From contig JADGDR010000001.1 of NCBI GenBank assembly GCA_016744795.1, forward strand, positions 310,001-374,000: 64,000 bases of DNA. Direction: 5' to 3'. This document shows, one piece after another, positions 1 through 64,000 of the stretch. The DNA is from Sulfurospirillum sp. GTDB taxonomy: Bacteria; Campylobacterota; Campylobacteria; Campylobacterales; Sulfurospirillaceae. Both the position numbers and the translations under genes were made by a program. Every line of letters starts with the position of its first letter. Within the stretch, counting starts at the first letter, position 1. The notes under the pieces were generated by a model. That model had not been told where the DNA came from, ran no database searches, and worked only from the letters and a program-made list of their open reading frames with translations.

Positions 1-675
1 TGGCAAGGAAAAGAGTATAGCGGATATGAAGGAAAATGCCTATATACTAAAAATAAATATTATATTTGTCATTCTATACGACTAGAGGAAGAGTTGTTTA
101 GTAGTTTAATTCAAGATAGAAGTTCACCATCTATTAGTAAAAGTGAATATTTATCTTTAAAATTTAATAATCATATCAGTATGCAGCAAAAAACTATTTT
201 AAATAATATAATTCTATCTAATAACTTAACAGATAAATTAAAAAATATATATTTAGAATCCAAACTATTAGATTTAGTATATACAACAATTAATGAGTCA
301 AATAAAAAAAAACAAAATAGCACAATTCATTTAAATAATGAAGATATAAAATCTTTACAAAAGGCAAATAATATCCTCTTAAACGACTTAATAAATCCTC
401 CTTCTTTAAAAGAATTAGCTAGAATGGTCGCTACAAATGAGTTTAAATTAAAAAAAGGATTTAAACAATTATTTGGAGATACTGTTTATGGATTATTGCA
501 AAAATACAGATTAGAAGAAGCAAAAATACTCTTAGAAAAAAATGAAATAAGTGTAGGCGAAGCTGCAAATCTTGTAGGCTACAAAAGTGTAGGACATTTT
601 AGTAAAATTTTTAAGGAATATTTTGGTATTTTAGCTGTGCAAGTTAAGCATAATTCAAAAATAATTTATTATTAA
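1..675 (+). CDS. AraC-family transcriptional regulator, PchR-like (5' end outside window)
   Basis: The frame is open from base 1 to the stop at 673-675 (at least 224 residues), so the gene begins left of the window; the TTG at 94 is merely internal. The C-terminal 100 residues carry an AraC double helix-turn-helix: an ELARMVATNEFKLKKGFK stretch followed by a second helix pair ending in GYKSVGHFSKIFKEYFG. The 'N-E-x-K-L-K-x-G-F' wording of the first unit is typical of PchR-type activators of iron-siderophore uptake. The usual P after the final FG is missing and the tail is divergent. Ligand and targets are not visible; the nearby Fur-regulated TonB uptake locus makes an iron or metal role plausible, as inference only. 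It converges on the HD-GYP gene. Confidence 0.85.
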   Translation, partial: WQGKEYSGYEGKCLYTKNKYYICHSIRLEEELFSSLIQDRSSPSISKSEYLSLKFNNHISMQQKTILNNIILSNNLTDKLKNIYLESKLLDLVYTTINESNKKKQNSTIHLNNEDIKSLQKANNILLNDLINPPSLKELARMVATNEFKLKKGFKQLFGDTVYGLLQKYRLEEAKILLEKNEISVGEAANLVGYKSVGHFSKIFKEYFGILAVQVKHNSKIIYY

Positions 676-687
676 ATCCTCTTAAAT

Positions 688-3036
688 CTAATTTTTAAAC
701 ATACTCTTGACATATAAAAACTCATCAATATTGTCTAAAAATAGATCTACTAATTCAGGGTCAAAAGAGGTTCCTCTTTGTTCTTTAAATAAAGACAATA
801 TCGCTTCTAGTTCCCATGCTTTTTTATATACCCTATCATGACCCAAAGCATCAAAAACATCTGCAATACTGGTTATTCTCCCATATATATGTATATTTTC
901 GTTACTAAGGCCTCTAGGGTATCCTGTACCATTCCACTTTTCATGATGTTCATGAGCAACTATTGATGCTGCTTTTAAGATATCTCTTGTAGAGTGTTTT
1001 AACATCTCATAACCAAGCTCTGCGTGAGTTTGCATAACTACCCATTCATCTTTATCTAGTTTTCCCGGTTTATTTAATATGCTATCTGGAATTCCAACTT
1101 TTCCTATATCGTGCATAGGACTTGCTTGTTTTAAAAGTTGTGCTTCTTTTTCGTTTAATCCATACAATTTTGCTAATAAATAAGAGTACTCTGCTACTCT
1201 TTTTACATGATCACCAGTCTCTTTAGAACGCGTCTCACCAATAGCACCCATAGTATATATAACCTCTTTTTGCGTATCTTCTATCTCTTTATATAAATGA
1301 TAAATAGGCGTTACATCGTGACTTATACAAATCAACTCTTTTATATTATTGTTTTGAAATATAGGAGAAAATGTAGCATCTAAATAGCAACTTAACTTTT
1401 TATTATGACGACACTCTATTACTCCATGCCATTTTTCATTTTTTAAAATACTTTCTTTGATGTTTTCATATTGTTCTTGACTTAACAACTTTAAGTGCAC
1501 TATAGATTTGCCTAAAAACTCCTTTTCAGACAACATACTGATTTTTATCATAACATCATTTACATAAGTAATTTCACCGGACAAAGCTATGCGCATAAAT
1601 GCAGCCGAACTCTCTATTGCACCTTGATATTGTTCCATAAGATTTATATTGTTTTTTAGGTCTTTATTGCTACTAATAAGCTTTTGCTTCAATAATTTTC
1701 TATAAGCCTCTAATTCTGTAATATCGTATCTTATTGCTATATATTCTACTACCTTTCCAACATAATTTTTTATAGGAAATATATTTACATTGACTATATA
1801 TCTTTCACCGTTTTTTTTCTTATTGGTTATTTTACCTTTCCAAATTTTTCCACTTTTTATTGTTTGCCACATACCTTTAAAAACAACTTCATCCATCTCT
1901 GGAGCCCTAATTATGCTATGACTTTTATGTAAAAGCTCTTTTTTAGTATATCCTGAAATTTTTTCAAATGCACTATTTGTATATGTTATAATTCCATTTA
2001 TATCTGCTTTTGACACTAAAGCAGTAGAGTCTACAGCCTGTTTATATTGTCCTAGTAAATTCTCTAATTTTATATTTTTCTTATAAATATAATATAAAAA
2101 AGAGAAAACCAATACTCCAATAATTAATTTAAAAAGCTGAATAAATAAAATTATGAGATTTTGATTGTCTTTTTGAATAGCAATAGCATAACCAACTAAC
2201 TCTTCATTAACATTAGTAATAGGCAAAACAATGGAAGAATACATAGAATTTTGATGTATAAAAAATTTTAAGAATGAAACATCTTCTTCTTTGTATTTTT
2301 TTAAACTATCTAGTATAGTACTACCAATTATTTCACTAAATTCTTCTTTCTTATCTGTGCCTTTTTTTATAATAAATTCAGAATTTTTGGTAATATTAAA
2401 TCTACTCTTAATATCTTGATCTTCTTCTTTACTTATAGTATCCCCATACATAGCTTTTTTCTTATATGTAAAATATATTAAAACTCCAGTACTATCTGAT
2501 GATTTTTTAAAAATACTATTTATATCAAAAGAAACCTCAGCAAAACCTACTAAATTTTCATCTGTATAAAGAGGTTTTATATAAGTAAAATTTTGTGCTT
2601 TTGAAGAGACATTTATTCCATAATATACGCTTTTAGATTGTACTGCAAGTAAAAGCATATGATGATTCAAAAAAAGTAATTTTTTATGACTATTGTTTTT
2701 AGGATAATCAACCAATAAATCACCATCTTTTGAATATATAGCAGCATAAGATACTTCATTAGTATCAAGTATATTCTTTATGGTTGACATTGTTTTAGAA
2801 GTATTTTTATTGTTTTTATCTGAAATTTTATTATTTATAATATCTGCTATTAATGATGACGCAGAGATATACTGTTGTATTTTTAAATCATAATACCTTC
2901 TAAAATCATGAGATAAATTTCCACTATACATATCTAGTCTTTTATTATAATCTATATATAATATAGAAATAAAAAGAAGGAACAAGAATAGAAATAAAAA
3001 TTTAATTTTTAAATGCTTATTATAATTTTTTATCAT
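688..3036 (-). CDS. Membrane sensor with two PAS domains and HD-GYP phosphodiesterase domain
   Basis: The 782-residue protein probably degrades the second messenger cyclic di-GMP. Seen in order: a TM helix near residues 13-29; a periplasmic sensor region of about 270 residues, probably Cache-like; a second TM near 301-318; PAS domains near 330-440 and 465-580; and a C-terminal HD-GYP domain. The metal-binding HD pair is at 642-643 (MHDIGKVGIPD) and the HHExxxGxGYP signature ends at about 707, so the catalytic motifs look intact. No GGDEF domain is present. It stands alone, convergent with the AraC gene and divergent from tpx. Signal and output are unknown. Confidence 0.9.
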   Translation of the reverse strand: MIKNYNKHLKIKFLFLFLFLLFISILYIDYNKRLDMYSGNLSHDFRRYYDLKIQQYISASSLIADIINNKISDKNNKNTSKTMSTIKNILDTNEVSYAAIYSKDGDLLVDYPKNNSHKKLLFLNHHMLLLAVQSKSVYYGINVSSKAQNFTYIKPLYTDENLVGFAEVSFDINSIFKKSSDSTGVLIYFTYKKKAMYGDTISKEEDQDIKSRFNITKNSEFIIKKGTDKKEEFSEIIGSTILDSLKKYKEEDVSFLKFFIHQNSMYSSIVLPITNVNEELVGYAIAIQKDNQNLIILFIQLFKLIIGVLVFSFLYYIYKKNIKLENLLGQYKQAVDSTALVSKADINGIITYTNSAFEKISGYTKKELLHKSHSIIRAPEMDEVVFKGMWQTIKSGKIWKGKITNKKKNGERYIVNVNIFPIKNYVGKVVEYIAIRYDITELEAYRKLLKQKLISSNKDLKNNINLMEQYQGAIESSAAFMRIALSGEITYVNDVMIKISMLSEKEFLGKSIVHLKLLSQEQYENIKESILKNEKWHGVIECRHNKKLSCYLDATFSPIFQNNNIKELICISHDVTPIYHLYKEIEDTQKEVIYTMGAIGETRSKETGDHVKRVAEYSYLLAKLYGLNEKEAQLLKQASPMHDIGKVGIPDSILNKPGKLDKDEWVVMQTHAELGYEMLKHSTRDILKAASIVAHEHHEKWNGTGYPRGLSNENIHIYGRITSIADVFDALGHDRVYKKAWELEAILSLFKEQRGTSFDPELVDLFLDNIDEFLYVKSMFKN

Positions 3037-3192
3037 AAATCTTCTTTTATTAGAATTATATATTGCATGCTATTTAGTTATTACAGAAAAACATACACTT
3101 TTCGTAATACATAATAAATAATATCTACTTGTTATTATACATCTTTTTTTTTAAAAATCAAATTTTAATTACTCTAAAAACAAATATTTTTA

Positions 3193-3225
3193 ATTAAGAT
3201 ATACTTTATCCTATTAAGATATAAT
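3193..3225 (+). promoter_or_regulatory. tpx promoter with 20-nt-spaced direct repeat
   Basis: A TATAAT -10 box lies at 3220-3225, 31 bases before the tpx ATG. The 11-mer ATTAAGATATA occurs at 3193-3203 and again at 3213-3223, exactly 20 bases (about two helical turns) apart, the second copy overlapping the -10. The repeat could be a tandem operator; the regulator is unknown. Confidence 0.45.
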
Positions 3226-3255
3226 TCATAATAAATTAATTCAAGGAACAAAAAT

Positions 3256-3792
3256 ATGGCAACAACTCACCTAAAGGGTAATGTAGTAAATTTAGCAGGC
3301 AACGAACTAAATGTTGGTGACTTAGCTCCTATCGTAGCTGTAGTAGCAAAAGATTTAAGTGACATCCAAGTTGGAGGAGAACAAGGTAAAGCACAAGTTG
3401 TTGTTGTTGTGCCTTCACTAGATACTGCTGTATGTGCAAGTGAGACTAGAAGATTTAACACAGAAGCTGCAAAAGTTGAAAATGCAAGTGTTACTGTAGT
3501 CTCTATGGATTTACCATTTGCAATGGGTAGATTTTGTACAACTGAGGGAATTGAAAACCTAGAAGTAGGAAGTGACTTCAGAAACAAAGACTTTGCAAAT
3601 GCTTATGGTGTTCTTATTGCAGATGGTCCTTTAGCTGGTGTTACATGTAGAGCAATCTTCGTTATTGATGCTAGTGGAAAAGTAGCTTACAAAGATATTT
3701 GTAACGAAATTACAGAAGAGCCTAACTATGATGGTGCTCTTGCAGCAATAAAAGAAGCTACAACTACAAGTTGTTGCGGAACTTGTCAGTAA
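3256..3792 (+). CDS. tpx: Thiol peroxidase (atypical 2-Cys peroxiredoxin)
   Basis: It reduces hydrogen and alkyl peroxides in the cytoplasm or periplasm using thioredoxin. The Tpx signature PSLDTAVCASETRRFN places the peroxidatic cysteine at C60, and the resolving cysteine is C94 in GRFCTTEGI, as the family requires. The 178-residue protein is about ten residues longer than usual Tpx and ends in SCCGTCQ, with three extra cysteines including a CxxC pair (C174, C177). A good ribosome site (AAGGAA) precedes the ATG. It has its own promoter, and no operon partner is seen. Confidence 0.95.
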   Translation: MATTHLKGNVVNLAGNELNVGDLAPIVAVVAKDLSDIQVGGEQGKAQVVVVVPSLDTAVCASETRRFNTEAAKVENASVTVVSMDLPFAMGRFCTTEGIENLEVGSDFRNKDFANAYGVLIADGPLAGVTCRAIFVIDASGKVAYKDICNEITEEPNYDGALAAIKEATTTSCCGTCQ

Positions 3793-3852
3793 TTAATTAT
3801 TTACCTATAGATTACTTTTGATAGTAATCAAGATAAATATCTATAAATTACA

Positions 3853-3885
3853 CTAGAATTCGGATAAAATTTATCTGAATTCTAG
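3853..3885. promoter_or_regulatory. 33-bp near-perfect palindrome upstream of nnrS
   Basis: The two arms, CTAGAATTC and GAATTCTAG, are joined by GGATAAA/TTTATC complementary inner arms around base 3869, with one G-T mismatch at 62/76. It ends 11 bases before the nnrS ATG and touches its Shine-Dalgarno AGGA. No T-run follows, so it is not a normal terminator; an operator or an RNA hairpin controlling translation is possible. Confidence 0.5.
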
Positions 3886-3896
3886 GAAACACTTAC

Positions 3897-5069
3897 ATGT
3901 ATAATAAATTTGCATCTCAACCTCATCAGCCTTTCTTTAGTGCTGGTATACTTTTTTTTATAACTTTTCTGCTCATCTTAGCAGCCAACTATTCCAATAT
4001 CATCTCGCTTAATAGCAGTGTGTCAGGATTTCATTCATACCCATTGATACATCTCATATTCATACAGTTTTTCTTAGGCTTTTTGTTTGTAGTATTCCCT
4101 CGCTTTTTAACACAAGCAGAGATAAGCATAAAAGTATATATGAATATTTTTTTTCTATTTACTATAGGAGGACTCACATACATAAGCTCTCTATTTATAG
4201 GAAACACTCTAAATAAAATTGCCATCATCATCCTTATAGTGGCAAGTTTAATGAGTTTTAAAACACTTTTTAAAATCTACCAAAAAAGTATAGTCGCAAA
4301 TAAACATGACGTAACATGGATACTTATAGCATTTGGTTTTGGTCTAATTTCAAATATACTATTTTTTATATCTTCTTTTGGTTTTCCAATACTTGAGGCA
4401 TTTAGTATAAATATGGGATTTTATCTATTTTTATTTGCTCTTATTTTTACTATTTCGCAAAGAATGATACCTTTCTTCTCAAGCATAAAAGTGCAAGGCT
4501 ACCAAATAAACAAATCAAAATATGTTTTAGAAATAGCTTTTGTGTTACTCGGGCTAAAAATAGTTGCACTAAGTCTAGAAAATCATCTATTTTCATTTGT
4601 TATAGATTTTTCACTATTCACATTTTTTACTTATGAACTTTTAAAATGGAAACTTCCTATTTTCAAAGTAACTGCTATTATGTGGGTACTTTACCTTTCA
4701 CTATTTTGGTTGCCTGTAGGATTTTTCATCGCACTATTAGAATCTACTTCAAATCTATTTGATATGGGAATAATTTTTGAAAAATCAGCTCTTCATACTC
4801 TGGCTATTGGTTACTTCTCAACAATACTTATAGGTTTTGGAACTCGTGTAGTCTTAGGGCACTCTGGGCGCACACCAACAGCAGACAAACTAACAGTAAT
4901 AATGTTTTGGATAATCCAAGCTATAGTAATAATTCGTATTTTTGCAGGAATTAGTTTAAACGGAAATTTTGATTATATCTTTTGGATAGTCTCAAGTGCC
5001 ACTCTTCTGGCTCTTGGTTTAATAGTATGGTCTTTTAAATACTTAGGTATTTTAGTAAAAGGAAACTAA
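3897..5069 (+). CDS. nnrS: NnrS family haem/copper membrane protein
   Basis: This 390-residue protein is almost entirely hydrophobic, with roughly 12 TM helices. The N-terminal QPHQPFFSAGI stretch and the later LHTLAIGYFSTILIGFGTR and GHSGR segments match the NnrS family. NnrS proteins are integral membrane haem- and copper-containing proteins made under nitric oxide stress; they protect central metabolism from NO-derived iron complexes, although their chemistry is not settled. The ATG at 3897 lies within a CTTACATGT palindrome copy and follows a large inverted repeat. Its stop overlaps the convergent small ORF by four bases. No nitrite or NO reductase gene is next to it in this window. Confidence 0.85.
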   Translation: MYNKFASQPHQPFFSAGILFFITFLLILAANYSNIISLNSSVSGFHSYPLIHLIFIQFFLGFLFVVFPRFLTQAEISIKVYMNIFFLFTIGGLTYISSLFIGNTLNKIAIIILIVASLMSFKTLFKIYQKSIVANKHDVTWILIAFGFGLISNILFFISSFGFPILEAFSINMGFYLFLFALIFTISQRMIPFFSSIKVQGYQINKSKYVLEIAFVLLGLKIVALSLENHLFSFVIDFSLFTFFTYELLKWKLPIFKVTAIMWVLYLSLFWLPVGFFIALLESTSNLFDMGIIFEKSALHTLAIGYFSTILIGFGTRVVLGHSGRTPTADKLTVIMFWIIQAIVIIRIFAGISLNGNFDYIFWIVSSATLLALGLIVWSFKYLGILVKGN

Positions 5070-5293
5070 GAACTCATCTGGGCTACTTCTACACTTTTAT
5101 CACATGCGCGATAAAACTTTAGTAGTCCAGTTATCTTATCTTTGTTTAAATCATATTCAAAATTAAGTCCCAAAAGCTCTTTTGCTAGTCTCTCATTACT
5201 CAAAGCTTCTACACCATAAGCTTTTGCTTTTTGCATTATCTTGATATCTCTTTCACTAAACTCGCCTTTTAAGCTGCTCTCATACATAAACAA
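5066..5293 (-). CDS. Small protein of unknown function
   Basis: This 75-residue hydrophilic ORF is the last gene of the minus-strand TonB/CobN locus and starts just after the exbD stop. The TTG at 5293 has AGG at a good distance, while the ATG at 5287 is the alternative start. There is no signal peptide or TM helix. I do not recognise the family: a central helical part (SERDIKIMQKAKAYG) and a C-terminal acidic or polar helix are all that can be seen. It could be a conserved tail gene, but a spurious ORF cannot be excluded. Confidence 0.5.
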   Translation of the reverse strand: MFMYESSLKGEFSERDIKIMQKAKAYGVEALSNERLAKELLGLNFEYDLNKDKITGLLKFYRACDKSVEVAQMSS

Positions 5294-5295
5294 TT

Positions 5296-5682
5296 CTACC
5301 TTTTTGTAACTAAAGAGAGATTATTTAACTCATATTTTTGCAATAAATTAAATACCTTTACAATTTTTTCGTATTTTACGCTCTTGTCTATACGTATTAT
5401 TATATCTCTTTTTTTATCTTTTATCTTATGTAATTCAAAACTTAATTGATTTATAGTTACTTTTTTACCAAAAATCGCCATCTGCTTAGTGCTTATTTCT
5501 ATACTTACTTCTTTCTTGTCTATCATAAGCTCTTTTGCACTTGAACTAGGCAAATCCAAAATCAAAGCTAACTCTTCTTTTTTGAAAACAGAAGTTACTA
5601 AAAAAAATATCAGTAGTATAAAAACAACATCTATTAAAGGTGTTAAATCAGGAGCAATTGCCTCTCTTTTTTTAGCTCTCAT
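5296..5682 (-). CDS. exbD: ExbD, biopolymer transport protein
   Basis: ExbD forms the proton-driven motor with ExbB that energises TonB at the inner membrane. The 128-residue protein has the standard topology: a short cytoplasmic N-terminus, one TM helix (about residues 14-33) with the essential aspartate in LTPLIDVVF, and a periplasmic domain of about 90 residues. The start follows the exbB stop directly (stop TAG at 5683, ATG at 5682), indicating translational coupling. It is the third gene of a tonB-exbB-exbD set serving the receptor encoded at 13971-15860. Confidence 0.93.
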   Translation of the reverse strand: MRAKKREAIAPDLTPLIDVVFILLIFFLVTSVFKKEELALILDLPSSSAKELMIDKKEVSIEISTKQMAIFGKKVTINQLSFELHKIKDKKRDIIIRIDKSVKYEKIVKVFNLLQKYELNNLSLVTKR

Positions 5683-6186
5683 CTATAACCTTTTTAGCAC
5701 TTCTGCTTCTAAAGAATTTTCTATATTATCTAAGATACCAATAAAATAATTATAAGCAATATAATGAGGAATAGCCACTATCATTCCAGCAACTGTTGTT
5801 ATAAGGGCAATAGAAATACCTGCTGAAAAAATAGATGGATCACCAAGTCCTAGTTTACTAATGGAATCAAAAGAGTGTAATACACCTATAACAGTCCCTA
5901 ATAGTCCTAAAAGAGGTGAAACTGTAGATATGATTTTTATTGTATTCATACCTTGTTCTAGTTTAGAAAGCTTCTTTGCCAATATGTTATCTAGTAATTT
6001 ATTAGAAAACTTTTCATTATTTTGTTTTATAAACAATAAAATACTTTCTATAATATCTTCTTTTTTTGACCTTGCCATAGCCAATACAAAAAACTTCCAA
6101 AGTATTATGGAAAATCCTATAATATTCAATGCTAGAAGAATATAGACTATAAATCCTCCTCTATCAATATAACTAAATAAATCCAT
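5683..6186 (-). CDS. exbB: ExbB, MotA/TolQ/ExbB proton channel
   Basis: This is the 167-residue channel component of the TonB motor. A TM helix sits near residues 12-33, and two further helices occur in the C-terminal half, with the family stretch 'SPLLGLLGTVIGVL' and 'AGISIALITTVAGMIVAIP'. An AAGGAA ribosome site precedes the ATG at 6186. It lies between tonB and exbD on the minus strand. A second, clearly different ExbB-like protein is encoded at 21510-22001 at the other end of the same locus. Confidence 0.93.
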   Translation of the reverse strand: MDLFSYIDRGGFIVYILLALNIIGFSIILWKFFVLAMARSKKEDIIESILLFIKQNNEKFSNKLLDNILAKKLSKLEQGMNTIKIISTVSPLLGLLGTVIGVLHSFDSISKLGLGDPSIFSAGISIALITTVAGMIVAIPHYIAYNYFIGILDNIENSLEAEVLKRL

Positions 6187-6196
6187 TGTGTTCCTT

Positions 6197-6859
6197 TTAT
6201 ATTATATTATATTCAATTGGAATCACCATATCCCAACTATTCTTACCAAGTTTTTCTGGTATTTTTTCAAATTTTTCAATACTTTTAAATATTTTCAATG
6301 ACGCCCTATTTAACCTCTTATGTCTATTAGCTTTTTTAATGCACAGACCAATAAATTTACCATTTTTTAATATTGTAAATTTTACTAAAACTATTCCCTC
6401 TTGTTTCATTCTTTTTGATTTACTTGGATAAAATTTATATTTTTCTATAAGCTTTTTTACCATAGCTTTATATCTATTTTCTATATATTTTTTCTCATTT
6501 TTTGTTAGCAAATCTATTTTTTTTACTTCTACTATTTTTGTTGTTTTTACTTGTTTTTTTATAATAACTTTTTTTTCTGCTCTATTTTTAGGAGTTGCGC
6601 CTACTACTTTTTTAAGAATTTTCTTTTTCTTAACTATTTTTTTCTTAATTTTTTTAGGTTTTGGCTTTATTTTATGTTGTATAAGCTTTTTTACCTCTTT
6701 TTCTTTAGGCTTGATTGTCACTTTATGTAATCTTATTTTTCTTATTTTTGGCTCTATATTAGCCTGCGTAACTGGATGAACTATTTTAGTCTGGGCAATC
6801 AAATAAACATGTAAAAACAATACGATAAAGAATATAAATAAAAATGTTTTTTTATACAT
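6197..6859 (-). CDS. tonB: TonB energy transducer
   Basis: TonB spans the periplasm to pass ExbBD energy to outer membrane receptors. The 220-residue protein has an N-terminal TM anchor (about 5-23), a long lysine/proline-rich linker (roughly 40-95, KPKPKKIKKK), and a C-terminal TonB domain from about residue 140 (YPSKSKRMKQEGIVLVKF). The linker is more lysine-rich than the Pro-Glu/Pro-Lys repeats of enteric TonB. It lies downstream of the RND gene with an 11-base gap, so it is probably co-transcribed with the uptake locus. Confidence 0.92.
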   Translation of the reverse strand: MYKKTFLFIFFIVLFLHVYLIAQTKIVHPVTQANIEPKIRKIRLHKVTIKPKEKEVKKLIQHKIKPKPKKIKKKIVKKKKILKKVVGATPKNRAEKKVIIKKQVKTTKIVEVKKIDLLTKNEKKYIENRYKAMVKKLIEKYKFYPSKSKRMKQEGIVLVKFTILKNGKFIGLCIKKANRHKRLNRASLKIFKSIEKFEKIPEKLGKNSWDMVIPIEYNII

Positions 6860-6870
6860 AATTAATTATC

Positions 6871-9800
6871 TCACCTATACTTGCTTTGCCAAAAAGAAAA
6901 TGCAACTGGCACATAAAACAGATTTATTATAGTCGCGCCTAAAAGACCAAAGCCTATACTAACAGCTAATGGTTGCATAAGCAAACTCTCTCCTGAAGCA
7001 AAAAATATCAAAGTAAATAATCCAAGTACTGTAGTAATTGAAGTCAAAACAATTGGTCTTAATCTACTACTAGCAAACTCTATTAACTCTTTTTTTGTTT
7101 TACTCTTTCTTATAAAATTTAACATTATTAAAGTATCATTCATGACGATTCCAATTAGCCCAATAAATCCCAATAAAGATGAAAATGTTAAACTTAATCC
7201 TAAAAATGAATGTCCCAAGAGCATCCCCAAAAGCGATAAAGGAATTACACTAAGCGAAAATAATGAGAGCATAAAAGAGTTGAAAAAACAAGTCAAGACT
7301 ATAAGAATTCCAAATACTGTAACTATTAAACTTTTTGTTATATCTTCTTTTACTTTCTCATTCTTACCTGCTTCACCTTTTAGTACTACTCTTATCCCAC
7401 TATTTTTTATCTTTTTTAAAATTGGAGCAATCTCTTTATAAAACTTACTTGAAACAATTACATTTTTATCTACACTTGCACTTATGCTATATATTTTATA
7501 GAGATTCTCTTTTTTTATATTGGTTAATTTTTTAATATATGCTATTTGTGCTATATCATTAAGACTTACTTTCATAATGCTATTAGGTACACCAATCAAT
7601 AGTGATTCAAAATCTTTTAGTCTATTTTTATCTGAAATAGTAACTTTTAGTTCCATTTGCTTCTTTTGTTTATTTGTTATTTTTGAAATTTTTTCAACTT
7701 TTAAATATGTACTTAATCTTGCAATTAAATTTTTTTGCGTAAAACCTAATTTTCTGCCATAATCATTTATGTCCAATTCCAAAGTAACATCAGTATATTT
7801 CATGTCATCTTTTATATTATATATTCCAGCTATATTTCTCATTTTAAGTTTTAACAAATTTATTGCTTGTTTAACTTTTTTATCATCATTGTGTATAAAA
7901 GATATAAATATATCACTTTTAACTACCCCTGTTTGAGGAATATTTATACTTAATTCCATACTCTTTTTATAATCTTTTAACCAAATATCTAACTCTTTTT
8001 TTATCTCTTTTGCACTCTTTTTTCTACTCACAATTTCATCAGTATCTCCTCCAAAAAGCTGAAAATATGGATTTATCTCTCGATTAAAATAACCATCTGC
8101 AATTTTTGGTTTTAAATTTATTGTAATAGTAAAAAAACTATTCCCTTTTTCATGAGAACTTCTTCCATCACTCTTCATTCCAATAGTAGTATGAATGGAT
8201 GAATAATCTTCTGGATTAAGATTTTTGAGTAATAACTTTTCAATAGGTTTTATAATTTTACTTGTATATTTTAAAGAATTATATTTTCCCTCTCCTATTA
8301 TATTAATGCTCATAGAATCAAACTCTGGAAATAAAGTAAACTGAGAATTCTTTATCATAAAAGTTGTAAATATTAAAATAGTACTTACTAAAATAGTAAC
8401 GAATGGATATTTATAATCTAGACATAAGCTCAATATTCTTCTATACGAGTTTCCTAATTTTTCCCACAAAAAATCTCTTTTAGACTGCTTATATTCATCT
8501 TTATCTCTTATAAAAAATTTATAATGTGCTGGTAAAAAAACAAAGCTTTCCATAAAAGAACTAACTATTAAAACAATAACCATCACTGGAATAATTCGAA
8601 TAAATACCCCAAGCCCTCCACTAATAAACAAAAGAGGTATAAATGCTATGATAGTAGTTAATAACGCAACAAAAAGTGTTGGCATCACTTCTAATGTTCC
8701 ATCTACGCAAGCTTCTTTAACACTTTTGCCAAATAGCCTATGTCTATGAATATTTTCACTCACAACAATAGCTTCATCCACTAAAAAACCTAAACTCAAA
8801 AGTACCCCTATTAGAGACAAGGTATTTAAGCTAGCTCCAAAAAAGTCTAAACCTATAACACTAAAAGCCAAGCTCACAGGAATTCCTACAAGAACTATTA
8901 TGGATATCCTAAAAGAGATAAAAGCCCATATTGCAAAGAACAAAAGTATAAGACCTATAATAATATTTGAGCTTATAACATTTAATCTAGATTTAATCCA
9001 AAAAGAACTGTCATTCAATACTTTAAAACCTATGTTTGTATTTTGTTTTTTATATTTTTTTAAAATCTCTCTTATATCTTTTGATAACTTTAAGCTATCA
9101 CCTTTTTGCCCTTTTTTTACCATAACGATAATAGATTTTTTTCCATTTGTTCTCGTACTTAAAGAGTGCCTTTCATAAAAGTAATCTACTTTTGCTATAT
9201 CCTTTACATGTAAGAGTTTTTTATTTATATTTATTTTTAGATTTTCTACACTCTTTTTTGTAAGTTTAGATGTTTTTGTACTAACAAAATATTGTTGTGT
9301 CTCGGCTTTTATTTTTCCAATAGGATATAACACAAAAAGTTCATCTATTTTTTTTAATACATTAAGTCTGTTTAAACCATAAGCTTCTATTTTTTTATAG
9401 TTCAAAACAATTTTAAGAACCTTGTCATATTTACCTATTATTTGTGCTTGATAAATATGATCTAGCTCTCGTATTTCTTTCTCTATAGATTTTGCAACTT
9501 CTATCGCATGTTCATACTGTGTTGGAGATGTTAAAATAGATATAGCCAGTAGTGGGAAAAACCTTTTGGGAACATTAACCATTGGCTGTTTCATATCTGA
9601 AGGCATATATATATCTAATGCTGCAATTTTACTTTTTATCTCATTGATTATTAATTCTTTTGAAGAGTTCTCTTTAATATCTGCACTAATTGTATATCGG
9701 CTCTTTGATATTGTTGTAGTCACATCAAATAAAGAGGGATGATTGTCAAGAATTTCTTCATAATCACGTACTATTAAATCATTTAAAACTTCACTGCTAC

Positions 9801-9963
9801 TACCATAGTAACTCCCACTCACCACAATCGTTTCAAGAGATGTTGGAGGAAACATCTCTTTTGCCAAATTATTATAAGAAAAATATGACATTACGATAAG
9901 CATTACAAACAGTAGATGATTTAATGCTCTATATTCTATGAAAAACTCAATAACTCTTTTTAT
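6871..9963 (-). CDS. RND superfamily inner-membrane transporter (AcrB/HAE1-like), apparent ATA start
   Basis: This is a proton-driven transporter of about 1030 residues, with the two-fold RND plan of 12 TM helices and two large periplasmic loops. TM4 reads LGFLVDEAIVVSENIHRH, keeping the proton-relay acid. The first ATG in frame (9903) would cut off TM1. The frame extends upstream through IKRVIEFFIEYRALNHLLFV, with no ATG/GTG/TTG, to an ATA at 9963 that has AGGAG at 9970-9974, six bases away, and overlaps the CobN stop as ATAA. I therefore place the start there. No membrane-fusion adaptor or outer-membrane channel gene is adjacent, which is unusual for an efflux RND. Its substrate is unknown; position between CobN-like and TonB genes suggests a role in the same uptake pathway. 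Confidence 0.8.
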   Translation of the reverse strand: MKRVIEFFIEYRALNHLLFVMLIVMSYFSYNNLAKEMFPPTSLETIVVSGSYYGSSSEVLNDLIVRDYEEILDNHPSLFDVTTTISKSRYTISADIKENSSKELIINEIKSKIAALDIYMPSDMKQPMVNVPKRFFPLLAISILTSPTQYEHAIEVAKSIEKEIRELDHIYQAQIIGKYDKVLKIVLNYKKIEAYGLNRLNVLKKIDELFVLYPIGKIKAETQQYFVSTKTSKLTKKSVENLKININKKLLHVKDIAKVDYFYERHSLSTRTNGKKSIIVMVKKGQKGDSLKLSKDIREILKKYKKQNTNIGFKVLNDSSFWIKSRLNVISSNIIIGLILLFFAIWAFISFRISIIVLVGIPVSLAFSVIGLDFFGASLNTLSLIGVLLSLGFLVDEAIVVSENIHRHRLFGKSVKEACVDGTLEVMPTLFVALLTTIIAFIPLLFISGGLGVFIRIIPVMVIVLIVSSFMESFVFLPAHYKFFIRDKDEYKQSKRDFLWEKLGNSYRRILSLCLDYKYPFVTILVSTILIFTTFMIKNSQFTLFPEFDSMSINIIGEGKYNSLKYTSKIIKPIEKLLLKNLNPEDYSSIHTTIGMKSDGRSSHEKGNSFFTITINLKPKIADGYFNREINPYFQLFGGDTDEIVSRKKSAKEIKKELDIWLKDYKKSMELSINIPQTGVVKSDIFISFIHNDDKKVKQAINLLKLKMRNIAGIYNIKDDMKYTDVTLELDINDYGRKLGFTQKNLIARLSTYLKVEKISKITNKQKKQMELKVTISDKNRLKDFESLLIGVPNSIMKVSLNDIAQIAYIKKLTNIKKENLYKIYSISASVDKNVIVSSKFYKEIAPILKKIKNSGIRVVLKGEAGKNEKVKEDITKSLIVTVFGILIVLTCFFNSFMLSLFSLSVIPLSLLGMLLGHSFLGLSLTFSSLLGFIGLIGIVMNDTLIMLNFIRKSKTKKELIEFASSRLRPIVLTSITTVLGLFTLIFFASGESLLMQPLAVSIGFGLLGATIINLFYVPVAFSFWQSKYR

Positions 9964-12900
9964 CTTAGGCTCCTATTTCTATCTTTAATTAACTCATAAG
10001 CCATACCTAAAAATACAATTAAAAGTAAAAAAGCTAACACAAAATACGCTGTATTGTCTTTAATAACTTTTTGTTTCTTCTGTTTTTCTAACTTTTGACC
10101 TTTAACTTTGTTGTTTTTATTAACCTTTATTAATACAGGTGTTGCGCCTTCTTTTAAGCTGGCTAATCCAAATCCTAATCTTGCTTTTTCTTGAAATTCT
10201 TTTAACTTAGTATTATAAGTTGTTGTTTTATATTTCTTTTCTAATTCATCTTGCAACTCTAAAAGATCTTTTATATTTTTTTCATTAGTTTTCCAATAAT
10301 TTTTTCTATAAGCTTCTATCATTTTTTCTGTCATATCTGCTAAAGCTTGAGGGTTATTTTTTTTAAACCACTTTTGTACTTTTAAATTATATTTATCATC
10401 AACATAAATATTTTTAAACTCGTCCCATTGATCACTTCTAACCACTTCTGGTGAAACAACCTGCCAACCCCAAAAATTATTCATAACAGAAGATACTTCA
10501 ACTGTTCCAGCATAATTTTCCAACATCATCTCTTTTAACCACTTCGGATGAAAATATCTGGTTCTTAATTCTGTAGACATAAATCTTGCTGTTGTTTGAA
10601 TTTGGGCATTATCAGGATCTCTTAGATTTGAAATATACGTTTTCGGTGTTTTACCATCAATATAACGAATAGCCATTCCAATTGACCCAAAATGAGCATA
10701 AGGATCATCACTACTCAATAATCCATAAAGATTTGAAGTTCTTGAAAATACAATAGCATCAGTTCCACTTAAATTTTTACTATAAAGGTTTAATTCTATA
10801 TTCTTTTCATTCCATCTTGACGTATCACTTCCAAAATAGTATCCAACATGTTCTAAATAATCTTTTGTTATTCTTTTATCATTACTCCATCTGCTAGTTT
10901 GTTCAATCGCATCAACACCACTACCATAATTTCCTGTTTTACTTGAGAATACTCGAATTGTAGATAAATATTGTGCTTCACTCTGATTTATATCACTATT
11001 TTTCACCAATTCTTTTTTTAATTGTAAACTATTTTGTCTTAAAAAATTATGTTTTTCTTTTAATTGAGCTATTTTTTTAACGCCATCAGAAATTAATTTT
11101 ATAGTATGAGGATACATATCTCGATATAATCCTGTAGCACTTACTACAACATCTATTCTTGGTCTTTTAAGTTCTTTATATGGAATTATCTTTACACTAA
11201 CTATTTTTCCTCTGTGATTTCGTACTGGTTCCACTCCCATGGCATACAAAAGTTGAGATTCTAAAACGCCATGATGCCTTACAGTTTCTAATCCCCAAAG
11301 ATTAAATGTAATTTTATTTGGATATTTATTGTTTTTAGCATAATAATTTTTTATAAAATCATCCATCAAAATTTTACCAGTTTTAAAAGCTGCTTGTGTT
11401 GGTACTTTAGATGGATCAAAACTCACTAAATTTACACCCGTAGGGAGACTTTGTGGATTTCTAATTGGTCCTCCACCTGTTCCTGCTTCAATATGCTCTC
11501 CATTCAAAGCCCTAAAAAGATTTTTCTTCTCTTTTTGAGATACTAAAAGAGTGTAAAATTGTTTTGCATTTTTTAAAAATTGTTTTAAATCTTTGTTTTC
11601 TAGCCCTAACTTTTCTTTAGCTATTACATTGTTTTTAATAAACATATAAGCTCTTGATGTGTTAAAATCAGTATAGTTTTGTTTAGCATAATCATCACCA
11701 TTTGCTTTTTGTAAAAATTCCTTACCTAACATTTGTGTTATTGTACTTATGAGATGGCGTTCTTCATAAACAACTCCAAATGTATGCATTCCCAAAGGAT
11801 GAGCTATTGAAGTAAATTCTCTTCTATACTCTTCAAATTCATGCAAAAAATGTTCAAAATCTTTTAAAATATCTTCTTTGCTCATTTCTAAATCTTTATG
11901 AATATTCAAAGCTATTATTTTACCTATAATCTGTTCTTTGATTTTTTCTTGCATTAATCCTTTAGTTACAGTTTTGAACTGAGCAGTAAGCTCCATAAGT
12001 TCATTTATTTCATTATATGCACCAGCAAGCCCAAAAGGAGGAGTTTGATGAGAAATTGTAACGCCTCTTGCTCTTCGTCTTATTTGAATGGTTTCTGCTG
12101 TATTATTTACAATATACGGATAAAAATGAGGCATATCACTCAAAGCCATAATAGGACCATCATTAATGCTAAGTCCTCTTTGTTTTCCCATGCTCCACTC
12201 AACTGTTCCATGAGTTCCCAAATGTATAATGGCATTAGTTTTAAATTGATTTTTTACATAAAGATAAGTTGCAAAATACGAGTGATTAATGGGAGAGCTT
12301 GGATTGTGCCAATCTCTTTCATCTTTCTTTCCTACATCAAGATTTAATTTTCTAATGCTATCATCTCTCTCTAAAGGATGGGGCTGTGGCATGATTATAA
12401 TATTGCCAATTTTTACTCTTGGAATTAAAAAATACCAGTTTTTATTTTTATAAATTAACATTTTAGACTCTAAAGGATACCCCCATACTCTAATCATATC
12501 AGTTCTTACATGTACAGGTAATTTATAGAACTCTTTCATATACTCTTTGTAAGGATATAAATCGGCTCTATTTTCATCTAACATTTTATTAGCATTTTCA
12601 TATAAATTAACATCATATAAAACTTTTATAGTTTTTAAAATTTCTTCTTGTAAAAAACTTTCATTTACGTCTTTTATTTTATATCCATTTTCATTAAAAC
12701 CTTTAAAAATCTCCTCTATACTTTGAGGAATATTTAAAAAAGATGCTCCTACTTTATTTCTTCCTAGAGCATAATACATTATGGTTATTTTTTTATCTGC
12801 ATTTTTAAGGGTTTGTAATTTTGCCAAATTCATAGCTTTTGATACAAAAGATTCCAATTGGTAAGGTATGCTTTGAAACTCTTTTGTTTTTTTATTTTGT

Positions 12901-13895
12901 GCGGCTATAATAAAACTATCTGTAAAACCAAGACTTTCAGGAATTACATATCCTGATGCAATCGTACTAAATGGCATTCCAATATCATCTTTTTTCCATT
13001 TTTCTTGATCACCTTGCCTGTAATATAAACCATGCAAAATAGGAATGTTTAATTTAACAAAATTCTTCTTTTTTACTCCACCATCACGTACATAAGAAAA
13101 AAGGTAGAGTAAAACATTTGTTAATTTTTTACCATTTGGTTCTAAAAACTCTAAGCCAATATGATCACTTTTTGTTGGATCTTTAAAGAAAAAAGGAAGA
13201 GCAATACCCCCTTTTTCTTCAATCAACTTTATAGCACTATTAATAGGCTCAATAATATTTGAAACAATAGAGTTTCTACCAAAATATATAGCAATGAGCG
13301 GTTTTTTTATGTTATTTATATCATAATTTAAATATTTCAAATACTCTTTTGTTGAATTAAAAACTAAATTTTTATAACCAGGGTAATAGATACCATTTTG
13401 AGGAATTATCTTTGGTAATTCTATATTTTTATTCTTATTTTCTAAAATATTATATTTTATATACTTCAACATGTTTTGTGTATTTTTAACTCCACCATTA
13501 AACCAATAATCACAAACTACATCTCTTCTTTTTTTAGAAATATTTTTCAAATATATATTATCTGCTTTTATAATAGGCAAAACTTTAGTTTCTTCTATTG
13601 TATTAATTGTTTCACCAAAATCTTCTAACATTCGCTTAAGATTATTTGCCCCTGTTAGAGAATCGAATATCACTAACGTATACTTCTTTAAAAGTAGTTG
13701 TTTAGAAATATTTTTGCCAAATTCATTATGAAATTTATAATCAAGTTTTAGTCCAATTTTTTTTGCTTCTTTTTGAATGAACTCTAATTTTGCATATTGA
13801 GATGCTTTAGCACTGTCTGTTGAAACAATTAAAACTTTATTGTTAGCTATTAGTGAACTAAGCAATAAAACAAGAACTAAAAAGATTTTTTTCAT
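9960..13895 (-). CDS. CobN/Mg-chelatase-H-like protein, secreted and membrane anchored (copy 1, HmuS-like)
   Basis: A 1311-residue member of the CobN/BchH metal-chelatase large-subunit family. Conserved family blocks are visible: HLGTHGTVEWSMGKQRGL followed by YPYIVNNTAETIQ and TPPFGLAGAY, and later NPQSLPTGVNLVSFDPSKVP. Unlike cytoplasmic CobN of B12 synthesis it begins with a Sec signal peptide (start at 13895, MKKIFLVLVLLLSS) and ends with one TM helix (AYFVLAFLLLIVFLGMAYEL) plus a basic tail, so the large domain should face the periplasm. No CobS/CobT or other cobalamin gene is nearby. The neighbours (TonB receptor, ExbB-like, DUF2149) match the hmu arrangement, where HmuS acts on haem. 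Haem demetallation or metal extraction is an inference; substrate unproven. Confidence 0.85.
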   Translation of the reverse strand: MKKIFLVLVLLLSSLIANNKVLIVSTDSAKASQYAKLEFIQKEAKKIGLKLDYKFHNEFGKNISKQLLLKKYTLVIFDSLTGANNLKRMLEDFGETINTIEETKVLPIIKADNIYLKNISKKRRDVVCDYWFNGGVKNTQNMLKYIKYNILENKNKNIELPKIIPQNGIYYPGYKNLVFNSTKEYLKYLNYDINNIKKPLIAIYFGRNSIVSNIIEPINSAIKLIEEKGGIALPFFFKDPTKSDHIGLEFLEPNGKKLTNVLLYLFSYVRDGGVKKKNFVKLNIPILHGLYYRQGDQEKWKKDDIGMPFSTIASGYVIPESLGFTDSFIIAAQNKKTKEFQSIPYQLESFVSKAMNLAKLQTLKNADKKITIMYYALGRNKVGASFLNIPQSIEEIFKGFNENGYKIKDVNESFLQEEILKTIKVLYDVNLYENANKMLDENRADLYPYKEYMKEFYKLPVHVRTDMIRVWGYPLESKMLIYKNKNWYFLIPRVKIGNIIIMPQPHPLERDDSIRKLNLDVGKKDERDWHNPSSPINHSYFATYLYVKNQFKTNAIIHLGTHGTVEWSMGKQRGLSINDGPIMALSDMPHFYPYIVNNTAETIQIRRRARGVTISHQTPPFGLAGAYNEINELMELTAQFKTVTKGLMQEKIKEQIIGKIIALNIHKDLEMSKEDILKDFEHFLHEFEEYRREFTSIAHPLGMHTFGVVYEERHLISTITQMLGKEFLQKANGDDYAKQNYTDFNTSRAYMFIKNNVIAKEKLGLENKDLKQFLKNAKQFYTLLVSQKEKKNLFRALNGEHIEAGTGGGPIRNPQSLPTGVNLVSFDPSKVPTQAAFKTGKILMDDFIKNYYAKNNKYPNKITFNLWGLETVRHHGVLESQLLYAMGVEPVRNHRGKIVSVKIIPYKELKRPRIDVVVSATGLYRDMYPHTIKLISDGVKKIAQLKEKHNFLRQNSLQLKKELVKNSDINQSEAQYLSTIRVFSSKTGNYGSGVDAIEQTSRWSNDKRITKDYLEHVGYYFGSDTSRWNEKNIELNLYSKNLSGTDAIVFSRTSNLYGLLSSDDPYAHFGSIGMAIRYIDGKTPKTYISNLRDPDNAQIQTTARFMSTELRTRYFHPKWLKEMMLENYAGTVEVSSVMNNFWGWQVVSPEVVRSDQWDEFKNIYVDDKYNLKVQKWFKKNNPQALADMTEKMIEAYRKNYWKTNEKNIKDLLELQDELEKKYKTTTYNTKLKEFQEKARLGFGLASLKEGATPVLIKVNKNNKVKGQKLEKQKKQKVIKDNTAYFVLAFLLLIVFLGMAYELIKDRNRSLR

Positions 13896-13970
13896 ATAAT
13901 TGACCTCTTCAAATTTAATATTTATATATACTATAATTCCCACAAAATTTGTGGGAATTATCTATGTTAT

Positions 13971-15860
13971 TTAAAACTTATAATTTAACCCCATATAAAT
14001 AAGTCTTCCTTTAATGTCATAAGGATTGCTATCTAAATTTTTATCTGCAATATTATCTACTCCTAATCTAACGTTAAAATTTTTGATTACATCTTTTGAA
14101 AACTGCACTCCTGCTGTTGTAAAACCACCATATTTATCATCACCACTTACTTGAGAACCTATATAATTTACTCTTAATGTAGTACTAATATCATATGGCA
14201 ATCTAGTAGACACATTAAAGTTAATTTTTTGTTTAGGTTTTAGTGTTAATTCTTCACCTGTTTCCACATCTTCTGTTTTTAAGTAGCTATAACCAATATT
14301 AACACTTGTAAAAGAGGTAAAATTGTGATTATATTCAAGCTCAACACCTTTCATTGTTGCTTTGTCAATATTTGAGTATAAATATATTTTTCTTGGTCCC
14401 ATACTCCCTGTTTGTTTACTACCTATCAAATCATCTATTTTTGTGTAAAATAAAGTAGATTTAAATGTGTCATCGTCTCCATAATATTCATAACCTAACT
14501 CAAAACTTTTTGATTTTTCAGGTGTTAAATCATCATTTCCATTAAATATATGTCTTCCACTAAATTGATAACTAGATGAGTTTTGTGTAACCGTAGGAGC
14601 TTTAAATCCCTCTCCATATCCAGCCTTTAATCTACTATTTTCGCTTAATTTATATACTACATTTAATTTAGGACTAAATTCTCCTCCAAACTTTTCATGC
14701 TTATCATATCTAGCACCAAAGGTTAATAAAACTTTTTGATGAATATCTATCTCATCTTGTATAAAAATTGATTTATTATTTATATCTCCAGCAAAGCCTT
14801 TCTTAATGCTACTGTCATATCTTTTTACATATTTCTCATCTCTATTTTCAACCCCTATAACAATAAAGTTATTTTCAAACTTATCAATTGTCAACTCTGT
14901 ATTAAACACATTAGTCTCTAATTCATGAGTATATTTAAAACGCTGAACATGCGAATCTGATTGCGTAGAATAGTAACCAATATCTAGTGCTATATCCTCA
15001 AACTGTTTTGAATAAGCCAATGAATAATGCAATTTATCTATGTCATAATATTTATCATATTTTGAAAATGTTTTTGATAGTGCTGAATATTGAGTATATT
15101 CTCTAACTTCTTTGCCTTTTTGTATTGTTGCATCTATTTGTTGAGTATCATCAATCTCATAACTCACGTTAAGACCAACATTTACAATATCGCTTCCCTC
15201 TATTTTTGATTCTGGTTTATTATTTTCTATAACAGCTGTTTCAAGATTTCTCTTTTCAGCAGTTAAAGATAACTTAAGTTTATCAGTTACCTTACCACCA
15301 ATACTAAATGATATATCTTTAACATCACCACCATCATCTGAACTAACTCCACCTTTTAAATCTAATTCACCATAAAACTTTTTATCAGATTTTTTAGTAA
15401 TTATATTTACAACACCACCAATTGCCTGTGAACCGTAAATGGAACTCATAGGACCTTTTATAACTTCGATTTTTTCTATTGAATTCATAGGAACCCAGTT
15501 ATATTGAAAATTAGAATGCCCTATTTGGTCATCTGAGGCAGATACTTTTTTACCATCAATCAATATGAGCACCTTATTACTAGAAGTTCCTCTTATAGAT
15601 ATAGTTTGCCTACCACCAATTGAGCTATCATTTACACCTAAATTTATTCCTGGCACATTAATCAAAACATCTTTTATTGATGTAGCATTTACTTTTTTAA
15701 TATCTTCTGCTGTTATAATTGATACGCTTCCTGCTGTATCCATTATAGATGTATTTGTTTTTGCTGTTACAACTACGCTATCTAAAATATCTGCACTAAA
15801 AACTGAAGTCACCAAAATAGAACTCGCTACCAAGCTAATTGCAATTTTATTTTTAAACAT
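13971..15860 (-). CDS. TonB-dependent outer membrane receptor
   Basis: A 629-residue outer-membrane receptor for high-affinity uptake of a metal complex such as haem, siderophore or cobalamin. It has a Sec signal peptide (to about 22), a TonB box-like segment (DSVVVTA, about 27-33), a plug domain (about 40-155, with VLILIDGKKV and GSQAIGGVVNIITKK), then a 22-strand barrel ending with aromatic F (LIYMGLNYKF), as outer-membrane barrels need. The pattern resembles BtuB/CirA/HmuR-type receptors; the substrate cannot be told from sequence. A Fur-like box lies at its promoter. It is flanked on both sides by CobN-like genes. Confidence 0.93.
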   Translation of the reverse strand: MFKNKIAISLVASSILVTSVFSADILDSVVVTAKTNTSIMDTAGSVSIITAEDIKKVNATSIKDVLINVPGINLGVNDSSIGGRQTISIRGTSSNKVLILIDGKKVSASDDQIGHSNFQYNWVPMNSIEKIEVIKGPMSSIYGSQAIGGVVNIITKKSDKKFYGELDLKGGVSSDDGGDVKDISFSIGGKVTDKLKLSLTAEKRNLETAVIENNKPESKIEGSDIVNVGLNVSYEIDDTQQIDATIQKGKEVREYTQYSALSKTFSKYDKYYDIDKLHYSLAYSKQFEDIALDIGYYSTQSDSHVQRFKYTHELETNVFNTELTIDKFENNFIVIGVENRDEKYVKRYDSSIKKGFAGDINNKSIFIQDEIDIHQKVLLTFGARYDKHEKFGGEFSPKLNVVYKLSENSRLKAGYGEGFKAPTVTQNSSSYQFSGRHIFNGNDDLTPEKSKSFELGYEYYGDDDTFKSTLFYTKIDDLIGSKQTGSMGPRKIYLYSNIDKATMKGVELEYNHNFTSFTSVNIGYSYLKTEDVETGEELTLKPKQKINFNVSTRLPYDISTTLRVNYIGSQVSGDDKYGGFTTAGVQFSKDVIKNFNVRLGVDNIADKNLDSNPYDIKGRLIYMGLNYKF

Positions 15861-15882
15861 ATTTTTCCTTTTATATTAGTAT

Positions 15883-15901
15883 AATAATCATTATCGTTAT
15901 T
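15883..15901. promoter_or_regulatory. Fur box-like operator of the TonB receptor gene
   Basis: Read on the minus strand, AATAACGATAATGATTATT matches 15 of 19 positions of the Fur consensus GATAATGATAATCATTATC. It lies 23 bases upstream of the receptor ATG, overlapping TATACT/TAATAT -10-like sequence, so Fur binding would block initiation when iron is plentiful. Confidence 0.75.
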
Positions 15902-15913
15902 CTTGCAAAAAAA

Positions 15914-16726
15914 TTATTTAATTTTCTTTACCTGAACCCAGATAACTGCCTCAATACTTAACTCCTTCTCCTTATAATCTTTTTTCAAACCTACATGTTT
16001 AGCATTAAAACCCCACCATCCTGCACGTGGTAAATAAAAAGTAAACTCTCCTCTCTCATTTGCTTTTATCTCTATTGTTTTAAAACTTTGTTGAGGTGCA
16101 ACTGTTTTTGCCTTTCCCATTTTAAAATTTTTCATATCTATATCACTATTTAAATATTCAATCTCAATTTTGGCAAAAGGTACAGGAATTCCACTCGCCT
16201 TTACCATTCCACTAAAACTACTGCCTTCCCAAATTCCATAGGGTTTTGATAGTGGAATAATTTCAGCTTCAAGACCTAACTCTCTGTCCCAATCTGTGGG
16301 TTTACCTGCTATATTTACTACTGTTTTTGTAATTTGCTGAAGATAAATTCCTTCTAGCGTGCTGTAATATGGAGCAGGTTTTATTACAAAAAGATGGTCT
16401 CCCATTTTTTTAAGCTTATACTTAGATTTATACCCTCTTCCAACTCTTTTTTTACCTTGAAACTCTATAGGTTCAAGTGTTTTTATCAAGTCAGTTTTAA
16501 TTCCTTTGTGTATTTCATAAAATTCTTCAACTTCTAAAAACTTCTTTTCCCCCTTGTGTTGTTTCCCCATATCCATAGTTTTTCTATCACTATATGGATG
16601 AATCATAGTATGAATCATTTTTATTGTTTTACCACTTTTTAAAGTTGTATCTGGGGTATACATTAGTTGAAAATGGTTAGCGAACAAGCCAATTGATCCC
16701 ATTATTATCGTTAACAATATCTTCAC
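15914..16726 (-). CDS. DUF4198 (NikK-like) periplasmic protein
   Basis: A 270-residue exported protein with a Sec signal peptide (about 1-16) and a beta-rich body. Features seen: NHFQLMYTPD at the mature N-terminus, a central GIWEGSSFSGMVKASGIPVPFAKIEIEYL segment typical of the DUF4198 Ig-like fold, and a C-terminal GRAGWWGF-like block (LPRAGWWGFNAKHV). DUF4198 proteins accompany nickel and cobalt transporters (NikK) and TonB-type uptake loci, and are thought to bind or pass the metal. Start is a GTG with AAGGAAAA eight to ten bases ahead. It sits between the receptor and a small exported protein, so delivery to or from the receptor is a reasonable guess. Confidence 0.8.
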   Translation of the reverse strand: MKILLTIIMGSIGLFANHFQLMYTPDTTLKSGKTIKMIHTMIHPYSDRKTMDMGKQHKGEKKFLEVEEFYEIHKGIKTDLIKTLEPIEFQGKKRVGRGYKSKYKLKKMGDHLFVIKPAPYYSTLEGIYLQQITKTVVNIAGKPTDWDRELGLEAEIIPLSKPYGIWEGSSFSGMVKASGIPVPFAKIEIEYLNSDIDMKNFKMGKAKTVAPQQSFKTIEIKANERGEFTFYLPRAGWWGFNAKHVGLKKDYKEKELSIEAVIWVQVKKIK

Positions 16727-16737
16727 TTATTTTCCTT

Positions 16738-17034
16738 TTATTCAAATATTTCAGAGCTTTTTAAATAAACTCTATGTTCGTTACCTGCATCAAATATCGC
16801 AACATAATCACCACTTGGTTTTTTAAAATTTATTTCACTAGTGCTATTTAATTTTGTCTCAATCAAGATTTTTTCACCTTGCTTTACTATAAAATTAACA
16901 CCACCTGCACTACTTCCATCACTAAAACCACCCTCACAAGTGACAGTTCCATCACCTTCATCCATACAAGTCAAAAGTGGTGTATGTGCGAATAATCCAC
17001 TTGATACAAGAATTACTAAAAAAACTTTTCTCAT
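16738..17034 (-). CDS. Small exported protein of the CobN/DUF4198 locus
   Basis: A 98-residue protein with a Sec signal peptide (about 1-16, ending FAH). The mature part has two cysteines (LTCMDEGDGTVTCEGGFSDG), likely a disulphide, and a glycine/serine-rich turn followed by beta strands. Proteins with this short 'C-x-D-x-G-D-G-T-V-x-C' start occur beside DUF4198 genes in other metal uptake loci as I recall, but no function is established. It lies one base downstream of the CobN-like gene stop and 11 bases before DUF4198, so it belongs to the operon. A role as periplasmic ligand carrier is possible but only a guess. Confidence 0.7.
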   Translation of the reverse strand: MRKVFLVILVSSGLFAHTPLLTCMDEGDGTVTCEGGFSDGSSAGGVNFIVKQGEKILIETKLNSTSEINFKKPSGDYVAIFDAGNEHRVYLKSSEIFE

Positions 17035-17035
17035 T

Positions 17036-20000
17036 TTATTGCTCCTTCTTTGTTAGCTCTCTTGCCATACCAGCAAACATAATCAAGAGTATAAGTACTA
17101 GCACAAAGTAATCAGTATTGTCTTTTTTACTCTTTTGCTTTTGTACTTTCTCCAATTTTTGCCCTTTTACTTTAGGTGGCTTATTTACTACTTGTTTTTT
17201 GATTTTTGGTAATGCTTTATTTACTATTTTTCCACTTACGCTCATCAAACCAAAACCTATAGCTTTATCGTTTACAAATTTTTTAAACTTTTCATTATAG
17301 TTTTTAGAAATAGAGTGTTTTGTCTCTAGTTCTTTATAAAGCTCAACTAATTTTTTTAGGGTCTCTTCATCAGTTTTAAAATAACCTTTTCTATTTGCTT
17401 CAAGCATCTTTTGTACAATTCTTGCATAAGCATCTGCATTTAAAGACTTAAACCACTCTTGAATATTTAAATCATACTTATCATTTACATATATTTCTAC
17501 AAACTCTTGCCATTGATCATCTCGTACAACATTTGGATCAACCACTTGCCATCCCCAAAAATTGTTCATAATGTCTTGAATTGCTGTTGTACCACTATAG
17601 CCCTCAGCTTTCATCTCTTTGATCCATTTTGGATGAAAATATCTACCACGAAGTTCTTTACTTAAAAATTCTCCCGTAGACTCTATTTTTGCATCTTTTG
17701 GATCTCTTAGATTTGCTATATATGTCTTAGGTGCTTTCCCATCTATATTTCTTACTGCCATTGCAATTGAGCCAAAATACTCAAAAGGATCATCTGAAGT
17801 TAAAAGTCCATATAAATTTGAAGTTCTTGAAAATATTATCGCCTCTGTTCCACTTAGATTTTTAGAATATAAGTCAAGATTTACTCTTTTTTCACTCCAT
17901 CTACTGCTATCACTTCCAAAGTAATATCCAAGTTTTTGAACATAATTTTGAGATATTCTTTTGTCATCTGTCCATCTTCCTGTATCATCAATATCATCAA
18001 CTCCACTTCCATAATCTCCAGTTTTATTTGAAAAAATTCTAATTGTTGATAAATATTTTGCTTCACTTGCATTAATGTCTTTATTTTTTGACAATTTCTC
18101 TTCTAAAGCCAAAGAGTTATCTCTTAAATAGTTGTTTTTCTCTTTAAGTGCGCTTATTTTTTCTACTGCTTTTGCAATTAACTGCATTGCTTGAGGAAAG
18201 GTATCTCTATAAAGTCCCGTTGCACTTATAACAACATCAATACGAGGTCTTTTTAACTCACTATATGGGATTATCTCCACATCATCAACTTGACCTTTGT
18301 TAACAACATATGCATGATTTATCATTTTTTTAAGTTTTTCTAACCAGTCATCAGGGGTTAAATCTAAAACGAATCTTATTCTTCCTATGGTTACTATTTG
18401 AGCTAACCATTGAGCAATGCCACTTGGCATGAATCTCTCTAATTTTTGTTTTACTATATTTTGAATAAACTTATTTGATATCCCTGTTTCATTCCAAATA
18501 GGTTTTACTCCCATTGCATATAATATTTGAGATTCCAAAACACCATAATGACGCATTGTTTCAAGTGACCAAAGATTAAAAGTGAGTTTTTTAGGATACC
18601 TTTGATGTTGAGCATAATAATTTTGTATAAAATCTTTCATAAGCTTACTACCAGTTTTATAAGCGGCTTTTGTTGGAACTTTACTAGGGTCAAATCCATA
18701 CATATTGACACCCGTAGGTAAACTTTGTGGATTTCTTATGCTGTCTCCACCAACGCCACCTTCTATATATTCGCCATTTAATGCTCTCATAAAGTTTTTC
18801 ATCTCTTTGGTATTTATAAAACTATATTTATACTTCAAAGCAACTCTTAAATATGCTTTTATCTCTTCATCATTTACAGTTTTTAAATCTTTTTCATCTA
18901 TCACATAATTTTTGATGAGTTTATATGTTTTAGAGCTATTAAAATCCTTGTAATTTTTAGCAAAATATTTTTCATCACCTTCTACCTTCGAGATAAACTC
19001 ACTTCCAACCATCTGCATAACTGTTGAAATAAGATGTTCTTCTTTTGGGTATGTACCAAAAGTGTGCATTCCTAAAGGCATAGCTTGTTTGGAAGTACCA
19101 AGTATATAATCTTCAACTTTTGATAAATAGTTTTCAAAGTCATCTTTTATCATAATAGATGTGTACTGTACATCTTTATCTATATTTATCTTTGCAGTTA
19201 TCTTTGTAATGCTAGTTTTAAGTTGAGTTTTAAGCATACCATCATCAACACTTTTATATTGATTGATTAAGTCCATGATTTCACTCAACTCTTTATAAGT
19301 TCCAGTCAATCCAAATGGAGGAGTTTGATGAGATATAAGAGTGGCTCTTCCTCTTCTTTTAGCTTGAATTGCTTCTGCAAGATTGTTTGTTATATATGGA
19401 TAAATAATTGGCACATCTCCTAACACTGAAAGTGCATCATCCCCTACTCTTAACCCTCTTTCTTTGCCAGGACTCCACTCTTGAGTTCCATGAGTTCCAA
19501 GATGAACAATAGCATCTGCTTTAAATTGATTTCTAGCCCATAAATAACTTGCTAAATAAGAGTGTCCAATAGAAACTGTTGGGTTATGCCACAATGAAGC
19601 ATCATCTCTATTTATATCAAGATTTTTAGCCCAAATACTATCTTCTCTCTCAGCTCGTCTTGGCTGTGGCATAACTACAATGTTGCCTATTTTCATTCTT
19701 GGAACTAAAAAGTACCACTTTTTGTCTTTATAAATTAACATTTTTGATTCAAGAGGATAACCCCAAAACTTAATCATATTTGTTCTTGTATCGACTGGAA
19801 GTTTATTAAACTCTTTAATATAATCTTCGTAAGGAAATAAAGCTGCACTATCTTCTTTTAACATCTTTTTAGACTCTTCATATAGATTTACACTATACAT
19901 AACTTTTAAACCCTGAGTTGCCTTTTTTCTAATGTAAGTTGCATTATTTTCTTTTGTTGTATAACCATGTTTTACAAACTCTTTAAAAATTAACTCTAAA

Positions 20001-21190
20001 CTCTCTGGAGTATTTAAAAAACTAGCTCCCATATTGTCTACACCTGAGGGATAGTTATAGTACATAATGGCTACATTTTTATCTGCATTATCCATTCTTT
20101 TTAATCTAGATATATTTAAAGCTTTATTTGCTATAGCCTCTAATTGTTTTTTTATTGGAAGCATCTCTTTTGTTTTGTTATCTTGAGTTGCTACTATTAA
20201 AGTGTCAGTAAATGCCAGTGTCTCAGGTATGATATACATCATAGGTATCATTGGAAAATCTATTCCATATGGATCTTTTTCCCAATCTTTTTGACTACCT
20301 TTTGCATAATATAAAGCATGCAATATAGGCACATTTAACTCTTCGTACTTCTTTTTTAAATGCTCATGGTCTATTATCATAACTTGAAAATTTATAACAG
20401 CGTCAACTATAGTTTTGTTGTTCTGTCTTAAAAAATTTAACCCAGCAGCATCTTTACCTGTAATATTGACATAAAAAGGTAATGCATAAGCACCATTTTC
20501 TTCAAGATATTTTATAATAGCGTTTATATGTCCTAATGCACCACTAACAACAGAACCCCTATGAAGTCCTATTCCAATTATTGGTTTTTTGTTATTAGCT
20601 AAATCGATATTAAAAAAATCTGTATACTCTTTTAAGTTCTTAAAAACTAAATTAGGGTTTTTGGGATGATATATGCCCTCTTTTGGTAAAATTATTGCCT
20701 TTTCAATATCTTCTTTTGAAATTTTTAAGACATTCATTTTTATATATTTTGACAAATTAATAAAATTTGATTTACCGCCATTTTTCCAATAGCTGTTTAA
20801 ATCTATGTTTTTTTGTAACTCTATGTTTTTTCTATTTGAATTCTCTTCTTCTACAGATATTGGCAAAATAATAATTTTTTCATCACACTTTTTTATGGCT
20901 TCACTAAATCGTTCCAATAAAGAATTCACACTTCTTGCCCCAGCAAGAGAGTCAAACATAACTATTTTATAACTGTTTAGAGTATCAATATATTTAGTTT
21001 TATCTATTTGTGTTTCAAATTTTACATCTACTTCTAAACCATACTCTTTAGCTATTTTTTTAAACGCATATAATTTTGAACTTTGCGAAGGTTTTCCCAT
21101 TGTAGTGCTTATAACAAGTATATCTTTTTTAATATTTGCAAAAAGAGACATTGACAGCAATAACATGAGCAAAAATATTTTTTTTATCAT
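17036..21190 (-). CDS. CobN/Mg-chelatase-H-like protein, secreted and membrane anchored (copy 2)
   Basis: A 1384-residue paralogue of the protein at 9960-13895, with the same plan: signal peptide (KKIFLLMLLLSMSLFA), CobN core (HLGTHGTQEWSPGKERGL, TPPFGLTGTY, NPQSLPTGVNMYGFDPSKVP), and C-terminal TM (YFVLVLILLIMFAGMARELT). The linker before the TM, KVKGQKLEK, is shared exactly by both. It carries an extra segment of about 63 residues (roughly 895-965) missing from copy 1, between GVKP and EIIPYSELKRPRID. I choose the ATG at 21190, with GGAG seven bases ahead, over the GTG at 21196 that overlaps the DUF2149 stop. Fused CobN in B12 synthesis is cytoplasmic, so this exported form is a different function; tetrapyrrole metal removal is the leading idea. 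Confidence 0.85.
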   Translation of the reverse strand: MIKKIFLLMLLLSMSLFANIKKDILVISTTMGKPSQSSKLYAFKKIAKEYGLEVDVKFETQIDKTKYIDTLNSYKIVMFDSLAGARSVNSLLERFSEAIKKCDEKIIILPISVEEENSNRKNIELQKNIDLNSYWKNGGKSNFINLSKYIKMNVLKISKEDIEKAIILPKEGIYHPKNPNLVFKNLKEYTDFFNIDLANNKKPIIGIGLHRGSVVSGALGHINAIIKYLEENGAYALPFYVNITGKDAAGLNFLRQNNKTIVDAVINFQVMIIDHEHLKKKYEELNVPILHALYYAKGSQKDWEKDPYGIDFPMIPMMYIIPETLAFTDTLIVATQDNKTKEMLPIKKQLEAIANKALNISRLKRMDNADKNVAIMYYNYPSGVDNMGASFLNTPESLELIFKEFVKHGYTTKENNATYIRKKATQGLKVMYSVNLYEESKKMLKEDSAALFPYEDYIKEFNKLPVDTRTNMIKFWGYPLESKMLIYKDKKWYFLVPRMKIGNIVVMPQPRRAEREDSIWAKNLDINRDDASLWHNPTVSIGHSYLASYLWARNQFKADAIVHLGTHGTQEWSPGKERGLRVGDDALSVLGDVPIIYPYITNNLAEAIQAKRRGRATLISHQTPPFGLTGTYKELSEIMDLINQYKSVDDGMLKTQLKTSITKITAKINIDKDVQYTSIMIKDDFENYLSKVEDYILGTSKQAMPLGMHTFGTYPKEEHLISTVMQMVGSEFISKVEGDEKYFAKNYKDFNSSKTYKLIKNYVIDEKDLKTVNDEEIKAYLRVALKYKYSFINTKEMKNFMRALNGEYIEGGVGGDSIRNPQSLPTGVNMYGFDPSKVPTKAAYKTGSKLMKDFIQNYYAQHQRYPKKLTFNLWSLETMRHYGVLESQILYAMGVKPIWNETGISNKFIQNIVKQKLERFMPSGIAQWLAQIVTIGRIRFVLDLTPDDWLEKLKKMINHAYVVNKGQVDDVEIIPYSELKRPRIDVVISATGLYRDTFPQAMQLIAKAVEKISALKEKNNYLRDNSLALEEKLSKNKDINASEAKYLSTIRIFSNKTGDYGSGVDDIDDTGRWTDDKRISQNYVQKLGYYFGSDSSRWSEKRVNLDLYSKNLSGTEAIIFSRTSNLYGLLTSDDPFEYFGSIAMAVRNIDGKAPKTYIANLRDPKDAKIESTGEFLSKELRGRYFHPKWIKEMKAEGYSGTTAIQDIMNNFWGWQVVDPNVVRDDQWQEFVEIYVNDKYDLNIQEWFKSLNADAYARIVQKMLEANRKGYFKTDEETLKKLVELYKELETKHSISKNYNEKFKKFVNDKAIGFGLMSVSGKIVNKALPKIKKQVVNKPPKVKGQKLEKVQKQKSKKDNTDYFVLVLILLIMFAGMARELTKKEQ

Positions 21191-21192
21191 TA

Positions 21193-21513
21193 TCACTCTC
21201 CTTTTTTATCTTCAGGAATATAAACCATACTTCCATCTTTCATCTTGTAGGCAACGCCCGCTTTTACACCTTCACCCTCACCTATTTTTCCATTTGATTT
21301 GTATTTGGTTAATTTTTTACCTTTTTTAATAATAACTTCCATATTTTTTTTTCCTGCATTTTTAACAACTGTTACATCCTCGCTGTTAAAAGGATTCAAT
21401 GGATTTTGAGCAATAGATATCAAAAGCGCAGCAATAATTACTAAAAATACATCTATTAGATTAACTGCTGAGAGTATAGGATTTAAAGACTCATCATCAT
21501 GAAGAAGTTTCAT
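21193..21513 (-). CDS. DUF2149 protein, ExbD-like partner
   Basis: A 106-residue protein with one N-terminal TM helix (about residues 17-36, NLIDVFLVIIAALLISIAQNP) and a hydrophilic periplasmic part. The 'N-L-I-D-V-F' start of the helix, with an aspartate in the membrane segment, recalls ExbD's proton-binding aspartate. DUF2149 genes are regularly paired with MotA/TolQ/ExbB-like genes beside CobN-like genes, as in the hmu locus. Here it overlaps the ExbB-like stop by four bases and is followed at once by the CobN-like gene, a clear translational chain. It probably forms the motor that drives CobN copy 2 or a receptor. Confidence 0.82.
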   Translation of the reverse strand: MKLLHDDESLNPILSAVNLIDVFLVIIAALLISIAQNPLNPFNSEDVTVVKNAGKKNMEVIIKKGKKLTKYKSNGKIGEGEGVKAGVAYKMKDGSMVYIPEDKKGE

Positions 21514-22001
21514 TTTTTAACTCTTGCTAAATAATCCGTTATCTCCGTTGCATACCATCTTTTTCTAACAGTAGTAATCCAGTATGTAATAGAAGCTGTA
21601 ATTAAAGCAAATATAACCCCACCAAAAGCTATAATTAGATTTTCACTAATACCTTGAATATTCCCACTTGCAAGTGCTTTTAGAGCTGGTCCCATAGGAA
21701 TCATAGTAGCAACAAGTCCTAACATAGGAGAAATTCTTGTCACAACAGAAGTGTTTTCTAGCTTTTTATATGCAAATATTTCCATAGCATCAATGCTATC
21801 AATACTCTTTTTTATTCCATAATTAAAAACTGGATAACCTTTTGCCTTTAACTCTATATTTTGTTTTCTAATATAAATCTGAGTAAAAAATACACCTAAT
21901 TGAAAGATGGAATAGATAAACATAACAATAATCAATATCAATACAGGAACAAGAAAAACAACAGAAACCTCATATAGTATAGCTTCAATAAAACTTAACA
22001 T
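21510..22001 (-). CDS. MotA/TolQ/ExbB-family proton channel of the CobN locus
   Basis: First gene of the minus-strand uptake locus. The 163-residue protein has a TM helix at about 12-34 and two more in the C-terminal half, with the family motif RISPMLGLVATMIPMGPAL and a final helix in 'LIIAFGGVIFALITASITYW'. It is the partner of DUF2149, with an ATGA overlap (21510-21513). Distinct from the ExbB at 5683-6186. In the Bacteroidetes hmu locus the equivalent pair sits with HmuS. The role is likely conversion of the proton gradient into work on periplasmic or outer membrane partners. Confidence 0.87.
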   Translation of the reverse strand: MLSFIEAILYEVSVVFLVPVLILIIVMFIYSIFQLGVFFTQIYIRKQNIELKAKGYPVFNYGIKKSIDSIDAMEIFAYKKLENTSVVTRISPMLGLVATMIPMGPALKALASGNIQGISENLIIAFGGVIFALITASITYWITTVRKRWYATEITDYLARVKK

Positions 22002-22027
22002 TTAAATCCTTAAAAAAAATTTAGGAT

Positions 22028-22076
22028 ATTATAAATCAATTTCTTTTAAACTTTGCTGATATTGATAATTATTACT
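22028..22076 (-). promoter_or_regulatory. Fur-box promoter of the CobN/TonB uptake operon
   Basis: GATATTGATAATTATTACT at 22058-22076 matches 15 of 19 bases of the Fur consensus. On the minus strand a TATAAT -10 box lies at 22033-22028, and the Fur box sits over or just upstream of the -35 region. The first gene starts at 22001 behind AAGGAT. This gives the operon a second iron-responsive control point beside that at 15883-15901. Confidence 0.7.
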
Positions 22077-22082
22077 AAATGA

Positions 22083-22667
22083 CTAAATGCTTGCTACTCC
22101 ACAAAAACGTTCATTTGTTCCATCTCTACGAAACGAAAAATAATTTTTATCACAACAAGTACAGGTAGAGAAAACTTCCACATTTTTTAAGTTTTTTTTG
22201 TTTAATTCAATTAAGTCAAGATATATTTTGCCCTCTTCTTTACATGTAAACTCTTCAAAGCCTTTTACTACTTCTAATCCAACTTCATAACAACACTTTT
22301 TAATTGATGGACCAAAAATTATATGTATATCTTCTTGTTTACATGTAAACTCTTCTACCATCTTTTTTATTGTTTTTTTAACTATATCTTTATATGAACC
22401 AACTCTTCCTGCATGAGCCACCCCAACTGCTCCTCTAACTTCATCAATCAAGATGACAGGTATGCAATCAGCTACAACTACACATAAAGCTACGTCTTTG
22501 TCAGTAGTAATCAAAGCATCACACTCTTTAATTAAACTATTTTTATTCACAACTTCTATTCTATCACTATGAATTTGTTTCATAAAAATTAGTTTTTTAC
22601 TCCCAACTTTTTTTTGCAATTTATCTCTATCAGTTCCAATAAATCTATCTGTAAAAAAGTAATTCAT
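22083..22667 (-). CDS. pgeF: PgeF/YfiH family (multicopper polyphenol oxidase-like, purine or peptidoglycan-editing) protein
   Basis: A cytoplasmic 194-residue protein of the YfiH/PgeF (DUF152) family, which hydrolyses mis-incorporated muramyl intermediates or purine nucleosides. Family segments seen: CDALITTDKDVALCVVVADCIPVIL, VAHAGRVGSYKDIV and FGPSIKKCCYEV. The usual AHAGWRG motif reads AHAGRVG here, and the protein is about 40-50 residues shorter than E. coli YfiH. Its sequence contains the hexapeptide EEFTCK twice, each encoded across a TTTACATGTAAA palindrome. It lies one base after the ribE stop, so ribE-pgeF are co-transcribed. Confidence 0.85.
   Translation of the reverse strand: MNYFFTDRFIGTDRDKLQKKVGSKKLIFMKQIHSDRIEVVNKNSLIKECDALITTDKDVALCVVVADCIPVILIDEVRGAVGVAHAGRVGSYKDIVKKTIKKMVEEFTCKQEDIHIIFGPSIKKCCYEVGLEVVKGFEEFTCKEEGKIYLDLIELNKKNLKNVEVFSTCTCCDKNYFSFRRDGTNERFCGVASI
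22239..22250. repeat. Dispersed palindrome TTTACATGTAAA (in pgeF)
   Basis: A perfect 12-bp palindrome inside pgeF, coding for F-T-C-K. Part of a family of at least 17 TACATGTA-centred copies in this window. Confidence 0.75.
22338..22349. repeat. Dispersed palindrome TTTACATGTAAA (second copy in pgeF)
   Basis: A perfect copy extended to 14 bp (G...C) at 22337-22350. It codes for the same F-T-C-K as the copy 99 bases away, in the same reading frame. Confidence 0.75.
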
Positions 22668-22668
22668 A

Positions 22669-23277
22669 TTAGTAAAGAGACATTATTTTATCTACACTAT
22701 CCCAGCTTATATCTTTTTTTTCTTTGAACATATGATATACATATCTAGCAAACATATCAGTCTCTATATTGACCTTGCGTCCAACGCTATATTCACTAAA
22801 AATAGTCTGTTTTAAAGTGTGGTTTATGATAGTCAGCCTGAACTCATTATCTTTGACATCATTGAGTGTAAAACTAACACCATCTATTGCTATGCTTCCT
22901 TTTGGAATAATAAACTTACTAAACTCTTTTGGTAAACTTATTACCATATCAGTAGCATTTTGATTTTTTTTAATTGATTTGATTATGCCTAAACAATCGA
23001 CATGTCCTTGAACTATATGACCTTCAAGTCTATCACCTATTGCCATAGCTGGTTCTATATGAACCCTTTTTTTTAGATTTTCAACAGCTATTGTTTCTCG
23101 TGTTTCAGCTGAAAGCTCAACTGTAAAAGTACTATTCGATAATTTAACAACAGTTAAACACACACCATTTGTTGCTATACTATCACCTATCTTTGGCCTA
23201 TAATCTGCCTTTAACGTCAAATAGCTATTTGAGTAGTCAACTACTTGAGCAAACTCTCTAATCAATCCCGTAAACAT
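22669..23277 (-). CDS. ribE: Riboflavin synthase alpha chain
   Basis: It converts two 6,7-dimethyl-8-ribityllumazine molecules to riboflavin and the pyrimidine precursor. The 202-residue protein begins with the family-typical MFTGLI, so the ATG at 23277 is preferred over the TTG at 23280. Two lumazine-binding repeats are seen: one with IATNGVCLTV and GHIVQGHVDC (residues about 1-90), one with GSIAIDGVSFTLN (about 95-190). The AAGAGGA ribosome site overlaps the end of a TTTACATGTAAA copy at 23289-23300. It heads a two-gene unit with pgeF and is divergent from the chemoreceptor gene. Confidence 0.95.
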   Translation of the reverse strand: MFTGLIREFAQVVDYSNSYLTLKADYRPKIGDSIATNGVCLTVVKLSNSTFTVELSAETRETIAVENLKKRVHIEPAMAIGDRLEGHIVQGHVDCLGIIKSIKKNQNATDMVISLPKEFSKFIIPKGSIAIDGVSFTLNDVKDNEFRLTIINHTLKQTIFSEYSVGRKVNIETDMFARYVYHMFKEKKDISWDSVDKIMSLY

Positions 23278-23288
23278 CAATATTCCTC

Positions 23289-23300
23289 TTTACATGTAAA
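23289..23300. repeat. Dispersed palindrome TTTACATGTAAA (upstream of ribE)
   Basis: A perfect intergenic copy whose last bases run into the ribE ribosome binding site. Confidence 0.75.
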
Positions 23301-23373
23301 ACTTGATTATAACATCTTTAAGCTGATATAGCATACAATAAAGAAGTATAACTTTTACTTATAAGGATTAGTA

Positions 23374-25326
23374 ATGAAAAATTTAAGTATTTCTAATAAA
23401 ATTCATCTACCTCTAATATCTGCTATTGTTATTGGGATGTTTCTTATTTTAGTTTCTGCTTTTAATAGTTTGGATAAAATTGAAAAAGATGTCTATACTA
23501 CGGAACAAGCAACTCTCAGCGTATACCTAAAAAATCAACTCGCTTCAAAATATGATATTGGGTTAACTAATGCGATAAATATATCTTCAAACTATAATGT
23601 TATAAAAGCTTTAGAGAGTAACAATAAAAAACTTGCCATATCAGGACTTGGAAAGCTAATTAAAACATATAAAGAGAGTACGCCATATAAAAATATCAAA
23701 ATTCATATCCATACGAAAGATGTAAAAAGTTTTTTAAGGCAGTGGAAACCGAAAAAAAATGGAGATGATTTATCTGGATTTAGGCATACAATTAACAGAG
23801 TTAAAGCTACTCAAAAACCATTAGTTGCCATTGAACTTGGTCGTGCAGGAATGGTTATTCGTGGTATTGCTCCTATTATCAAAGAGAATAACTATTTAGG
23901 TTCTGTCGAATTTATGCAAGGTTTTAACTCTATTGTAAAAGCAGCAAAAAAAGATATTGATGCTGATGTATTAGTTCTTATGGATAAATCTCAATTAAAA
24001 ACGGCAACACTATTAAACAAAGCACCTAGTGCAAAAAACTCTGTTTTAGCACAAAAAAAAGATATAACAAATATGAATCTTTTTAATGATATAAAAGATA
24101 TAGACTTGTCCTTAATGGGTCAATCTTTTAAATCAGATCATTTCTTCATAATAAAAAAAGAATTAAAAGATTTTCAGGGTAATAGAGTTGGTGAAATTTT
24201 AATTGCCGATAATATCTCACATATAGAAATTGCTTTAAAAGAAGCAGAATCTGGAATGATTCAACAAATTATCATTATGGCTCTTATAGATATATTTATT
24301 GTTATTATGCTTATTATAGTGATGAGAAAAACTGTTAGTGCTCCACTTATAGAACTAAAAAGTAAAGCTGAAGAATTAGCTTCAGGAGAAGGAAATTTAA
24401 CGCACCAAATAAAAGTAAAAAGTAATGATGAAATAGGTCAAACCTCGATGCAATTCAATAATTTTATTGATAAAGTTCGAGATATTATTTCTATAGCAAA
24501 ATCTTCGAGTAATGAAAATGCTTCTGTTGCAGGAGAGTTATCAGCAACTGCTCTTGAAGTTGGCAAAAGAGCAGAAGCAACATCTACTTTAATGGACGAG
24601 ACAAATTCAATGTCCCAAAGCATAAAAGAAGAGCTAAAATCCTCTTTAATTGAAGCAAAAAAATCAAAAGTTGAAATTGAAGACGCAAATAAAAAACTTG
24701 ATGTAGCAAGAGAACAGATACTAAAAATGGCAAATGCCGTACAAAAAAGTGCAAATACAGAAATAGAATTAGCTCATAAAATAACTCAACTAAGTAGTGA
24801 TACTGAACAAGTCAAAGATGTACTTACTGTTATATCAGATATTGCAGACCAAACAAACTTACTTGCACTAAATGCAGCCATAGAGGCAGCACGAGCAGGA
24901 GAACATGGTCGAGGATTTGCCGTTGTTGCTGATGAAGTAAGAAAACTTGCAGAGAGAACACAAAAAAGCTTAGCAGAAATTAATGCAACTATAAACGTAG
25001 TAGTTCAATCAATTTCAGATGCAAGTGAACAAATGAACGCAAACTCAAAAGATATGGAAAAACTAATAGGTTCAGCATCCCAAGTAGAAACAAATATCAA
25101 TGAAACTTCACATATAATGAATGATGCTACCTTATCAAGTGAAAAAACTGTCCAAGACTACATTGCAACAGGTAAAAATATTGATGGTATAGTTAAAAAA
25201 ATAGAAAATGCTACACAAAATACATCATCTAATTTAAGAAGTATTGAAGAGATAAGCAGCGCATCTGAACATTTAAATTCACTTACAGAAGAACTTAATA
25301 ACGTTCTAGGTAAATTTAAAACTTAA
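23374..25326 (+). CDS. Methyl-accepting chemotaxis protein with Cache-type periplasmic sensor
   Basis: A 650-residue chemoreceptor. TM1 is near residues 13-31; the periplasmic domain runs to about 300 and contains '[15 protein letters not shown]' and '[13 protein letters not shown]' features of Cache-type sensors; TM2 is near 303-321 ([19 protein letters not shown]); a HAMP domain follows (about 325-380). The conserved signalling hairpin, with [20 protein letters not shown], lies at about 494-515. There is no CheB/CheR tethering pentapeptide at the C-terminus. Monocistronic, with its own ribosome site and a hairpin terminator after the stop. The ligand is unknown. Confidence 0.93.
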
Positions 25327-25358
25327 AAACCTATAAAACAGCATTTATAGTATCTATG

Positions 25359-25396
25359 CTAGTGGTGTGTTTAATCACAACTAGTATGGGTTTTTT
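25359..25396 (+). terminator. Rho-independent terminator of the chemoreceptor gene
   Basis: A hairpin of CTAGT/ACTAG and TGTG/CACA arms with a two-base GG bulge and TTTAAT loop, followed by TATGGG and a run of six T at 25391-25396. Confidence 0.6.
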
Positions 25397-25465
25397 ACTT
25401 TCATTTTTGGTTGATTAGAAGCATAAAAAGAGTATAATGATAGCATAATATATTTAAGGAATTTT

Positions 25466-27334
25466 ATGAAATATGATGTTATCGTAGTTGGTGGCGGACA
25501 TGCCGGCATAGAAGCAGCACTAACCTGTGCTAGAAGCGATAAAAAAACACTACTAATAACTATACTAGCAGAACAAATAGGAGCTACTAGCTGCAACCCT
25601 GCAGTTGGAGGACTTGCAAAAGGTCATCTTGTAAAAGAGCTTGATGCTCTTGGCGGTCAAATGGGACTTGCAACTGACATAAACGGAATCCAATACAGAA
25701 TCCTAAACCAATCAAAAGGTCCAGCAGTAAGAGGAAGTCGAGCCCAGATTGATATGGACAAATACCGAGTCTATATGAGAAACCTAATATTAAATAGCGA
25801 TAATCTTGACGTTGCCCAAGAGATAGCAGAAGAGATAACAACAAAAGATGGAGAAGTTACTGGAATAATTACTCATCTTAAAAATCATTATCATGCAAAA
25901 AAAGTCATCCTTACAACAGGTACATTTTTAAAAGGACTTATCCATATAGGCGAACAAAAACAAGAAGCTGGTCGTGTTGGTGAGTTCCCTGCAAACAAAC
26001 TCTCAGACTCTATGTCTGCTTTGGGACTAGATATGGGAAGGCTAAAAACTGGAACGTGCGCAAGAGTAGATGCAAAAAGCATAGACTTTAGCAAAATGGA
26101 GATACAAGCTGGAGATAACGACCCTATACCATTTAGTTTTAGAACAGATAGAGAAAGTTTTAATCCAAAACAACTTCCATGTTATATTACATATACAAAT
26201 GAAAATACCCATCAAATCATTGAAAATAACTTTCATAGAGCACCTTTATTTACTGGTCAAATAGAGGGAACTGGTCCTAGGTACTGCCCTAGTATTGAAG
26301 ATAAAATAAATAGATTTAGAGACAAAGATAGGCATCATCTTTTTGTAGAACCTCAGACACTTGAAGCTACTGAATATTACGTAAATGGACTCTCAACTTC
26401 TCTTCCACCTGAAGCTCAATTAGATATGCTACACTCCATTGTAGGTTTTGAAAATGCAAAAATAGTCAGATATGGCTACGCCATAGAGTATGACTATGTA
26501 AACCCAACAGATTTAACTCATACGCTAGAGACTAAAAAAGTAAATGGTTTATATTGCGCCGGACAGATAAATGGAACAACAGGCTACGAAGAAGCAGCAG
26601 CACAAGGTTTAATGGCAGGGATTAATGCAGTATTGAGCATAAATGATGAAGAACCTTTTATACTTAGACGTGATGAAGCATATATTGGTGTTCTTATTGA
26701 TGATTTAGTTACTAAAGGAACAAAAGAACCATACCGTATGTTTACAAGCCGTGCAGAATATAGATTGCTCCTTAGAGAAGATAATGCAGACCTCAGACTT
26801 AGTCCTTATGGGTATAAATTAGGTCTTATAGATGAAAAAGCTCATGCTAAAGTAATACTAAAAAAAGAGCAACTTAAATTAGGATTAGCGTATCTTGAAG
26901 AGACTTTTTTAACTCCTTCAAAAGAAAATATCGCATATTTAAAAGAACTTGGTGAAGAAAAAATAGTAGATAAAATGTCTTTGCAAAAAATAGTAGCAAG
27001 AAAAAACTTCACTATAGAAAAATTAGAAAAATTATCACAAATGATAAAAAACTTTACACCTGAAACAAAAGAACAGATTTTAGTAGAGGCAAAATACAAA
27101 AACTATATAGAAAAACAAAAAGCTCAAATAGACAAGATGAAAGAGATGCTAAACGTAAAAATCCCACCTATGATGGACTTTAGCTCTATTTCAGGACTAA
27201 GTAATGAAGTAGTAGAAAAACTACAAAAGTTCACTCCTCCTACTCTATTCGCCGCTAGTGAAATCTCAGGAATGACACCAGCTGCTATAGATATTCTTCA
27301 TATATACATCAAAATGAGTCACAGAAAAAAATAA
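25466..27334 (+). CDS. mnmG: tRNA uridine 5-carboxymethylaminomethyl modification enzyme MnmG (GidA)
   Basis: A 622-residue FAD enzyme that, with MnmE, modifies the wobble uridine of tRNAs. The N-terminal dinucleotide-binding motif [17 protein letters not shown] and the [15 protein letters not shown] block are diagnostic. The middle holds GRVGEFPA and TGTCARVD motifs, and the C-terminal helical domain (about 540-622) is the MnmE and tRNA binding region. Length matches the family. Stands alone on the plus strand between a terminator and a convergent kinase gene. Confidence 0.97.
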
Positions 27335-27343
27335 ATTTTAACC

Positions 27344-27375
27344 TTTACATGTAAAGTATTTTCCTTTACATGTAG
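27344..27375. repeat. Pair of TTTACATGTA palindromes between convergent genes
   Basis: TTTACATGTAAA at 27344-27355 (14 bp with flanking C/G) is followed by TTTACATGTA at 27365-27374. The two copies are 21 bases apart in the gap between mnmG and the kinase gene. They are able to pair with themselves or each other but have no T-run, so a terminator role is uncertain. Confidence 0.7.
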
Positions 27376-27380
27376 AGAAC

Positions 27381-29039
27381 TTAAAGCGCTAATTTTATAG
27401 TAAAAAGTGCTCCTTTTTGAGTATTTGATGCATTGATATATCCATGCATGTTCTCTTCAATTATAATTTTACTCATATATAATCCTATACCTGTCCCTTG
27501 TTTCGCATGTTTTGTTGTAAAATATGGCTCAAAAACTCTATCTAGAATATCGTTTTTAATGCCTTTTGCATTGTCTTCTATCTTTATAAGTGCAAATTTA
27601 CTGCCACGCTGAAGAGTAAGTTTTATATATGGTTTTTCTATGTTACGCTCTATTAAAACATCTTTTGCATTTGAGAGTATATTTAAAATAGCTTGAGCAA
27701 ATTCTCTGGGATAACCCATTACTTTACTCTCCTGTTCAATATATATTTGCAAATCTATATTATTATATTTTAATGATGACTCTATAATAAAAGTTGCATT
27801 TTGACACTCTTGTTTTAAAGAAAATTTTGTTTTCTCCTTTGATGGTTGAAAAAAGTTTTGAAAATCACTTATTGTATTTGACATATGTGCAAGTATAACA
27901 TCACACTCTTCGATGCTCTTTTCAAAAGTACTATTACTCAAATCATCATGCTCTTTTTTCACTTGCATATTCATCAAAACTGCATTTAATTCTGTTAGAG
28001 GCTGTCTCCATTGATGTGCTATATTTCCTATCATATTTCCCATGGAAGCGAGTTTACTTTGTTGGATTAGAAGTTGTTCTTGTCTTGTACGCTCTTTTAT
28101 CTCAGAGACTATCCGTCCTTCAAGACGATCGAGCATTTTATTCATCACTAATTTAAGCCGATTGAGTTCCTCACTATTTGCACTCTTTTCTAACCTTCTC
28201 TCCAAATCTCCTTTTTTAAGGTCACCTACTATGCTAGTAGCATCTTCAATTAGCGTTATATCTTTTTTTAGATTTTTCCTTAGTACTTCAACATTTGTAT
28301 TGATGATTTTTGCCATCTCTCCAAACTCATCTCTGTTGTTTAACTCTATGCTTATCTTTTCGTCTTTATCAATCTTACGTCCTAACAAATCAAAAAATCT
28401 GCCTAAACCACGCTGAACACTCTCTATAGAAAAAACAATGTTTCTGGCTATCAAAAAACCAAAAGCAAGAGTTAAAACGATAACAAAAAGTGCTCCAATT
28501 AAAATTAAATCTTGTTTCTTTTCATAATTTATTTGAGCTTTTTTATATGTATTGTAAGAGTTTTTTAACTGTTTTGCTTGGAGATTTTCAAGCTTCGATA
28601 TAAGTATATAGAACTGCTCCCTCTCAACTGAGTTAGCATTTGTAAAAGCCCCCTCTTCAAAACCATTTTTTATATACATATCTGTTATAAAGACAAGTTT
28701 TTTGTAGTTTGCCCAAACAAAATTCATATCCTTGTGTTGATTAGAAAATGAGACATCAAGCTTTTTTATAAGTGGTAAAAAATCCATCTTTATCTCTTCT
28801 CGGTAGTCATCATTTGGAGCCATAACTAAAGAAAGTGTCATCTCCCTAAGTCTAAAAAGTGGATTTATAAAATCTTGTTGTATGTTTTGTACTTTTTTAG
28901 AATCCTTAAAAACATTTTCAACCCTTTGAAACCCATCTTCAGATATGTTTTGTGCAAGCAATGACATCAAAACTATAGCGACAACGCCCAAAGACGCCAT
29001 CACAAAAAACTTATATCTAACTCTTAAATACTTAATCAT
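27381..29039 (-). CDS. Sensor histidine kinase (HWRQPL type)
   Basis: A 552-residue membrane kinase, the third gene of a regulator / solute-binding / kinase run. Seen: TM1 (about 12-29), periplasmic segment to about 175, TM2 (about 178-197), a HAMP-like linker, a coiled-coil, and the phosphorylation site NIAHQWRQPL with His342. The catalytic domain carries the N box (ILNILSNAKDVL), 'DNAKGI' and the 'TGIGLYMSK' G2 box. The HQWRQPL phosphoacceptor box is widespread in Campylobacterota. It overlaps the solute-binding gene by four bases (ATGA), so they are translationally coupled. The partner is expected to be the response regulator at 30675-31367. Confidence 0.92.
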   Translation of the reverse strand: MIKYLRVRYKFFVMASLGVVAIVLMSLLAQNISEDGFQRVENVFKDSKKVQNIQQDFINPLFRLREMTLSLVMAPNDDYREEIKMDFLPLIKKLDVSFSNQHKDMNFVWANYKKLVFITDMYIKNGFEEGAFTNANSVEREQFYILISKLENLQAKQLKNSYNTYKKAQINYEKKQDLILIGALFVIVLTLAFGFLIARNIVFSIESVQRGLGRFFDLLGRKIDKDEKISIELNNRDEFGEMAKIINTNVEVLRKNLKKDITLIEDATSIVGDLKKGDLERRLEKSANSEELNRLKLVMNKMLDRLEGRIVSEIKERTRQEQLLIQQSKLASMGNMIGNIAHQWRQPLTELNAVLMNMQVKKEHDDLSNSTFEKSIEECDVILAHMSNTISDFQNFFQPSKEKTKFSLKQECQNATFIIESSLKYNNIDLQIYIEQESKVMGYPREFAQAILNILSNAKDVLIERNIEKPYIKLTLQRGSKFALIKIEDNAKGIKNDILDRVFEPYFTTKHAKQGTGIGLYMSKIIIEENMHGYINASNTQKGALFTIKLAL

Positions 29040-30703
29040 TTTAATACCTTAGGATACATAGCTTGCATTCTTTCTTTTGGATAATCACCATCACGTACAG
29101 ACCAATGATATTTGCTAATTTTTGCTTTCCACAAAGGCATAACTGCAACTTTAGAAGGAACATAATAGACCTCTTTGTTTACCGCTAAAACTATATTAGG
29201 TGAGGGAACAGCTAACATATAGGCTTTTTTGTACACTCTATAAACTATTTTTTTGACAACTTTATCAAACTTATCACTCTTACATGTAGATGAAAAGAGT
29301 TCGTCAATATATTGCTGTAACTCTTCATCTTTATCAATAGCAGACCATTTACTAGAAGTGCGATATGTAAAAAAAGTAGTCCAAGGATGATTCCCATACC
29401 AATCATCATTGCCCCAAGTAAGTATATCCCAGCCATTTCCAAACTCTCTATTTGTTAAAAGGTTGTGATATATATCTTTTTCACTTGAAGTTATAGAGTA
29501 CTCTAAACTAACTCCAAACTGGGAAAGTTGATACTCTATACCTTTCCATAAAAACATAAATCTATCTTGTGTTAAAACTTTTAACTTTAGTCCATTTAAT
29601 ATTTTTTTTAAATATTTTTTATCTTCTACGGATAAATCTTTACCATAAGGCTTTAACTTCTGTGTTGCTTTTTTTATAGACATATAATTTACTGAAGATG
29701 ATGTTGGAGCTACTATGCCCTCTTTCTTATAAACAAAATTAAGAAGTTTTTCTTGGTTAATAGCCATATTCAAAGCAACTCTGATTTCTTGATTTTTTAA
29801 AATTCCATCTTTTTTTAACATATTTAAATATATGGCTATATTATGTGTTGATGGTTTTGTTATAAGCTTTGCATACTTTGAAATAGTAGCTTCTGTTTTT
29901 TTATTAAATGGAATTGGAGTTATATCTAATTTTGATTCATAATTTAAGACCATATCTACCGCTTTAGAAGTCTTTAATTGTGTGTATATAGTTATATTTT
30001 CTATATAAGGCATACCTTTTTCATAGTAATATGGATTTGCTTTTAATTTTACTACATCAGTTTGGGCTCGTCCTGTAGCAAAACCTTTCACCAATATGTA
30101 TGGTCCTAAACCATAAGCTCCTGCTTCCTCGGTATTATCTCCTGTTGACTTTCCTTTCCAAGAAAACTTTTTTATATACTCATCAGTATAAAGATTAATT
30201 CTAGCCAAGTCATTTAGAAACATTCCATAAGGTTGTTTTAAATAAAATCTTACTCTATATTTATCTAATTTTTTTATGCCTTTGAGTCTATTATGTATGT
30301 CAGTATAAGTAAATGGCTGTTTTATAAATGCTTTGATATTTTCTACAACTGAATCAGCAGTAAAGTCACTACCATCTTGAAATTTTACACCTTTTCTTAA
30401 AATGATATCATATGTTAATGAGTCTTGTTTTATATACGATGTTGCCATCATATACTCCCAACCACGAGGAGTATCACTCACTCTAAAGAGAGTTCCATTT
30501 ATTAATTTTGATACATATGAATAAGGAATTGAAGGAATTGAAACTTTTATATGAGAGCCTTTTACTCTCTTATTAATTAAATCTTTTTGTATATTTGTAG
30601 TTATATATTTTATTGGTTCTATTATATCTTTTTGAGCAATTAAATGTGTACATGTAAAGAAAACTAAAAAAAGTTTAACAATCCACAAGACGATACCCAA
30701 CAC
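29036..30703 (-). CDS. Family-5 extracellular solute-binding protein (Opp/NikA-like), sensor-associated
   Basis: A periplasmic binding protein of about 555 residues with a hydrophobic signal sequence (WIVKLFLVFFTCTHLIA). Family-5 marks include 'LTYDIILRKGVKFQDGSDFTADSVV' and 'NPYYYEKGMPYIENI'. There are no permease or ATPase genes nearby; instead it sits between a response regulator and a kinase, so it probably senses a ligand and activates the kinase, as TorT does for TorS. The start at 30703 is GTG and overlaps the regulator by 29 bases; TTG codons at 30700 and 30688 are alternatives. A TACATGTAA copy (30649) lies in the signal peptide. Ligand unknown. Confidence 0.82.
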   Translation of the reverse strand: MLGIVLWIVKLFLVFFTCTHLIAQKDIIEPIKYITTNIQKDLINKRVKGSHIKVSIPSIPYSYVSKLINGTLFRVSDTPRGWEYMMATSYIKQDSLTYDIILRKGVKFQDGSDFTADSVVENIKAFIKQPFTYTDIHNRLKGIKKLDKYRVRFYLKQPYGMFLNDLARINLYTDEYIKKFSWKGKSTGDNTEEAGAYGLGPYILVKGFATGRAQTDVVKLKANPYYYEKGMPYIENITIYTQLKTSKAVDMVLNYESKLDITPIPFNKKTEATISKYAKLITKPSTHNIAIYLNMLKKDGILKNQEIRVALNMAINQEKLLNFVYKKEGIVAPTSSSVNYMSIKKATQKLKPYGKDLSVEDKKYLKKILNGLKLKVLTQDRFMFLWKGIEYQLSQFGVSLEYSITSSEKDIYHNLLTNREFGNGWDILTWGNDDWYGNHPWTTFFTYRTSSKWSAIDKDEELQQYIDELFSSTCKSDKFDKVVKKIVYRVYKKAYMLAVPSPNIVLAVNKEVYYVPSKVAVMPLWKAKISKYHWSVRDGDYPKERMQAMYPKVLK

Positions 30704-31367
30704 CTGAAAGATTTTTAATATACCCTTTTGGAAATTTCTGTCTAACGTTTCTTAGAAGTGACTTTAAAGCACAATCAGTCATAACATCATCTTGCCATAT
30801 ACAATGCTGCAGCTCTTCATACGTTACAACTCGATGTCTATTTTGTAAAAGCAATTCAAAAAAAGCAATCTCTTTTTTACTCATAACTATTTGTTCTTCA
30901 TTATATGAAAGAAGTTTATTATCAAAATCATATCTATAACCACACGGTAACTCTTTTGAAACTGCATGATTTGCACTTATTACACTAACACATTTACTCA
31001 AAGATTCTTTCAAATTTTTTAAGTTTATTGGTTTAACAATATATTGTTCTAAATGAAGCTCTACTGCACCTAAAAGATACTCTTTATCAGTGTGAGCAGT
31101 TACCATTACTATAGGAGTTTTACTATCTTCTTTTCGTATCTCTTTCACAAATTCTATGCCATCCATTTGAGGCATTAAAATATCTGTAAAAATTATATCT
31201 GGTTTTTTTTCTTTGTATATCTTCAAACCAACTTTGCCATTAGAAGCTTCAAAAACCTCTTTGGCATAATATCTGAGGGAATCAGACATCTTAGTTCTAA
31301 TTCCCTCTTCATCTTCAACATACAAAATACTCAACGTTTTTAGTTTTTCTAATAAAATCTTATCCAT
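30675..31367 (-). CDS. OmpR-family response regulator
   Basis: A 230-residue regulator with an N-terminal receiver (residues about 10-125, acidic pocket E18/D19, phospho-acceptor D62 in IIFTDILMPQMDG, K112-type lysine in YIVKPINL) and a C-terminal winged-helix DNA-binding domain (about 140-230, ending GVGYRLVDC). It heads the left reductase regulatory cluster, next to a porin gene and the monohaem cytochrome/reductase genes. Likely controls these; the target promoter is not identified. Confidence 0.9.
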   Translation of the reverse strand: MDKILLEKLKTLSILYVEDEEGIRTKMSDSLRYYAKEVFEASNGKVGLKIYKEKKPDIIFTDILMPQMDGIEFVKEIRKEDSKTPIVMVTAHTDKEYLLGAVELHLEQYIVKPINLKNLKESLSKCVSVISANHAVSKELPCGYRYDFDNKLLSYNEEQIVMSKKEIAFFELLLQNRHRVVTYEELQHCIWQDDVMTDCALKSLLRNVRQKFPKGYIKNLSGVGYRLVDC

Positions 31368-31414
31368 CTTGTACCTTTATTTATGTTTATGAAGATATAT
31401 TACTCTTTTATTCT

Positions 31415-32569
31415 TTAAAATTTATATGCCAAAGTTGCATTTAATTGTGTCATATCTGTTGTAGTAACATCACTACTATCTTCATCAGTCATTGCAAAAC
31501 CTACATTTAAGCTTAACTCTTTAGTGAACCCATACCCAGCCCAAACATTAAATTCACTCTTCTCATACTGACCATATTCAGTAATACCATATAAACCTGT
31601 TAAACTAACACCAGCAACTGATTTTGATACCATCAGGTATGTTGTTTGTGCATCAGCAACGTACATTTGGTCACCTTCTTCAAAAGGAACAACAGTATCA
31701 CCAGCATTTGCCGCACTTCCCCAACCAGCTTTTTTATCAGTTTTAACAAAACCTAAGGTAGCTGTATATCCAGAAAATCCAACATAAGCTTTAAGTTCCA
31801 TCATATCACCATCATTAACAAGTACATCTTCTTTAGTTTGCATATAATGTGCAAGTCCACCAAAAGTTACATCATTTGCATTTGAATCAAAATTCACTTT
31901 AGCACCATAGATATCATGGCTATCAGGAGCACTTAAAGCATAGAGTTTACCTTTAACTTGCTCATTGAGTTTATAACTAAAACCTAATTTATAAATACCT
32001 TTATTAGCATTTACATCAACCATTTGTCTTAAATCTCGTGAATAAACTCTACCTCTTCTATCTGTCCAAATCATTTCTAATTGAGCTTTTTCAAATGGAG
32101 TGATATATGCAGTAACAGCGTCATGGTATTTTGTTAACCACTCAGTTGATAAAATTTGTCTACCAGCTTTTACATGTAACATATTTGTATCATACGCTAA
32201 GTATGCATTTGAAACCATTGCTCTATAATCTCCATCTTGATAAAAACGTTCACTTGCATCACCTTCACCATGACTAGTTACAAATTTATCATCATCTTCC
32301 CATAAAGTTTTATATGCTCTAAAACCAATTGCAGCACTAAAGTTATTGTATTTTGCAGTCTCATAGTTTAACCCAACAGAACCAACGCTATAAGCAGTAT
32401 CAGAATAATACGCATTTATCTCTTTATCTTGACTTCTACTCTCATATGTAACACTAACATCTCCAGAAACTTTACCATCTCTTAACGCATCACTTAAATC
32501 ACCTGCGAACAAAGTAGTGCTTGCCCCAAGCACTACAACTGAAACTAATAAACTTAATCTACTTTTCAT
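31415..32569 (-). CDS. Outer membrane porin-like beta-barrel protein
   Basis: A 384-residue exported barrel. A Sec signal peptide ends near residue 22 (SALFAG-type: TLFAGDLSDAL), then alternating hydrophobic strands with aromatic turns and a final F residue (TQLNATLAYKF), as needed for barrel assembly. It resembles the major outer-membrane/OprD-like porins of Campylobacterota but is not matched to a named protein. It lies between the response regulator (48-base gap) and the cytochrome/reductase pair and is likely co-regulated, perhaps letting the reductase substrate into the periplasm. A TTTACATGTAA palindrome copy (32169) lies in the coding region. Confidence 0.75.
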   Translation of the reverse strand: MKSRLSLLVSVVVLGASTTLFAGDLSDALRDGKVSGDVSVTYESRSQDKEINAYYSDTAYSVGSVGLNYETAKYNNFSAAIGFRAYKTLWEDDDKFVTSHGEGDASERFYQDGDYRAMVSNAYLAYDTNMLHVKAGRQILSTEWLTKYHDAVTAYITPFEKAQLEMIWTDRRGRVYSRDLRQMVDVNANKGIYKLGFSYKLNEQVKGKLYALSAPDSHDIYGAKVNFDSNANDVTFGGLAHYMQTKEDVLVNDGDMMELKAYVGFSGYTATLGFVKTDKKAGWGSAANAGDTVVPFEEGDQMYVADAQTTYLMVSKSVAGVSLTGLYGITEYGQYEKSEFNVWAGYGFTKELSLNVGFAMTDEDSSDVTTTDMTQLNATLAYKF

Positions 32570-32595
32570 CTAAACTTCCTTTTAAAAATTTGTTT

Positions 32596-33144
32596 TTATT
32601 CTACTTCTTTAACAATTCCATCTTTTGCAAAACCTCTTAAGAAACGTAAAATATATGTCGTATCTTCTTTTGTAGGTTTTGCAAACTCTTTCATACTTCC
32701 ATACAGTCCTTCCCACTCAAGCATTGTATGCTCTTCAACTACTTTTGCAGGATGACACTGTGTACACTTTTCATAAAAACGCTCAGAAGTTAACTCCCAA
32801 GCCTCTTCTGAGTCATCTGTAAAGTTATCTTCACTTAAAGTTACTTTTAAAAGCCCCTTTTCTCCTGAGACTTTTATAAGATTTTTATTTTTTACTGTTG
32901 CTAATAATAATTTAAAATTAGGTGTTGCATAAAGCTTACTCTGGTCATTTTTATCTACATAACCACTTAACGTTAGTACAGATAAATCACCATCTTTTGA
33001 TAACTCTTGCATTGGTGAACCACTATAAAGAGTAACCTCATCAATATGAAGTTCTACTCCATCCTCTACATACACATACACTACTGCTTGTGCATTTGCG
33101 AATAATGCACTCAACAATAAAACTTTAATCAATAACTTTTTCAT
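32596..33144 (-). CDS. Monohaem c-type cytochrome, electron donor to the reductase (Cj0265c-like)
   Basis: A 182-residue periplasmic protein with a signal peptide (about 1-20) and one haem site, CTQCH, near residue 131. A beta-rich N-terminal part (about 21-115) has no known role. The same arrangement occurs in Campylobacter jejuni, where Cj0265c (monohaem cytochrome) pairs with the reductase Cj0264c. It lies 21 bases after the reductase gene. It replaces the pentahaem TorC used by enterobacteria, and would pass electrons from the quinol or cytochrome pool to the molybdopterin reductase. Confidence 0.85.
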   Translation of the reverse strand: MKKLLIKVLLLSALFANAQAVVYVYVEDGVELHIDEVTLYSGSPMQELSKDGDLSVLTLSGYVDKNDQSKLYATPNFKLLLATVKNKNLIKVSGEKGLLKVTLSEDNFTDDSEEAWELTSERFYEKCTQCHPAKVVEEHTMLEWEGLYGSMKEFAKPTKEDTTYILRFLRGFAKDGIVKEVE

Positions 33145-33165
33145 ATCTATATTTTCCTTATCTAC

Positions 33166-35553
33166 TTATATCTTTCTTGTTTTTGGCATTGAGTATGCTT
33201 GATTTGCACCAATCACACCTTGTGCTTTTTTAATTGCAACTAATGTTGTATTTGCTGTTGTTGCTTGTGCCATCTGAGACGTTGGTCTTGAAGATGTAAG
33301 AATATTACAATGTCCACTATTACATCTACTTCCAACTTCACTTATGTTTTCAGGGCTATACCAAGCACCCTCTTCAATTGCGATTACTCCTGAACGTATA
33401 TCTTTTGTAACAACTGCACCAGCAAGTATCTTTCCACGTTCGTTATAAACTTCAACCAAATCACCATTTTTAATACCAAATTTTTTAGCATCACTAGGAT
33501 TAATTCTTACAGGTTCTCTACCTTTTACTTTGTATAGGTTAGTTATCCATGTATTGTCTAATTGTGAGTGGAGTCTATAAGTTGGATGAGGAGAAACCAT
33601 ATGAAGTGGGTAATCTTTTACTTCTTTACTACCTAGGTATTCAGCTGGTTCAAACCAAGTCACATGTCCTTTAAACTCTTCATATTTAAAACTTGCAAAC
33701 TTATTAGAAAAAATTTGAATTTTTCCACTACTCGTTTTAAGAGGGTTTTTAATAGGGTTTGCTCTAAAAGCACTATGTCTAACATATTTGTAAGCCTCTT
33801 TTGGAATTTCAAATTTAACAAATCCACTCTCCCAAAACTCATCAAAACTTTTTAATTTTGCAGCATCTGATTTTGAATAGAACTCTTTTAAGTGTTCCAT
33901 CTTAGACTTTTTACCTGTAAATTTTTTGTATTTTTTACTACCAAATTTTTTAGCTAGTAATGAGTAAATTTCATAATCATCTTTTGCTTCATACGGAGTT
34001 TCAACTACTTTTCTCATAGCATACACATAATCACCAGAATAACTAGCACCCATGCCAATATCATCTCTTTCAAGAGTAGTTGTTGCAGGAAGAACTATAT
34101 CTGCCATTTTTGCAGTTGGTGTCCACCATGGTTCTTGAACAACAAAAGTTTTTAGTGTTTTAAGTGCTTTAAGTAATTCATTTGTATCAGGATGATGACC
34201 AACAATATTTGCTCCACCAATATACATCATATCAATTTTAGGAAGTGTCATCTTATGACCTTTAAAATCAATCTTTCTGCCAGGATTTAAAAGAGTTTCT
34301 GAAATTCTTGAAGCTGGAATAGATACTTTTACCTTGTTTCTACCTTGAGAAAATCCACTAGGTCCAGTTTTACCGGCACTTGCTTGTCCACCACCAGAAT
34401 AATGCATAGAAAAACCAAAACCTCCACCAGGAAGTCCAACTTGACCTATCATTGATGCTAGAGTAATAATACCCCAATCAGCTTGTTCTCCATGATGAGC
34501 TCTTTGCATAGCCCAGTTACCTGCAATGAATGTTCTTTTAGAAACAAATAAATCAGCTAATTCTTTAATTTTTGCAGCAGGAACTTCTGTAATTTTTTCT
34601 GCCCATTCAACTGTTTTAGGAATGCCATCTGATTTACCTAAAAGATAAGGTAAAAACTTATCAAATCCATCAGTATATTTAGCAATAAAATCTTTATCAT
34701 ATTTTTTGCTAGTATAAAGATAATTCATCATACCAAGCATAAAAGCAACATCAGTATTTGGACGGATATAAATACACTCGGCATCAAACATTTTTGCAGT
34801 TTCTGTTTTTATAGGGTCAATAGAAATAAATTTCATACCTGATTTTTTATATTTTAAAAAATACTCATCATTTTTTCTATTTGCAACACCATAATCAATT
34901 TTGTTTGTCTTAAATAAATCAGCTCCCCACATAACATATACTTCAGTATTTGCTAACATCTCTTCATGTGAAGTTTGAAGTGAGTAAACTTCCATATCAC
35001 CCATTATTTCTGGGTTAGTTGGACCAGCTGCCCCATTACTATACTCACCAGAAGTTCCTACAGCTCCTTTTTTAACTACATTAAAAAATTTACCACCAAG
35101 AGTTGGACAACTATTAAGTCGACCAGGATGTGACCAACCACTATAAGAGCCATTATATATATTCTCTTTTGGAGTTGCTTTTATCTGTTTTGCTACAAGT
35201 TCTAAGGCTTTATCCCAGCTAACTCTTACAAACTCATCATTACCTCTAAACTCATTGTTATCAGCCTTACCTTCTAGGTATGATTTTCTTACATAAGGAT
35301 ATTTAATGCGTGAATTCGAGTAATTTCTATCTACTAGTGCTTGAGTAAAAGAACCTGGTCTCTTATCTGACTCATGAGGAACGATACCAACTATCTTACC
35401 ATCTTGAACATCTGCATAAAATGCTCCAAAGTGGCTAGCATGTGGAATTCTTTTTACTTCTGAAAACAACTCTGTTGCTGTTGCTGTACTTGTCCCAACT
35501 GCAACTGAAGCAATCGCACTACCTTGTAAAAACTTCCTTCTTGAAATACTCAT
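33166..35553 (-). CDS. Tat-exported molybdopterin reductase, DMSO/TMAO reductase family (module 1)
   Basis: A 795-residue periplasmic enzyme with the twin-arginine motif SRRKFLQ at residues 4-10. It carries the bis-MGD binding architecture of DMSO/TMAO reductases: the serine ligand region GEYSNGAAGP (Ser172), and the start of the catalytic part 'GSYSGWSHPGRL' (133-144), where the usual Tyr and Trp are separated by two residues rather than one. The 'QTSWP' motif reads QTSHEE here, and the whole differs notably from the TorA-like protein at 39050-41512. It contains no N-terminal iron-sulphur cysteines. Substrate could be TMAO, DMSO or another N-/S-oxide; not decided. Its gene is followed by the monohaem cytochrome. 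Confidence 0.87.
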   Translation of the reverse strand: MSISRRKFLQGSAIASVAVGTSTATATELFSEVKRIPHASHFGAFYADVQDGKIVGIVPHESDKRPGSFTQALVDRNYSNSRIKYPYVRKSYLEGKADNNEFRGNDEFVRVSWDKALELVAKQIKATPKENIYNGSYSGWSHPGRLNSCPTLGGKFFNVVKKGAVGTSGEYSNGAAGPTNPEIMGDMEVYSLQTSHEEMLANTEVYVMWGADLFKTNKIDYGVANRKNDEYFLKYKKSGMKFISIDPIKTETAKMFDAECIYIRPNTDVAFMLGMMNYLYTSKKYDKDFIAKYTDGFDKFLPYLLGKSDGIPKTVEWAEKITEVPAAKIKELADLFVSKRTFIAGNWAMQRAHHGEQADWGIITLASMIGQVGLPGGGFGFSMHYSGGGQASAGKTGPSGFSQGRNKVKVSIPASRISETLLNPGRKIDFKGHKMTLPKIDMMYIGGANIVGHHPDTNELLKALKTLKTFVVQEPWWTPTAKMADIVLPATTTLERDDIGMGASYSGDYVYAMRKVVETPYEAKDDYEIYSLLAKKFGSKKYKKFTGKKSKMEHLKEFYSKSDAAKLKSFDEFWESGFVKFEIPKEAYKYVRHSAFRANPIKNPLKTSSGKIQIFSNKFASFKYEEFKGHVTWFEPAEYLGSKEVKDYPLHMVSPHPTYRLHSQLDNTWITNLYKVKGREPVRINPSDAKKFGIKNGDLVEVYNERGKILAGAVVTKDIRSGVIAIEEGAWYSPENISEVGSRCNSGHCNILTSSRPTSQMAQATTANTTLVAIKKAQGVIGANQAYSMPKTRKI

Positions 35554-35584
35554 TTTATATCCTTTTCAAATTAATCTTGAAAGA

Positions 35585-35642
35585 ATTATAAATCAAAAAA
35601 GTAGCAAAAAAGTTCCTAAATATAAATTTTTTATGTTAAAAT
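35585..35642. promoter_or_regulatory. Divergent promoters between the two reductase modules
   Basis: On the minus strand a TATAAT box (35590-35585) lies 32 bases upstream of the reductase ATG. On the plus strand an extended -10, TGTTAAAAT, with the hexamer at 35637-35642, lies 26 bases before the kinase ATG. The 114-base gap has no clear operator. Confidence 0.45.
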
Positions 35643-35667
35643 AAATAAGATAAGATAAAGAAGATAA

Positions 35668-37689
35668 ATGAACAGATATATTAGAATTTCTACTAAACGA
35701 CACATTGGCATTATTGTACTCCTAGTATTTATACTATCTGCTTATATCTATATAGTCTATTCAAATTACACAAACAATAGGAACCTACTTTTAGAAACTG
35801 TTCGACAAAATCAAATTCAACTGGTAAAAGCATATAAACGAAAAATTGATGAAAAACTTTTTTCTCAAAAAAGAGTTATAAAAGCAACTGCAGACTATAT
35901 AAAAACAAAAAACAGACATCGTGATTATTTTCTAATCAAAGAAATTTTAGCACTTACTATAAAAAATGGTAATTTCAGAAGTGTATACATTGGATACCAT
36001 GATGATTTTTTTATAACAGGTATTAATTGGATTGCTCCAGATTGGTATAAGGTTACACAAAGAGAATGGTACATAAAAGTAAAAGAAAAAAATCAAATTG
36101 TTGTTACTAAACCATATCCTGATTCAGATTTAGATTCAAATGTTATCTCTATTGCTGCACCAATATATAAAAACAACAAATTATATGCTGTGTTATCAAG
36201 CGATCTTGTTATAGATGATTTTAGAAGAGATATCCTCTCTTTATTACCTGTAAAAGAAGGTTTTGCTTTAATGATGACAAAAGATGGTGATGTTCTTCTA
36301 CGCCCAGAAAAATTTGGATTCAATATTAAAGAAGATTATTTCAAAAAAATAGCTAAAGATTTTTTTCTAAAACCATCAGGAGTAAATACTTATAATATCA
36401 ATGGCAAAAATTATATTTTTACTTATGACTCTTTAAAGAATAGCGATTGGATTTTTATAACAGTTTTAGATGAAAGCAAAATATATGAAAAACTAAATGA
36501 GAAACTGTTTATTAATTTAATTATTGCTTCTATTCTTGCATTTATTGGTCTTTTTACTTTTTTTTATGTATCTTTTACACAAAGTAAACTTTACGAAAAT
36601 AGACACTTATTAGAGCTCTTTGCCAAAAGTTCTACATGGGGCGTTCTTATGACTAATAAAAATGGCTCTATTGTATTTGTAAATAAAATTTATGAAAAAA
36701 TATTCTCATTTAAAAACAAAAGCTTATACTCTAAAAATATTACTCAAATTTCTCATTTAATAGAGAATAAACAAATTTTTGATAATAAAAAACACTTTTT
36801 TCAATTAGCAAAAGATAACCCTTATAAAATAATCTCTTATAAAATAAAAACTAAAGAATTTGTTTACAATGTTCAAATAACACCTCTATTAAAAGCTCAA
36901 CGAGAATTTGAAGGCATTATAGTTACTATCAATGATATATCGCATGAAGCAGAACTAGAAGAAAAAGAGAGTCAACAAGAACAAATTCTTATTCAAAATA
37001 GTAAAATGGCTGCACTAGGAGAGATGATAAGTGCGATATCACACCAATGGAGACAACCGCTTAGTACCTTACTTCTGCTTATCAGTAATTTAGAAGAGAT
37101 GATAACTCCTGAAAAAATCCCATTAGGAGCAGAGTATTTAAAGCGTTCTCGTGCAAATATTGAACTTATGAATGAAACAATCAAAGCATTTCGTAATTTT
37201 TATAAGGAGAACCTTAATGAAAAAAAATTTAATTTAATACAAATAATAGATGAAATTCTTTTAATTGTAACACCTCAAATGAAGATAAATGGAATCAATA
37301 TTAACTTTCATTATAATAAAAAAGATAGTTATGAATTAGTAGGTTATCCAACTTACTTAAAACAAGTTATACTAAATCTCATAGCCAATGCAAAAGATGA
37401 ACTAACTCAAAAAAGTATCAAAGATATTTATTTTGAAGGTAAAATTCATATTAATCTTGAAAAAAAAGGGCATTTAATTCTTATAAAAGTAGAAGATAAT
37501 GGAAATGGAATAGATGCATCTAAAATTGAAAAAATCTTTAAACCTCTTTTTACAACAAAAGGAGAAGAAGGAACAGGAACTGGTCTTCATCTATGTAAGC
37601 TACTAGTAGAAGAAAAAATGAGTGGTAAAATATACTTAGAAAATTTATTTAACCCAACACGTTTTATAATAGAATTAAGGATTAAGTAG
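35668..37689 (+). CDS. Sensor histidine kinase with Cache-type sensor and PAS domain (HWRQPL type)
   Basis: A 673-residue kinase. A TM helix (about 13-31) is followed by a large periplasmic Cache-like domain (about 32-285, with the 'REWYIKVKEKNQIVVTKPY' ligand-pocket pattern), TM2 (about 287-304), a PAS domain (about 325-425), a phosphorylation site with His459 in ISHQWRQPL, and an ATPase domain (N box 'ILNLIANAKDEL', 'DNGNGI', 'GTGTGLHLCK'). Stop overlaps the regulator start by one base (TAGTG), a tightly coupled pair with the gene at 37689. Likely senses a small ligand of the right-hand reductase. Confidence 0.92.
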   Translation: MNRYIRISTKRHIGIIVLLVFILSAYIYIVYSNYTNNRNLLLETVRQNQIQLVKAYKRKIDEKLFSQKRVIKATADYIKTKNRHRDYFLIKEILALTIKNGNFRSVYIGYHDDFFITGINWIAPDWYKVTQREWYIKVKEKNQIVVTKPYPDSDLDSNVISIAAPIYKNNKLYAVLSSDLVIDDFRRDILSLLPVKEGFALMMTKDGDVLLRPEKFGFNIKEDYFKKIAKDFFLKPSGVNTYNINGKNYIFTYDSLKNSDWIFITVLDESKIYEKLNEKLFINLIIASILAFIGLFTFFYVSFTQSKLYENRHLLELFAKSSTWGVLMTNKNGSIVFVNKIYEKIFSFKNKSLYSKNITQISHLIENKQIFDNKKHFFQLAKDNPYKIISYKIKTKEFVYNVQITPLLKAQREFEGIIVTINDISHEAELEEKESQQEQILIQNSKMAALGEMISAISHQWRQPLSTLLLLISNLEEMITPEKIPLGAEYLKRSRANIELMNETIKAFRNFYKENLNEKKFNLIQIIDEILLIVTPQMKINGININFHYNKKDSYELVGYPTYLKQVILNLIANAKDELTQKSIKDIYFEGKIHINLEKKGHLILIKVEDNGNGIDASKIEKIFKPLFTTKGEEGTGTGLHLCKLLVEEKMSGKIYLENLFNPTRFIIELRIK

Positions 37690-38375
37690 TGGACAAAAGA
37701 CTAAATGTATTGTTAAACAACCTCAATGTGCTTTTAGTAGAAGATGAAATAAACCTAAAACAGATTATTAGTGAATCTATTAACCCATACGTTAAACAGA
37801 TATATGAAGATGTAAATGGATTAGATGGATTAGAAACTTTTCAATATCATGACATTGATTTGATAATCACCGATATAAATATGCTAAGAATGAATGGATT
37901 AAGAATGGTAAGTGAAATTAGAAAATTTAACCCAACTATACCAGTTATATTTTTAACAGCTTATGACACAGATGAAAATATTTTACAAGCAATTGAATTA
38001 AACAATAGTAATCTTTTAAAAAAACCTTTTGATAAAAAACAGTTACTAACCACTATGATGATGACTGTAGGACAAAATTGTGTTAATGACTGTGATATAG
38101 ACCTTTTACATGGATATAAATATTGCAAAAAATCAAAAGAATTAACTTATAAAAAGAATCCTATTGAATTAACGAAGATAGAAAAACGCCTTCTTGAGTT
38201 ACTTATCCATAATAAACAACACACTGTCTCTTTTGAAATAATAGAAAATTACGTTTGGCAAGAAAAAGGTGCAACACCAGAAACAATAAGATCATATATA
38301 AAAAAATTACGAAAAAAAATCCATCCTGAAATTATAAAAAATGTACAAGGCATAGGATATAAGCTGGACATATAA
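37689..38375 (+). CDS. OmpR-family response regulator (module 2)
   Basis: A 228-residue receiver plus winged-helix regulator. Phospho-acceptor D62 lies in LIITDINMLRMNG, and the domain ends with the typical VQGIGYKLDI. The GTG start at 37689 overlaps the kinase stop, so the two are a cognate pair. An 89-base gap leads to the cytochrome/reductase genes, its probable targets. Resembles its left-hand counterpart at 30675-31367 in layout, suggesting that both modules came from one ancestor. Confidence 0.9.
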   Translation: MDKRLNVLLNNLNVLLVEDEINLKQIISESINPYVKQIYEDVNGLDGLETFQYHDIDLIITDINMLRMNGLRMVSEIRKFNPTIPVIFLTAYDTDENILQAIELNNSNLLKKPFDKKQLLTTMMMTVGQNCVNDCDIDLLHGYKYCKKSKELTYKKNPIELTKIEKRLLELLIHNKQHTVSFEIIENYVWQEKGATPETIRSYIKKLRKKIHPEIIKNVQGIGYKLDI

Positions 38376-38464
38376 AAATTTTCAGCAAACTTCTTTATTT
38401 TAAAATTCATAGTTTAATCACACTTTACATATATCATTCATTAATATAAAAATTAAGGAATGAG

Positions 38465-39043
38465 ATGAAAAAAATCTATTTAACTCTTTTGAGTATCATA
38501 ATAACTACTTCAATGTATGCAAAACAAAATGAGGTATTTGCAAAAGTATCTTCACCAGTTTTTTTAAATTCAACACTAAGCAAAACAATTGGAACAGTTC
38601 AAACTGCAACTCCATTAAACATTATCAAAGAGAAAAACAATTCTCTATTAGTTAAAGTAGAGGGATGGAGTGCTGAAGGTTCTGAAACAATTATTTTTAA
38701 AAAAGTAGGGCAAAGAGTTATCTATGCAATTTTAGATGAAAACTCTATAAAAAATATAAAAACAATCAAAACTGTATTAGATGATTATGAAACACCATGG
38801 AATCAAGTAACTATAAATGTATGGATTAAAAAGGAGAATATAGTAAAAGATATTAATATTATTTGGGAAGAAGCATCTACCATATTTAATGGTAGATGTG
38901 GAGGATGCCATCCTGTACCTGAATTGCAACACTTTACAGCAAATCAATGGCCAGGGGTAATTAAATCTATGAAAGATAGAGCAGGATTAATACCAAATGA
39001 GTTTCAATCAGTTGTCAAATATGTACAAAACCATTCAAAATAA
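38465..39043 (+). CDS. Monohaem c-type cytochrome (module 2)
   Basis: A 192-residue exported protein with a signal peptide (about 1-19). One haem site, CGGCH, is near residue 142. The N-terminal part reads 'KVSSPVFLNSTLSKTIGTVQTATPLNIIKEK', an SH3-like fold pattern. It precedes the TorA-like reductase by six bases and matches the plan of the module 1 cytochrome (similar size, haem near the C-terminus). Likely the direct electron donor to the reductase. Confidence 0.85.
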   Translation: MKKIYLTLLSIIITTSMYAKQNEVFAKVSSPVFLNSTLSKTIGTVQTATPLNIIKEKNNSLLVKVEGWSAEGSETIIFKKVGQRVIYAILDENSIKNIKTIKTVLDDYETPWNQVTINVWIKKENIVKDINIIWEEASTIFNGRCGGCHPVPELQHFTANQWPGVIKSMKDRAGLIPNEFQSVVKYVQNHSK

Positions 39044-39049
39044 GGAAAA

Positions 39050-41512
39050 ATGATGAAAAATATAAGTCGTAGAAGTTTTATAAAAGGAACTGGAGCATTA
39101 ACATCAGTTGCCCTAACAGGACACTTAAGTGCTAATCCGTTAATTAGCAGAGCAATAGAAGATAAATCAAAACCAATAAGTGCTTCACACTTTGGTGCAT
39201 TCAGAGCACATGTAAGAGGTGGACAATTCACAGGCGTTACTCCTTTTGAAGATGATGTAGCTCCTAGTCCTATGATTAATGCTTTGCCTAGTAGAACATA
39301 TGCAAAAACGCGTGTAGAATACCCTATGGTAAGAGAAGGTTTTTTAAAACATGGACATAAAAGTGATACGTCTAAACGTGGTTCAGATAAATTTGTTCGT
39401 GTTAGTTGGGATAAAGCACTAGATTTAGTTACATCAGAGATAAAACGTGTACAAAAAGAGTATGGATATAAAAGTATTTATGCAGGAAGCTATGGTTGGT
39501 ATTGTACTGGAAAACTACATAATCCTCAAAGGCTTATGAACAGAATGATGAAAATTTCTGGAGGTTATGTTGGAAGAACTGGCGATTATTCAACAGCTGC
39601 TGCACAAGTTATTATGCCTCATGTTGTTGGAAGTATAGAAGTTTATGAGCAACAAACTTCATGGCCACTTGTTTTAAAACATGCAAAAAATGTTGTTTTT
39701 TGGGGTGCTAATCCAATGGTTACATGCCAAATAGAGTGGGATGTTGCAGGGCATGGTGCATTCCCTTATTTAGCAGAGTTAAAAAAACTACATAAAAAAG
39801 GTAATGTACGCGTTTATTCTGTTGATCCTGTTACTACTGATACAGCAATGTATTTTAATGCAACACAAATTAAACCAAATCCAAATACAGATACAGCCAT
39901 GATGCTCGGCATGATGCATTATCTATACAGTACAAAACAATATGATGAAAAATTTGTAAAAAAATATACTGTTGGTTTCAATAAATTTAAAAATTATCTT
40001 CTAGGTGAAACTGATAAAACTCCTAAAACTCCTAAATGGGCATCAAAAATTTGTGGTGTAAGTGCAAAAACAATTGAAAATTTTGCTCAAGAATTAAAAA
40101 CAAATAAAACTATGCTAATGGCAGGCTGGGCAGTTCAAAGAGCTGATCATGGTGAACAATTTCACTGGATGCTTGTAACTCTAGCAACAATGTTAGGACA
40201 AATTGGAGTTCCTGGTTGTGGATTTGGTCTAAGTTATCACTACTCAAATGGTGGAACACCTACAGCATCAGCACCAGGGCTTGGTGGTATTTCAACTACT
40301 ATTAATAGTGATAAAAAAGGACCATGGAAAGACTACAAAACGTTTAACATACCTTGTGCAAGAATGGTAGATATGATTTCAAATCCTGGTAAAAAAATTG
40401 ATTTTAACGGTAAAGAGATTACGTATCCAGAAATAAAAATGGTTTACTGGACAAGTGGAAACCCTTTTCACCATCATCAAGATAGAAATACAATGATAGA
40501 AGCTTGGAAAAAACTGGAAACTTTTATTGTTCATGACCCATTTTGGACTCCAACTGCAAGAATGGCAGATATAGTTCTTCCTGCTACTACTGAAATAGAG
40601 AGAGATGATATTGAGGTAATTGGTGATTACAATAGCAGTCATATTATTGCTATGAAAAAAGCTATTCAACCAGTCAAAGAATCTAAAGACGATTATGAAA
40701 TTTGTCGTCTTATTAGTAAACGTTTAGGTTATGAAACTGAGTTTACAGATGGTAAAGCAACTCAAATGGACTGGATAAAAGAGTTTTACAATAATGCAAA
40801 AGATCAAGCTAGTCAAAAAAATATATCTATGCCATCTTTTGATAAATTTTGGGAAAAAGGTTTTGTGAAGTTTGAAGTTAGTGAAAAAGCAAAAAACTTT
40901 ACTCGATACGAAGATTTTAGAAAAAATCCAATGTTAAATCCACTAGGAACACCGTCTGGAAAAATTGAAATAACTTCTAGAACGATTGCTAAATTCAAAT
41001 ATGATGATTGTCCATCACACCCTTCTTGGATTGAACCAAAAGAGTGGTTAGGATCAAAAATAGCAAAAAAATATCCTTTACATGTACTCTCTCCTCATCC
41101 AAAGTATAGACTCCATTCTCAACTATCGAATACTTGGTTAAGAGACTTATATGAAATTCAAGGAAGAGAGCCTGTCTGGCTAAATCCTATTGATGCAAAA
41201 AAACGTGGTATCAAAAATGGTGATGTAGTTAAGATATTTAACACAAGAGGTGCAACTCTCGCTGGAGCTATTGTAACAAACAATGTAATGCAAGGTGTTA
41301 TTATGATAGCAGAAGGTGGTTGGTATGATCCACAAGATCCAAGCCAAAAAGGTACAATATGTAAACATGGTGATGTTAATCAATTAACAATTGATAAAGG
41401 TACATCCAAATTAGCACAAGGAAATATTGCTAACACAGTTTTAGCTGATATAGAAAAATATACTGGTAAACTTCCAGATATTACTGTTTTCAACAAACCT
41501 AATATTATCTAG
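39050..41512 (+). CDS. torA: TMAO/DMSO reductase TorA-like, Tat-exported (module 2)
   Basis: An 820-residue periplasmic molybdoenzyme that reduces TMAO or a related N-/S-oxide in anaerobic respiration. Twin-arginine motif SRRSFIKG at 6-13. The active-site Tyr/Trp pair is in AGSYGWYCTGKLH (about 145-157), the molybdenum serine is Ser181 in RTGDYSTAAAQV, and the TorA/DMSOR signature VYEQQTSWPLVL follows. No N-terminal FeS cysteines. Two ATGs occur at 39050 and 39053; the second is better spaced from AAGGA. A large hairpin at 41523-41555 ends the module. It is closer to typical TorA than the module 1 enzyme. Confidence 0.9.
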   Translation: MMKNISRRSFIKGTGALTSVALTGHLSANPLISRAIEDKSKPISASHFGAFRAHVRGGQFTGVTPFEDDVAPSPMINALPSRTYAKTRVEYPMVREGFLKHGHKSDTSKRGSDKFVRVSWDKALDLVTSEIKRVQKEYGYKSIYAGSYGWYCTGKLHNPQRLMNRMMKISGGYVGRTGDYSTAAAQVIMPHVVGSIEVYEQQTSWPLVLKHAKNVVFWGANPMVTCQIEWDVAGHGAFPYLAELKKLHKKGNVRVYSVDPVTTDTAMYFNATQIKPNPNTDTAMMLGMMHYLYSTKQYDEKFVKKYTVGFNKFKNYLLGETDKTPKTPKWASKICGVSAKTIENFAQELKTNKTMLMAGWAVQRADHGEQFHWMLVTLATMLGQIGVPGCGFGLSYHYSNGGTPTASAPGLGGISTTINSDKKGPWKDYKTFNIPCARMVDMISNPGKKIDFNGKEITYPEIKMVYWTSGNPFHHHQDRNTMIEAWKKLETFIVHDPFWTPTARMADIVLPATTEIERDDIEVIGDYNSSHIIAMKKAIQPVKESKDDYEICRLISKRLGYETEFTDGKATQMDWIKEFYNNAKDQASQKNISMPSFDKFWEKGFVKFEVSEKAKNFTRYEDFRKNPMLNPLGTPSGKIEITSRTIAKFKYDDCPSHPSWIEPKEWLGSKIAKKYPLHVLSPHPKYRLHSQLSNTWLRDLYEIQGREPVWLNPIDAKKRGIKNGDVVKIFNTRGATLAGAIVTNNVMQGVIMIAEGGWYDPQDPSQKGTICKHGDVNQLTIDKGTSKLAQGNIANTVLADIEKYTGKLPDITVFNKPNII

Positions 41513-41522
41513 GTTTAATCTT

Positions 41523-41555
41523 ATATAATGGTAAAAATTATTTTTACCATTATAT
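41523..41555. terminator. Perfect 15-bp stem-loop after the TorA-like gene
   Basis: ATATAATGGTAAAAA pairs fully with TTTTTACCATTATAT around a TTA loop. The A- and T-rich arms allow termination on either strand, but no T-run follows outside the stem. It marks the end of the plus-strand reductase module. Confidence 0.55.
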
Positions 41556-41642
41556 CTCTGCAATTCTAAATTTATACCACTTTTTCAACACTTTTTTTTG
41601 ATAAAATAAAATTTATAAAGAAATAATGTAACGTTTTTATGT

Positions 41643-41681
41643 TAAAATAGTGACTTAAAGGTTACATTTGACTTTAGTCAA
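41643..41681 (+). promoter_or_regulatory. petABC promoter with FNR/CRP-type palindrome
   Basis: An extended -10 (TGTTAAAAT, hexamer 41643-41648) predicts a start near 41655. A perfect 14-bp palindrome TTGAC-TTTA-GTCAA lies at 41668-41681, centred about 20 bases downstream of it, where binding of a Crp/Fnr-type regulator would repress. The gap 41513-41736 holds nothing else apart from the hairpin above. Confidence 0.5.
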
Positions 41682-41736
41682 GTGTTTTCTTTAACTAAAG
41701 AAGATAGAATAAATCAAACTAACGAAAGGAATATTA

Positions 41737-42240
41737 ATGGCAGTTAAGCAAAGTAGAAGAGACTTTCTTGGCATGGCATTTGGTGGTGTCGCTGCTGTTG
41801 GTGGTATTATATCACTAGGAGCAATGAAAAAAACTTGGGATCCACTCCCAAGTGTACAAGCCGCTGGATTTACCACTGTCGATCTCTCACCATTAGAAGA
41901 TGGAGAGCTCATGACAACACAATGGAGAGGTAAGCCAATTTTTGTCTTAAAAAAATCTGCAGATATAAAGAAAAATGTAAACAGAGATGTAATCGTAAAT
42001 AACACTAACTATACTGTAATAGTTGGACTCTGTACACATCTTGGTTGTATTCCAACTTGGAAACCATCATCTAAGAAATTTAAATGTGCATGTCATGGTG
42101 GAGAATTTGATGCAAGTGGTGTAAACACTTTTGGTCCTCCTCCTCGTCCTATGGATATACCTCCATTTAAGATTGATGGTACGAAACTTGTTTTGGGCGA
42201 AGAAGGTCCAGAATACAAAAAACTTGTAGCTAAAGTGTAG
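41737..42240 (+). CDS. petA: Ubiquinol/menaquinol-cytochrome c reductase, Rieske iron-sulphur subunit
   Basis: The 167-residue Rieske protein of the bc1 complex, which accepts electrons from quinol. A Tat-type N-terminus (SRRDFLGMAFG) leads a TM helix; the [2Fe-2S] ligands are in CTHLGC (about 96-101) and CACHGG (about 115-120). Directly followed by petB (10-base gap) and petC, the standard campylobacterial order. Confidence 0.95.
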   Translation: MAVKQSRRDFLGMAFGGVAAVGGIISLGAMKKTWDPLPSVQAAGFTTVDLSPLEDGELMTTQWRGKPIFVLKKSADIKKNVNRDVIVNNTNYTVIVGLCTHLGCIPTWKPSSKKFKCACHGGEFDASGVNTFGPPPRPMDIPPFKIDGTKLVLGEEGPEYKKLVAKV

Positions 42241-42249
42241 GGGTAAAAT

Positions 42250-43494
42250 ATGGCAGAAATAACAAAGGCTAATGGCATTGGTGATTGGTTTGACCAACGT
42301 TTAGCAACAAAAAAATTAGCAAAAGTGATGATGACGGAGTATTGGATTCCAAAAAATATTAACTTTTTATGGGCAATGGGTGTTGTTTTAGTTGTTCTAT
42401 TTACAGTTCTTATTGTAACTGGAATTTTTCTTTTAATGTACTATAAACCAGATGTAAACTTAGCGTTTGATAGTGTAAACTATACTATTATGCAAGAAGT
42501 TGAATATGGATGGTTATGGAGGCATATGCACGGTGTTGCTGCTTCTATGATATTTTTAGTTATCTATATACATATGTTTACTGGTCTTTATTACGGCTCT
42601 TATAAAAAAGGTCGTGAGATGATTTGGCTAACTGGAATGGCACTTTTTGGTATGTTCTCTGCTGAAGCATTTAGTGGATATATGTTACCTTGGGGACAGA
42701 TGAGTTACTGGGCTGCACAGGTTATTACTAACCTATTTGGTGGAATTCCTGTAATTGGTGATGCTCTTGTTGTTTGGATTCGTGGTGACTTTACTGTTGC
42801 TGATCCTACTCTTACAAGATTTTTCATGCTTCATGTATTTTTACTTCCTTTAGTAATTATCATGCTTATCGTAGTTCACTTCTATTCTCTAAGAATACCT
42901 CACGTAAACAATCAAGAGGGTGAAGATTTAAATTTTGATAAAGAATCAGAAAAATACTTAGCAGGAAATAAAAAAGAGTCAAAAGTAGTACCTTTTTGGC
43001 CGGTCTTTTTATCTAAAGATTTCTTTGTTGTTGGTATAGCTATGACAGTTTTCTTTTATTTAGTATTCTATCATTTCAACTTTGCAATGGATCCAATTAA
43101 CTTTGAACCAGCTAACTCTATGAAAACACCAGCTCATATCTATCCTGAATGGTATTTCTTATGGAGTTATGAAGTTCTTAGAGGTTTCTTTTTTGATATT
43201 GCTGGAATGGCAGCTATGGATATAGGACTTGCTGCATTTGGTTTTGCAAATATTGCTTTTATGCTTATTCCTTTCTTAGACAGAGATTCAAGTGTTAAAC
43301 CAGCTCATAAACGTCCTCTTTTCAAGATTTGGTTCTGGGCACTTCTAATAGACATGATAGTCCTTACAGTCTATGGAAAGCTTCCTCCATTAGGAATTAA
43401 TACTTATATAGGATTTGGTGCAGCTATAACATTCTTAATTCTATTCGCAGTTCTTCCATTTATAACGAAAAAAGATGCAGGGGGTGCTTCATGA
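42250..43494 (+). CDS. petB: Cytochrome b subunit of the bc1 complex
   Basis: A 414-residue integral membrane protein carrying the two b haems and both quinone sites. It has about nine TM helices; the first histidine pair is seen in GWLWRHMHGVAASM and the second in RFFMLHVFLLPL with MLIVVHFYS. The PEWYF motif (Q-site) is present in AHIYPEWYFLWSYE. Length is typical of the full-length cytochrome b of epsilonproteobacteria. Its stop overlaps petC by four bases (ATGA). Confidence 0.97.
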   Translation: MAEITKANGIGDWFDQRLATKKLAKVMMTEYWIPKNINFLWAMGVVLVVLFTVLIVTGIFLLMYYKPDVNLAFDSVNYTIMQEVEYGWLWRHMHGVAASMIFLVIYIHMFTGLYYGSYKKGREMIWLTGMALFGMFSAEAFSGYMLPWGQMSYWAAQVITNLFGGIPVIGDALVVWIRGDFTVADPTLTRFFMLHVFLLPLVIIMLIVVHFYSLRIPHVNNQEGEDLNFDKESEKYLAGNKKESKVVPFWPVFLSKDFFVVGIAMTVFFYLVFYHFNFAMDPINFEPANSMKTPAHIYPEWYFLWSYEVLRGFFFDIAGMAAMDIGLAAFGFANIAFMLIPFLDRDSSVKPAHKRPLFKIWFWALLIDMIVLTVYGKLPPLGINTYIGFGAAITFLILFAVLPFITKKDAGGAS

Positions 43495-44357
43495 GAGAAT
43501 TAAAAATACTTGGTGTTGTGATATTTTTTACAGCATTAATATATATAGGTGTTGAACCTTTTGCTCACTCACAAATGCATCCTCATGTTGCTCCAGCTGA
43601 TTTCGAGTTTAAAGATTTACCAAAACAAACAAAAACTGGAGATGCAATAAAAGGTGCTGAAAACTTTATGAATGCAGGTTGTATAGGCTGTCATGGACTA
43701 AAGTCACAAGGTATGCCTAGTCCTATGGACGATGCAACTGCATCAGCTTCATTTGGTGTTGTTCCACCAGATTTAAGTAGTGCAGGACTTATCTATGATA
43801 GTGATTTTCTTGCTGCACTTATAAAAAACCCTACTGTTGCTCTTAAAGTTGAACATAAATTTAGTGAAACAAAACTTCACCCTATGACTCAGTTTTATGG
43901 TTTAGGTGGTGATATTGACCAAGAGATAGCGGACATTGTTGCATATCTTAAATCAGTGGCTCCTAAATCTTTAAAAAATGATGAAGTATTTGCAGATGCT
44001 TGTCAAAGATGTCACGATATGAAGTACGCTAACAAATCTAGAAATAGTGATACTGCATTACTAACAAAATATATGGGAAGTACTCCTCCTGATCTCTCTA
44101 TGATGATTAGATCTAAAGGTGATACTTTTCTAAAAACATTTATCAATAACCCTCAAAAGCAACTAAAAGGTACTGCTATGCCTAGAGTTGGTCTTACCAA
44201 AGATGCTCAAGAACAAGTTATTGCTTATATGCAAAACACTGGTGATAGAAAAAAGTCAGAACGTGAATCACTTGGGGTAAAAGTTATAGGTTTTATGTTT
44301 ATCTTCACTATATTAGCTTACCTTTGGAAAGTTAAAATTTGGAGAGAAGTACACTAA
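43491..44357 (+). CDS. petC: Diheme cytochrome c1 subunit of the bc1 complex
   Basis: A 288-residue protein that passes electrons from the Rieske centre to soluble cytochrome c. N-terminal TM helix near 5-22, two haem-binding sites CIGCH (about 64) and CQRCH (about 163), and a C-terminal TM helix (about 262-280). The diheme c1 with tandem c-domains is the form found in Campylobacterota. Ends the petABC operon and is followed immediately by a strong hairpin. Confidence 0.95.
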   Translation: MRELKILGVVIFFTALIYIGVEPFAHSQMHPHVAPADFEFKDLPKQTKTGDAIKGAENFMNAGCIGCHGLKSQGMPSPMDDATASASFGVVPPDLSSAGLIYDSDFLAALIKNPTVALKVEHKFSETKLHPMTQFYGLGGDIDQEIADIVAYLKSVAPKSLKNDEVFADACQRCHDMKYANKSRNSDTALLTKYMGSTPPDLSMMIRSKGDTFLKTFINNPQKQLKGTAMPRVGLTKDAQEQVIAYMQNTGDRKKSERESLGVKVIGFMFIFTILAYLWKVKIWREVH

Positions 44358-44391
44358 AAAAGAGGTGGCATATAATTGCCACCTCTTTTTT
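44356..44391 (+). terminator. Strong intrinsic terminator between petC and the next gene
   Basis: A perfect 15-bp stem: AAAAAAGAGGTGGCA, loop TATAAT, TGCCACCTCTTTTTT. It begins two bases before the petC stop codon ends and finishes 15 bases before the next ATG (44407). Confidence 0.85.
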
Positions 44392-44406
44392 AAAAAGGAG
44401 ATTTAT

Positions 44407-44811
44407 ATGAAATTAAAAAATATTTTATTAGCATTGGCTATTCTTTGTACCGTCTCTTTTGCTGAAACTCCAAAAGAGTTAAATGCAAGAACAATGATAG
44501 GTATGGAGAGTGGACTTAACAATATACAAAAAGGATTTCTTTATAATAATCTTGATTTAGTCAAATATGGTGCTGATCAAATTATGAAAGAGAATACTGC
44601 ATATCATGATAGAAAAGTGATCAAAGCAATCCTTCCAAAAGGAAAACAGCAGATGGAGAATATTGCAATGATTACTGCTTCACGCGTTGATAACTCTATT
44701 ACTGAACTAAAAACATATATTGAACTAAAAGATGTCCGTAAAGCACAAGATTCATTTATAAATATAATTAAAGCCTGTACTGACTGTCATAATATTATAA
44801 GAGGTTGGTAG
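44407..44811 (+). CDS. Small exported monohaem c-type cytochrome-like protein
   Basis: A 134-residue periplasmic protein. ATG at 44407 follows AAAAAGGAG. A Sec signal peptide ends at about residue 17 (SFA); the mature part is alpha-helical, with one haem site CTDCH close to the C-terminus (about 126-130), like helical monohaem cytochromes of the c' type. Separated from petC by a terminator but so close that read-through or its own promoter must supply transcript. Possibly a bc1 electron acceptor; the exact role is not known. Confidence 0.8.
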   Translation: MKLKNILLALAILCTVSFAETPKELNARTMIGMESGLNNIQKGFLYNNLDLVKYGADQIMKENTAYHDRKVIKAILPKGKQQMENIAMITASRVDNSITELKTYIELKDVRKAQDSFINIIKACTDCHNIIRGW

Positions 44812-44818
44812 TATTTTA

Positions 44819-44844
44819 GGAGGGGAATTTCCCTCCTTCTTTTT
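44819..44844 (+). terminator. Hairpin terminator after the small cytochrome
   Basis: GGAGGG and CCCTCC arms around a GAATTT loop, followed by TTCTTTTT at 44837-44844, between the plus-strand cytochrome and the convergent accA gene. Confidence 0.75.
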
Positions 44845-45778
44845 ATTCGCTAAAAGCTCCAATAGAACATATTCTATTGTATCTTTGTTCTAATCTATCT
44901 TCATCACTTAACTTATCCATCTCTTTAAGAGACTCAATAAAATAATCACCCAAAACTTTAGCAGCTGCAGCTTTATCTCTATGAGCACCTGTTATAGGTT
45001 CTTCAATCACATCATTAACTAAGTCCAATGAGTGTAAATCCTCAGCAGTAATTCTCATTGCTTTAGTTGCACTCTCTTGTTTTGCTGGATCATTCCAAAG
45101 AATTGCTGCACAGCCCTCCGGTGAAATTACTGAAAATACAGAGTATCTCATCATGGCAACACGATCAGCTACACCAATAGCCAAAGCTCCACCACTTCCA
45201 CCCTCACCTATGACAATAGAAACACTCTTAGTATTAAGTTTACTCATTTCATAAAGGTTTCTTGCTATCGCTTCACTCTGTCCTCTCTCTTCAGCACCTA
45301 TTCCAGGATATGCACCAGGAGTATCTATTAAGAAGAGAATTGGTATATCAAATTTTTCTGCCATTTTTGCCATACGAAGTGCTTTTCTATAACCTTCAGG
45401 ATTTGGCATACCAAAGTTTCTTTTAAGTTTATTCTTTGTTCCTCGTCCTTTTTGTTCACCAATTACCATAACTTTACGTTCTGCAATATATCCTATATAA
45501 CAAACTATAGCTAAGTCATCTTTAAAAGCACGATCTCCATGAAGTTCATAGCAATCTTTAAGTAATAGCCTTATGTAATCAATTGAATAAGGTCGATCTG
45601 GATGACGAGCAAGCTGAAGCTTTTGATAATCACTTAGATTTTTATAAGTTTTAGAAACCTCTTTCTCAAGTTGTTTCTCCAAAATCTCAACAGCATCAAC
45701 ATCTGCTTTTATACGTGCTGACGCTATATCTTCGTCAATCTGTTTTATACCATTTTCAAAATCTAAATAAGTTGCCAA
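44843..45778 (-). CDS. accA: Acetyl-CoA carboxylase carboxyltransferase subunit alpha
   Basis: The 311-residue alpha subunit, which with AccD transfers carboxyl from biotin to acetyl-CoA, the first step of fatty acid synthesis. Typical stretches: [59 protein letters not shown] and [12 protein letters not shown]. Last gene of the minus-strand gpmI-fabG-acpP-fabF-accA run, ten bases after fabF. AccD and AccBC are elsewhere. Confidence 0.97.
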
Positions 45779-45787
45779 AAAATATCC

Positions 45788-46996
45788 TTAAATGCGTTTG
45801 AATATAACTGAACCGTTAGTTCCACCAAAACCAAATGAGTTACTCATAACACAATTCAATTGTGCTTTTCTTGCACTATTTGGTGTATAATCCAAAGTAC
45901 AATCTTCATCATAATTTTCTTGATTAATCGTTGGAGGGACTATAGAATCTCTCATTGCCATCAAACATACAACTGCTTCAATTGCACCTGCTGCTCCTAA
46001 GCAATGTCCTATTTGTCCTTTTATTGAACTTACGAGTGGTATATTCTCACCAAATGACTCTTTTATAGCTGCTGTTTCATTTTTATCATTTGCAGAAGTA
46101 CTTGTTCCATGTGCATTGATATAATCAATTTTTACATCACCAGCCATTTTTAATGCTGCTTTCATTGCACGCAATGGACCATCAAGTGTTGGAGTTGTTA
46201 TATGATGTGCATCACCACTCTCACCAAAACCAATTATCTCACCATAAATATGAGCACCACGTTTTAGCGCATCTTCATATACTTCAAGTACAAGAGAACC
46301 AGCACCCTCGCCCATAACAAAACCATCTCTATCTCTATCAAAAGGACGAGAGGCTTTTTTAGGTTCGTCATTTCTTGTTGAAAGTGCTTTCATAGCAGCA
46401 AAACCACCAATTCCAACTTCGCTTATAGCTGATTCTGCACCAACTACCAACATTTTATCAGCACCACCTAAAACTATAGTTTTATATGCTTCACTTATTG
46501 CATGAGTTCCTGCTGCACAAGCTGTAACTGAAGAAAGATTTGGTCCTTTTGTTCCATGTTCTATAGAAACCATACCGCCCAACATATTGATAAGTGCCGA
46601 TGGAATAAAAAATGGAGATATTCTTCTTGGTCCTCTTGTATGATTTATTACTGAGTGTTTTTCTATTGTTGGTAATCCACCGATTCCAGAAGCCGAACTA
46701 ATGCCAAAAGTTTCTGCATCAAAAGAGTCAAAATTTGCATCGCTCATAGCTTCTTTTGCTGCAAAAAGACCAAGCTGAATAAATCTATCAGCTTTTTTTA
46801 CGTCTTTTGGATTCATTACTATTGTCGGATCAAAATCTGTAATTTCCCCTGCTATTTTTACAGAATGTTTTTCTGTATCAAATAAGGAAATGCTTTTAAT
46901 GCCACACTGTCCATCTACTATAGCCTTAAAAGAACTCTCTTTTTCTAAGCCTAACGAATTTATCATGCCGATTCCAGTAACTACTACTCTTTTCAA
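45788..46996 (-). CDS. fabF: 3-oxoacyl-[acyl-carrier-protein] synthase II
   Basis: A 402-residue condensing enzyme that elongates acyl-ACP with malonyl-ACP. Catalytic cysteine in SVTACAAGTHAI (about 160), catalytic histidines in NAHGTSTSANDKNE and SSIKGQIGHCLGAAG. Full-length (family about 410). Separated from acpP by a 61-base gap containing a stem-loop, then runs to accA. Start ATG at 46996 in the usual MKRVVVTGIG. Confidence 0.97.
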   Translation of the reverse strand: MKRVVVTGIGMINSLGLEKESSFKAIVDGQCGIKSISLFDTEKHSVKIAGEITDFDPTIVMNPKDVKKADRFIQLGLFAAKEAMSDANFDSFDAETFGISSASGIGGLPTIEKHSVINHTRGPRRISPFFIPSALINMLGGMVSIEHGTKGPNLSSVTACAAGTHAISEAYKTIVLGGADKMLVVGAESAISEVGIGGFAAMKALSTRNDEPKKASRPFDRDRDGFVMGEGAGSLVLEVYEDALKRGAHIYGEIIGFGESGDAHHITTPTLDGPLRAMKAALKMAGDVKIDYINAHGTSTSANDKNETAAIKESFGENIPLVSSIKGQIGHCLGAAGAIEAVVCLMAMRDSIVPPTINQENYDEDCTLDYTPNSARKAQLNCVMSNSFGFGGTNGSVIFKRI

Positions 46997-47026
46997 ACTT
47001 GCTCCTTAGCTTTTTTATACATATTT

Positions 47027-47059
47027 AAGTAAAAATCCCCTGAAGGGGAGGTTTTACTT
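47027..47059 (-). terminator. Stem-loop between acpP and fabF (possible partial terminator)
   Basis: Outer arms AAGTAAAA/TTTTACTT enclose CCCC-TGAA-GGGG. Read on the minus strand the GC stem is followed by ATTTTTAC. It overlaps the acpP stop and could stop part of transcription or stabilise the acpP 3' end so that acpP is made in excess over fabF. Confidence 0.5.
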
Positions 47060-47288
47060 ACTTGTGGTCTTCTACGTATTTAATTGCATCGCCAACTGTA
47101 GCTATTTTTTCAGCATCTGCATCAGGAATTTCAATATCAAATTTTTCTTCAAGTGCCATTACTAATTCAACTACGTCAAGTGAATCTGCGCCTAAATCTT
47201 CAACAAACTTTGAATCTTCTTTTATCTCATCAGGATTAACATTTAGTTGCTCTACAACTACTTCTTTTACATCTTCTAATAGTGCCAT
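47058..47288 (-). CDS. acpP: Acyl carrier protein
   Basis: A 76-residue acidic carrier protein. The phosphopantetheine site is Ser36 in [18 protein letters not shown]. The length and single four-helix pattern match AcpP. Lies between fabG and fabF in the classic fab gene order. Confidence 0.97.
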
Positions 47289-47358
47289 TACAGCTCCTTC
47301 ATTTAAAAATTTTTGTTATTTTATCTAAATTATCTTTAAAAATAGTTTGGAACACAAA

Positions 47359-48102
47359 CTACATATACATTCCACCATTGACTTTAAGTACTTCTCCTGT
47401 AATATATGATGAACTGTCACTAAGCAAAAATGCCACCGCTTCAGCTATATCTTTTGGGTCACCAAATCTCTTAAGTGGTATCTTTGAAGTATAACTATCT
47501 TTTATCTCATCACTAAGTTTATCTGTCATTTCAGTAGCGATAAATCCAGGTGTTACAGCATTAAATCGAATGCCTCTTGAACTTCCCTCTTGTGCAAAGC
47601 TTTTTGTCATTGCAATAAGTCCACCTTTACTAGCACTGTAATTTACTTGTCCAGCATTACCAGTTTCACCAACTATGGAAGCTATATTAACAATAGCACC
47701 AAAACGTTTTTTATTCATAGATTTTAAAACTTCTCTGCACCCAACAAATGCTGATGTTAAATTTATATCAAGTACACTTGAAAAATCCTCTTTTTTCATT
47801 CTGATTGCTAATTTATCATTTGTAATTCCAGCATTATTTACTAAATATGAAAGCTCACCATCACTAGAAATAATCGTTTTTATACCTTCAACAAAAGCGA
47901 CTTCGTCAGCTACATCAAAAGCTATAACAGCAGCTTCTCCACCATTTGCTTCTATCTGCTGTTTTACTTTATCAGCATCTTTGGGACGTGAACGATAATT
48001 TATCCATACTTTTAGTCCATAACTAGCCAAAGTTATAGCTAGTTGCTTTCCTATACCACTTGCTGCTCCAGTTATTAATACATTTTTGCCACTAAATTTC
48101 AT
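47359..48102 (-). CDS. fabG: 3-oxoacyl-[acyl-carrier-protein] reductase
   Basis: A 247-residue short-chain dehydrogenase that reduces beta-ketoacyl-ACP with NADPH. The Rossmann motif GAASGIGKQLA, NNAGIT and the catalytic Y/K in YSASKGG are visible, and the family ending (SSYITGEVLKVNGGMYM) is intact. 70 bases upstream of acpP in the same direction. Confidence 0.96.
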   Translation of the reverse strand: MKFSGKNVLITGAASGIGKQLAITLASYGLKVWINYRSRPKDADKVKQQIEANGGEAAVIAFDVADEVAFVEGIKTIISSDGELSYLVNNAGITNDKLAIRMKKEDFSSVLDINLTSAFVGCREVLKSMNKKRFGAIVNIASIVGETGNAGQVNYSASKGGLIAMTKSFAQEGSSRGIRFNAVTPGFIATEMTDKLSDEIKDSYTSKIPLKRFGDPKDIAEAVAFLLSDSSSYITGEVLKVNGGMYM

Positions 48103-48121
48103 CTTTATCCTTATTTATACA

Positions 48122-49585
48122 TCAAATTAAAGTTTCATCCATCTCTTTAGGTATCTCTAATCCCATGAGTTTTAACACTGTTGGGGCAACATTATTTAAC
48201 CCACCATCTTTAACCTCTTCTACTCCATCTGCTTTTATGAAACAATAAACATCATAAGTAGTATGGTTTGTCAAGATATTATCTTCATCATCAACCATCT
48301 CTTCACAATTACCATGATCACTAATCTGTACTATATTATACTCTTTACTCATTTCATAAATGCGACCAAGCTGACAATCAACTGCTTCAACAGCTTTAAC
48401 AGCTGCTTTAAAGTCACCAGTATGTCCTACCATATCACCATTAGCAAAGTTTACTACGATGAAATCATACTCACTCTTCATAGCTCTTAAAACCTCATCA
48501 CATACCTCTTTAGCACTCATTTCAGGTTTCATATCATAGGTTTGTACTTTTGGACTAGGAATTAAGACCCTACTTTCATTTGGATATGGTTCTTCTATTC
48601 CTCCGTTTAAGAAAAAAGTGACATGTGCATATTTTTCAGTCTCTGCAGTGTGTAGTTGAGATAATCCTGCATTTGCAATAACTTCAGCAAGTGTATTTTT
48701 TGGAGCTTCACTATCAAACATAATTTCAAAGTCATAAGAGCTATCATATTTTGTCATTGTTATCACTTTTGCAGGTATTACATCTCTACTGAATTCTTCA
48801 AAATTTTCACTACCAACAGCTCTTGAAATTTCTCTGACTCTATCATTTCTAAAATTAGCAAAAATTACACCATCTTCAACTTTAATAGGGTTTCCAAAAC
48901 TAATTGGTTCACAAAATTCATCTGTTATATCTTGTGCGTACATTTTTCTTATATATTCACTTGGGAGTTCTTTACATGTAGAGGTTTTTCCAAAAAGTGA
49001 ATTGTACCCACGTTCGATTCTTTCCCATCTATTATCTCTATCCATGGTATAAAAACGTCCACTAATTGATGCTATACTTATATTCTTTTCTTCTAAAGTT
49101 TTTATATATTTTATGCCACTAGTAGGAGACACATCACGACCATCCATAATAGCATGAACATAAACTTTTTTACCATGCTTTTGTGCAATTTCAGCTAAGC
49201 CAATAATATGATTTATATGAGAATGAACTCCACCATCACTAAGTAGTCCTACTATGTGAATATCACCTTTTACATGTAGAAGATTTTGTAGAGCTTTATT
49301 TGACTCTAATGAACCATTTTCCAAAGCCATAGAAATTTTAACTAGATTTTGATACAAAATTCTACCACTTCCTATGCTCATATGCCCTACTTCAGAATTT
49401 CCCATCTGACCTTCAGGCAAACCTACACTCAAACCTGAAGTTTTTATAAAAGAATTTGGTACCTCTTTAAAAAGTCTATCATATGTTGGAGTATTTGCAC
49501 ATTTAAATGCATTTAAGTTTTGTGTTTTACTATGACCGATGCCATCAGTTATTATTAGTAATGTTTTGCTATTTTTTATTGTCAT
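48122..49585 (-). CDS. gpmI: 2,3-bisphosphoglycerate-independent phosphoglycerate mutase
   Basis: A 487-residue cobalt/manganese enzyme that interconverts 3- and 2-phosphoglycerate. Catalytic motif [15 protein letters not shown] with the active serine, [10 protein letters not shown] and the metal ligands in [14 protein letters not shown] and SDHGNCEEM are present. Slightly shorter than the E. coli enzyme (514). Two TACATGTA copies (48971, 49269) lie within it. Divergent from mraY across a 76-base gap. Confidence 0.96.
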
Positions 49586-49661
49586 ATTTTGCCTTTATCA
49601 TAATGCTATAAGGCTTATTTTACTAAAATGTACCTTTTATAAATATTTAAACAGGAAACTC

Positions 49662-50726
49662 ATGCTTTATTGGTTATATCAACTAACATCTATCAACATT
49701 TTTCAATACATAACAGTTCGTGCTGGAATTGCATTTTTCGTAGCTTTTGTACTTAGTCTTTTTCTTATACCAAGATTTATCAAATGGGCAAAAAACAAAA
49801 ATGCAAATCAACCAATATATGCACTAGCTCCTAAATCTCACCAGAAAAAATCAAATACTCCAACTATGGGTGGATTAGTTTTTTTATTTTCGACAATACT
49901 AGCAACGCTTTTATGTGTTAAATTAAACAATATTTTTGCCATAGGAGGAATCTTAACCATAATTCTTTTTGGGCTTATTGGAATAAAAGATGATCTCTCA
50001 AAAATATTTGGAGGAGATAATCAATCTGGACTAAGTAGAAAAGCAAAAATTATACTTCAAACTTTAGCTGCTTTTTTAGTTTGTGTTCTTATCTTCTTTG
50101 GTTCAGGTATCAATAGCGAACTTTTTATACCTTTTTTGAAAAACCCTATTATGCAAATGGAGTTTTTTGCCATAATTTTTTGGATACTTGTTATGGTTTC
50201 TGCTAGTAATGCCGTGAACTTAACTGATGGACTTGATGGTTTAGCAACTGTTCCATCTATCTTCTCTATGCTTACATTAAGTGTATTTGTATACATAGGT
50301 GGTCATGCAATTTTAAGTAGTTATCTATTTTTACCAAAGGTAAGTGGCTCAGGAGAAGTTGTTATTATCGCTTCAGCATTTATAGGTGCACTAACAGCAT
50401 TTTTGTGGTACAACTGTTATCCTGCTGAGCTTTTTATGGGTGATAGTGGTAGTCTTAGTATTGGAGCATTTATAGCTTATATGGCGATTATATCTAAAAA
50501 TGAGCTTCTTTTAATACTTGTTGGTTTTGTATTTGTTTTAGAAACAGTCTCAGTTATACTCCAAGTAGGAAGTTTCAAAACAAGAAAAAAACGGATTTTC
50601 CATATGGCCCCAATTCATCATCACTTTGAGATAAAAGGCTGGGCAGAAAACAAAATAATCGTTAGGTTTTGGATAATTGCACTTATGTCAAACCTACTTG
50701 CACTTATGGAGATAAAACTAAGATGA
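49662..50726 (+). CDS. mraY: Phospho-N-acetylmuramoyl-pentapeptide transferase
   Basis: A 354-residue inner membrane enzyme (10 TM helices) that makes lipid I from UDP-MurNAc-pentapeptide and undecaprenyl phosphate. Starts MLYWLYQL at the ATG 49662 behind AGGAAA; a longer upstream frame from 49539 has no ribosome site. Catalytic aspartates are seen in KDD (GIKDDLSKI) and [10 protein letters not shown]. The HHH-x-E segment ([12 protein letters not shown]) is complete. Its stop overlaps murD. Confidence 0.96.
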
Positions 50727-51913
50727 TTGCTTTATTTGGACACGGGAAAACTACAAAGGCTATAGCAAAAAGGCTAGGTGGCTGTTTAATTTTTGATGAC
50801 AAGTTTACAAAAGAGAGTTCAGATGAATATGGTAACAGACTTTTACCTCCGTCAATGTATTGTACATGTAAAAGTAAAATTCAAATTCCAAGTCCAGGTT
50901 TTCCACCAAATCATGAACTTACAAAACAAGCAAACAATCTCATTAGTGAATATGATTTTTATGACCAAAACATACCCTTTTCTATCTGGATAAGTGGAAC
51001 AAACGGAAAAACTACTACAACTCAAATGATTGATTATATTCTAAAAAGCAGGGGAGCTGTAAGTGGTGGTAATATAGGTGAACCTCTTGCTAATCTTGAT
51101 GATAAAAAAAACATATGGATACTAGAGAGTAGCTCATTTACTCTTCATTATACAAAAAATGCAACTCCAGATATATATCTACTTCTTCCTATAAAACCAG
51201 ACCATCTAAGTTGGCATGGAAGCTTTGAAGAGTATGAAGAGGCAAAGCTAAGTCCTATTGGAAGAATGAAAGAAGGAAGCATAGCAGTAGTACCAAAGAA
51301 ATATGAAAATTATCCAACAAAAGCAAAGCTTATAACTTATGTTAATGAGAATGATTTAGCACTTACTTTTGGTATAGACATTAAAAAAGTAAAATTTAAA
51401 ACTCCATTTTTACAAGATGCTATTTTAGCCATGAGTACAGACAAAATACTTTTTGACACTATAAATTATGAAAAAATAAATTCTTTTAAAACTGACGCTC
51501 ATAAGCTTGAAGAGTTCAAAGATTCTCGTGGTAGAGTTTGGGTCAATGATACAAAAGGTACTAACGTAGATGCAACCATAGAAGCATTAAAAAGGTATAA
51601 GAATGAAGAGATACTCATTATTCTTGGTGGTGATGATAAAGGTGTAAGTTTAGACCCACTTTTTGAGGTTATACTTCCTTTACATGTAAAGATATTTGCC
51701 ATAGGTTCAAATACAGACAAAATCGTCAAACTATCAAAAAATATAGGTAAAAAAATTGAAGCTTGTTATGAGCTAGAAATTGCAATGAAGCTCATACAAA
51801 AAGAGCATTCAACAAAAACTGTAGCCATTTTATCGCCTGCAGCTGCAAGCTTAGACCAGTTTAACTCTTACGCTGAACGAGGAGAGTTATTTAAAAAACT
51901 AGCCCTATTATAA
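50723..51913 (+). CDS. murD: UDP-N-acetylmuramoylalanine-D-glutamate ligase
   Basis: A 396-residue cytoplasmic Mur ligase that adds D-glutamate. Start ATG at 50723 overlaps the mraY stop (ATGA). The ATP-binding motif [20 protein letters not shown], a 'KPDHLSWHG' segment and [16 protein letters not shown] are visible. The N-terminal domain is shorter than in E. coli MurD. TACATGTA copies at 50863 and 51679, the second a perfect 14-mer, lie in the coding region. Confidence 0.93.
51679..51690. repeat. Dispersed palindrome TTTACATGTAAA (in murD)
   Basis: A perfect copy flanked by C and G (CTTTACATGTAAAG, 51678-51691). Here the reading frame gives L-H-V-K. Confidence 0.75.
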
Positions 51914-52546
51914 TCTATATATATTGCTAGTTAAATTATCTATCTGATTTTTAAAATGAGAGATTATTACTATTGTCCTTTTTTCCTCTTTTAGCATACA
52001 CTCTATCTTAAAAGCTAACTCTTCGTTTAAAGAGGCTGTTGGCTCATCTAAAAGGAGTACTCTAGGATTTAACAACAAAGCACGTGCTAAAATGAGTCTT
52101 TGCTGTTGACCACCAGAAAGAGATGAAGCATTCAAATCTAATCTGTCTCTGATTTCTTCAAAAAGGAAAACTTTTTTAAGTACCTCTTGTATATTTTTAT
52201 CTAAGTTTTTTATCTTATGAACTCTGCCTATAAATGCTAGATTTTCATATATACTCATTGGCAATATATCAGGATGCTGAGACACATAAATAATCTCTTT
52301 TCTATACTTTGTTAAACTGTTCTCATTTTCTTTTGTCAAATCTATTCCAGAGTATAAAATCTTACCACTTAAATTATATGATTTTTCATATCTAATCATT
52401 TGATTAATACATAAAAAAAGAGAACTTTTTCCAATTCCACTTGGACCAATTATAGCTGTTATTTCATCTTTTTTTATATCTAAATTTAGATTATCAAAAA
52501 TTTTTTTATCTCCAAAACCAAGAGATAGATTTTCTATTTTAATCAT
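51908..52546 (-). CDS. pstB: Phosphate-type ABC transporter ATP-binding protein
   Basis: A 212-residue ATPase with Walker A GPSGIGKSS, signature LSGGQQQRL, Walker B VLLLDEP and H-switch HFKN. Shorter than standard PstB (about 250 residues). It overlaps the permease upstream by eight bases and converges on murD. Specificity for phosphate follows from the PstS/PstC/PstA neighbours. Confidence 0.87.
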   Translation of the reverse strand: MIKIENLSLGFGDKKIFDNLNLDIKKDEITAIIGPSGIGKSSLFLCINQMIRYEKSYNLSGKILYSGIDLTKENENSLTKYRKEIIYVSQHPDILPMSIYENLAFIGRVHKIKNLDKNIQEVLKKVFLFEEIRDRLDLNASSLSGGQQQRLILARALLLNPRVLLLDEPTASLNEELAFKIECMLKEEKRTIVIISHFKNQIDNLTSNIYRL

Positions 52547-53402
52547 ATTTTTTCCTAATTCTTTTTTGTAATAAATTTGTTAAAACAAATAATGATATAG
52601 CTATTATTAAAAGAATTAATGCTGCTCCAAAAGCACTGTTTAACTCACTTTGATCACTATACTCATTTGATATGTAATATATATAAAAAGGCAAAGCTTC
52701 ATACTTTGAAAATATTGTTGTTGCAACTCCTGCACTTGCCACTGCTCCTGTAAGCATAATTACTGCTGTATCTTCACAGGCACGTCCTAATGCCAAAAAA
52801 AGACCACTAAGTAACTCTTTCGAACAATATGGCAAAAGAATAAAAATAAGATTTTGCATACTGTTAAAACCTAAATTCAAACCTAATAACCTTATATTTT
52901 TAGGAATTTGATCTAAACTAAGCTGAGTATTTTTCACTATATATGGCAAAATTAAAACACAAAGGGCTAAGCTAGAAAGCAAAAGTGATGGCAAAAAATT
53001 ATCAAGATATCTTTTATGCAAATAAATACTAAGAAGAAGAAAAAATAGTCCTACAACTATGGAGGGAACTGTTGCTAAAAGTTCAAAACATATATTCAGA
53101 AAACTTTTTACCTTACCTCTTGCAAAGATGCTCAAATATATCCCAGAGCTAAGTCCAAAAATAATTGCAAAACTCATAGACAATACTATTAACATCAATG
53201 TTCCAACAATAGCTGGAAAAATTCCATCAAAAACTCTTTGTTTAAGTAAAATAGCATCTAATACATTAGTATCAGAGAAAATCATCTCTAAAGAAATACT
53301 ACTTACTCCTTTAAAAATTACAAATAATAAAAGAAGATATACCAAACTCATAGCAAAAAAACTAAACACAAGAAATAGCAACTTAAAAAAAGTATATTTC
53401 AC
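52539..53402 (-). CDS. pstA: Phosphate ABC transporter permease PstA-like
   Basis: A 287-residue permease with about six TM helices. The typical cytoplasmic loop is visible (GRACEDTAVIMLTGA). GTG start at 53402 overlaps the pstC stop by one base (TAGTG). Forms the channel with PstC. Confidence 0.85.
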   Translation of the reverse strand: MKYTFFKLLFLVFSFFAMSLVYLLLLFVIFKGVSSISLEMIFSDTNVLDAILLKQRVFDGIFPAIVGTLMLIVLSMSFAIIFGLSSGIYLSIFARGKVKSFLNICFELLATVPSIVVGLFFLLLSIYLHKRYLDNFLPSLLLSSLALCVLILPYIVKNTQLSLDQIPKNIRLLGLNLGFNSMQNLIFILLPYCSKELLSGLFLALGRACEDTAVIMLTGAVASAGVATTIFSKYEALPFYIYYISNEYSDQSELNSAFGAALILLIIAISLFVLTNLLQKRIRKKYD

Positions 53403-54235
53403 TATTTTACCTTAATTGATTTTATAATCATAATCAGTAAAAAGTTTGAACTTAGAAGTAAAAATGCACATAAAAATATTGCCTTAAAAGCCATAGAATC
53501 ATAATCATTTGCAAAAATTAATGCTATATGTGAAGTCAAAGTTCTACCAGAGTCAAAAACTGAAATTGGAAAACTAAGTGCATTTCCAGCCAACATCAAG
53601 ACTATCATAGTATCTCCAATGGCACGTGAAAGTGCTAAGATTACACCTTGTATTATATTTTTATATGCATTTTTAATGACAAATTTAAAGAAAAAATCCT
53701 CAGCACTCAATCCCAAATTCATGCAAACTCTTTGATATTTTTTTGCTAATGTTCTAAATATATTTAAAAAAATTAAACTCATGGTTGGAATCAATAAAAG
53801 GCTCAAAACAATAGAAGCTACCAAAATAGACAAAGTTGAACTAGGTTTGTAACTGCTTATAAAAGGTACTATCGTAAAAAGAGCTGCAAAAGCATATATG
53901 ATAGTTGGAATGGCACTCATTAAAAGAACTGTCTTCTCTAAAAAGAGAATCAAAATTTTGCTTTTTGATAAAAATATCGTAGAACAGATACAAAATGAAA
54001 ATATAAAAGTTAAGATAAGAGCCAAAAAACTTATTACAATCGTAGTAAAAAGCATAGTTAATATGCCATAATGATCTTTTTGAACATCCCAATCGAAAGA
54101 CAAAAAGTTACTAATATCCAAAAGAGTAAATAAATCTAAGCATATATATCCCAAAAGAAAAAAGATACTAAAAACTAAACCACTACTAAAACTTGTAAAA
54201 AGTAGTAGTGATTTAGAAAATATTTTATTTATCAA
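53402..54235 (-). CDS. pstC: Phosphate ABC transporter permease PstC-like
   Basis: A 277-residue permease, about six TM helices, with the permease-loop motif ALSRAIGDTMIVLMLAG. The best start is TTG at 54235, with no ATG near; it overlaps pstS by 11 bases. Order pstS-pstC-pstA-pstB is the classic one. Confidence 0.85.
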   Translation of the reverse strand: MINKIFSKSLLLFTSFSSGLVFSIFFLLGYICLDLFTLLDISNFLSFDWDVQKDHYGILTMLFTTIVISFLALILTFIFSFCICSTIFLSKSKILILFLEKTVLLMSAIPTIIYAFAALFTIVPFISSYKPSSTLSILVASIVLSLLLIPTMSLIFLNIFRTLAKKYQRVCMNLGLSAEDFFFKFVIKNAYKNIIQGVILALSRAIGDTMIVLMLAGNALSFPISVFDSGRTLTSHIALIFANDYDSMAFKAIFLCAFLLLSSNFLLIMIIKSIKVK

Positions 54236-55034
54236 CTGCTATAAATCCATACTTACTTACTATTTTTGCACCTTCTATGCTTCTCAAATAATCAATATAA
54301 GTTTTTGCTAATACTTTTGGTTCCCCGCTACTCAAAAGGTACAAACCTCTTGCTACTGTATATGAACTATTTTTTACATTTTCAAGACTTGGATAAATAC
54401 CATTAATGCTTACAGCTTTAACACTATCATCAATCATTCCTAATGATAAAATACCTATGGCATTTGGGTCATTTTTTATCGCTGTCTTCATAGCTGCATT
54501 TGACGAAATAACTCTAGCACTTTTTGCAATGTCAGATTTTTTTAATGCTTTCTTCCAAAATACTTTTCTTGTTGCACTTGATTCATCTCTTGTATATAAA
54601 TTAATAGGAGCAGATTTTAAACCTAACTCTTTGTAATTTACAATCTTAGCAGAAAAAATATCTTGAAGTTGTTTTGTTGTTAGATTTGAAATAGGGTTTT
54701 TAGGATTCAAGACTATTCCAATGCCATCAACTGCAAATCTAAAAAGTTTTAAATCACCTTTTTTTATCTCTGAATCAGTAGGTTTTCTACCACTATTTGC
54801 TAAATTAATAAGACCTGAACTAACTTGTTTAATTCCAATGCCACTACCTCCACCTGCTATGGTGATTGATATATTAGAATGTTTTCTCATAATATTTTTA
54901 ATAGCTTCTTTCTCACATTTTATATGTGCTGTTCCTCCTGCTATATTGAGACTACCCTCTAAACCAGAAAAACTCTCAACCGAACCAAAACTTAACGACA
55001 CACTGCAAAGCAATGCTAATAACAATTTTTTCAT
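54225..55034 (-). CDS. pstS: Phosphate-binding periplasmic protein PstS
   Basis: A 269-residue periplasmic binding protein with a Sec signal peptide (about 1-17, SLSFG). The anion-binding loops are seen in GGGSGIGIKQV and 'SGRKPTDSE', and 'RDESSATRKVFW' is a PstS-type ligand loop. Presumed to bind phosphate, though other oxyanions cannot be ruled out without comparison. A TATAAT box (55058-55053 on the minus strand) lies 19 bases upstream, and a TTACATGTAAA copy covers the -35 area. Confidence 0.87.
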   Translation of the reverse strand: MKKLLLALLCSVSLSFGSVESFSGLEGSLNIAGGTAHIKCEKEAIKNIMRKHSNISITIAGGGSGIGIKQVSSGLINLANSGRKPTDSEIKKGDLKLFRFAVDGIGIVLNPKNPISNLTTKQLQDIFSAKIVNYKELGLKSAPINLYTRDESSATRKVFWKKALKKSDIAKSARVISSNAAMKTAIKNDPNAIGILSLGMIDDSVKAVSINGIYPSLENVKNSSYTVARGLYLLSSGEPKVLAKTYIDYLRSIEGAKIVSKYGFIAVDK

Positions 55035-55052
55035 AAACTGCCCTTTGTAAAA

Positions 55053-55134
55053 ATTATACTGTTTGATTTTGTTACATGTAAAGAAAGCGAAGTTAAGTAA
55101 GATGCTTAATTCATGTGTGTCTAGACCCTAGACC
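55053..55134 (-). promoter_or_regulatory. pstS promoter region with a tandem heptamer
   Basis: A TATAAT -10 (55058-55053) has a TTACATGTAAA copy (55072-55082) at its -35 position. Further upstream, CTAGACC occurs twice in tandem at 55121-55134 and forms a GTCTAG/CTAGAC hairpin; a possible regulator site. The rest of the gap to 55233 shows no gene. Confidence 0.35.
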
Positions 55135-55233
55135 TAACAGCATTAGCATGGATTATAAGATTTATAAACTAAAAACTAGTTTAAATAATTAAGAAATATT
55201 TAACAAACAAATAATTTCACTTATACTTAACCA

Positions 55234-55881
55234 CTAAGTAGAGTGTGTATATTCTTCTAATTGTTTAACATTATGAATAATATATTTATTTTTTTCTATT
55301 TTTTCTATAGTATTGTTTTTAATTAACTCATGAAAAACAGTTGATACTGTTTGCCTTTTTGATCCAATAAAAGTTGATAATTCTTTTATTGAAAGATTTA
55401 AATTAATATAAATTTCATCATTTACATTTTTATTTTGGGCAATTGCAATTTCCAAAAGAAAAGATGCTATCCTATTTTTACAAGTTTTAAAAACTAAATT
55501 TTTTATAATTCTTCTTTCCATAACAGCACGTTGTTTTAATGAAGAGATAACGGCTGCTGAAAATTTTGCATTTTTAAAAAAATGACAAAAACTTTCTGCA
55601 TCAATAGGATAGACTTCACTATCTTCAAGAAATTCAATAACACAAGATTCTTCAGGTATGATTATATTGTCTTTTTCAAGATAATACAAAATAAATTCTT
55701 CGTCATTTTCATAAATAACAGCTTTTGCTTTTCCACTTTTAAATATATACAAGGTTAATGATTGATTATCATATGCAATATTACCTTTTGTAAATTTTTT
55801 TATTGGTATAGAAGTAAACTCTTCTTCTGAAAGAATTTTAGAAAGATTTACAGAGTCTATTTTTATTCTACTGGATTCCAA
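55234..55881 (-). CDS. Crp/Fnr-family transcriptional regulator
   Basis: A 215-residue regulator with an N-terminal cyclic-nucleotide-binding fold (about 20-130) and C-terminal Crp-type HTH (ELSTFIGSKRQTVSTVFHEL at about 165-184). There are cysteines at 80, 98 and 133 but not in an Fnr-type cluster arrangement at the N-terminus. It is divergent from the formate hydrogenlyase operon across 420 bases that hold a CRP/FNR-like palindrome, so it is the likely regulator of that operon. The signal is unknown. Confidence 0.85.
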   Translation of the reverse strand: MESSRIKIDSVNLSKILSEEEFTSIPIKKFTKGNIAYDNQSLTLYIFKSGKAKAVIYENDEEFILYYLEKDNIIIPEESCVIEFLEDSEVYPIDAESFCHFFKNAKFSAAVISSLKQRAVMERRIIKNLVFKTCKNRIASFLLEIAIAQNKNVNDEIYINLNLSIKELSTFIGSKRQTVSTVFHELIKNNTIEKIEKNKYIIHNVKQLEEYTHST

Positions 55882-56087
55882 AAAAAGCCTTTATTGATTT
55901 TAATATTATAGTAAATGATTGATAAGTTTTTCTAACAAAGAATTTTATCATAATTCCTAGCAGTTTAACTTAATTTATATATTACTTTTATTTTCTAAAT
56001 AAATGTACGAGCACTAGTTTTAAAAAAATTAATACTTAATACACTCTACTTTATTGTTGACTTATATAGTCTACTTTAATTGTCGAC

Positions 56088-56111
56088 AAAAGCCCAAATT
56101 ATGGGTTTTTT
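56088..56111 (+). terminator. Terminator-like hairpin in the fdhF upstream region
   Basis: AAAAGCCCA and TGGGTTTTTT pair around an AATTA loop and end in six T. It lies upstream of the predicted fdhF start, so it would stop transcripts entering from further left. Confidence 0.45.
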
Positions 56112-56126
56112 AAAAAAAATAACGAA

Positions 56127-56170
56127 TTGTCACATTCCTGACAGTAATTAATTTTTTTATATGTTAATAT
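56127..56170 (+). promoter_or_regulatory. CRP/FNR-type operator and predicted promoter of the formate hydrogenlyase operon
   Basis: TTGTCA-CATTCC-TGACAG at 56127-56144 is an inverted repeat with six-base spacing, as in CRP sites. The extended -10 TGTTAATAT has its hexamer at 56165-56170, predicting transcription from near 56177; the palindrome centre (56135.5) is then about 41 bases upstream, the class II activator position of this family. Confidence 0.6.
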
Positions 56171-56301
56171 TTCGATAAATTTTAAAACTACTTTAATTAT
56201 TAAGCTAAATTTAATAATACGCGCATAAAGTCTTTTTATAATTTAAGTTTAAAATTAATTATAAATATTAATTTATTTTTAATATTATCAAAGGATGCAA
56301 T

Positions 56302-58539
56302 ATGGAAAAGTTTCAAACTACCTGTCCTTATTGTGGAACTGGCTGCAATATAGATTTACTTGTGAAAAACAATAAAATCGTAAAAGCAGAACCCACAAAA
56401 GGTCATCATGTAAATGATGGTGAGTTATGTCTAAAGGGACTATATGGTTGGGAATATGTACATTCTCCAAGAAGATTAACAAAACCTCTTATTAGAAAGA
56501 AAGATGGTCAGTTTTCAAAAGAAGGTGAATTAGTTGAAGTTGACTTTGATGAAGCATATGATTTTGTAGCTTCAAAAATGAAAACAACAGTTGAAAAACA
56601 TGGTAGTGATAGCATAATGGGTTTTTCATCTGCAAGATGCACAAACGAAGACAATTATGCTTTTCAAAAACTATTTAGAATGCAAGGAACTAATAATATA
56701 GATCATTGTGCTCGTCTTTGACATGGTCCTACAGTAGTCGGTCTGACTAAAACATTAGGAAATGGAACAATGACAAACGATTTAGTTGAATTTGCAACTG
56801 ATTCAGAAGTGCTCTTCTTAATTGGTACAAATACAAGTGAATGTCATCCAATAATTGCAATGCAAATGCTACGTGGTATTGAACGTGGTGCAAAAATGAT
56901 TGTAATTGACCCAAAAGAGACGGATATGGCTAAAAAAGCTGATATTTATATCCAAACTCCTGTTGGATATAACATCCCTCTACTTAACGCTATGATTAAT
57001 CATATTATTAAAGAAGATCTTTTTGATAAAGAATTTGTAAATAATTATTCCAATGGTTTAGAGTATGTTAAATATGCTGTTGCTGATTTTACTCCACAAA
57101 GGGTTGAAAAAGAAACAGGGATTCCTGCTTCGTTAGTTATTGAAGCTGCTGAAATGTATGCAAAAGCTGGAGCTGCTGCTATATGTTACACAATGGGAAT
57201 GACTCAATTTATTGATGGAACTTCAAATATATTTTCACTTTCAAACTTAGCTATTTTAACAGGTAATCTTGGTAAAAAAGGTGCAGGTGTTAATCCTCTA
57301 CGTGGTCAAAATAACGTTCAAGGTGCTTGTGACATGGGTGCTTTACCTAATGTTACTTCAGCTGGATTAGTTACAGATGCAGGTGTTAGAGAACACATAA
57401 AAAGTATATGGGGAACTGAAATTAGTTCAAAACCTGGTTTTACTTTAACTCAAGTACCTCATAAAATTGAAGAGGGAAAAGTAAAATTTTTATATGTATT
57501 TGGTGAAAATCCTGTTATGAGTGATCCTTGGACAGAACATTTTATCGAAGCAGTAGAAAAACTAGACATTATGGTAGTTCAAGATATCTTTCTTACAGAA
57601 ACAGCTCAAAAGGCAGATGTTGTTCTTCCTGCTGCTTCATGGGGTGAGAAAGACGGAACATTCCTAAATACATCTAGACGTGTAGCATATGTTTCAAAAG
57701 CAGTAGAACCAGCAGCAGGTGTAGTTCCAGATTGGAAAGTCATTTGTAATATTGCTCAAAGAATTGGACTTAAAGGATTTGATTATTACAAAGCTGAAGA
57801 AATTTGGGATGAAGTAAGAAAAATAAATCCTAAATTTTTTGGTGGTTTATCTTATGCTCGTATCATAAAAGAAAATGGTATTAGCTGGCCTTGTCCTGAT
57901 GAAACTCATCCAGGAACTCCAGTTTTATATGAAGATAAAAAATCAATGTTACCAGATGGTAAATTTAAATTAGTTCCAGTTATTTATGCTGACGATAAAA
58001 AAGACAGAGCTTCTTTAGAAAAAAAATTAATTGACCATTTAAATATTCCTAGTGATTATCCAGTTGGTTCTGGCGCACTTAGTGAAAAAGTAAATGAACT
58101 ATATCCTTGTCTTTTTACTACAGGACGTAAAGTATATCACTATCATACTGGAACTATGACAAGAGAGTGTAAACCTCTTGAAATGGGTGCAGATATCATG
58201 GGTCCTGCTATTGAAGTTAGTATAGATATAGCTGAAGCAAGAGACTTAGAAGAAAACTGTTATGCAGTAGTTGAAAATAAACGTGGGAAAATAGCAGCAA
58301 AAGTAAAAATAAACCCTGATCTTCGTCATGGAACTATTTTTACAACATTTCATTATGCAGAAGCAGATGGAAATGAACTCTCAAATGCAGAAGATACTGA
58401 TCCTTTATCGGGTATGAATCCTTTAAAAATGACGATTGCAGCAATACGTAGAATTTCAGAAGAAGAATTTATTAAAGTACGTGAAGAGACTGATATGCAT
58501 ATGCATCCATCAGAACAATATCGTACAGTAAGGAGATAA
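56302..58539 (+). CDS. fdhF: Formate dehydrogenase H, selenocysteine-containing (in-frame TGA at codon 140)
   Basis: A 745-residue molybdopterin enzyme that oxidises formate to CO2 for the hydrogenlyase. The [4Fe-4S] cysteines C8, C11, C15 and C43 and following K45 are in place, as in E. coli FdhF. Codon 140 (56719-56721) is TGA, between CAR-L and HGPTVVGL, exactly where E. coli FdhF has selenocysteine. The 18 bases after TGA lead to a hairpin (AGTC-GGTCT-GACT, 56736-56748) with the conserved GGUCU loop at the same distance as in E. coli fdhF. The frame continues unbroken to 58539, with GQNNVQGACDMGALPN and QDIFLTETAQKADVVLP motifs. It heads the hyf-type operon with AAGGA ahead of the ATG. 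Confidence 0.96.
56719..56748 (+). promoter_or_regulatory. SECIS element for selenocysteine insertion in fdhF
   Basis: UGA is followed 18 bases later by loop GGUCU on the AGUC/GACU stem (56736-56748). This is the SelB-recognised loop sequence of bacterial SECIS elements, at the spacing used in E. coli fdhF. Confidence 0.9.
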
Positions 58540-58541
58540 TT

Positions 58542-59117
58542 ATGAGTTTACCTAAAAGAGTAAATAAATTTGTTGTTGCAGATCCAAACGTTTGTATTGG
58601 TTGTGCAACTTGTATGGCTGCGTGTTATGAATCATCACATAAAAGAGGGAAATTAGCAGTCCCTCGCCTAATAGTAACAAGAAGTAAAAGTGGAACTATG
58701 CCAAATCAGTGTCGTCAATGTGATGATGCGCCTTGTGCAAATGTTTGTCCTGTTGGAGCATTACGTTTTGCTGATGACAATATTGAACTATTTGAAGAAA
58801 TCTGTATTGGTTGCAAGATGTGTACTCTTGCTTGTCCATTTGGAGCTATCAGAGCAGAAGCAGAGATTATGCCTTCTGTTAATTATGCAATGGAGCCAAA
58901 ATATAATTTAGCAATTGAATCAGAAATAGGTGCAAAAAGCATCGCTGTTAAATGTGATTTATGTGCTGGTGATGACAATGGTCCTGCTTGTGTTCAGGTA
59001 TGCCCTACTGGTGCATTATTATTTATTGATTCACAGAATATTGATTATAAATTAATTAATCAAAAAGCAGAAGGTGCTGTTGAGTCGTTTGTAAATACTG
59101 CACTTAGAACTATTTAA
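58542..59117 (+). CDS. hyfA: HycB/HyfA-like four-cluster ferredoxin
   Basis: A 191-residue soluble protein that passes electrons from FdhF to the membrane hydrogenase. Sixteen cysteines form four [4Fe-4S] sites: CIGCATCMAAC, CRQCDDAPCANVC, CIGCKMCTLAC and CDLCAGDDNGPACVQVC. This is the HycB/HyfA/HydN pattern; naming as hyfA or hycB is a choice. Two bases after fdhF, and 18 bases before the hyfB-like gene. Confidence 0.92.
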   Translation: MSLPKRVNKFVVADPNVCIGCATCMAACYESSHKRGKLAVPRLIVTRSKSGTMPNQCRQCDDAPCANVCPVGALRFADDNIELFEEICIGCKMCTLACPFGAIRAEAEIMPSVNYAMEPKYNLAIESEIGAKSIAVKCDLCAGDDNGPACVQVCPTGALLFIDSQNIDYKLINQKAEGAVESFVNTALRTI

Positions 59118-59135
59118 AACAAAAAAGGATTATTA

Positions 59136-61097
59136 ATGACACACGTATATTTATTATACTTATTAGGTTGTGTTGTTTCACTATTATTATATAAACAAAA
59201 TAAAATAGCGGCAAAGGTTGGATTTAGTATTTCAGCTATTGCATCAGGTTATGGTATTTTCTATTTTTTAATGAATCTCAGTGGAACAGATAGTTTTTCT
59301 CTAGGAGAAAATCTATTATACAACCCAACATTTTCTTTAGACCCATTAGGTAACTTCTTTTCTTTTGTTGTTACTTTAATAGCATTTGCCTCTTCTGTAT
59401 ATGCTATTCAATACACTGAAGAATATGAAAAAAAAGGTAGTTTAGCGGTTATGGCTGCTTTATTTAACTCTTTTATATTAGCAATGTTGCTAGTATTATC
59501 AGCTTCTGATGTTTTTTGGTTCATGATATGCTGGGAGTTAATGACTATTATCTCTGCATTTTTGATTTGTTATAATGATTCAAAAGCTTCTTTAAAAGCA
59601 ATTATGATTTATTTAGGAATTGCTCATTTTGGTGGAATGTGTATTATGGCTGCATTTTTACTAATGGCCAATCAATCTGGTTCATTAGAATTTAGCTCAT
59701 TTTCTTCTGTTTCATTAAGTCCTGTTATGGGAAGTATTATATTTTTACTTGCATTTATTGGTTTTGGTTCAAAAGCAGGAATGTTCCCATTTCATGTTTG
59801 GTTACCAAAAGCTCACCCAGCAGCTCCAACAAATGTATCAGCATTAATGAGTGGTGTTATGATTAAAGTAGCACTATTTGGAATTATTAAATTTTGTTTA
59901 TGGTTACCTGTTATGGAATGGTGGGGATTATTAATTATTGTTATAGGAGCATTGTCTTCTCTTCTAGGTGTATTATATGCCTTGATTCAACATGATTATA
60001 AATCACTTCTAGCATACCATTCAGTTGAAAATATTGGAATTATTTTATTAGGTCTTGGAACTGGTGTATATGGAATTGCAATAAATTCTCCAACTCTAGC
60101 TACCATAGGTTTTCTAGCTGGACTTTATCACATAGTGAACCATGCAATCTTTAAAGGATTGTTATTTTTAGGTGCTGGTAGTGTTCTTCATGCAACTCAT
60201 ACAAGAGAAATAGAAGTTTTAGGTGGATTGGCTAAAAAAATGCCTTATACTGCTTTTGCTATGTTTATTGGTGTAATGGGTATTGCAGCGCTTCCTCCTT
60301 TAAATGGTTTTGTTAGTGAGTGGTTCACATATCAAGGAATGATGCAAGGTGCATTAGGCGAAGGTATTATCCCTAGATTTGTATTTACATTCTCTGTTGT
60401 TGCACTAGCAGTTACAGGAGTATTGGTTGTTATTCACTTAAAATTATATGCAATTATTTTTGCAGGTACTCCAAGAGATATGAAAATTTGGAATGCGGCT
60501 AAAGAAGTTCCATTTACAATGATTGCTGGAATGATGTTTTTAGTTGCTGGTTGTTTTGTTTTTGGTATAGGCGCAAGTGTTGTTACTGAAAATATTATGT
60601 CAGTAGTTACATCTTTTAGCGGTTCGTATAATGCAATTCCTGCAACTGGACAAATTGCTTCTCCTATTGGTTCAACTATTTCACTTCCTATTGTTGCAAT
60701 GGTTATATCAGGTGCAATGACTCTACCATTTATAATCGCAGTTATGATGAAAGCAAATAGAACAAAACCAAGAGAGACTGATCCTTGGGCTTGTGGTTTT
60801 AAATACTCTAAACGTATGCAAATAACAGCAGGACCATTTACAGGTGATCTTAGACGTCTAATGGAATGGTTATTTAAAAGTAAACCAACAGTAGAAACTG
60901 ATGGTTATTTTGGACCTGTAAAGTATACAGATCATCCAAAAGATATTTGGTGGAATATTTTTTATCAACCAATTATCAATGCTACTGAAAAAGCTGCTGA
61001 TAAAATCGGTTGTCTACAAAACGGTAGTACTAATATGTATTCTGCATATATATTAGGAACTTTATGCCTTTTTCTTGGCATAAGTTATATTTTATAG
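59136..61097 (+). CDS. hyfB: Hydrogenase-4 component B (NuoL/Mrp-like membrane subunit)
   Basis: A 653-residue antiporter-like integral membrane subunit with about 14-16 TM helices. The antiporter core is seen in FGSKAGMFPFHVWLPKAHPAAPTNVSALMSG and YHIVNHAIFKGLLFLGAG, with the conserved lysine in KSLLAYHS. The C-terminal extension carries DPWACGFKYSKRMQITAGPF, as in HyfB/HycC. Part of the membrane arm that may translocate protons. Confidence 0.94.
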   Translation: MTHVYLLYLLGCVVSLLLYKQNKIAAKVGFSISAIASGYGIFYFLMNLSGTDSFSLGENLLYNPTFSLDPLGNFFSFVVTLIAFASSVYAIQYTEEYEKKGSLAVMAALFNSFILAMLLVLSASDVFWFMICWELMTIISAFLICYNDSKASLKAIMIYLGIAHFGGMCIMAAFLLMANQSGSLEFSSFSSVSLSPVMGSIIFLLAFIGFGSKAGMFPFHVWLPKAHPAAPTNVSALMSGVMIKVALFGIIKFCLWLPVMEWWGLLIIVIGALSSLLGVLYALIQHDYKSLLAYHSVENIGIILLGLGTGVYGIAINSPTLATIGFLAGLYHIVNHAIFKGLLFLGAGSVLHATHTREIEVLGGLAKKMPYTAFAMFIGVMGIAALPPLNGFVSEWFTYQGMMQGALGEGIIPRFVFTFSVVALAVTGVLVVIHLKLYAIIFAGTPRDMKIWNAAKEVPFTMIAGMMFLVAGCFVFGIGASVVTENIMSVVTSFSGSYNAIPATGQIASPIGSTISLPIVAMVISGAMTLPFIIAVMMKANRTKPRETDPWACGFKYSKRMQITAGPFTGDLRRLMEWLFKSKPTVETDGYFGPVKYTDHPKDIWWNIFYQPIINATEKAADKIGCLQNGSTNMYSAYILGTLCLFLGISYIL

Positions 61098-61106
61098 AAA
61101 GGTTAA

Positions 61107-62033
61107 ATGATGAGTAGTATATTTTTTATGATTTTACAAGTCATAGTTATTGTGCTTGTAGCACCTTTCTTTGATGGTGTAGCAAGAGTTTTAAGAGCAA
61201 GATTACAATCACGTAAAGGTCCTCCAGACTTTTTACAAACATATAGAGATATTATCAAGTTGTTCAAAAGATCAAGAACTATTCCAAAATGTTCTCATTG
61301 GGTTTTTCGTTATGGTCCATACACATTGTTTGGAACAGGAGCAGCACTTTTAGCTGTTATGCCAATAACTTACGGATCTGGAACATTAGCTAGTTATGCT
61401 TCTGATGTATTTGTTATTCTTTATATCTCTGCAATGTTGCGTTATATTTTTGGTATCGCTTCAATAGATTCAGGTAACCCTTTTGCCGGAGTTGGTGGTA
61501 GTCGTGAACAGATGATTGCAGTTTTTGTAGAACCAGTAATGATGACAAGTTTATTAGTAGTAATGCTTTTAGCACAAACAAGTAACTTAGCTGAAATTCA
61601 AGAGATGGTAAGAAATGGTGAAATTGGCTATCAAATGCCAGCATTCGCTGTTGCTTCAATTTCTTTTTTATGGGCTATGTATGTTGAAAGTGGTAGAAAC
61701 CCTTATGATTTAGCAGAAGCTGAACAAGAGTTACAAGAAGGTGTTTTAGGCGAATATTGTGGAGCTGATTTTGGTCTTGCTCATGCAGGATTAATTCTTA
61801 AACAATTTGCCATGATAGGTATGTTTTTAAGTATTTTTGAGCCATGGAGTTTTGAAAATCCATTTTTAGCATTATTTTTATTTATATTGAAAGCAGGAAT
61901 ATTTTATGTTGCTGCAGTATTTATAGACAATTTTGGACCAAGATATAAACTATTAACTAGTTTCAGATCTAACGCTATTGCTGCATTTTGTGTATCGTTT
62001 GTAGCACTTGTTTTATATGTTGTAGGAGTTTAG
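61107..62033 (+). CDS. hyfC: Hydrogenase-4 component C (NuoH-like)
   Basis: A 308-residue membrane subunit (about 8 TM helices), homologous to NuoH and HycD. Typical segments: RLQSRKGPPDFLQTYRDIIKLF near the N-terminus and DLAEAEQELQEGVLGEY in the cytoplasmic loop. It links the hydrogenase catalytic subunits to the antiporter-like ones. Confidence 0.95.
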   Translation: MMSSIFFMILQVIVIVLVAPFFDGVARVLRARLQSRKGPPDFLQTYRDIIKLFKRSRTIPKCSHWVFRYGPYTLFGTGAALLAVMPITYGSGTLASYASDVFVILYISAMLRYIFGIASIDSGNPFAGVGGSREQMIAVFVEPVMMTSLLVVMLLAQTSNLAEIQEMVRNGEIGYQMPAFAVASISFLWAMYVESGRNPYDLAEAEQELQEGVLGEYCGADFGLAHAGLILKQFAMIGMFLSIFEPWSFENPFLALFLFILKAGIFYVAAVFIDNFGPRYKLLTSFRSNAIAAFCVSFVALVLYVVGV

Positions 62034-62034
62034 A

Positions 62035-62682
62035 ATGATTGATTTATTAAGTGTATTATCAATATTAATGATAATTACATCTTTATTAGTTTTTGGATTG
62101 AGAAATTATAAAATATCTATTTATGTTTACTCTCTTCAAACTTTTTTGTTGGTTGCAACATTTTTATTGTTATCTTCAACTCATTTAGCTGAACAGCTTT
62201 CTGTATGGGCAGGAGTAGCATTTTTAACAAAAGTAGTTTTCATACCATATATCTTACTTCGTTTAATAAAGAAGTTAGGAGTTGTTTATGAAGATGAACC
62301 AGTAGCTGGATTTTTTGTAAGTCCTATTATTGCTATGGGTTTTTCTTTAGCAATTGCTATGTCTATATATCCTATTTATTTAGAATTTTCATTAATCAAA
62401 GAGAGTATTCCTTTGATTGCTTCGATTACAGTTTTCATGATGGGAATATTTGGTTTTATTTTAAGAAATTCTGCAATCAAGCAAATTTTAGCTTATTGTA
62501 TGTTTGAAAACGGGATTCATCTTTCTCTAGCATTAATGGCATATAATTCACCAGAAATTGCAGAGTTAGGTATATTAACAGATGCTATATTCGCTGTATT
62601 GATTATGTCTGTTTTAGCCCAGAGATTTTATAAATATTTTGGTTCTTTAGATATCTCTAAAGCAACAGAATTGAAAGGGTAA
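62035..62682 (+). CDS. hyfE: Hydrogenase-4 component E
   Basis: A 215-residue membrane protein of about six to seven TM helices, with the NuoK-like C-terminal half (FENGIHLSLALMAYNSPEIAELGILTDAIFAVLI). Length equals E. coli HyfE. It follows hyfC directly with no hyfD gene between, so the complex is simpler than E. coli hydrogenase-4. Confidence 0.93.
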   Translation: MIDLLSVLSILMIITSLLVFGLRNYKISIYVYSLQTFLLVATFLLLSSTHLAEQLSVWAGVAFLTKVVFIPYILLRLIKKLGVVYEDEPVAGFFVSPIIAMGFSLAIAMSIYPIYLEFSLIKESIPLIASITVFMMGIFGFILRNSAIKQILAYCMFENGIHLSLALMAYNSPEIAELGILTDAIFAVLIMSVLAQRFYKYFGSLDISKATELKG

Positions 62683-62685
62683 GAA

Positions 62686-64000
62686 ATGGATATTCAACAA
62701 TTATTAACATTATTATTGGTTGTACCTATTGTTTCATCAATAGTTCTTTGGTTAACACCAGCAAATTTTAAAGCATTGAGTACCATGCATATATTAGGCT
62801 CTATTGCCTCAACTTTAGTTGCAGTAAAAGCTGTAATGAGTGTAGTTAATGGTGAAACTCTTTTCGCTTATGATCAAATATTGTTTTTAGATTCTTTAGG
62901 TGGAGTATTTTTAGCTCTTATTGGTGTAACAGGATTATTAGTAAATTTATATTCTGTTAAATATATGCAATGGGAAGTAGATAAAGGTGAAATTACAGTA
63001 AAAGATGCAAAACTATTTTTTACACTTTCACATCTATTTGTTTTTACAATGACTTTTTCAGTTATTTCTAACAATATTGCACTTATGTGGGTTGCAATTG
63101 AAGCTACAACATTATCATCAGTATTTATGGTGGCATTACATAAAGGTAAAAAATCAACAGAGAGTGGTTGGAAGTATATAGTTATTTGTAGTATTGGTTT
63201 AGCTTTTGCACTTTATGCAACAGTTTTACTTTATAGTGCAGGATTTACTGTAATTAATGATAGCCATAGCACTATGCTTTGGACAACATTAATGACTCAT
63301 GCAAAAGAAATCAATTCTGATGCATTAAAACTAATTTTTATCTTTGCATTAATTGGTTTTGGTACAAAAGCAGGACTAGCTCCAACTCATACTTGGTTAC
63401 CAGATGTTCACTCAGAAGGACCCGCTCCAGCATCAGCAATGCTTTCAGGTATTTTATTGAAATGTGCAATATTAGGTCTAATTAGATATTACGCAATCAT
63501 TGGTAATTCAATGGTTGGTTTTGAATATGTTCAAACTATAATGATAATTAGTGGATTAATAACTATATTTATCGCAGCACTATTTTTAATAAGACAACAT
63601 GATGTTAAAAGAATGTTTGCTTACCACTCAATAGCACATATGGGTGTTATTGCATTTGGTCTTGGTGTTGGAGGTGTTCTTGGATTATTTGCAGCACTTT
63701 TCCACGCTTTAGCTCACTCAGTAACAAAAGCCTTAGCTTTTTGTGTAACAGGAAATATGGTTCAAATTTATGGAACAAGAGATATGACAAAAATGGGTGG
63801 CTTAATTAAAATAGCACCTATCACAGCTATTCTTTTTGGTATTGCTATTTGTTCTTTAGTTGGTGTTCCAGGATTTGCCATTTTCGTAAGTGAATTTTTA
63901 ATGATTCAAGAATCAATAAATACAGGACTTATTATTCCTGTGATTTTATTTGTCATCGGATTGATAGTTATTTTTATTGCTGACTTTTCTCACTTTAATT
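62686..64000 (+). CDS. hyfF: Hydrogenase-4 component F (NuoM-like), 3' end outside window
   Basis: The frame from ATG 62686 (AAAGGGTAAGAA ahead) stays open to the window end, 438 codons. Translation includes DSLGGVFLALIGVTGLL, the antiporter signature FGTKAGLAPTHTWLPDVHSEG and HDVKRMFAYHSIAHMGVIAFG, the NuoM/HyfF type. HyfF is usually about 525 residues, so the last ~90 codons and the catalytic genes (hyfG, hyfH, hyfI) should lie to the right. Confidence 0.9.
   Translation, partial: MDIQQLLTLLLVVPIVSSIVLWLTPANFKALSTMHILGSIASTLVAVKAVMSVVNGETLFAYDQILFLDSLGGVFLALIGVTGLLVNLYSVKYMQWEVDKGEITVKDAKLFFTLSHLFVFTMTFSVISNNIALMWVAIEATTLSSVFMVALHKGKKSTESGWKYIVICSIGLAFALYATVLLYSAGFTVINDSHSTMLWTTLMTHAKEINSDALKLIFIFALIGFGTKAGLAPTHTWLPDVHSEGPAPASAMLSGILLKCAILGLIRYYAIIGNSMVGFEYVQTIMIISGLITIFIAALFLIRQHDVKRMFAYHSIAHMGVIAFGLGVGGVLGLFAALFHALAHSVTKALAFCVTGNMVQIYGTRDMTKMGGLIKIAPITAILFGIAICSLVGVPGFAIFVSEFLMIQESINTGLIIPVILFVIGLIVIFIADFSHFN

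Follow-up and report, generated by a model that had tools for sequence, protein, structure and literature searches.

A family-5 solute-binding protein as the apparent 'nose' of a three-part switch beside S/N-oxide reductases in Campylobacterota

Why should a solute-binding protein (SBP) of the peptide/nickel importer family be encoded between a response regulator (RR) and a histidine kinase (HK)? The locus that raises this question lies in a stretch of 64,000 nucleotides of Sulfurospirillum sp. DNA, the whole of which is here called the window. The three genes overlap on the minus strand and end a six-gene operon, which runs from a TorA/BisA-type reductase through a monohaem cytochrome and an Opr porin to the RR, the SBP and finally the HK, with no permease or ATPase gene among the six. 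The SBP (29036–30688) matches PF00496 (SBP_bac_5) at 1.9e-37, with 129.7 bits against a cut-off of 32.4. Its reading frame has an alternative GTG start at 30703; the TTG at 30688 is equally good and leaves 14 nt of overlap with the gene for the OmpR/PhoB-type RR (30675–31367; Pfam Response_reg 8.8e-29, Trans_reg_C 4.6e-11), so that this overlap is given as 14–29 nt. The SBP and HK (27381–29039) genes overlap by 4 nt (ATGA). An earlier note on this DNA had described an overlapping RR-SBP-HK operon without permease or ATPase, and the ORFs at its stated places and their overlaps are confirmed; Pfam matches and conservation across loci rule out chance or artefactual ORFs. The best explanation of the locus is a three-component sensor, probably of S/N-oxides, that would be a functional counterpart of the TorT system with a binding protein from another family. 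We regard it as highly probable that the triad is a sensor dedicated to S/N-oxide respiration, which switches on the linked reductase operon.

The TorT-TorS-TorR system, with which E. coli responds to TMAO, likewise combines a periplasmic binding protein, a kinase with an all-helical sensor, an OmpR-type RR and a TorA-type reductase, but the window SBP belongs to family 5 and its HK is a simple kinase of 552 residues, whereas TorS is a hybrid. Pfam finds only HATPase_c (1.3e-15) and a sub-threshold HAMP in the HK, with no receiver or Hpt domain of the TorS type. The HK matches the TorS model (TIGR02956, cut-off 676.5 bits) over the kinase end only, with 40.5 bits (the best score in the genome is 265.5 bits), and the TorT model (TIGR02955) is not among the seven NCBIfam matches of the SBP and has no match in the genome. 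As both models fail, a true TorT/TorS is ruled out and the triad would be a functional counterpart of TorT-TorS-TorR, not a member. In E. coli dipeptide chemotaxis, the family-5 SBP DppA docks on the tip of the four-helix periplasmic sensor of Tap, the arrangement proposed here, although Tap is a chemoreceptor rather than a kinase and DppA also takes part in transport. In CuaD-CuaS-CuaR of Ruminiclostridium cellulolyticum a sensing-only SBP adjoins a two-component pair and a separate SBP transports, but that SBP is a cellobiose-specific lipoprotein and the system controls a sugar importer, not respiration (PMC10384115). In Vibrio cholerae the periplasmic binding protein CBP controls the membrane sensor kinase ChiS, and the chitin-oligosaccharide-binding protein of structure 1zty is a family-5 relative of the window SBP by sequence; unlike our HK, ChiS is a hybrid kinase that itself binds DNA, and CBP represses it in the absence of chitin (PMC10208484). 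Adjacency is the rule among characterised SBP-kinase pairs (10 of 11), which speaks for the proposed sensor; against it, two Pseudomonas SBP-kinase neighbourhoods showed no interaction in laboratory tests (PMC11113362).

The order RR-SBP-HK is kept in the window, in loci L027–L037 and in 49 further loci. Once duplicates are removed (L029, L030, L033, L035 and L036, which equal L071, L069, L068, L077 and L078, respectively), these form a set of 55 loci, the longest 21.6 kb, with 60 SBP ORFs. Throughout this set an RR comes before each single SBP ORF or tandem SBP pair, and the HK comes after it wherever the contig extends far enough. With longest-ORF starts, a choice that inflates the size of some overlaps, RR and SBP overlap in 54 of 57 measurable copies and SBP and HK in 51 of 55; overlaps kept across copies in this way are not due to chance. 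The search for this gene order in other genomes, which the earlier note had suggested, recovered the triad in all of at least 51 SBP loci, found in at least 33 of 397 genomes of the class, with this HK adjoining each SBP. HKs that carry the entire sensor number at least 56 (scores from 553.9 bits upwards; the next match has 322) and come from at least 37 of the 397 genomes; 51 of them adjoin an SBP and five do not. All these counts are minimum values, since the top two or three candidates per genome were scored. SBP, HK and RR are encoded together and conserved, the pattern by which SBP-histidine kinase three-component systems are recognised. A pattern scan gave 11 record titles, which name Campylobacterota or members except for one titled only Proteobacteria, and a tblastn search of 72,556 plasmid records found nothing that matched the SBP at 1e-20.

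How might the SBP reach the kinase? His342 and the N-box and G-box residues are invariant in 61 of 61 HKs. The AF2 model gives an all-helical periplasmic sensor (helices at residues 7–73, 77–99, 103–124, 128–136 and 138–219; pLDDT block means of 72–92 over residues 41–170), transmembrane windows fall at about residues 11 and 178, and Foldseek with this model lists kinases among its best 50 matches, from which no nearest fold is assigned to the sensor by itself. The predicted four-helix sensor region (residues 31–177; 28509–28949, minus strand) carries the motif FEEGAF (residues 127–132; 28644–28661, minus strand) at its membrane-distal tip. The F-E/D-E part of this motif is absent from the five SBP-less HKs: F127 is present in 56 of 56 HKs with an SBP and in none of the five without, and E129 in 56 of 56 and one of five. 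In the SBP-less HKs columns 127–129 are the three worst-fitting of 154; no random held-out set was as bad as the worst column (0 of 2000), and no clade-out set as bad as the worst three-column window (0 of 1000). The tip motif has changed at least three times independently on the kinase tree, and a phylogenetic sign test gives p 0.25, since with only three independent pairs it cannot reach significance. In two of the five the change from F127 is a mild one, to tyrosine, and two SBP-less HKs combine a changed tip with a 13-residue insertion. From this correlated loss we infer that the tip is likely to be the docking site of the SBP, and the SBP-less kinases look as if they had been rebuilt for direct sensing.

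The same five loci lend weight to a rather unlikely alternative, that the four-helix bundle senses the signal directly, as NarX senses nitrate, and that the SBP only tunes the kinase or represses it without ligand. Those of the SBP-less HK loci that fall among 20 chosen loci, discussed below, all adjoin or lie near a TorA-type reductase, and four of the genomes with an SBP-less HK (G331, G256, G207 and G261) lie outside the 33 with an SBP match. The CuaDSR kinase still responds in part without its SBP (PMC10384115), and the repression of ChiS by CBP is lifted by bound chitin (PMC10208484). Against direct sensing as the general rule, the SBP is retained in 51 of 56 loci, and the kinases that do without it are those with the altered tip and, in two, the insertion.

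What such a sensor would respond to is suggested by its neighbours. Three kinds of molybdo-reductase occur beside the triad (TorA1 with a monohaem cytochrome, TorA2 with a cytochrome, or TorD-DmsA-DmsB-like), and one or another of them is found in 53 of the 55 loci; the remaining two are L080, cut by a contig end, and L115, which is uncut. The SBP tree follows the kind of reductase, with 7 changes against 25.8 in shuffles. The window reductase (33166–35553, minus strand), the probable output of the system, has a Tat signal and Molybdopterin domains; it matches TIGR00509 over nearly its full length with 1005.6 bits, under the cut-off of 1017.55, and is therefore named only 'TorA/BisA-like'. The nearest solved structures are 7l5i, deposited as a trimethylamine-N-oxide reductase, and DMSO reductases. 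On the same strand follow a secreted c-type cytochrome with one CxxCH (32596–33144), the reductase partner, which weakly matches the C-terminal part of TorC (TIGR02162), and the Opr family porin (31415–32569; NF033923, 477 bits, cut-off 150). BisA-BisB of Campylobacter concisus and Cj0264c-Cj0265c resemble TorA1-CYT1 in pairing a reductase with a monohaem cytochrome but differ from the window in that no linked sensor is reported in the accessible text of the two sources (PMC10653797, PMC3234257). Among 20 chosen loci with TorA matches and no adjacent triad, inspected together with L141 (the SBP-less kinase of G207), TorA1-cytochrome loci without the triad are common.

The ligand of the SBP would most likely be an oxidised peptide or an S- or N-oxide, for example TMAO, DMSO or methionine sulfoxide. 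The sequence relatives of the SBP in the PDB are GsiB, NikA, NikZ and the chitin-oligosaccharide-binding protein (1zty), joined by haem-binding protein A and peptide-binding proteins, and family-5 proteins are predicted to bind mainly peptides (PMC9602780). Such relatives speak for a ligand unrelated to S/N-oxides (nickel, haem or a peptide), the reductase link then reflecting general anaerobic control; we consider this improbable, given that three kinds of reductase with one substrate class accompany the triad and that the SBP tree tracks them. Nickel, which the earlier note had listed as a candidate, is not favoured by the gene context. Among the SBP copies an N-terminal hydrophobic stretch is present in 56 of 61 and a lipobox in one of 61; D429 is conserved in 56 of 57, and W436 and W448 in 57 of 57, in an alignment that excludes the four rows of 480 residues or fewer. 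The structure model of the SBP is weak (pLDDT 58, pTM 0.44, Foldseek TM about 0.4), too weak for pocket analysis, so no claim about the ligand is drawn from it.

The match to PF00496 would fit an importer subunit, a candidate rejected on the absence of permease homologues from the 55 loci. The same genome has four other strong SBP_bac_5 genes. Three belong to complete importer operons of the Opp/Dpp-like kind, each of which encodes a pair of permeases and a pair of ATPases of its own; the fourth is an orphan on contig C28. It is very unlikely that the window SBP feeds an Opp/Dpp-type permease encoded elsewhere, its place in the two-component operon merely coordinating the control of uptake with that of respiration. 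Unlinked SBPs with shared permeases are known, and the C28 orphan shows that unlinked SBPs occur in this genome, but each importer has its own SBP, at most about 27% identical to that of the window, an Opp/Dpp permease homologue is in reach in none of the 55 loci, all 51 SBP loci sit with this HK, and the HK tip motif is gone where the SBP is absent. A distant permease dependent on this SBP, the case that would have spoken against the analogy with TorT-TorS in the earlier note, thus finds no support in the 55 loci or among the genome's own importers. The analogy itself, with the SBP as receptor for the kinase, is strengthened at the level of sequence by the kept triad, the link to S/N-oxide reductases, the lack of a nearby permease and the tip motif lost without the SBP.

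The reductase operons linked to the triad share a further feature, 11-bp direct repeats that are candidate RR boxes. A direct repeat at lag 11 peaks in all three of their promoter classes (z 7.9, 5.0 and 7.9), with a smaller signal in control promoters (z 3.1; 18 promoters, two of them from a genome with the same RR and HK). Exact 5-mers are unsuited to such a search, as poly-T swamps the signal. With a leave-one-out matrix, 16 of 27 non-redundant upstream regions score over the 99% null and 11 below it, some of the latter probably through a wrong promoter or a wrong start. In the window the candidate operator/promoter (35585–35613, minus strand) contains the half-site ACTTTTTTG(C/A)T twice at a distance of 11 bp, then TATAAT, and its end lies 31 bp ahead of the reductase start codon. 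Its leave-one-out score is 21.9, against 10.1 for the 99% null and 19.0 for the null maximum, and it is unique, with a single match in the whole genome at three mismatches or fewer and a single one in the window. A simple scan found −35/−10 pairs no more frequently than in shuffles, and the promoter claim is therefore based on the repeat. The reductase and the porin, proposed earlier as likely targets, lie in one operon behind this conserved repeat.

Taken together, these data suggest that the secreted SBP would bind an oxidised small molecule in the periplasm and sit on the FEEG motif at the tip of the four-helix sensor, that ligand binding would alter the activity of the kinase, which would phosphorylate the RR, and that the RR, by binding the repeat immediately 5′ of the −10 box, would turn on the operon for the reductase, its cytochrome, the porin and the sensor itself. 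A protein of the peptide/nickel importer family appears to have been turned into the nose of a three-part switch for enzymes that respire sulfoxides and amine oxides in Campylobacterota. Our literature search found no description of the triad, subscription papers and supplements being beyond its reach, and a full-text term search of a 2019 review of respiratory regulation in Campylobacterota (PMC6682613) found neither 'TorR' nor 'binding protein'. A wider account, to which we give about an even chance, is that Campylobacterota made their own TorT by capturing a family-5 importer protein as a permanent sensory subunit, which docks on a four-helix kinase through the acidic-aromatic FEEG motif at its tip and was joined to three reductase systems, and that the SBP was lost at least three times with the tip rebuilt, apparently in a return to direct sensing.

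For S/N-oxide sensing in Campylobacterota the triad supplies a concrete candidate sensor, a candidate target promoter and a predicted docking site. With the job of TorT done by a different family of binding protein, it would exemplify convergent evolution. Signalling between SBPs and kinases is made testable by the predicted contact residues, by the natural SBP-less versions and by paralogous pairs within one cell and, if the account holds, the repeated shedding of the SBP would provide a natural series for the gain and loss of a co-receptor.

The minus strand of the window carries a tightly packed gene set that opens with a TorA/BisA-type reductase (33166–35553), a monohaem cytochrome (32596–33144) and an Opr porin (31415–32569) and ends with an OmpR-type response regulator (RR; 30675–31367), a family-5 solute-binding protein (SBP; 29036–30703) and a histidine kinase (HK; 27381–29039), the ORF coordinates leaving gaps of 21, 26 and 47 nt from reductase to cytochrome to porin to RR. 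ORFs and domain matches bear out both the locations and the identities that the earlier note gave for the last three genes, the triad. The SBP matches PF00496 with 129.7 bits, and the solved structures nearest to it in sequence are those of GsiB, AppA and other proteins that bind peptides, nickel or sugars; of the other family-5 SBPs in this genome, three lie within complete importer operons and one is an orphan.

A contig pattern scan yielded 11 loci, with the SBP between RR and HK wherever contig extent permits, and a profile built from 11 SBPs matched 51 loci (fragments and tandem copies merged by eye), spread over at least 33 of the 397 genomes searched within the class; triad carriers include, by name, Sulfurospirillum diekertiae JPD-1 and S. 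cavolei UCH003. Regions around SBP matches (49, some tandem or neighbouring copies falling in a common region; the window is one more locus) were annotated from their BLAST matches to reference proteins and to proteins of the window, and the combined non-duplicate set comprises 55 loci and 60 SBP ORFs. Upstream of all 60 lies an RR, or another SBP ORF that itself follows an RR, and the HK comes after the SBP throughout except at two contig ends (the second copy in L032, and L034); in L104 the annotation contains the HK, which the distance rule overlooked. The gene order that the earlier note proposed to look for in other genomes thus recurs, and the lack of a permease that it pointed out extends to the relatives: none of the 55 loci has an Opp/Dpp permease homologue, and four ABC-ATPase-like ORFs, spread over three loci, do not adjoin the triad. 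A molybdo-reductase is present in 53 of the 55 loci, the exceptions being L115 and L080, a locus that the contig end cuts short. Three kinds of linked reductase occur: TorA1 with a cytochrome, TorA2 with a cytochrome, and TorD-DmsA-DmsB-like. Two loci (L094, L098) have a tandem SBP gene pair between RR and HK, possibly forming two-ligand sensors, and in L037 the SBP is broken into two ORFs, probably by a frameshift or assembly error.

TorA1-type reductases (E ≤ 1e-120) occur in at least 162 of the 397 genomes, the top two candidates being scored, and the triad is therefore an optional controller. We inspected 20 selected TorA loci that have no triad next to them: most show no linked two-component pair, and three (L122, L123, L137) have an RR and HK of the triad families without an SBP. 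A third TorA1-type reductase of the window's genome (L121; G000:C22:49458-51842), outside the window, has neither SBP nor triad HK family, and an RR2-like regulator lies close upstream.

The periplasmic part of the HK is all-helical in the model (helices 7–73, 77–99, 103–124, 128–136 and 138–219; block means of pLDDT 72–92 across residues 41–170) and, since membrane helices lie at about residues 11 and 178, the turns at 74–76 and 125–137 should be at its membrane-distal end. An HK profile gives 56 full-length matches at ≥553.9 bits, followed by a gap and partial matches at ≤322 bits. An SBP adjoins 51 of the 56; the other five are in G061 (L122), G331 (L123), G261 (L136), G256 (L137) and G207 (L141). 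In the fetched set of SBP-bearing HKs, also numbering 56, F127 and E129 at the membrane-distal tip are invariant and residue 128 is E, D or Q, whereas positions 127, 128 and 129 of the SBP-less HKs are Y, K, K (L122), Y, K, T (L123), D, R, L (L136), Q, N, E (L137) and D, N, K (L141), with a 13-residue insertion just ahead in L122 and L123. N76, Y112 and Q154, invariant elsewhere, are retained in all five, and P75 in four. Measured against 36 non-redundant SBP-bearing HKs, the worst three of 154 columns in the SBP-less HKs are 127, 128 and 129; none of 2000 random held-out sets attained the worst single column, and of 1000 clade-out sets two attained it and none attained the worst three-column window. 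In the sensor, the SBP-less HKs are 29–54% identical to their closest relatives, values mostly at or below the mean of SBP-bearing pairs with like kinase identity, so general divergence contributes to the effect. The kinase-core tree implies at least three losses or gains of the SBP, and F127 is altered in all three independent pairs, a number too small for a phylogenetic sign test to reach significance. Two of the changes at 127 are mild (F to Y), and there the charge change at 128–129 is the main difference. From these alignments we read the tip positions 127–129 as the predicted docking site for the SBP.

Directly upstream of a TATAAT before the reductase, the element ACTTTTTTG(C/A)T occurs twice at an interval of 11 bp (35585–35613). 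Lag 11 gives the strongest direct repeat of lags 7–16 in every one of three promoter classes (z = 7.9, 5.0 and 7.9; n = 15, 12 and 10 sequences) and likewise in 14 non-redundant sequences (z = 6.0), compared with z = 3.1 in 18 promoters of reductases whose loci have no triad alongside, two of which (L135, L136) belong to a genome with triad-type RR and HK. Leave-one-out matrix scoring places 16 of 27 non-redundant upstream regions above the 99% null (10.1), and the window's region at 21.9 against a null maximum of 19.0, although these scores are somewhat favourable, even with one region withheld, because those 27 regions also served to refine the matrix. At ≤3 mismatches the window repeat occurs once in the genome. 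We take the 11-bp repeat as a candidate RR operator, through which the whole operon would be under positive autoregulation. As for the reductase and porin, named earlier as likely targets, both do share the operon with the triad and the repeat stands upstream of the reductase; their control by the RR is what we infer. In L115 (G270), a complete triad with no reductase nearby adjoins a gene for a chemoreceptor-like protein, and a repeat site upstream of its RR has a matrix score of 26.7.

Facing the triad operon on the plus strand is an S/N-oxide module (35668–41512) of dCache-PAS kinase, OmpR-type regulator, cytochrome and TorA2-type reductase, so that one intergenic region is common to two reductases whose sensors differ in design. 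This second module directly follows the triad in L069 and L073 and lies behind a porin in L074. The window also encodes, on the minus strand beside a TonB-dependent receptor (13971–15860), two CobN/Mg-chelatase-like proteins by Pfam (9960–13943 and 17036–21196), each with an apparent signal peptide at the N terminus and membrane anchor at the C terminus; both are presumably chelatases that are exported, and may serve to remove the metal from a tetrapyrrole. A formate dehydrogenase (56302–58539, plus strand) is split by an in-frame TGA (56719–56721) in the context HCARL-U-HGP, which most likely encodes selenocysteine and is no break.

The triad is best read as a three-component sensor for S/N-oxide respiration, working like TorT-TorS-TorR. 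The earlier analogy to TorT-TorS holds to that extent and does not extend to membership, since the tests for TorT and TorS fail. SBP-kinase pairs are an already known kind: one source counts 10 of 11 characterised pairs as neighbours and describes two neighbouring sets in Pseudomonas that showed no interaction (PMC11113362), and others describe CuaDSR, with an SBP dedicated to sensing (PMC10384115), and ChiS, which is under the control of a chitin-binding protein in the periplasm (PMC10208484). Among the family-5 relatives of the window SBP with a solved structure is a chitin-oligosaccharide-binding protein. No description of the triad was found in the literature searched, and what is new is thus the family of SBP used and the lineage that uses it, together with the tip motif and the candidate operator. 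TorA1 and its cytochrome resemble BisA-BisB of Campylobacter concisus, strains of which are reported to show better growth with biotin sulfoxide, DMSO, methionine sulfoxide, nicotinamide N-oxide or TMAO (PMC10653797), which makes those five oxides the first candidate ligands.
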